The notes beneath the pieces are model-generated. The model saw only the letters and a list, made by a program, of their open reading frames with translations. It did not search any database and was not told the DNA's origin. A stretch of 26,344 nt of DNA from a virus. The position numbers and the translations under genes are program-made. The DNA is taken from the IMG/VR virus record IMGVR_UViG_3300007546_000020, positions 1 to 26,344 of that record; one strand, written 5' to 3'. Each line of letters starts with the position of its first letter. Positions within the stretch are counted from its first letter, which is position 1. Below are positions 1-26,344 of the stretch, piece by piece.

Positions 1-3000
1 AACAAGCTCTTAGGTACAACCAAAGCTAAAGATAATGTACCTGGGTTTGATTTATAGTTATTCCAAACTAATTTATTTGTATTATCAGTGTTTAAATAAT
101 TTAATAAATCAAATTTATATGAATTTTCATCCCAACTCATACCACCGTTTATAAACACCACGCTTTTTTTGGTCGGTGCCGCATCAAAAAATGTTATCTC
201 CATTTTCTGTGGTACCGCATTTAATGTGATAAATAAATTAATATTATCACTACCGTCACTAACTTTACCAGTTTTAAATATCATATTGGTTAACCCATAT
301 GTACTAAAACCATGCATGGTTCGATCCCAACTAGGTGTTTGGTCGCTTACCCAAGCATTTACCCTAGTATTAATGTCAAACCTTTTTTTATCATTAATTT
401 CAGAAGGGAAAGTTATTTTAGGTATGTCTTTACCGTTTTCAACGACTTTGTCTGTGGAGCTCGTTATTAGTGATTTATAAGGGTAATAGAAATCCTCATC
501 ATTAGCCTTTAAATAGTCATATAATTTTTGCGAATCTTCACCAAATGTTGATATTTCTGTTAACATTGTTTCATATACGTCACCAGATGATGTATTATAT
601 TCGCTAATAAGTGATGATAAGGATAAATCACCCCTACCTAGTTTATAGGCCATATCGTGGGCAATCACATCTATCATATATGGTGCAACCCCAGTAAACT
701 GGTACGTTGCCGCCCCACTATCAAGTTTAGATATCTCAATCGCATTATTAAGTAAATAAGATATTAATGTTTTTATTAATAGTTTATCTGTTTCATCGCC
801 ACCAGTCATTAGTTTAAGATACGACCCAACAATCCAAACACCATTATATGTCACATACTTACCAGTTTCAGTTGTACCTTCTTGATAAGCAAGGCCGTAA
901 CCTCTAGTATCTAATTTTGAGTTATTAACCCCATCACTCGCTGTTGTAAAGCCACGATCCATGTATATTTTACCACTAGTAGCTATGGGTGTTTCGTTAT
1001 CTCTACTTAAACCACCGAATTCATTAAACCTCTCATTAGCTTTTTTAATTAGGTACGTAATTACGGTTGCATTAGCGGTTGGTTTTTTGGTGATGGGTTG
1101 TCTAACGCCTTTAAATGTTGTCGTCATCGTATTTGGCGTAATTCTATGACTTACATTTGTAATCCAATAAGATCCATAGAATAGTGGCACGTTTCTAAGA
1201 TAGAAATAAGATAAAGGTTGTATCGTTGCGTTACCTAAACTAGTTACCGTACAAGAATACGATCTAGTTTCCATCGCACTAAATAACTTACCACTAGACA
1301 GTGTCGGTATTGAATCAGACGCTAAAGCAACTGCCGCCTTAATACTTTCTTCGGTGTTTGTAAATTCTTCAGTCGATATTTGTATGTTCTGGAACATGTT
1401 TTGATTTTGATTACCAAAATCAACAATAAAAGCGGATATATTTGAATTCTTAATGTCGTCTGGGACATTTTCGTCATTAATTTCTGCCATCTTATCAGAT
1501 TGATTTAGCGTGTTACTATCCAAATCCAAACAGAATGTGTTACTTAAATCGTAACCCAAGTTAGCTGAATTTTTTTCTCGGCCAGAATCTTTAATATTTG
1601 ACGTCAATGAACCTAGCTGAAATATGAATGCTGGGTTTGATTCCCACATGTCTAAGTCTTTGAAAACCCCAAACATATCATGTGCTAACTCATAAGCACC
1701 CTCTCTACCTTCTTTTTCAGCGACAGCACCATTTAAATTTATGTATGAAGATAGTGGTAGTAATAAAAATTCATGGTCAGAAGCTAATTTTGATAAAACT
1801 GACCACATTGATCTACCAGTAACATTATCTATGTTTTCAATGTTAATTAATTCGTCATTTATACTATTTTTTAGTGACACGATGTCAACTAAAACTTTAG
1901 TACCGTAGTCATTATTACCTCTATCTAAAACACTAACATAACTAAATAAATCTTTTAATTTAGCGTTAGCCACCAAAATACCATCATCGTCACATATATC
2001 ATTTTGTTGTGTATTAAAATTAAAGAATAATGGGCTATTTAATATGTCGTTAACGTTAACTTTGGCTAGTTGGGGGCTAAATTGTTTTATTAATGTTTCC
2101 TCTTTTATGTCAACGTTATTAAATGCAACGTTTTTATCATATAAAGTTTTAACCCTATAATAAACACCCGCTTTAATGTCTCTATAAGCAGCCTCATTAA
2201 TATTTTGATTAGTATTCTCAACCCTCTTACTCGTATCTTGGGCGTTTGGGTCAAAATTTAAAGAGGCTTCTGGGCTAGATAATTTTTCACTTAAGTTTCT
2301 AAATGAACTATTAACTGTTTCAAGTAACTTTGTTGTTAAATTTTCATTTGTTGTTTTAATGAAACTATTAAAATTATTAATAGCATTTAGGTCCTCAAAT
2401 TTATCGATAAGAATATTTAATGAATTTACGTAACTTTGATTTGGCTTGTATTCACCGTTAACAATCTCGCCAACAATAATTGGTTTACCATTATAACCAA
2501 TTATTAAATCCTTATCACCCTCTGAATTATTGTTTGCGGCTTTTTGTGTCCTTTGACCAGGTCTAAAAGTTTGGTCTTCTTCATTCTCATAAGTAATATA
2601 ATAATCCCCATACAATATAATGTTATCGTATTTGGCTTTATTAAATACAGAGTTTTTATTTAAGGTATATTTTATATAGTTCCTAACATACGTAACCAAT
2701 AATTGTAGGTTACCTTCATTTAGTTCAATATTAAGGTTTCTAAAAAATGTCTTTGTTAATTCAGAAATAACAAATTCCTCACTCAATGATAAACTTAAAC
2801 CTTTTGTTAGGCCTTTAAATTGTATATATTTTTTTATTAACTCATCCTGATTACCACCATTAGTGTATGGCCTTATTGGTTGGCTACCGAATAATAATGT
2901 TCTAAACAATAGTTTATCACCCAGAGCTTGCGAAAGTGTGTTATAGTCTCTAGTTTGATTACCAAACGCAAATATCGGTTCAAATAAAGCGGTACTATAT

Positions 3001-5696
3001 TTTAAACCTTTGGGGTTAAAAGCTGTGTTATTAACTTTTAAAGGACCTGCAATTGAGTAATTATTTACTGTTATTTTAGATGCCATAAACTCATGTATAA
3101 CAAACTCAGATTTAGTTCTTTGGCCTAATGTTAATGTTGCGTTTATTAGCTTAGATATACCTGTTTTTGATGTAAAATCCATAAACATACCAGAATAGCC
3201 AGTAAGTAATAGATATAATTCATCTTTTGTGTATGTTCTACCGCCAAAAGAAACGTCATTTGGTAAATGTTTATAACCAAATATATTTGTGTGTTTTAAT
3301 AATGATTTAAAATTAAAAGTACCAAAAGCGTCAGACATATAATCAATTGACTTAGGATTGGCAAAATGATTAAATAATTCCCTAAAATCTTCTAACTTAT
3401 CAACATCAAATATATCTATTAATGATTTTGCTGTTAAAGTATCGAAATCGCCTCTTTGGTCAGACTGTGCGTCATAAATATATCTACGATCAATAGTTTC
3501 ATCATATAATGTGTATAAATTTATACCTGGTTTAAAATCGTTATAAGTTACTTCACGAGCATGATCCCTATTATATATTTTGTTTAAACCTAACAAACCT
3601 TTTAAACCGTAGTGGTTTAGTTCTGTTATATTTATGGTTAAAGTATATGATTTATTGTTATAATCATATCCTAGAATTTCGGTTTCATTATTGGCTGGGT
3701 TTTCAAACCAAACCATTCTAGTTAAATTTTTTTGTAAATTATAAAACCCTGAAAACCCTAGGTCATCATAATCTTTACTTACTATTTTAATATCATCATA
3801 TTTATCAAAATAATTTAACCCTTCTTTGTATTTTTGTTCCGTAAACTCAAAATCACTATCGATAAAATTCGTAATCTGATCATTTGGTTTACTCACCAAT
3901 AATGTGTTGTTTGTCTCTAAGAGATTAGTTAATTCACTGTTATTTATATAATCAAAAACTAAATCATTATTTAGGTTTTCTGGGTTAGAACCAATTTTTG
4001 TGTTTTCGTATTTTTTAAGATCTTCTAAATCCCCAACTTTTACATTTTTAACGAAGTCACTGGTAATTTTATCACCACCAGTTATTATTTTGGATACAAC
4101 ATTAGTTTTACTAATGTTTTTAAATGGGATACCAAAAAACGCTGCTATATCGATATCACCGCCAGCTGATGGGTAGACAACAAAAGTACCTTTTTCATCT
4201 AACTTTCTTAATTTATCCGCCTCATTTTGATTCTGTTCCTTTGACCACTCGTTATTTAAATACCATGTGATGTAATCGTATAACGAATTACCCTCTAGTG
4301 TTTCGATATTTTTAATTAAAAATTCTGGTCTTAGGTAATTACCATCCGAATCGATGTAACCGTTGTAACCATCAAGATCAACATGATATTTTTCTAATAT
4401 TTTAGTTTTTTTATTCGGTCTAACTAATGTTTCATTTATCGGATCCTTACCTTCTGGATGAAATAAAGAATAAAGTAATATCGCAATAAAATCTGGTATG
4501 GTTTTACCGTTTTGTTTAGCAGATAAATTTGTGGTAACACAAAGACTCCTAATTATATTACCTATATCAGATGTTAATGAATATCCGCCTAGTAAGTTGG
4601 TTTTTAATTTAGCCAATAATAAAAAGAAATCTATTTTTTTCTGATTTAAACTTTTACCGTATAAAAATTCATCGTTTAGTTCTAACCCATTTAGTATCGA
4701 ATTAAATTCGGATACGATATTGGTTAAATCGAATTTAAGTTTTTGTCCATAAGAATTATATGACGCTAAACAATTAATATTAGCGTCATCGTATGTTTTA
4801 ATTGTTTTTAATTTACCATTAAAATTACCAATTATATGGTAGGGTATACCATTATCATTAACACTAGGTCCATCGTTATTTGTTTTACCGTCAATACCTT
4901 TACCAAAAAAGAAATAATACATGGTATTTAGGTAATTATTAAAATTACCGTAACCATATACTGGTATTTGTGATGATATGTTATTACTTAATGGTATATT
5001 CTTATCAAGTGTGTAATCAAAATAATACTCCCTATAGTTTTTAGCTACGTTGGTTGACTCATATGATTCACTATATGATAACATATGGTTGTCAACGAAT
5101 TTAGGGGTAATAGGTTGTACAAATGGAGCGGTAATCGCCTTTAATCCATTTGAATCAAAAATAAATCTAGCTGGATTGGCTCCACCTAATATGTCATTTT
5201 CTAAGATATCTTTACCGTTTGCCCCAGTAATCCCGTTTATCTTTGATAGATTTATTTTTTCATCTGGTTTATAATTTTCAGAGTGGTAATAGAAATCATA
5301 TAACCCCCCAATATAAAGTACTAAATGTATCGGTACCTCAACAAGACCTTGTTGAGATTTAAATATTTTACTTAGCTGATATGGGTTTATTGTACCATTA
5401 TTTATTGGTGTACTTAAAGATCTTAATAATAGCTGAGCTGTTTTACCGTGAAAATTACCTTTGACGTCATCAACCATCGCCTGAGCAAATATGGCGTGGT
5501 TTAGTTCTGTTTGTTGTTTAAAAGATAATATCCTTTTACCAAAAAGTTTTTCTTCGTTAAACGAGTCAAGGTATTTTTCGGTAAAAAAATTTAGTTTTTC
5601 ACCTGGATTATTATTAATATAATTAATTATATCCTCGATACTTTCGTTATTTGCTAAGTAACTTTCTTGTAAAAAATTTTTTAAAGCATTTGCCAT
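1..5696 (-). CDS. Giant tail/baseplate protein with hub-like region (3' end outside window)
   Basis: One minus-strand frame is open from the ATG at 5694-5696 to the left edge, giving at least 1898 codons. I translated most of it and met no stop. The start follows directly on the TAA of the 982-aa gene, so the two are probably translationally coupled. The N-terminus reads MANALKNFLQESYLANNESI. Roughly residues 1330-1545 (about 1070-1710) resemble tail-hub proteins of the gpD/XkdQ/gp27 type. They contain a 'VDFGNQNQNMF' segment, then a beta-rich stretch with 'PLFYGSYWITNVSHRIT' and a terminal '..TTTFKGVR', the layout of the second hub beta-barrel. The rest is Asn/Tyr-rich, with no signal peptide or membrane segment noticed. 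The position after the other baseplate genes fits a very large hub or wedge component. The hub assignment is from pattern memory and is moderate; that it is a phage structural protein is likely. Confidence 0.6.
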   Translation of the reverse strand, partial: MANALKNFLQESYLANNESIEDIINYINNNPGEKLNFFTEKYLDSFNEEKLFGKRILSFKQQTELNHAIFAQAMVDDVKGNFHGKTAQLLLRSLSTPINNGTINPYQLSKIFKSQQGLVEVPIHLVLYIGGLYDFYYHSENYKPDEKINLSKINGITGANGKDILENDILGGANPARFIFDSNGLKAITAPFVQPITPKFVDNHMLSYSESYESTNVAKNYREYYFDYTLDKNIPLSNNISSQIPVYGYGNFNNYLNTMYYFFFGKGIDGKTNNDGPSVNDNGIPYHIIGNFNGKLKTIKTYDDANINCLASYNSYGQKLKFDLTNIVSEFNSILNGLELNDEFLYGKSLNQKKIDFFLLLAKLKTNLLGGYSLTSDIGNIIRSLCVTTNLSAKQNGKTIPDFIAILLYSLFHPEGKDPINETLVRPNKKTKILEKYHVDLDGYNGYIDSDGNYLRPEFLIKNIETLEGNSLYDYITWYLNNEWSKEQNQNEADKLRKLDEKGTFVVYPSAGGDIDIAAFFGIPFKNISKTNVVSKIITGGDKITSDFVKNVKVGDLEDLKKYENTKIGSNPENLNNDLVFDYINNSELTNLLETNNTLLVSKPNDQITNFIDSDFEFTEQKYKEGLNYFDKYDDIKIVSKDYDDLGFSGFYNLQKNLTRMVWFENPANNETEILGYDYNNKSYTLTINITELNHYGLKGLLGLNKIYNRDHAREVTYNDFKPGINLYTLYDETIDRRYIYDAQSDQRGDFDTLTAKSLIDIFDVDKLEDFRELFNHFANPKSIDYMSDAFGTFNFKSLLKHTNIFGYKHLPNDVSFGGRTYTKDELYLLLTGYSGMFMDFTSKTGISKLINATLTLGQRTKSEFVIHEFMASKITVNNYSIAGPLKVNNTAFNPKGLKYSTALFEPIFAFGNQTRDYNTLSQALGDKLLFRTLLFGSQPIRPYTNGGNQDELIKKYIQFKGLTKGLSLSLSEEFVISELTKTFFRNLNIELNEGNLQLLVTYVRNYIKYTLNKNSVFNKAKYDNIILYGDYYITYENEEDQTFRPGQRTQKAANNNSEGDKDLIIGYNGKPIIVGEIVNGEYKPNQSYVNSLNILIDKFEDLNAINNFNSFIKTTNENLTTKLLETVNSSFRNLSEKLSSPEASLNFDPNAQDTSKRVENTNQNINEAAYRDIKAGVYYRVKTLYDKNVAFNNVDIKEETLIKQFSPQLAKVNVNDILNSPLFFNFNTQQNDICDDDGILVANAKLKDLFSYVSVLDRGNNDYGTKVLVDIVSLKNSINDELINIENIDNVTGRSMWSVLSKLASDHEFLLLPLSSYINLNGAVAEKEGREGAYELAHDMFGVFKDLDMWESNPAFIFQLGSLTSNIKDSGREKNSANLGYDLSNTFCLDLDSNTLNQSDKMAEINDENVPDDIKNSNISAFIVDFGNQNQNMFQNIQISTEEFTNTEESIKAAVALASDSIPTLSSGKLFSAMETRSYSCTVTSLGNATIQPLSYFYLRNVPLFYGSYWITNVSHRITPNTMTTTFKGVRQPITKKPTANATVITYLIKKANERFNEFGGLSRDNETPIATSGKIYMDRGFTTASDGVNNSKLDTRGYGLAYQEGTTETGKYVTYNGVWIVGSYLKLMTGGDETDKLLIKTLISYLLNNAIEISKLDSGAATYQFTGVAPYMIDVIAHDMAYKLGRGDLSLSSLISEYNTSSGDVYETMLTEISTFGEDSQKLYDYLKANDEDFYYPYKSLITSSTDKVVENGKDIPKITFPSEINDKKRFDINTRVNAWVSDQTPSWDRTMHGFSTYGLTNMIFKTGKVSDGSDNINLFITLNAVPQKMEITFFDAAPTKKSVVFINGGMSWDENSYKFDLLNYLNTDNTNKLVWNNYKSNPGTLSLALVVPKSL

Positions 5697-8645
5697 TTAT
5701 ATTCTCACTTTACTATATGTAGTGTTATCGTTAATTTTTTTTGTGTTGTCTAAAACTAAAACTTCCTCTTGACGTTTTTCAGAATCAAAAAACGTTTTAC
5801 TGTTAAAAATTTTATCAGTTTTTAACGTGGGTGTTAACCCATTAATCGTTTTTTGATTCGATGTTACCACCTCATTTATATTAAATTTAGGAAAATCTTT
5901 TTTAATGTAATCACCAATACCCTCATAAATCATGTAACCAGGACCTGTACTTGGTTCTGGGTTTGATTTTAAATAACCTTCAATTGTCACTGATATATCT
6001 TTTAGTTGGTCATTTGGTGTATATTGTTCATGTTTTTGTAAACCGTTAAAAAATAAAGCTCTGACTGGCGTGGTTGTTGTGTTCGATTTCCTCCCTGAAT
6101 ATTCTAACGCATCATATCTATATAATCTAGAGTACCTATCAACACTAATACCATTTGCACCGATATTATTTAGTAAGTCACTATAGTAACCAGCTAAAGT
6201 TGCTGGGTCATAATTTTGTGTGTTTATAATGTCTTTAATTTTTGTGATGGCGGATTGGTTTGTGGAAATAATCGCATCTGATGTTTCGGTTCCACCAACA
6301 AAGGTCTCCAAAAATACATCATAGCCCTTTTTAATACCAAGTTCCTCAACCCTAAATTTTATACCGTCATAGAATTTTTTAACATCACCAGCATCTTTAT
6401 TATATTGTTTTTTATTTAATAAAGAAAACTCGTTGTCCACTAATTTTTTAACTATTGCGTTTATCTTACTAACATCACCTGATTTATGTACAAAACTATT
6501 AGATGCATATAATAATATCTTTTCAATGAACTCAGAGATTGTTTCTGATTGTGTTTGTGCATCATTATAGTAATCCAAATTGTTCATCACCAAAAGGGAT
6601 GACGATAATGCCATCTTATTTAATTCCGTTGTTGATGATTGTGTTAAAACCTTTTCAATAAATTCGGCCCCGTCAACAGGGGTTTTATCCATATGCTTCT
6701 TCCCTTCGCCTTGTTGCGATTTCATATGTTCCATTGCACGAAACATTTCCTCAACAAACTGAACCTCAAACCAACCAATATTTTTATCATCACCAGGATA
6801 TGTCTTTTTCCAAGTACTATTACCTGTTAAAGGGTCAACAACCTTTTCGTAGTAATTTGGAAATGGGTAAAAAATCTTATCGTCACTATAATCGGTAACA
6901 CCATATTCACCAAAAGTTTGTTGGTTTACCCTTCTTTTTTCATCACGTTCTATTTGTCTATAAGAATTTAACGCCACTAGGTTTAGTAATGATAAGAATA
7001 CTTGCATATTATTCATCAATATTCTTACAACATTTGTCATGTTTGGTACAAAACCTAACTTTTCTTTTAAATTAAAAGATAGACCGTCAATTAGATCGCT
7101 TTCGTTGTTAGAGTACAGGGTTGATAGTTCGGAAGTTACTATCTTGTTTAGTTCTTGTAAATATTTATCAGTATAATATATGAGATTTACGTCATCTGGG
7201 TTTCTAGATGATGTGTAATTAAATAAAATTATTTCCTCAACTAAAAATTCAGATGGTTTTGTAATATTTCTAAGACTTAAGGCTGTTAAGTAACCCTCAG
7301 GTAAACGCCTATCTAAAACAGCCAACTTAATTTTATTAAGTATAACCGTTATAATATCTTGACCACCATCTTCACTTAATTCAGATATCTTGTCGAAATT
7401 TTTCTTATATTCACCACCATATATGTTATATGGTGTAAATGGTGCCCCAGAACTTTGAAAAGTTCTTTCTTTTAAATCTAACCAATCATTTTTAATTAAC
7501 CTACTAGTATAATCTTCACTTAAAAAATATTTTTTAAGATTTCTATCACTATCATCATACCTTAAAAATTTTTTCCAATTTTTAAGTTCTGTTATTTGAT
7601 TTTGCTTAAGTGAGGATTCTAAATCAGATATTATTGAAATGGCTTTTTGTCTTTTTTCATTTAGCTGGTTTAAAGATTCGCCAAATTGTAATTCACTAAT
7701 ATTTAACTCTTCCTGACCCCTCGCTAAATCAATTAGTGTTGGCGCACCGTCTATTTGTCTTTTTTTGTACTCAGGACTGTCGGCCCCATAAATTTTTTCA
7801 TACTCCTTATTTTGCTTATCATATAAAGCCCTTAATAATTTCCTACCCAAAAAAGTGTTTTCTTTATCTGGATCTTTGTACATGTATGGGGCTACATATG
7901 AATAAAACATTAAAAAGTTATTATAAAGTGAAAATGTTTTTGATAGAAATTCAGCTCTAATAACATAGTTACCCGTATTAGCGTCAAAAGTTGTTGATGT
8001 TTTTGTCATCACCAACGGGTATTCTATTGCTTTACCAAAATAACCCTTTATTGTTAGGGTGAATAATGGGTATGGGAACCTGTAAAATATATTGTATGGG
8101 TTTTCTGGATCATTACCACGCTCAAGTAGTGTTCTACCTTGTACATCGATAAATTCAGCCTTAATAATTGGTGTTAGCGATGCGTTGTGTGTTACATCTA
8201 TGTTGGATATACCAAAAGTTTCAGGGTCAAAAAAAGTACCTTGTTCAGCATTAGATGTGAAATAATCGGACCACTCAGTTGTGAACTTATCTTTAAACTT
8301 TTTATCGCCAAATATGATCTTTCCACTTTTTTCATCTCTAGGGGCTTGTGAATATGGGTTTAAAAAGTTTACACCTATCTGACCTAGAGAAACAACAATA
8401 TCGGAATCACCGTTACCATTTTCTAATATATGGTTGTCGGGTGCCATTCTTGCGGTTATGTTTGCATACATAACCATATCCTCTTGTTTTACATACCTAT
8501 CTTTAATATATTGGCCGCTATAGTCTTCGGTAACAATCTTATTTGGATCAACAACAAATATTCCGTTTTTTATTTCCTCATTAAGTTTATTATCGGTTCT
8601 TGAACCTATTCTAGATAGAATTTTCTCATCATAATTAACCGCCAT
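5697..8645 (-). CDS. Large tail/baseplate structural protein, 982 aa
   Basis: This 982-aa protein has no enzymatic motif I recognise. Residues about 145-240 are beta-rich ('PLFTLTIKGYFGKAIEYPL', then 'TTFDANTGNYVIRAEF'), a pattern I associate with structural proteins of uncultured tailed phages. Residues about 265-360 are charged and helical and may form a coiled coil. The remainder is Asn/Tyr/Lys-rich. The start overlaps the end of the 107-aa wedge gene by 11 bp, and its TAA abuts the ATG of the next gene, so expression is probably coupled. The ATG at 8643-8645 has no Shine-Dalgarno sequence. It is most likely a baseplate wedge or hub-associated protein. The structural role is inferred mainly from context, and the precise role is unknown. 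Confidence 0.6.
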   Translation of the reverse strand: MAVNYDEKILSRIGSRTDNKLNEEIKNGIFVVDPNKIVTEDYSGQYIKDRYVKQEDMVMYANITARMAPDNHILENGNGDSDIVVSLGQIGVNFLNPYSQAPRDEKSGKIIFGDKKFKDKFTTEWSDYFTSNAEQGTFFDPETFGISNIDVTHNASLTPIIKAEFIDVQGRTLLERGNDPENPYNIFYRFPYPLFTLTIKGYFGKAIEYPLVMTKTSTTFDANTGNYVIRAEFLSKTFSLYNNFLMFYSYVAPYMYKDPDKENTFLGRKLLRALYDKQNKEYEKIYGADSPEYKKRQIDGAPTLIDLARGQEELNISELQFGESLNQLNEKRQKAISIISDLESSLKQNQITELKNWKKFLRYDDSDRNLKKYFLSEDYTSRLIKNDWLDLKERTFQSSGAPFTPYNIYGGEYKKNFDKISELSEDGGQDIITVILNKIKLAVLDRRLPEGYLTALSLRNITKPSEFLVEEIILFNYTSSRNPDDVNLIYYTDKYLQELNKIVTSELSTLYSNNESDLIDGLSFNLKEKLGFVPNMTNVVRILMNNMQVFLSLLNLVALNSYRQIERDEKRRVNQQTFGEYGVTDYSDDKIFYPFPNYYEKVVDPLTGNSTWKKTYPGDDKNIGWFEVQFVEEMFRAMEHMKSQQGEGKKHMDKTPVDGAEFIEKVLTQSSTTELNKMALSSSLLVMNNLDYYNDAQTQSETISEFIEKILLYASNSFVHKSGDVSKINAIVKKLVDNEFSLLNKKQYNKDAGDVKKFYDGIKFRVEELGIKKGYDVFLETFVGGTETSDAIISTNQSAITKIKDIINTQNYDPATLAGYYSDLLNNIGANGISVDRYSRLYRYDALEYSGRKSNTTTTPVRALFFNGLQKHEQYTPNDQLKDISVTIEGYLKSNPEPSTGPGYMIYEGIGDYIKKDFPKFNINEVVTSNQKTINGLTPTLKTDKIFNSKTFFDSEKRQEEVLVLDNTKKINDNTTYSKVRI

Positions 8646-8958
8646 AATAGTTTAATCTGTTTTTTAACTTAGACTCATACTCTTTTAAAGTTTCCTGTAA
8701 AGGGTATGGGATTCTTAATGGCGTACCGTCAGGTATTTCCCACTCGACAGCCCCTAATTCTGGGTTAGCCATCATTATTAACCAACCATAGTATGGTACT
8801 GAGTAGTGTTGTTGGCTTAATTTATCCAACCTACTTTTACCAACTTCGTAAACAACAAAAATATCACTCGCTTTATTATTTAATTTAATAAAGGGTGGCG
8901 AAACGTGTCTTGTTTCTGTGTCTAATGTTTTATATCTATTAAAATAATTTAAAGCCAT
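8635..8958 (-). CDS. Baseplate wedge protein, gp53/LysM-like
   Basis: This 107-aa protein has a LysM-like core at about residues 32-90: 'DIFVVYEVGKSRLDKLSQQH', then 'YYGWLIMMANPEL' and 'EIPDGTPLRIPYPL'. The layout (a short repeat unit, an aromatic 'YGWLIM.AN' segment, then 'IP.GT.LRIP') is that of T4 gp53-type wedge proteins and of P2 gpX-like tail proteins, which carry a LysM-type fold. Phages of this kind are known to use this fold in the baseplate. The gene lies 4 bp after the 2901-aa gene and overlaps the 982-aa gene by 11 bp, inside the baseplate block. The family call is good; whether it does the same job as gp53 is an inference. Confidence 0.75.
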   Translation of the reverse strand: MALNYFNRYKTLDTETRHVSPPFIKLNNKASDIFVVYEVGKSRLDKLSQQHYSVPYYGWLIMMANPELGAVEWEIPDGTPLRIPYPLQETLKEYESKLKNRLNYYGG

Positions 8959-8962
8959 ATTT

Positions 8963-11900
8963 TTATTGGTATAGTTCTGGGTATTCTTCAGCTAACTGGG
9001 TTGTTTCGTTTTTAACAACAACTTTTGGTTCTTCCACAGATTTTAGATTAATAATAGGGTCTTTTTTGTATTTTGTAAATAGTTTTAAGTTTCTAACTAT
9101 AGTTGAATCTAGTTTACTAGTCTCCCTCATTATTAACGTGTACTGTTCATCACTACCTTTAATCATTTTATTCATGATTTCATCCGATGATGGTAAGAAC
9201 TCGCTAGTTGAACTGAATAGATTTTTATTAATATTTTTAACTGTATTTGTTTTTGTTTCAGATATATCTTTATTTAAAGAAGTTATCGGTGAATTTAATT
9301 CACTTATAAATGCACTAAATAACATAAATATCTGCCCTAAAACCAAGTCAACGTCTTTCTTTCTTTTATTTAGGTAATCCTCCACTTGTTTAGGTTTATC
9401 CTTTATATTTGCAGGTACTGAGAACGCTTCATAACAATACTGTTTAAGTAAATTTATGTGTGTTTCTTTATCTTGGTCTAACCTAACAAAGAAATCCATA
9501 AAGACCATTTCTTGTATAGCCGTTAATTTAATTTTTTCGTTAAATGTTGTCCCACTAACTGGTTTTAATTGGTTTTTAATTCCATTAGGTAACGCATTTA
9601 CATAATCATTATTAATTGTAAATTCATAAGGTAATACCTCATTTAACTTAGTTAATGTTTGTTGTAAATCTGTACCAGTAATATTAGGGTTTTGGTCATT
9701 AAATAAATAATAGTTTATTGGGTTTATATTATCGTTTGGTTTTTTATTATCACCATAATAAAATAAGCTCTGTTTTGTAACAACGAATGATTCGCTAGTA
9801 CCAGTAGTTGCACCAGTAGTTGCACCAGTAGTCGTACCAGTAGTTGTTCCAGTTGTTACCCCTATAGTTACACCAGTTAAAGAATCTAATTGTACGTCAA
9901 ACTCAAGATTAGGTGTATATAATAAATCAACGTCATTAGTTTTTATTTCTAATGAATCTGATAACATTAAATCTAACGTCTTATTACTAAAATCTAATAT
10001 CTCATAATTAATTTTCTCCCAGGTATATTTCATACCATAGTCATTGTCAATATAACTATTATTTAATGTTGACACTATGTCACCACTAGCTGTCCTAGTA
10101 ACTAAATTATCCGCTGTAGTTTCAAGCGTTCTTTCGGTTGCGGTATTACCAAATTCTAACGGATTAAACGAATAAGCCGTATTGAAATAATAATCACCAG
10201 TACCAAAATTAATTACAGCACTTAAATTTGAAAAAGCTTTGGCCTTAGGTAATAAGTTTTCAAAATTATATAAATTAGGCATATTTTCAAGTGCTGGGAA
10301 ATTAAACGCTTTAGTTGCGATTGCGGTCATATTTCTTTCATACTCTTTCATAACTGATGTTGTTTCACCCGTTGTTGTTCCAGTATAACTCATATTTGTG
10401 AGTTGTTTAAAGAAATATAAACCATTACCCATACCAACATAGTCTGAGAAAGATGGTGATGTTTGACCATCCCAACCGTTTTCAACATCATCATATATTG
10501 TTTTAATATCAGAAAACGCCAATACGTCTCCACCCGCATAACCTAATTTCTTATAATGCGTATATGGTTCGTAACCAAATAGATCGGTACCTTTAACACC
10601 TAATTTCTTAGCATTAGGTATTACCTCATATAATTGAACTCTGCTCTCATCAACTTTTCTAGCGTCATAACCATATAATGGTAAAGATAAACCAGCCAAT
10701 ATCACACTAAGTTTAGCTATTTTATCATTTATAACATTACTCATTTCCTCATCTGCACTCTTAAGTTCATTATAATATGAATCAAATAAGGATGTTAGAT
10801 ATGATCTAATAATTATTCTATGTCCATTATCCAACTTAGAATAATAATTTTTAAATACCTTTAAATCTTTATCGTATTTATTATCCCAAATAGGTAATAA
10901 ATTTAATCGTAGTTTAGTTTTGAACTCTTTTGAGAAGTTCTCCATTATTTCATTATATGTTCTTAATGATGTTGCTGAATCTTTAAAGAAGATACCTCCA
11001 GTCTCTGAAACACCTTCAAAATAACTAGTGAACCCATCGGTGAATGAACCAGGGAAAAACTTATCACTTCTACCGTTATTAGTGGCACCAGTTAAAGCGT
11101 TAAAAGCATATGGAATACCCAAACCATTACCAACCTTAAACATATACTCCTGTGGATGTAAATTCAACTTCAACGCCTCAAATTGTTCTGGTTTGTTGTT
11201 ATTTCTATCCAAGAATAATGGGTGTTTTTTAAACACATCATTAACTTCAATATATTTCTTATCAACAGCGACTTTATTAAAAATCTCAAAATATGTCATA
11301 CCGCTAACAGCGCCAACTGGTATTGTATTACCTGTTATTGCGTCTATCATTGATTGGATAGTATCGCCAGTTGTTGAGATTGGTTTGTTGTAGTTTTTAC
11401 TTTTTAATATCGATTTAAGTACTTGGTAATCATCGTATACCGTTGATTGTACCTTTTCTTCACCGTAAACTAAAGCATGTACATACTCACCAAAAGTTTT
11501 ATACATCTCACCAAAAATATTTTTATAGTTTATCTCATATCTTTGGATATAGGTTCTACCATATTCTTGTCTAAATGCAAATTCACCAAAATTTGAATGG
11601 TCAACAGCTGTCCAATTATTAGTATCAGTTGGTAAGAATATTTGACCAGAGTTGGTATCTTTTCTAACATAATATTGGCCTTGATATATAACACAGGCTT
11701 CAGCTGGGTAAAATCTATTTTCATAAACTGTTGCCGCAACTAATGAATTGTAGTATGTACCACCAGCCAACTTAGGGACCAATCTTTTACTCATAACACC
11801 AACTGTTCCAGCTGGTAAATCTAACGTTGGTTCTAATGGCGTGATTAATTCCGCCCTATTAACAATCGGAATTAAATCCAATGAATTTTGTGCAAAGAAA

Positions 11901-14900
11901 TCTTGTTCAAGATTTATCAAATCTCTTTCTCTTCTATCTGTGTTCGCAAAAGTTCTTTCATCATAAACATCAGCATTCGCATAATAGTTAAACGATAATG
12001 CATTTTGCAATTCATCAACATATCTTCTTAAACCTTGACCGCCAATATATTTAAAACTTAACTGTACTTTAGCTAACATTGGTTGTACACCAATACCTTC
12101 TGGGTTTAAGTCCCATACTAATGGATCGTAAGATATGTTTAAATTGTTTATAATTATCTTGGTGTGGTAAAAATCACCGATTCTTAGAACACAGACTGGT
12201 GGTCTACCAAATGCCGTGTTTTTAGCGTCACAATTAGCCTCACCATTGTTTTTAAGAATAGTATCACCTGGTCTCATGCACTGTTGTAGGAAGGTTAATC
12301 TAGCGTTTAAACCTTCTGGTGTCATCGAGTGGAACGCAGGTGTAAAGTATTTTAATTTTTGTTTTAAACTATTGTACACTATTGGTGCTTCCTCAGATAA
12401 AAACTCAAAATAATCACATTCGGTTAATAGTTTATTTAATATTCTTTGTGCAATTTCTCTTTTTGTTACATTTGTAGATGATAATGGATTATCATCATAT
12501 AATGGTGGTTTTTCTTCTGGTGGAAATGTCTTAATAATCGGTATTTCTTTAGGGATTACACCAGTGTTGATCTCAACTCGTCTAGCGTATGATGCGATTG
12601 AGGATAAGTTACCACAAACAACATCTGCTTTTTTTCTATTTATTTGAGTGGCTGAGCCATTTGAAGTTCTTATTGACACACAAGTACCTATATAATCGTT
12701 ATCGATTAAAGTACCATTAGGTTTAAATTTACCTAAAACTTTGTCACGCTCATTATGCGTCTTAACCATATAATACATTTCAGTTGTACCATCATTATTA
12801 TACGGTATTTCATAATAATCATATTCAACCCCATCAACTTTAGTTGTTTTAGGCCCACCAAATAAATCTTTATACTCAGTCCCTGGTGTTTTTGAAAAAA
12901 CATCATAAGTTGTTAAACCATTTGCCGCTTCTACGTTTAATGTGATTTTTTGTTTTAGTGATTCACCTTTAATACCTCTAAATAAAACGATATCTTTTGT
13001 GTCCTCTAAATTTTTAACAAACAAATCGTTTATGTTTGTTTTATTTATCTCAACACCAGCTTCATTATAACATACAACACCTAAAGATTCACTGGTAAAT
13101 ACATCTCTAACTAACCATTTAACAACAGAAACAAATCGTCTCGCTGCTAACTTATCATTATATTTGTTAATCGCATCTAAACTATACCCAGGTGCCGATG
13201 GTGATGCGTGTGCCACCATGTTTATGGTTAAATCATACTTTTTAACTTTACCATAATTCTCAGCTGAGTAGTCAGATTTTAATGTATCTAAATATTGTTT
13301 TTCGTAACCATATATTTTTGTTTGCCCAGTCTTTTTATTAAAGAAATAATCAGAAGGTTCTGACATTTTTTTACCTATGGTTCTGTCGTATCTAATCCAG
13401 CTTTTTGAGTTACTAGTATAATTAAGTCTAATCGCCTCTTCTTTGTATTCTGAGTTTTGACTTAATTCAATACCTTCGGATAGTTTTCTATATGTTTCAA
13501 AATAAACGTCATATGGTTCAACAACAAAACTTGTACCCGTTTTGGTATACGATGTTGATGGTAATGGTATGTCATTTTCGAAAAATAATCTAAAATTAGG
13601 TATAAATGGTTGTGTCTCAGTTGTTGAGTCGATTTTTACTGTTGAATCCTTAGCAGCATCACCATCAAATATCTTTTTTCTTAATGTATCATTAGGTAAT
13701 CTAACATCTAAATCACTAATAACCTTTTTAAAATACTCTATATCTGAATCACTAAATACACCCCATATTCTCGCTAATTCAAAGGTGTCATATTCCAAAC
13801 AACCAGCCCAGAAAGCAGCTAATAATTCATCAACCTCACCATCTGTTAATGCGGCAAATTCTTTTTGTACTAATAAATTAAGTACTGTTGGGTGGTCAAC
13901 TACTATATCCCATGATAAAGTACCAGATCTTTCAGTGTTGTTATACGTATAAATCGGTTCTGGTCTACCTAAGAATTGGTGGGTTGTCCAGTTTGTTGTT
14001 GTGTCGTCAGTAAATCTAATGTTATATGGTGGGAACCACATAATTCTTCCACCGTTAGCACCTTTTTCACATGCTGGTAAGTCTGTAAATAATGTTGATT
14101 CTCTCCAAGCTAAATTTTCGATTGAGAACATGTATTTTCTAGCTCTTCTTTCACCAAAGGCTTCAACAACAGCGTCACCAACACCATCACCTAATCTACC
14201 GTAACCTTCGTTAACGTTAAGTGCTGATGGGTGTATATTTAAATTACCGTATCTATCTAATACGGAGTTTCTTTCTTTTCTATTTAATTCTTTCCATCTA
14301 ATAAGATCTGTGATCTTTGTAAATGGTTTTGACTTGGTCCAAGCTCTACAAAGCTCGACCTCATTATACATTCTAGTATCGTCACGGTTACCTGATTTAT
14401 CTAGCCCTGGGACTAAATATTTAAACCCGATTATTTTACCGTCATCACCAAAAATTTCTTTCCTAAATGGGGTTATTACACCACTACTTTTTGGCGCAAA
14501 ACTATATCCATCGCTAAATTTAGTTTTTGTTTGGTCAATTGATCTAATTGCAACATTTTCTAAACCACTTTCTAGTAATTTTTGTGTCGTTGCTAAAATT
14601 GAGCAATCTCTAAATTTAAACGCACTAGTATCGTTTGATCTAGTTTTATCTGTTAACCTACCATCCCAAATATCGGTAGTCGTTTCTTTATTTATTGGAT
14701 CTAAAAACGTTTCTTTGGTTGGGCCTCTCCAAACAAAAGAAGTTTTAACTGACCCGTATTTAGATACGGTTTCAACACCAGGTTCAGAAAAAGGAGCACC
14801 TGGGTTGGTGGGGTCAAATGTTATTGCTTTCGTTAACTCACTATTACCTTTAACCTGTAAACCGTTTCTATCTTGTAGTAAATAAAATAATGGGTTAAGG

Positions 14901-17668
14901 CCGCCACTTATATATGTTTTAAACACATCGGTTGATCCTTGTGATTTGGCTAAACTACCAATCATTTTTAAATTAGTACCATCTAATTTATTAACGAATT
15001 CTGGTGTATATTTATTAATACCTAAATTAGTAAACAAAGAGAATCTTTGCCCCCTACCAGTTCTATCGATTCTTTCTAAATCTCTCTCGTCTAATTTCCT
15101 ATCTGACTCATAATCCTCAAAACAAGTCGGTCTTAAAACCACACCATCATCTCCTAAATATGATTGTGCATATGTTGTTAAACCGTTTACACCCGCTACA
15201 TCGGATAAGAAACTAGCCACCTTACCTAAACCACCTGGTAACGTTGTTATATCGTTATTACCATTTATATCAAAAATAGCTTTACCTGGGTTTTTTATAG
15301 CTTCAATAATTTTTAACGGGTTTGTAACAATATCGTCTAGAGCTGTATAACCCAAAGCTTCAGCTGCAACTTTAGCAGCAACATTAGCTTCTAAATGAAA
15401 CTTTAATTGTAACGCACCAATTTGTGCTAATACAGTGTCATTTTTAACGCCTGGCTCGGTTAATAAATTAGCCAAATCCAAATCAGTACCTAATAAAGCA
15501 CTTAATGGTGTTGAGGCTGTTGGTAAATTAATAAAGTCAGAAAATTGCAGATTAGTTGGGTCTGAGTTATTTAACTTATCGGCAGTTAAGTATGGATTCT
15601 GAGGCGTGTTCGGTGAATTATTTAATGATAACTCTCTAGTGTTATCAATTAACTCTGTTGCCTCAGCTTGATATCTATTTAGTGCGTTTGAATTAATCCA
15701 AGCTAATTCAAATGGACTTAATTGTGCTTGGTTTAATACTGTGAAATCATTTATAACTGTATCACCACCAATCGGTATGATCCCTGGATTTGCCAATGTA
15801 AATTGGTCGGTTACATCATTAGGATCTTTAATTAAATTTTTATTAAATAAACTAATTCGTAATGGGTTTGCAATAGTAACAACATCACCAGGATTTGAAT
15901 TTTGCATGGTGTTTATTGTTGTCATTGTACCTCTACCAGAAAGATATTGAGCTGTTAAAGCAGCGTTTGCTGTTAAATCACCCAAACCAGTTGTAATGTC
16001 TCCTGGTGTATTTAATGTCATTGATAAGTTCAACGCTCTTGGCGTTAACGCATCAGATAGTACGTCACCAGGGTTTAGTACGTTAAAATTGTTAATAACT
16101 GTATCGGTACCTCTACCAGCTAAGTATTGTGCAGCGATAGATCCACTTAAATTTGTTAAACCAGCCGTAATATCAACTGGGGTATTTAAGTTCATATTAA
16201 GGTTTAACTGTCTTGGTGTTAAAGCCTGTAATAAAACGGTACCTGGGTTTAAGTTAGGGAAATCATTAATTGTCGTATCCGTGCCTCTACCAGATAAATA
16301 TTGCGCTGCAAATGAACCACTAAGATTATTTAAACCAGCTGTGATATCAACTGGGGTATTTAATGTTCTGTTAAAGTTTAATTGTCTTGGTGCAACGGCA
16401 TCAGATTGAACATTACCTGGATTTACATTTGTATAGTCATTTATAACCGAAAATGATCCACGTCCAGATAAATATTGTGCGGCATATCCGCCACTTAGGT
16501 TGTTTAAACCAGCGTCTATGTCTGCTGGAGTATTTAATGTTCTGTTAAAGTTTAATTGTCTTGGTGTTAACGCATCAGATAATACATCGCCAGGGTTTAA
16601 GTTTGGTGACGTGCCTATTTGTGTAAAAGAACCTTTACCCGATAAATATTGTGAAGCTATTATTGAGTTTGGTGTTAAATTTTGTACGCCAGAAGTAATA
16701 TCTGTCGGTGTTACCAGTGTTTGTGAAAAGTTAAATATTCTTGGTTGTATTGCATCACTTAATACTGTACCTGGGTTGGCAACCACATAATCATTTATTA
16801 CCGAAAATGAACCTCTGCCAGCTAAGTATTGTGCGGCAATTGCTGCATTTGGACTTAAATCATTTAACCCATCTTCTATATCCGCTGGGGTATTTAAGTT
16901 CCTACTAAAATCTAAATTTCTTGGTGCAACGGCATCTGTTAATACGTCACCAGGGTTTATTACGTTAAAATCGTTTATAACTGAAAACGATCCACGTCCA
17001 GATAGATACTGAGCTGCAAAAGTTTGATTAGGCGTCAAATCTTGAACACCTGAGGTTATATCAGCTGGGGTATTTAAGTTTTTAGCTAAGTCTAAATTTC
17101 TAGGGTCAATTGCATCTGTTAGGACGTCACCTGGATTTTTAACATTGAAGTCATTTATAATTGTGAATGACCCCCTACCAGATAAATATTGAACAGAAAA
17201 AGCTCCGTTTGGTGTCAAATCTTGAACACCAGCTGTTATATCCGCTGGGGTGTTTAAGTTTTTATTTAAATCTAATGTTCTTGGGTCGATGGCTTCTGTT
17301 AAAACATCACCAGGGTTTACGTTTGAAAAGTCGTTAATATTTGTCACTTCACCTCTACCATCCAAGAAAGAACTAGCGTAGGCAGCTGAAGCTGATAAAT
17401 CGTTAACACCAGTAACAATGTCATTTGGTGTGTTTAATGTCTTGTTTAAATTTAACGTTCTCGCTGGTATACCATCTGTATTGATATCCCCAGGATTTTT
17501 GACATTATAATAGTTTATTAACGCATCTTGCCCTATTGAATCCAAATAAGCACTTACGGTGACAGAGTTTGTCAAATTAACCAAACCAGTAACCACGTCT
17601 GGTGGAGACTGTAAATTTAAATTTAAAATCGTAGTTCTAAATTCGCCAGATATACTTTTAAGACCCAT
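8963..17668 (-). CDS. Giant baseplate protein (2901 aa) with N-terminal repeats and OmpA-like module
   Basis: A 2901-aa protein of roughly 320 kDa. Residues 1-645 are about eleven repeats of 54-60 aa (see the repeat entry). Residues about 1205-1251 carry 'GGRIMWFPPYNIRFTD' and 'FLGRPEPIYTYNNTERSGTL', a segment I associate with very large phage tail proteins. Residues about 1360-1525 look like an OmpA C-terminal domain: 'FRLFFENDIPLP' as first strand and 'NDKLAARRFVSVVKWL' as the conserved helix. Residues about 2597-2624 are a low-complexity Thr/Gly linker. The rest is Asn/Tyr-rich with no clear enzyme motif. The ATG at 17666-17668 lies 28 bp after the second tape-measure gene. The location between tape measures and a gp53-like wedge protein argues for a baseplate component. 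No signal peptide is visible, so the OmpA-like part probably works in the virion rather than as an exported host protein. Confidence 0.7.
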   Translation of the reverse strand: MGLKSISGEFRTTILNLNLQSPPDVVTGLVNLTNSVTVSAYLDSIGQDALINYYNVKNPGDINTDGIPARTLNLNKTLNTPNDIVTGVNDLSASAAYASSFLDGRGEVTNINDFSNVNPGDVLTEAIDPRTLDLNKNLNTPADITAGVQDLTPNGAFSVQYLSGRGSFTIINDFNVKNPGDVLTDAIDPRNLDLAKNLNTPADITSGVQDLTPNQTFAAQYLSGRGSFSVINDFNVINPGDVLTDAVAPRNLDFSRNLNTPADIEDGLNDLSPNAAIAAQYLAGRGSFSVINDYVVANPGTVLSDAIQPRIFNFSQTLVTPTDITSGVQNLTPNSIIASQYLSGKGSFTQIGTSPNLNPGDVLSDALTPRQLNFNRTLNTPADIDAGLNNLSGGYAAQYLSGRGSFSVINDYTNVNPGNVQSDAVAPRQLNFNRTLNTPVDITAGLNNLSGSFAAQYLSGRGTDTTINDFPNLNPGTVLLQALTPRQLNLNMNLNTPVDITAGLTNLSGSIAAQYLAGRGTDTVINNFNVLNPGDVLSDALTPRALNLSMTLNTPGDITTGLGDLTANAALTAQYLSGRGTMTTINTMQNSNPGDVVTIANPLRISLFNKNLIKDPNDVTDQFTLANPGIIPIGGDTVINDFTVLNQAQLSPFELAWINSNALNRYQAEATELIDNTRELSLNNSPNTPQNPYLTADKLNNSDPTNLQFSDFINLPTASTPLSALLGTDLDLANLLTEPGVKNDTVLAQIGALQLKFHLEANVAAKVAAEALGYTALDDIVTNPLKIIEAIKNPGKAIFDINGNNDITTLPGGLGKVASFLSDVAGVNGLTTYAQSYLGDDGVVLRPTCFEDYESDRKLDERDLERIDRTGRGQRFSLFTNLGINKYTPEFVNKLDGTNLKMIGSLAKSQGSTDVFKTYISGGLNPLFYLLQDRNGLQVKGNSELTKAITFDPTNPGAPFSEPGVETVSKYGSVKTSFVWRGPTKETFLDPINKETTTDIWDGRLTDKTRSNDTSAFKFRDCSILATTQKLLESGLENVAIRSIDQTKTKFSDGYSFAPKSSGVITPFRKEIFGDDGKIIGFKYLVPGLDKSGNRDDTRMYNEVELCRAWTKSKPFTKITDLIRWKELNRKERNSVLDRYGNLNIHPSALNVNEGYGRLGDGVGDAVVEAFGERRARKYMFSIENLAWRESTLFTDLPACEKGANGGRIMWFPPYNIRFTDDTTTNWTTHQFLGRPEPIYTYNNTERSGTLSWDIVVDHPTVLNLLVQKEFAALTDGEVDELLAAFWAGCLEYDTFELARIWGVFSDSDIEYFKKVISDLDVRLPNDTLRKKIFDGDAAKDSTVKIDSTTETQPFIPNFRLFFENDIPLPSTSYTKTGTSFVVEPYDVYFETYRKLSEGIELSQNSEYKEEAIRLNYTSNSKSWIRYDRTIGKKMSEPSDYFFNKKTGQTKIYGYEKQYLDTLKSDYSAENYGKVKKYDLTINMVAHASPSAPGYSLDAINKYNDKLAARRFVSVVKWLVRDVFTSESLGVVCYNEAGVEINKTNINDLFVKNLEDTKDIVLFRGIKGESLKQKITLNVEAANGLTTYDVFSKTPGTEYKDLFGGPKTTKVDGVEYDYYEIPYNNDGTTEMYYMVKTHNERDKVLGKFKPNGTLIDNDYIGTCVSIRTSNGSATQINRKKADVVCGNLSSIASYARRVEINTGVIPKEIPIIKTFPPEEKPPLYDDNPLSSTNVTKREIAQRILNKLLTECDYFEFLSEEAPIVYNSLKQKLKYFTPAFHSMTPEGLNARLTFLQQCMRPGDTILKNNGEANCDAKNTAFGRPPVCVLRIGDFYHTKIIINNLNISYDPLVWDLNPEGIGVQPMLAKVQLSFKYIGGQGLRRYVDELQNALSFNYYANADVYDERTFANTDRRERDLINLEQDFFAQNSLDLIPIVNRAELITPLEPTLDLPAGTVGVMSKRLVPKLAGGTYYNSLVAATVYENRFYPAEACVIYQGQYYVRKDTNSGQIFLPTDTNNWTAVDHSNFGEFAFRQEYGRTYIQRYEINYKNIFGEMYKTFGEYVHALVYGEEKVQSTVYDDYQVLKSILKSKNYNKPISTTGDTIQSMIDAITGNTIPVGAVSGMTYFEIFNKVAVDKKYIEVNDVFKKHPLFLDRNNNKPEQFEALKLNLHPQEYMFKVGNGLGIPYAFNALTGATNNGRSDKFFPGSFTDGFTSYFEGVSETGGIFFKDSATSLRTYNEIMENFSKEFKTKLRLNLLPIWDNKYDKDLKVFKNYYSKLDNGHRIIIRSYLTSLFDSYYNELKSADEEMSNVINDKIAKLSVILAGLSLPLYGYDARKVDESRVQLYEVIPNAKKLGVKGTDLFGYEPYTHYKKLGYAGGDVLAFSDIKTIYDDVENGWDGQTSPSFSDYVGMGNGLYFFKQLTNMSYTGTTTGETTSVMKEYERNMTAIATKAFNFPALENMPNLYNFENLLPKAKAFSNLSAVINFGTGDYYFNTAYSFNPLEFGNTATERTLETTADNLVTRTASGDIVSTLNNSYIDNDYGMKYTWEKINYEILDFSNKTLDLMLSDSLEIKTNDVDLLYTPNLEFDVQLDSLTGVTIGVTTGTTTGTTTGATTGATTGTSESFVVTKQSLFYYGDNKKPNDNINPINYYLFNDQNPNITGTDLQQTLTKLNEVLPYEFTINNDYVNALPNGIKNQLKPVSGTTFNEKIKLTAIQEMVFMDFFVRLDQDKETHINLLKQYCYEAFSVPANIKDKPKQVEDYLNKRKKDVDLVLGQIFMLFSAFISELNSPITSLNKDISETKTNTVKNINKNLFSSTSEFLPSSDEIMNKMIKGSDEQYTLIMRETSKLDSTIVRNLKLFTKYKKDPIINLKSVEEPKVVVKNETTQLAEEYPELYQ
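9798..9881 (-). repeat. 12-bp minisatellite encoding a Thr/Gly linker
   Basis: Seven imperfect 12-bp units run head to tail, with a plus-strand consensus close to GTACCAGTAGTT. They encode TG-T tetrapeptides at about residues 2597-2624 of the 2901-aa protein. The last two or three units are more diverged. The unit length is a multiple of three, so copy-number change keeps the frame. It is probably a flexible linker between domains. Confidence 0.8.
13097..13595 (-). other. OmpA C-terminal-like module inside the 2901-aa protein
   Basis: Residues about 1358-1525 contain the two ends of an OmpA-type peptidoglycan-binding domain: a first strand 'LFFENDIP' and the motif 'AHAS..APGY', followed by 'NDKLAARRFVSVVKWL'. 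The last part matches the E. coli OmpA segment NQGLSERRAQSVVDYL, including the paired arginines, as I recall that sequence. The aspartate of OmpA's 'G(H/Y)TD', which contacts diaminopimelate, is a serine here (AHAS), and about 100 residues are inserted after the first strand. The fold is plausible; peptidoglycan binding is uncertain. Confidence 0.55.
15734..17668 (-). repeat. Tandem coding repeat array, about 11 units of 174-180 bp
   Basis: The first 645 residues of the 2901-aa protein are about eleven head-to-tail units. By hand count they start near residues 1, 58, 118, 178, 238, 298, 358, 416, 474, 532 and 592. The consensus begins 'NPGDVLSDAL.PR.LNLN', continues 'LNTP.DI..G..NL' and ends 'AAQYLSGRGS...INDF.V'. 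Most units are 60 aa; three are 58 aa. The first and last units are degenerate. At the DNA level, units near 16356-16392 and 16530-16566 share an identical 37-bp stretch exactly 174 bp apart, which suggests recent duplication or gene conversion. All spacing is a multiple of 3, so the array is coding and is not a CRISPR. Confidence 0.85.
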
Positions 17669-17672
17669 ATCT

Positions 17673-17680
17673 TATAAATA
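17673..17680. promoter_or_regulatory. TATAAATA motif upstream of the 2901-aa gene
   Basis: An exact TATAAATA (plus-strand reading) sits 4 bp before the start codon of the 2901-aa gene, in a 28-bp gap. It equals the T4 late-promoter core but points away from the gene; on the coding strand it reads TATTTATA. It is one of six copies, all intergenic. Its function is unknown. Confidence 0.4.
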
Positions 17681-17696
17681 TTGTTTTAATTTTTTT

Positions 17697-20489
17697 TTAT
17701 CCAACACTTTGTATTGGTGTTACACCAAAATTAACCACATAGTTTGCGCTACCATATTCATGTTTAGCCATTGTGGTTTCTATGAATTTACCAAACATTT
17801 GTGGGTCTGATTCATAAAGTTCTTTTGCTGTTATTATTCGTTTACCGTCTTCTGAGTCATGTTCAATTGCCCCAGAAACGTTTACTGTTAATGTTGTATT
17901 TGATCCATTACCACCCATAGCATTTTTATATGCTTGACCAAAAGCTAATTCATCTAAGAAGGCAACGGCATCACCCTTACCACCTTTGATGTATTGGCCA
18001 TTAGCGTATACCATGGCGTCTTGCACCTTTTTAACATCTTGACCATTCTTACGTTCCCATTCTCCTTCTTTAACAAAGTCAAGACCCATTAAATCCAAAT
18101 ATGTTTGATCTGAAAAACCTCCACCTTTTAATGCTTCTGTAGTTAGTGCTTGTTTAGCTTCATTACCACCAGTAAAGGCATCAGAAAAGTCAGCTGTACC
18201 TCTTCTATATCTAGCAAAAGAGTGTGCATATAAATCTTGTGCCGCACTTTCCATACCTAGAGTTGATGTTGCTAAACCACCTAAGAAATCAACAGTACCC
18301 ATAACATAGTTACCTAAACCACCTAGAAGGTCTCCACCAAAACTAGATTGATCATCTTCTTTTCTAACTTTTTTAATTTCATTGGCAATTGGTTTCTCAT
18401 TGTTAATACCAATACTTTTTGCGATATCTGAAGTTCTCTTATCACTTTCCTGTAATGATAAACCAGCTTTAAAAAACGCATCGCCAACAAATGGTAATTC
18501 TTTAAGTGCTTTAAATATTTCACCAAAAGTTATTTTAACATACGGTAAAATTGTTTCAGTTGCAAAACCAACAACTTTTCCAAAAACTTTTTGCATTTTT
18601 TGGAAAAAGGTTCCCTCGCCACTCATTATTTTTTGTACATCTGTTAAGAATGTATTAAATTCCGTTAAAAAGAATCTTATCGCTTTATCAAGAACACCTC
18701 CTGGTGTGAATAAAGCTTCGACAGCTGGCATCATTACATCGGCAATTGTCTTACCTAATTTTTCTATTCTTTGTAATGTGCCTTCATCTTCTAGATATTC
18801 GTTTAATTTTGTAAATATTGGCATTAAACCAATAGCAAATCGATCCAAAACGATTTGGAATCTTTCCGAAAGATTTAACCTTTGTTGAGCCGCATTTTCA
18901 TTAGCTTTTCTTTGTGCCAATATACCTTTTAATTGGTCTTCACTGGTTATCGTACTTAATAATTGGTTGACACCATTGGCCATCTTAATCTCGTATTGAC
19001 CATTTTTATTCATGGTTATTAAGTTAGATAAAGCCATTTTGTCTTCATCATTAAAACCCATCAAGTTAGCACCAGTTCTAGCTAGACTGTTCATTTTATC
19101 CATAACTTTGGCTTGTTCAACAGAAGCTTTTATCATTTCATCTGGATTCTGGCCAAGTGCATCGGCAACCTCTCTTAATATTTGTCTTTGTGCTGGTGGG
19201 ATGACAAACTCACCCTTAGAATTTTTTTCCGCTAGATTCGCAGCTGATTTTATTAATCTTTCAGACATACCATCAGCATCGTTCATTGAACCGTTCATTA
19301 ATGAAAATGCGTCACCGAATTGTTGAGCAAATTCTCCACCAAGTACTTGAATTTTGGCGGCAGCTTCAACGGCTTTTTCTGGGCTAAAGAACGAATCCTT
19401 AAATGAATTAATCGATTCAGCTAGATTAAATCTAAGTGTTTCAGCTTTTGCCGCTAATTTGGTTAAATCTTCCACACTCCTACCAAAACCAACGCCAGTT
19501 AAATTTTTGACAACCTCAGTTGTTGTTTTTAATACTTTAGTTTGGTTTAAATTGAATCTAGCAGCTATGTTTCTACCTTTGTCCGCAACTTTCATTGTCG
19601 TTGCTAATGAATAACCTAAATTATCGAATTCGGCAACCATTTTAGTTACGCCATCAACCGCTAAACCAGTACTATAACCTAATTTAACGATAGCTGTTAG
19701 CTCTTCTGGACTAAATATTCTATTCTTACCCGTTTCTTCACTAAAACCTCTTATAATTTTAGCTATATCTTCTATCTTACCACCATAACCTATTATTTCG
19801 TTATATATACTAGATCCTTCTTTTAATAACGACCTGTATTCTTGGTAAGTCATACCAATATCGGCTGATAAGTTTCCTACAGCACTTTGTAATTCTAAAA
19901 ATAATTTCCAAGCTTTTTCTATCGGGAATATAATATCAAATAAGCCCTTTGCTATATTCCACACTGTACCCAATATGCTTTTAAAGATATCACCTAACCA
20001 ACTAAAATTACTGGTGATGAAACCACCTACCTTACCCATCATATTAAAGCTCTTACCAAGAAACCCTACGGATGATTTTGCGGTATCATAATTTACTTCT
20101 TGTATCTCTTTCTCTATCTCTAATTGCTGCTTTTTCTTTTTAATCATATCAGCCGTGGACTTTTTACCCTCGGCCATTAGTTTGTTATAAACAACACCTA
20201 AGTTATTTATTTGATCTTCTGTTTGTTTTATCGCCTTTCTAGATTTCTTTAGATTTTCAGCGTCTTGGGCCATTTCTTTAGAGAATCTTTTCATATTCCC
20301 CCAAATACTTTGGCTTTTTAAATCCCACTCCCTACCAGCGGCTTTTTTTGCGTTAATGGCATCATACATTGAAAGCATGTCTTTAACATGTTCAGCTTCT
20401 TCCCTTGCACTAATAATACCATTTTGCCTAGCCTGTTCTAGGGTTTTCATGGTTGCGTCTAAATTTTTAAAAAAATCGCCTTGAGCCAT
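17697..20489 (-). CDS. Tape measure protein, second copy (930 aa)
   Basis: A 930-aa protein with tape-measure architecture. Residues 1-65 begin MAQGD, residues about 65-135 are a charged helix likely to form a coiled coil, and residues about 140-200 are hydrophobic ('WLGDIFKSILGTVWNIAKGL'). A long Ala/Lys/Glu-rich helical body follows. The C-terminus carries 'ANGQYIKGGKGDAVAFLDEL', a segment common at tape-measure ends. It is clearly paralogous to the 865-aa protein encoded just upstream and is colinear with it over most of its length (for example 'NLSADIGM' against 'NISANIGL', and 'FSPEKAVEAAA' against 'TDPEKAVEVAA'). Such proteins fill the tail tube and set its length; at about 0.15 nm per residue this one suggests a tail near 140 nm. 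The start at 20487-20489 has no Shine-Dalgarno. A tape-measure role is well supported; which paralogue sets the length is not. Confidence 0.75.
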   Translation of the reverse strand: MAQGDFFKNLDATMKTLEQARQNGIISAREEAEHVKDMLSMYDAINAKKAAGREWDLKSQSIWGNMKRFSKEMAQDAENLKKSRKAIKQTEDQINNLGVVYNKLMAEGKKSTADMIKKKKQQLEIEKEIQEVNYDTAKSSVGFLGKSFNMMGKVGGFITSNFSWLGDIFKSILGTVWNIAKGLFDIIFPIEKAWKLFLELQSAVGNLSADIGMTYQEYRSLLKEGSSIYNEIIGYGGKIEDIAKIIRGFSEETGKNRIFSPEELTAIVKLGYSTGLAVDGVTKMVAEFDNLGYSLATTMKVADKGRNIAARFNLNQTKVLKTTTEVVKNLTGVGFGRSVEDLTKLAAKAETLRFNLAESINSFKDSFFSPEKAVEAAAKIQVLGGEFAQQFGDAFSLMNGSMNDADGMSERLIKSAANLAEKNSKGEFVIPPAQRQILREVADALGQNPDEMIKASVEQAKVMDKMNSLARTGANLMGFNDEDKMALSNLITMNKNGQYEIKMANGVNQLLSTITSEDQLKGILAQRKANENAAQQRLNLSERFQIVLDRFAIGLMPIFTKLNEYLEDEGTLQRIEKLGKTIADVMMPAVEALFTPGGVLDKAIRFFLTEFNTFLTDVQKIMSGEGTFFQKMQKVFGKVVGFATETILPYVKITFGEIFKALKELPFVGDAFFKAGLSLQESDKRTSDIAKSIGINNEKPIANEIKKVRKEDDQSSFGGDLLGGLGNYVMGTVDFLGGLATSTLGMESAAQDLYAHSFARYRRGTADFSDAFTGGNEAKQALTTEALKGGGFSDQTYLDLMGLDFVKEGEWERKNGQDVKKVQDAMVYANGQYIKGGKGDAVAFLDELAFGQAYKNAMGGNGSNTTLTVNVSGAIEHDSEDGKRIITAKELYESDPQMFGKFIETTMAKHEYGSANYVVNFGVTPIQSVG

Positions 20490-20517
20490 AATATAATATT
20501 AATCATTATTCTATAAC

Positions 20518-20525
20518 TATAAATA
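20518..20525. promoter_or_regulatory. TATAAATA motif between the two tape-measure genes
   Basis: An exact TATAAATA (plus reading) lies in the 50-bp gap between the tape-measure genes, 28 bp before the start of the downstream one. The flank AACTATAAATAGATACT resembles the two 22-bp repeats near 26125-26189, where TATAAATAGTACT occurs. It may be a promoter or processing signal for the second tape-measure gene, since no other promoter is evident there. Confidence 0.4.
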
Positions 20526-20539
20526 GATACTAGATCATT

Positions 20540-23137
20540 TTATATCACAGAATTTTCTAAATTTGTTGTTGCCTGTTTAATTAACATAGAAGATGATAAT
20601 TTAATTGTCTTATCCAATTTTTTATTTGTCAAACTAAGCTGTTTATTTTTCTTAATATGTGATATTTTTCCATTTAAAACTAAATTAATTTCTTCTGGTT
20701 TTGCGTTTGCAATAGCATTTCCAAGAACCATTTCATTAAAGAATAATAAAGCGTCCCCCTTTGAACCCATTAAGGTTGCTCCGTTAGCCCTAACCAATAA
20801 ATCATTAGTATTTGTTTCTTTTCTATTTTTTAATGCAATAACATCTAAACCAACTGGTTTTACTACATCATTTTTTACCGTTGGTATTTTATTACCAACA
20901 TTATTTGATTTGTTATTTAATTTCTTATTAACATCTGTGTTTATTTTAACACCAGACATAGATTCAGCGTGTCTTTGGTTAAACTCTTTAATTCTTTCAT
21001 TTAAACCTGTTTTATGTGTCTCGTAGAATATACCACCTTCGCCAGATTTTCTAATTGCTTTTTTTTGCATTTGAAGACCTGTTCTAGCGACACCCTTACC
21101 AAATAAACCGCCTGTACCTTTATCAATACCGACTCCAATTAATTCAACTAATCTACCCAAATAAAATTTTAAAGGGTCCATAAATTTAGTTGTTATTCGT
21201 GTTATCATATAATCTAATGACATTGAAACGGCTTGGAATATGTTTAATTCTGGATTTTGCCATATACCTAATATTGTATCAATAAAACTATTTGCCGCCT
21301 TAAAAATATTTTTCATTAAATTACCCATTGAACCTGATGGTGATAATAAATCGTTAAAGAAATCACCTTCCATTATAGACATACCCTTTAAAGTCTCATC
21401 CAAGTGATTTATTACATTTGAATTTCTAAAATATCTATCCATTACAACGAATATCTGTGAAAAACCAACATTAAATCTTTCTATAGCAATTCCAATTCTT
21501 TCCGCCAAATTTTTTCTTAATAGAGCCGATTCGTTATTTTTTCTTTCTTGCCTTAATTCATTATATATTGTATTAATACTAGGTATTTCTGACAATAGCA
21601 TTTTAGCACCACTAGATAATTTAATACTATATGAACCATCCTCATTCATGGTCATTAAGTTTGTTAATAATACCCTTTGTTCTTCATTTATCGATGTAAT
21701 TGACCCAAACCTTTTACCTAACGCTTCAATTTTATCTGCAAACTTAGATTGTTCAATTGCAACATTAAATAATTCATCTGGGTTGTCCTGGCCTATTGAT
21801 TTAGCGAACTCCCTAATAATTTCTCTATCAGCTGGGGCTATCTGGTATTTGCCGTCTTTACCCTTAAAAGCTTTATCTTTTAAAGATTCTAATAATTCGG
21901 CAGTTAACTCTTGAGGCTCATACATACTTTTAGCCATTAAAGTAAATGTGTTTCCAAAATAAAATGCGAACTTACCACCAAGTAGGTTTGCTGTTGCCGC
22001 AACCTCAACGGCTTTTTCTGGATCAGTAAAAGCGTCTTTAAATTTGTCAACACTATCGTTAACATCGAGTCTTAATCTTTGTGCATCTATAACTAAATTT
22101 GTCATCGCCTTTAAACCACGATTAACACCAAAACCAGTTAGCGAAACCACCAATTGATTAACTTTTGATAAAACCTTTGTTTGGTTCATCGAGACACGCA
22201 TTGATTTGTCCCTAACAAAATCAGTAAATTCTAAGGTTTTATCCATTGAATAACCTAAATTCTGGAAATTACCAATTAATTCGGTTGCATTCTCAACCCC
22301 AAGACCAGTCCCTAAACCAAGTTCAATAACCCTCTTAAACATAGGGCCTTCCAAAATATTCGACCTACCAGTAACATCACTTAATTTCTCAACAACCGTT
22401 TGTACATCTTCTAAACTACCACCAACATCTAAAACCTCGTTATATATTTTAGGCATGTTTTCATAGAACCTAATATACTCTTTACTAACTAAACCAATAT
22501 TTGCGGATATATTACCCGATATTGATTGCATTTTTAAAAATAGTTCGAATACAGCTGATACGCCAAAGTCAGCTCCGAAAAAATCTTTTATGAAACTAAA
22601 ACCTATTTTGAGTATACTTAAACCAACCCTAAGGATTGCTTTGCCAACATCAATAAGAATACCGCCAACAACTAAAAATGCTGCGAGATATGGGTTACCG
22701 CTTTTACTAGCTGTTTTTGCGGTATTTGCCACATCATCCATGGCCTCTTTAACATTTTTTTGTATTTCTAATTCAACTCTTCTTTGAAATAATTCTTTAG
22801 ATAACCTACTTTTACCAGAGTTTATCGCCTCATTTTCTTTTTTTACGTAATGATTTATTTGTTGTTCTAAAAACTCTAGCTCCTTTTTTCTAGCTATTTT
22901 ATCTTCAATTAATTGTTCTCTATGTTTCGATATTTTTTTAAAGTAACCAAATAATGATTCACGTTTAACGTCCCAGTTATAAGCCTCTTTATTCTTTTCA
23001 ATAGCATCACTATAAGAGTCTATTACTTCACCGACATACCTTTCTATCTCACTTCTTGTTGTTAAAGAAGCGGCAGTATTTACTTGTAATTTTTTTACGA
23101 GTTCATTTAATGCTGATGAAATATCCCCTTGAGCCAT
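20540..23137 (-). CDS. Tape measure protein, first copy (865 aa)
   Basis: An 865-aa paralogue of the next gene, with the same MAQGD start, a charged helical segment at about residues 55-135, and a strongly hydrophobic stretch at about 149-185 ('LAAFLVVGGILIDVGKAIL'). That stretch may help the tape measure insert into or cross a membrane during DNA delivery. The body is helical. Near the C-terminus 'LVRANGATLMGSKGDALLFF' corresponds to 'MVYANGQYIKGGKGDAVAFL' in the sister. The tail after that module differs and is shorter, ending 'TTNLENSVI'. The gene starts 4 bp after the 252-aa gene and is 50 bp from its sister. The hydrophobic region and colinear homology to a second tape measure make a tape-measure role likely; how the two share the work is not visible. 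Confidence 0.7.
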   Translation of the reverse strand: MAQGDISSALNELVKKLQVNTAASLTTRSEIERYVGEVIDSYSDAIEKNKEAYNWDVKRESLFGYFKKISKHREQLIEDKIARKKELEFLEQQINHYVKKENEAINSGKSRLSKELFQRRVELEIQKNVKEAMDDVANTAKTASKSGNPYLAAFLVVGGILIDVGKAILRVGLSILKIGFSFIKDFFGADFGVSAVFELFLKMQSISGNISANIGLVSKEYIRFYENMPKIYNEVLDVGGSLEDVQTVVEKLSDVTGRSNILEGPMFKRVIELGLGTGLGVENATELIGNFQNLGYSMDKTLEFTDFVRDKSMRVSMNQTKVLSKVNQLVVSLTGFGVNRGLKAMTNLVIDAQRLRLDVNDSVDKFKDAFTDPEKAVEVAATANLLGGKFAFYFGNTFTLMAKSMYEPQELTAELLESLKDKAFKGKDGKYQIAPADREIIREFAKSIGQDNPDELFNVAIEQSKFADKIEALGKRFGSITSINEEQRVLLTNLMTMNEDGSYSIKLSSGAKMLLSEIPSINTIYNELRQERKNNESALLRKNLAERIGIAIERFNVGFSQIFVVMDRYFRNSNVINHLDETLKGMSIMEGDFFNDLLSPSGSMGNLMKNIFKAANSFIDTILGIWQNPELNIFQAVSMSLDYMITRITTKFMDPLKFYLGRLVELIGVGIDKGTGGLFGKGVARTGLQMQKKAIRKSGEGGIFYETHKTGLNERIKEFNQRHAESMSGVKINTDVNKKLNNKSNNVGNKIPTVKNDVVKPVGLDVIALKNRKETNTNDLLVRANGATLMGSKGDALLFFNEMVLGNAIANAKPEEINLVLNGKISHIKKNKQLSLTNKKLDKTIKLSSSMLIKQATTNLENSVI

Positions 23138-23141
23138 TTAT

Positions 23142-23900
23142 TTAAAATTGGAATACTAGTGAACCGTTATCTAATCTTGGTCTAACTCTTCTGTTTATCG
23201 CCTTACTAATTAAATTAATGTTTTTATCATTCTTTAAAAAATCGTTGTAGAAAAAATTTAATGACGTGCTATCAAAAAAGTTAAACCTAACCATTGTTGT
23301 TCTTCTACTGTTCTTATTAATGTAAACTTGGAAACTAGGGTTATCGCCTCTTGGAGCCACTATAATTTGATTTTCATCATCATCATCCTGGCACCCAAAT
23401 ATATCGGCATCAAATTTGGTTCTTAATAAACCTCTTATATCGGATAAATTAGTTCTTTTTAATTCATTATAGTTTTTTCTAAAATCAAGATCAACATCCC
23501 TAACATTAAAACTCTTAATACTACCTTCTTTGTAGTAATAATAAGCCATACACATTATAATAATACATAAATCTTCAGATTCAGCAAGAACACCATCATC
23601 TGGGTTAATACCGTAACCCGCATTTATTGATTTATAAAACTTACCAGCGATTGCTTTTAAAGCGCTGTCAGATTTATCAATATTGTATTCAGCTCTATTT
23701 CCAGCAACAGCCCCAAGTGCAAAACTCTTAATATCATCACTTCTGTTACTAGATGTACCATTTTTATTGTTATCTTTTTCAATTGCTTTTAAAAAATTGT
23801 CAAATGACATTGGTGGTACATCAGAATAATTTTCTGGGGTATCATCAGCCCTTTCTAATATAACCTTTAATTGATTTTCAGTTATTATATATTTTTTCAT
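23142..23900 (-). CDS. Unknown 252-aa protein with a possible capsid-targeting leader
   Basis: I do not recognise a family for this protein. The frame is open back to an ATG at 23946-23948, but that start lies inside the terminator hairpin of the preceding gene and would add a spurious hydrophobic leader. I therefore choose the ATG at 23898-23900, giving a protein that begins MKKYIITENQLKVILERADD. The short amphipathic N-terminus ending in Leu-Glu resembles the capsid-targeting sequences of T4 internal proteins (MKTYQEFIAEA type), and 'ILE' fits the (L/I)-x-E prohead-protease site. The remainder is mixed alpha/beta and includes an acidic run at about residues 161-167 ('CQDDDDENQ'). It is the first gene after a terminator and leads into the tape-measure genes by 4 bp. 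A TATAAATA motif precedes the start. Confidence 0.5.
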   Translation of the reverse strand: MKKYIITENQLKVILERADDTPENYSDVPPMSFDNFLKAIEKDNNKNGTSSNRSDDIKSFALGAVAGNRAEYNIDKSDSALKAIAGKFYKSINAGYGINPDDGVLAESEDLCIIIMCMAYYYYKEGSIKSFNVRDVDLDFRKNYNELKRTNLSDIRGLLRTKFDADIFGCQDDDDENQIIVAPRGDNPSFQVYINKNSRRTTMVRFNFFDSTSLNFFYNDFLKNDKNINLISKAINRRVRPRLDNGSLVFQF

Positions 23901-23915
23901 AACGAATTCTTTTAT

Positions 23916-23923
23916 TATAAATA
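23916..23923. promoter_or_regulatory. TATAAATA motif upstream of the 252-aa gene
   Basis: An exact TATAAATA (plus reading) lies between the terminator at 23926-23959 and the start codon at 23900, 15 bp from the start. Because a terminator precedes it, a new promoter is expected here, and this motif (TATTTATA on the coding strand) is the best candidate element. Confidence 0.45.
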
Positions 23924-23925
23924 TC

Positions 23926-23959
23926 GAATAAAATAAAAAACCCACCATGACAGTGGGTT
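23926..23959 (-). terminator. Intrinsic terminator after the gp51-like gene
   Basis: On the minus strand, AACCCAC (23959-23953) pairs perfectly with GTGGGTT (23945-23939) around a 7-nt loop, and a T-rich tract TTTTTTATTTTATT follows. It begins 5 bp after the stop codon of the gp51-like gene, so it separates the hub pair from the tape-measure operon. Confidence 0.8.
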
Positions 23960-23963
23960 AAGT

Positions 23964-24227
23964 TTATGCTCTCTTAGATTTAGATTTTTGTATTTCTCTT
24001 TCTCTAGCTTCTTTAATCTTATCATTCTCTTCCATTAAAATATCAATGAATTTTCTTCTTTCAAAGATTGGCATTAATATTACATCTGAATAAGTAAAAT
24101 TAGCATGTTTAACTAAAATGTACGACTCGTACATCATTTGTTGTTTATACTCAGACGTAAGGCCAAAGAAATTTGGATGTAATGGGAAGTTCACCAAAAA
24201 AAAACTCTCCACTTGGAGCTTGGACAT
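23964..24227 (-). CDS. Baseplate hub assembly protein, gp51-like
   Basis: An 87-aa protein that overlaps the gp26-like gene by 77 bp in another frame. The central segment 'MYESYILVKHANFTYSDVIL' followed by 'MPIFERRKF' fits small T4-type hub-assembly proteins, which show a 'hxh.haxFs...vhxMPhxeR' pattern. The C-terminus is a charged Lys/Glu/Arg helix. In T4, gene 51 directly follows gene 26, which is the order seen here. T4 gp51 acts as an assembly factor for the hub and is not a major virion part. The ATG at 24225-24227 lies inside the upstream gene and has no Shine-Dalgarno. The assignment rests on motif pattern plus synteny and is moderate. Confidence 0.6.
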   Translation of the reverse strand: MSKLQVESFFLVNFPLHPNFFGLTSEYKQQMMYESYILVKHANFTYSDVILMPIFERRKFIDILMEENDKIKEAREREIQKSKSKRA

Positions 24228-24906
24228 TAATGGTCAAATCTAAACCAGGTTCGTTGTCGAAAAGATGTTTTCTGAACTCAGCTGAGTCCATTGGTGACAT
24301 ACTCTCAACGAATTGAACGATTGCGTTTTTATCTCGAATGCCGTCAACTTCCACAATTTGGTTTTGTAAACGCAATGTCATAATTTGACTAATAGCGCTA
24401 GAACCCAATTTTTTTGTTCTGGCTTGATCTTCTCTAATCAACTTCTCATCCTCTTCAGCAGTTAAATATTTAAATTTAACAGTTTTTTTAGATCTTGGTA
24501 AAACAAATGAACATTCAGCATTTTCATCTGGTGTTAAAGTATTTTCTTTTATTGGTAATTGGCTAATGTCAATTTCCTCAATAAATTTATCACCTGTTTT
24601 AGGGTCTGTTAACTCCACTGGATAAATCTCACCATAACCAGTTGATCTTAAAAAGAAAATAATAGCATTTCTATCACCTGGTAATAATTGCCCAGCTTTG
24701 ATGTCTTTATCTAAAATTTTCTTTTCCAATAAAACGTCAAGGACTTTACCGCTTTGTAGTAAGTTTGGTGAAGTTAGAATGTTTTCGTCAGCAGCCGTCA
24801 TATAAGCTACTTTAATTGTGTCTTTTTTATTTTTGTAAAATCTGCCACCTGATGGAAGCGGAATAACATCGTGCGGTGGTTCAAAATAAACCTGTTGATT
24901 TTCCAT
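24151..24906 (-). CDS. Baseplate hub protein, gp26-like
   Basis: A 251-aa protein matching the T4 gp26-like baseplate family. It has 'PLPSGGRFY' at residues 17-24, 'MTAADENILTSPNLLQSGKV' at 36-55, 'LLPGDRNAIIFFLRSTGYG' at 74-92, and a C-terminal 'LPITSKFLWPYV'. In many relatives the positions after 'TGYG..Y' and before the C-terminal 'LPI' hold CxxC metal-binding pairs. Here they read 'ELTDPKTGDKF' and 'NVQAPSGEFFF', so the cysteines are absent. The last 77 bp also encode the start of the gp51-like gene, and a T9 run at 24204-24196 (three Phe codons) falls within that overlap. The start at 24904-24906 opens a short operon just after a divergent intergenic region. The family call is fairly secure. 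Confidence 0.8.
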   Translation of the reverse strand: MENQQVYFEPPHDVIPLPSGGRFYKNKKDTIKVAYMTAADENILTSPNLLQSGKVLDVLLEKKILDKDIKAGQLLPGDRNAIIFFLRSTGYGEIYPVELTDPKTGDKFIEEIDISQLPIKENTLTPDENAECSFVLPRSKKTVKFKYLTAEEDEKLIREDQARTKKLGSSAISQIMTLRLQNQIVEVDGIRDKNAIVQFVESMSPMDSAEFRKHLFDNEPGLDLTINVQAPSGEFFFGELPITSKFLWPYV

Positions 24907-25040
24907 AGTATTTTAATTTTAAATTAATTATAGTCTAATATTAAATAGTGTAAACGGTATTTTTTATTTTTTTTACCTTTTAATATCAATTTGACGGTAA
25001 AAGGGTAGTTTACAACTAATTATTATAATAATAGAATATT
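24907..25040. promoter_or_regulatory. Divergent intergenic region with inverted repeat
   Basis: A 134-bp spacer separates the leftward gp26-like gene from the rightward endonuclease gene. TAGTGTAAAC (24946-24955) and GTTTACAACTA (25008-25018) form an inverted repeat with one inserted base. Candidate -10 boxes are TATAAT on the minus strand (24932-24927) and TATAAT on the plus strand (25024-25029). A possible plus -35 TTGACG (24991-24996) is too far from that -10. The element TATTAAATAG near 24939-24948 looks like a degenerate form of the TATAAATAG motif seen elsewhere. Divergent promoters are expected here; exact sites are uncertain. Confidence 0.5.
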
Positions 25041-25439
25041 ATGGCCAAAAAGAAAGGTAAATTCGCTAAAATGGTTAAAAAGATGAATGGTACTTCAAAA
25101 TTAGAAGATTCGTTCGCTGAACTACTTGAGCAAGAAAATATAAACTTTGAAAGACATTTTGTTTTTAAGAAAAGAGAGTTCGACTTTCTTTTAGTTGATT
25201 ACAACGTCTTAATTGAAACTCATGGGTGTTTCTACCACTGTTGTAAAAAACATTCGCCAGAAGCAAAATATGCATTCCAGAGAGCCAATTTAAGGAATGA
25301 CCAATACAAAGTCAAACTAGTTAAGTTTGATAGGACCTATAATTTATTGGTTATTTGGGAACATGAAATGGATAAAACAAATTTAGTTGTTGAACGAGTT
25401 AACAAGTTTATTGAGAAATATGGTATAATTAAAGGTTAA
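25041..25439 (+). CDS. Vsr-like endonuclease, possible free-standing homing endonuclease
   Basis: A 132-aa protein with a Vsr/PD-(D/E)XK-type fold. Its core 'LIETHGCFYHCC' and later 'LLVIWEHEM' match the E. coli Vsr segments 'VIFTHGCFWHHHHC' and 'VLIVWEC' as I recall them. Expected active-site residues are present at the same spacing: E22, D48, T60-H61 and H66 correspond to Vsr E25, D51, T63-H64 and H69. F64 and Y65 replace the intercalating F67 and W68. C63, C67/C68, H71 and H108 could supply the zinc site. The basic N-terminus (MAKKKGKFAKMVKKM) may contact DNA. It is the only plus-strand gene and sits between the tube and hub genes, which suits a mobile free-standing homing endonuclease of the phage Vsr-like (Edr-type) group. 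A T:G mismatch repair role is the alternative. Fold call strong; biological role inferred. Confidence 0.85.
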   Translation: MAKKKGKFAKMVKKMNGTSKLEDSFAELLEQENINFERHFVFKKREFDFLLVDYNVLIETHGCFYHCCKKHSPEAKYAFQRANLRNDQYKVKLVKFDRTYNLLVIWEHEMDKTNLVVERVNKFIEKYGIIKG

Positions 25440-25467
25440 AAAAAAAGGGGGTCGCAAAGCGTCCCCC
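25438..25467 (-). terminator. Intrinsic terminator after the tail tube gene
   Basis: GGGGG-T-CGC (25447-25455) pairs with GCG-T-CCCCC (25459-25467), with one T-T mismatch and an AAA loop. On the minus strand the hairpin is followed by nine T residues (25446-25438), so it terminates the leftward tube transcript. The run overlaps the stop codon of the convergent endonuclease gene. On the plus strand no T-run follows. Confidence 0.85.
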
Positions 25468-25496
25468 AAATGAATTTTGAATTGATAATATAATTC

Positions 25497-25985
25497 TTAA
25501 TAAACCAAGATACAACGGTCCATTCTTAATGTAGCTGTAATGTCAGCGATTTCATCATCACTATATTCCAATGATCCAAAGTCAACATTTGTCAAGAAGG
25601 TTCCTTGAAGAATCCATTTTTCAACAACAACACCTGTCGGATCTAACATTTCTAATTCAATATCTTTTTTATAACCTGCGGCATAACCCATTCTACCTGT
25701 TACTGATTCAGCGTGTAAACGAACCCACTCCATCAATGCTTGTGAAGCTGAAGGACCGATAGGGTCTTTGAATGTAACATCAATTGATTCCCAGTTAAAT
25801 CTACCAGCAACATATGTTGAAGTATTTAAGAAAGGAATTTCAACTTCGTTTATTGTTACCTTTGGTCTTGAAGTAGATATTACGAACCACTCGTTAATAC
25901 CTAGTGAACTTGGGAATCTCAAAATAAACCTGTTCTTTTTCTTTGGTTCGTAAGGAACGGGCATTTTCATTAATAAGTTAGCCAT
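25497..25985 (-). CDS. Tail tube protein, T4 gp19 family
   Basis: A 162-aa protein with the gp19 tube pattern. 'NRFILRFP' at residues 18-25 starts the first strand, 'SRPKVTINEVEIPFLN' lies at about 39-54, and 'FNWESIDVTFKDP' at about 63-75 precedes a helix 'ASQALMEWVRLHAE'. The end 'DFGSLEYSDDEIADITATLR' is the conserved C-terminal strand region. The length equals the T4 family norm (about 160 aa). Subunits stack as hexameric rings to form the inner tail tube within the contractile sheath. The gene has its own upstream sigma70-like promoter (26041-26070) and a terminator 30 bp downstream, so it can be expressed alone, as suits an abundant protein. No Shine-Dalgarno precedes the ATG at 25983-25985. 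This is the best-supported functional call in the window. Confidence 0.9.
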   Translation of the reverse strand: MANLLMKMPVPYEPKKKNRFILRFPSSLGINEWFVISTSRPKVTINEVEIPFLNTSTYVAGRFNWESIDVTFKDPIGPSASQALMEWVRLHAESVTGRMGYAAGYKKDIELEMLDPTGVVVEKWILQGTFLTNVDFGSLEYSDDEIADITATLRMDRCILVY

Positions 25986-26018
25986 ATTGTTGTCTATTTA
26001 ATTTGTTTTATTGTTTAA

Positions 26019-26026
26019 TATAAATA
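26019..26026. promoter_or_regulatory. TATAAATA motif in the tail tube leader
   Basis: An exact TATAAATA (plus reading) lies 33 bp before the tube start codon and downstream of the sigma70-like promoter at 26041-26070, so it would fall in the 5' leader of that transcript. It could be an alternative late promoter element or a leader signal. Confidence 0.4.
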
Positions 26027-26040
26027 TCTTTGTTTTTCGA

Positions 26041-26070
26041 ATTATACACTTTTTTAAAAATTTTTTTCAA
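26041..26070 (-). promoter_or_regulatory. Sigma70-like promoter for the tail tube gene
   Basis: On the minus strand TTGAAA (26070-26065) is followed after 18 bp by TATAAT (26046-26041), a near-consensus -35/-10 pair. The predicted leader is about 50 nt before the ATG at 25985. The region is very AT-rich, so chance matches are possible. Confidence 0.45.
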
Positions 26071-26075
26071 AAAAC

Positions 26076-26106
26076 TTGACTTTTTGATTTTCAAACCTTA
26101 TTTTTG
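26076..26106 (+). promoter_or_regulatory. Possible rightward promoter
   Basis: TTGACT (26076-26081) and TATTTT (26099-26104) are 17 bp apart. The -10 area also reads TATTTTTG (26099-26106), matching the Bacteroidota -7 element TAnnTTTG, with TTG about 20 bp upstream. It faces right, toward no plus-strand gene I can see within the window; any product would be a non-coding or antisense RNA. Confidence 0.35.
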
Positions 26107-26120
26107 TTAAGGGTCTTAAC
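26106..26120. promoter_or_regulatory. Operator-like palindrome GTTAAG-GGT-CTTAAC
   Basis: A perfect 6-bp inverted repeat with a 3-bp centre begins at the end of the possible rightward promoter, where a transcription start would lie. No T-run follows on either side, so it is not a terminator. It could be a repressor or activator site. Confidence 0.35.
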
Positions 26121-26124
26121 CAAA

Positions 26125-26146
26125 GTACTCTATTATAAATAGTACT
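26125..26146. repeat. 22-bp repeat, copy 1, containing TATAAATA
   Basis: This 22-bp sequence begins GTACTCTATT and ends AATAGTACT. An identical copy lies at 26168-26189, 43 bp away. Each is an imperfect inverted repeat with TATAAATA (26134-26141) near its centre, which suggests a binding site or paired promoter elements. Confidence 0.75.
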
Positions 26147-26167
26147 ATATATAATTTCATATATTAT

Positions 26168-26189
26168 GTACTCTATTATAAATAGTACT
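26168..26189. repeat. 22-bp repeat, copy 2, containing TATAAATA
   Basis: Identical to the copy at 26125-26146, with TATAAATA at 26177-26184. The 21 bp between the copies are AT-only apart from one C. The whole stretch from 25986 to 26306 holds no gene I can support. Confidence 0.75.
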
Positions 26190-26265
26190 CTAATTTATTT
26201 TTTCTTTGTTACTTTCTTTTTTATTAATTAGTATCTCAATTACCGTTGGTGCTTTTTAAGCTATG

Positions 26266-26298
26266 GAAAAGAAATAAAGGGGATACCTTCGTACCCCC
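26266..26298 (-). terminator. Intrinsic terminator of the gene entering from the right
   Basis: On the minus strand GGGGGTAC (26298-26291) pairs with GTATCCCC (26286-26279), including one G-T wobble, around a GAAG tetraloop, and is followed by TTTATTTCTTTT. It lies 8 bp after a stop codon (26307-26309). Confidence 0.8.
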
Positions 26299-26306
26299 TA
26301 AACTTA

Positions 26307-26344
26307 TTAAATGTTATCGAAAGAAACGTTTTGCGGTGTAACAA
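26307..26344 (-). CDS. C-terminal end of an unknown structural gene (partial)
   Basis: The last codons of a minus-strand frame read VTPQNVSFDNI followed by TAA, directly before the terminator at 26266-26298. The reading is supported only by the terminator just downstream and by its position before the tube gene. In T4 the gene before the tube gene encodes the tail sheath, so sheath or a second tube-type protein is possible, but 11 residues cannot show which. Confidence 0.5.
   Translation of the reverse strand, partial: VTPQNVSFDNI

Follow-up and report, generated by a model that had tools for sequence, protein, structure and literature searches.

Two tandem, divergent paralogues in the tape-measure slot of a contractile-tail phage: candidates for a heteromeric tape measure with divided functions

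A tape-measure protein normally sets the length of a phage tail single-handedly, and two long, similar open reading frames in the tape-measure slot of one contractile-tail cluster therefore raise the question of why a phage would keep both. The locus was analysed in a 26,344-base IMG/VR virus record (hereafter the window, meaning that whole stretch of DNA), where the two frames, A (865 aa) and B (930 aa), were found on the minus strand at the positions given in a preliminary description of the same DNA; A is consequently read before B, and a 50-nt spacer separates them (Table 1). In the order of transcription, the tail tube gene (gp19-like) is followed by a gp26-like gene of the T4_baseplate family, an overlapping 87-aa frame, the gene for a 268-aa protein, A, B, and the genes for a 2901-aa protein, a 107-aa LysM-like baseplate protein, and two more large proteins. 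This puts the pair between the tube and chaperone-like genes on one side and the hub and baseplate genes on the other, which is the tape-measure slot of such a cluster. The answer I lean towards, narrowly, is that A and B are tape measures of one contractile tail which arose by an old tandem duplication, have since divided their functions, and probably act as a heteromer.

Some further features of the cluster were recorded alongside. The N-terminus of the 2901-aa protein contains about ten imperfect repeats of ~50 residues (LNTPADITAGL...LSGRG...LNPGDVLSDALTPR). A small Vsr/homing-endonuclease-like ORF lies on the opposite strand between the tube and gp26-like genes (window positions 25041–25439, plus strand), and an ORF of 132–137 aa occupies the same place and strand in all relatives viewed, both two-copy and single-copy. 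Few genes of the locus evolve faster than the 268-aa gene.

Table 1. Features of the tape-measure locus, in positions of the window.
Feature	Position	Strand	Basis or remark
Paralogue A, 865 aa, putative derived tape-measure copy	20540..23137	-	strong hydrophobic segment; without the C-terminal G..NY....P motif
Paralogue B, 930 aa, putative slower-evolving tape-measure copy	17697..20489	-	C-terminal motif common to single-copy relatives
A body, length-conserved, about residues 1-670	21128..23137	-	body lengths and indel density
B body, length-conserved, residues 1-665	18495..20489	-	body lengths and indel density
A strong hydrophobic segment, residues 151-169, LAAFLVVGGILIDVGKAIL	22631..22687	-	mean hydropathy 2.15
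B weaker hydrophobic segment, residues 172-190	19920..19976	-	mean hydropathy 1.41
A C-terminal ANG...SKGDA motif	20750..20803	-	second local match, E 0.002
B C-terminal ANG...GGKGDA motif	17967..18020	-	second local match to A
B C-terminal tail, last 33 residues, G..NY....P[IVL] motif	17700..17798	-	kept in B and single-copy proteins, absent in A
A-B spacer with conserved element	20490..20539	-	TATTTATA at 20518-20525, 36 nt upstream of B
268-aa gene directly upstream of A, fast-evolving	23142..23948	-	probable start 23900 (MKKYIITENQ...)
T4_baseplate/gp26-like gene, candidate tail assembly chaperone	24151..24906	-	
87-aa frame overlapping the gp26-like gene in a +1/-2 relation, candidate for the second part of a frameshifted chaperone	23964..24227	-	
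T9 run in gp26-like/87-aa overlap, possible slippery site	24196..24204	-	invariant in two-copy and single-copy relatives
Tail tube protein, gp19-like	25497..25985	-	
2901-aa protein downstream of B, probable hub/baseplate protein	8963..17668	-	by position
107-aa LysM/Phage_tail_X-like baseplate protein	8635..8958	-	

Comparing the two proteins directly confirmed that A and B are tandem, intact, full-length paralogues, as the preliminary description had proposed. BLASTP aligned them at 337 bits (E 6e-103) with 32% identity over 669 aa and 9 gap positions; the similarity goes beyond low complexity; the Smith-Waterman score was 945, whereas 200 shuffles reached at most 78 and the reversed sequence 71; and a profile-profile comparison of the two orthologue groups gave a probability of 100 (E 5e-97, 679 columns). 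The shared stretches that had first drawn attention to the pair do align, namely the MAQGD starts, NLSADIGM with NISANIGL, and EKAVEAAA with EKAVEVAA. The C-terminal module that had been described as 'ANG....GGKGDA' in both proteins aligns as a second, short local match (E 0.002), but its wording holds only for B, as A reads ANGATLMGSKGDA and not GGKGDA. Between about residue 680 and this motif the C-terminal regions are not clearly homologous.

Relatives were taken from scans of viral contigs, with duplicates of one virus merged and all records classed as linear and possibly incomplete. Both copies were present, adjacent and without a premature stop, in 12 of the 12 distinct phages in which both positions were covered, although B is interrupted by the contig end in two of them; neither copy is decaying, and every complete relative has both intact. 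Identity to the window's own copy (best local segment in each case) is about 51–65% for complete B orthologues and about 40–53% for complete A orthologues, and A and B inside one genome are about 30–34% identical. A sister lineage of at least nine distinct phages carries one copy, about 29–37% identical to A and B. These single-copy loci are collinear with the window except for A and the small gene upstream of A, which bears out the earlier expectation that one tape measure is the normal state, and record-wide profile searches for a second copy in single-copy records of 141, 299, and 321 kb found none. The ~200-aa gene that takes the upstream slot in the single-copy lineage was tested for homology to the 268-aa family and none was detectable. 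Bacterial and archaeal genomes yielded no relative.

In one record (L078, positions 4261–11802) a 654-aa in-frame hybrid stands between A and B, giving three copies in tandem. The hybrid consists of the N-terminal 559 residues of B fused to the C-terminus of A, and the underlying 2028-bp tandem duplication has parts that are 99.9% and 97.2% identical, with a 2-nt overlap at the junction. This three-copy locus may be real or an assembly artefact.

Tape-measure identity was assigned from position and architecture, since matches to a family, a PDB entry or a fold were lacking: no tape-measure family came up when A and B were scanned against Pfam and PHROGs or when their orthologues were scanned against PHROGs, profile searches of PDB sequences gave nothing credible, a Foldseek search of the PDB with the B model gave no match at E <= 0.001, and neither A nor B matched a named phage by tblastn. 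Since tape measures diverge quickly (PMC2147016), a match to a curated family is not a defining feature of them. AlphaFold models of A and B from 13–16 sequences were poor (pLDDT 51.6 and 45.5, respectively), and DSSP predicted helices through most of both chains at correspondingly low confidence. The position itself has annotated precedent: in Flavobacterium phage vB_FspM_immuto the same slot holds a single-copy, annotated tape measure (NC_055915, KNV73_gp037, 1006 aa) within a gene order like that of the window (sheath, tube, gp26-like, small gene, tape measure, large gene(s), ~100-aa gene), and the gp26-like and tube proteins of this phage are homologous to those of the window, but neither in sequence nor in profile comparison (hhalign) is its tape measure significantly similar to A or B. 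A 1348-aa protein of Microcystis phage Mel-JY01 (PP395634) also lies in this slot, preceded by gp26-like and 78-aa frames that overlap, but is present as a single copy, is much longer, and has no convincing similarity to A or B (hhalign). True homologues are provided by the IMG/VR single-copy relatives (L084, L086, L087, L089, L106, L108, L112, and L115), which have near-equal body length and the same neighbours as A and B and differ in having one copy only. The role proposed for A and B is likened to that of the T4 gp29/lambda gpH type, a long helical rod in the tube lumen encoded by one gene per phage, and the likeness lies in position and architecture, not in sequence.

The identity of A and B as tape measures is also supported by the overlapping chaperone-like gene pair upstream. 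Many phages encode chaperones just upstream of the tape measure, and frameshifted chaperone pairs are recognised by overlapping frames and by a position just, or one gene, before the tape measure (PMC2147016). Here, the gp26-like and 87-aa frames overlap (24151–24227) in a +1/-2 relation, and the overlap carries GAGTTTTTTTTTGGTGAAC or GAATTTTTTTTTGGTGAAC in nine of nine sequences compared, from two-copy and single-copy lineages, with the T9 run invariant in all nine. The arrangement resembles a frameshifted tail-assembly-chaperone pair and is a candidate for programmed frameshifting.

A second recurrent element concerns transcription. Among the 8-mers in the 60 nt that precede genes at these loci, TATTTATA was the commonest, found in 34 of 57 regions; it occurs 34 times in 3.0 kb of upstream intergenic sequence, as compared with 9 times in about 203 kb of coding sequence, and in many loci it stands about 12–44 nt ahead of the genes for the tube, the 268-aa protein, B, and the 2901-aa protein. 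It is located 36 nt before B (37 in one genome) in all 12 two-copy phages. In the single-copy phages it precedes the ~200-aa gene and not the tape-measure gene, which in most of them abuts its upstream neighbour or lies within about 10 nt of it. The element is probably a late promoter of this phage group.

The bodies of A and B have kept their length. Up to the alignment column of B residue 665, the proteins measure 661–671 residues in A, 661–666 in B, and 663–681 in the single-copy lineage, and the C-terminal remainder beyond the body ranges from 188 to 343 residues among complete proteins. Indel events in A-B body pairs amounted to 0.6–1.7 per 100 aligned residues (32–35% identity), against 2.8–5.5 per 100 residues in pairs of hub, sheath, gp26-like, and 268-aa proteins (28–43% identity), i.e., 3–5 times fewer than in neighbouring proteins over identity ranges that are not perfectly matched; body pairs of A and single-copy proteins had 1.3–2.2 per 100, somewhat above the A-B pairs. 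Judging from this low indel density and the near-constant length, the body is under unusual length constraint in both copies, which would fit rods spanning one tube, as expected of tape measures. Alternatively, a rigid helical fold could resist indels, and the equality of the bodies could reflect inherited structure rather than in-register packing.

Outside the shared body plan, the copies differ in a way that the single-copy proteins make readable. The preliminary description had noted a stronger membrane-type segment in A, and this held for the window (2.15 versus 1.41 in B, 19-residue mean hydropathy) and for all 12 orthologue pairs, which share ancestry and are for this reason not 12 independent events. 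Peak mean hydropathy of the segment near residue 150–190 was 1.70–2.09 in single-copy proteins, 1.58–2.23 in A, and 1.23–1.95 in B; the segment is compatible with membrane insertion, strong in A and the single-copy proteins and weak to moderate in B. Conversely, a C-terminal motif of the G..[ND]Y....P type occurs in the complete single-copy proteins (least well kept in L089), and its G..NY....P form is kept in B and absent from A. A third feature, a Gly-rich hydrophobic module, lies just upstream of the NG...KGD motif in most single-copy proteins (absent from L087 and L088) and in 6 of 12 A proteins, and a search of the B proteins detected it in none. The single-copy proteins thus carry the hydrophobic segment and the C-terminal motif in the same chain, most of them together with the module.

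These observations support complementary retention, in which A would have kept the strong segment and lost the C-terminal motif and B the reverse, a polarity that presumes the single-copy state to be ancestral; they also lend support to the divided roles for the two copies at which the preliminary description had hinted. The split of a membrane function is not clean, since window A is without the Gly-rich module and the B proteins of L079 and L081 contain other hydrophobic Gly-rich stretches that the module model did not recognise. When single-copy proteins were compared with named phages by tblastn, matches arose only through the region of the C-terminal hydrophobic module, to proteins of cyanophages and other phages whose annotations vary among hypothetical, peptidase, endolysin, and late control protein; the module in L086 (5567–8422, residues ~766–850), L089, L011, L078, and others resembles part of those proteins. 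This suggests that the Gly-rich module may be a mobile membrane-active domain.

In a tree of the body, A, B, and the single-copy proteins formed three fully supported groups (unrooted), whose stems measured 1.46, 0.58, and 1.0 substitutions per site, respectively, or 1.38, 0.63, and 0.82 with more single-copy rows included; the tree program flagged the stems of A and of the single-copy group as long. A single duplication after the split of the lineages is the simplest history, and, as the tree cannot be rooted, a duplication before the split followed by loss of A in the single-copy lineage is a possible alternative. Duplication has likewise been a source of tape-measure evolution in the form of internal repeats (PMC3271669), but there units were repeated inside one protein, whereas A and B are whole genes kept as two proteins. 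Both copies are retained under purifying selection across the two-copy phages, with pairwise dN/dS (Nei-Gojobori) of 0.20–0.35 for A and 0.11–0.34 for B, values to be read loosely since several synonymous distances are near or above 1. The divergence of A correlated with that of B beyond what the hub accounts for (partial r 0.73, against 0.33–0.37 for the 268-aa protein), a weak excess from 8 genomes with non-independent pairs.

Several explanations other than a divided tape measure have to be weighed. Two full-length copies, total lengths that differ by 65 residues in the window, and a separate promoter-like element before B might point to a separate ruler for each of two tail lengths or particle types. 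However, the total A-B difference spans -65 (the value in the window) to +36 residues across relatives and changes sign, so that there is no conserved second length, while the length-conserved bodies are equal and each of six larger related records tested has one tube and one sheath gene. The suggestion of two tail lengths in the preliminary description is disfavoured by the equal bodies and single tube and sheath genes and was rejected, and two rulers are to my mind the least probable of the readings considered here. A redundant or dosage duplication without a functional split would suit the tandem arrangement and the further partial tandem duplication seen in L078, but purifying selection on both copies over a deep divergence (full-length orthologues about 40–65% identical) and the consistency of the copy-specific features make it very improbable. 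It is also improbable that the two are not tape measures at all but paralogues of some other helical inner-tail or baseplate kind occupying this slot: the missing Pfam, PHROG, PDB, and hhalign matches to a tape measure would be explained, but the slot is the one held by the annotated tape measure of phage immuto, overlapping chaperone-like genes lie upstream, and the helical body is of conserved length.

The main rival grants that B is a tape measure and holds that A has left the ruler function, with B alone measuring and A serving as a pilot or ejection protein, or an assembly factor, of the same fold. An A stem more than twice as long as that of B, the loss of the C-terminal motif from A, and a gene upstream of A that differs from the one in the single-copy lineage all speak for such a neofunctionalisation. 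Against it, the A body matches B in length with few indels at 30–34% identity, which would be needless if A did not span the tube, and I regard this rival as unlikely while granting it appreciable weight. The reading favoured here is the hetero-oligomeric tape that the preliminary description had raised among its options. It is backed by the equal bodies, the joint retention of both copies, their complementary features, the one tube and one sheath gene in the six larger records, and the weak excess correlation of A and B divergence. Such a heteromer is feasible because tape measures are oligomeric where seen, that of RcGTA being trimeric (PMC7296036), and because, on their ejection, which precedes that of the DNA, they have been proposed to make a pore in the membrane (PMC8718954).

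For the favoured heteromer I infer tape-measure function itself, co-assembly, A:B stoichiometry, hub anchoring, membrane insertion, and promoter activity, which would combine as follows. A single tape-measure gene would have been duplicated in tandem long ago, after which the copies split its functions. A and B would run alongside each other through the tube lumen, forming a heteromeric rod, and their equal, nearly indel-free bodies of ~665 residues would set one tail length. The C-terminal tail of B may anchor the rod in the baseplate hub, while the strong membrane-type segment of A may enter the inner membrane at ejection, joined in half of the A proteins by the extra Gly-rich hydrophobic module; the promoter-like element before B could set the A:B ratio. 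The more specific proposal that in this phage lineage the usual homo-oligomer was replaced by an obligate in-register heteromer, one chain anchoring and measuring, the other penetrating the membrane, and the promoter setting their ratio, is put forward tentatively, at somewhat less than even chances.

Searches of open-licence papers turned up no report of a tail with two full-length paralogous tape measures, and precedent in subscription journals is possible; in the phage papers examined, the phrase 'two tape measure' refers to chaperones or to proteins of different phages, and no sequence family or fold was found that names such a pair. Length control and membrane penetration are usually ascribed to one tape-measure chain and are for this reason hard to separate. 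A natural pair with these features on different chains would make the measuring, anchoring, and penetrating parts directly testable, and, with the collinear single-copy sister lineage as a control, would make it testable whether a tape measure can be heteromeric.
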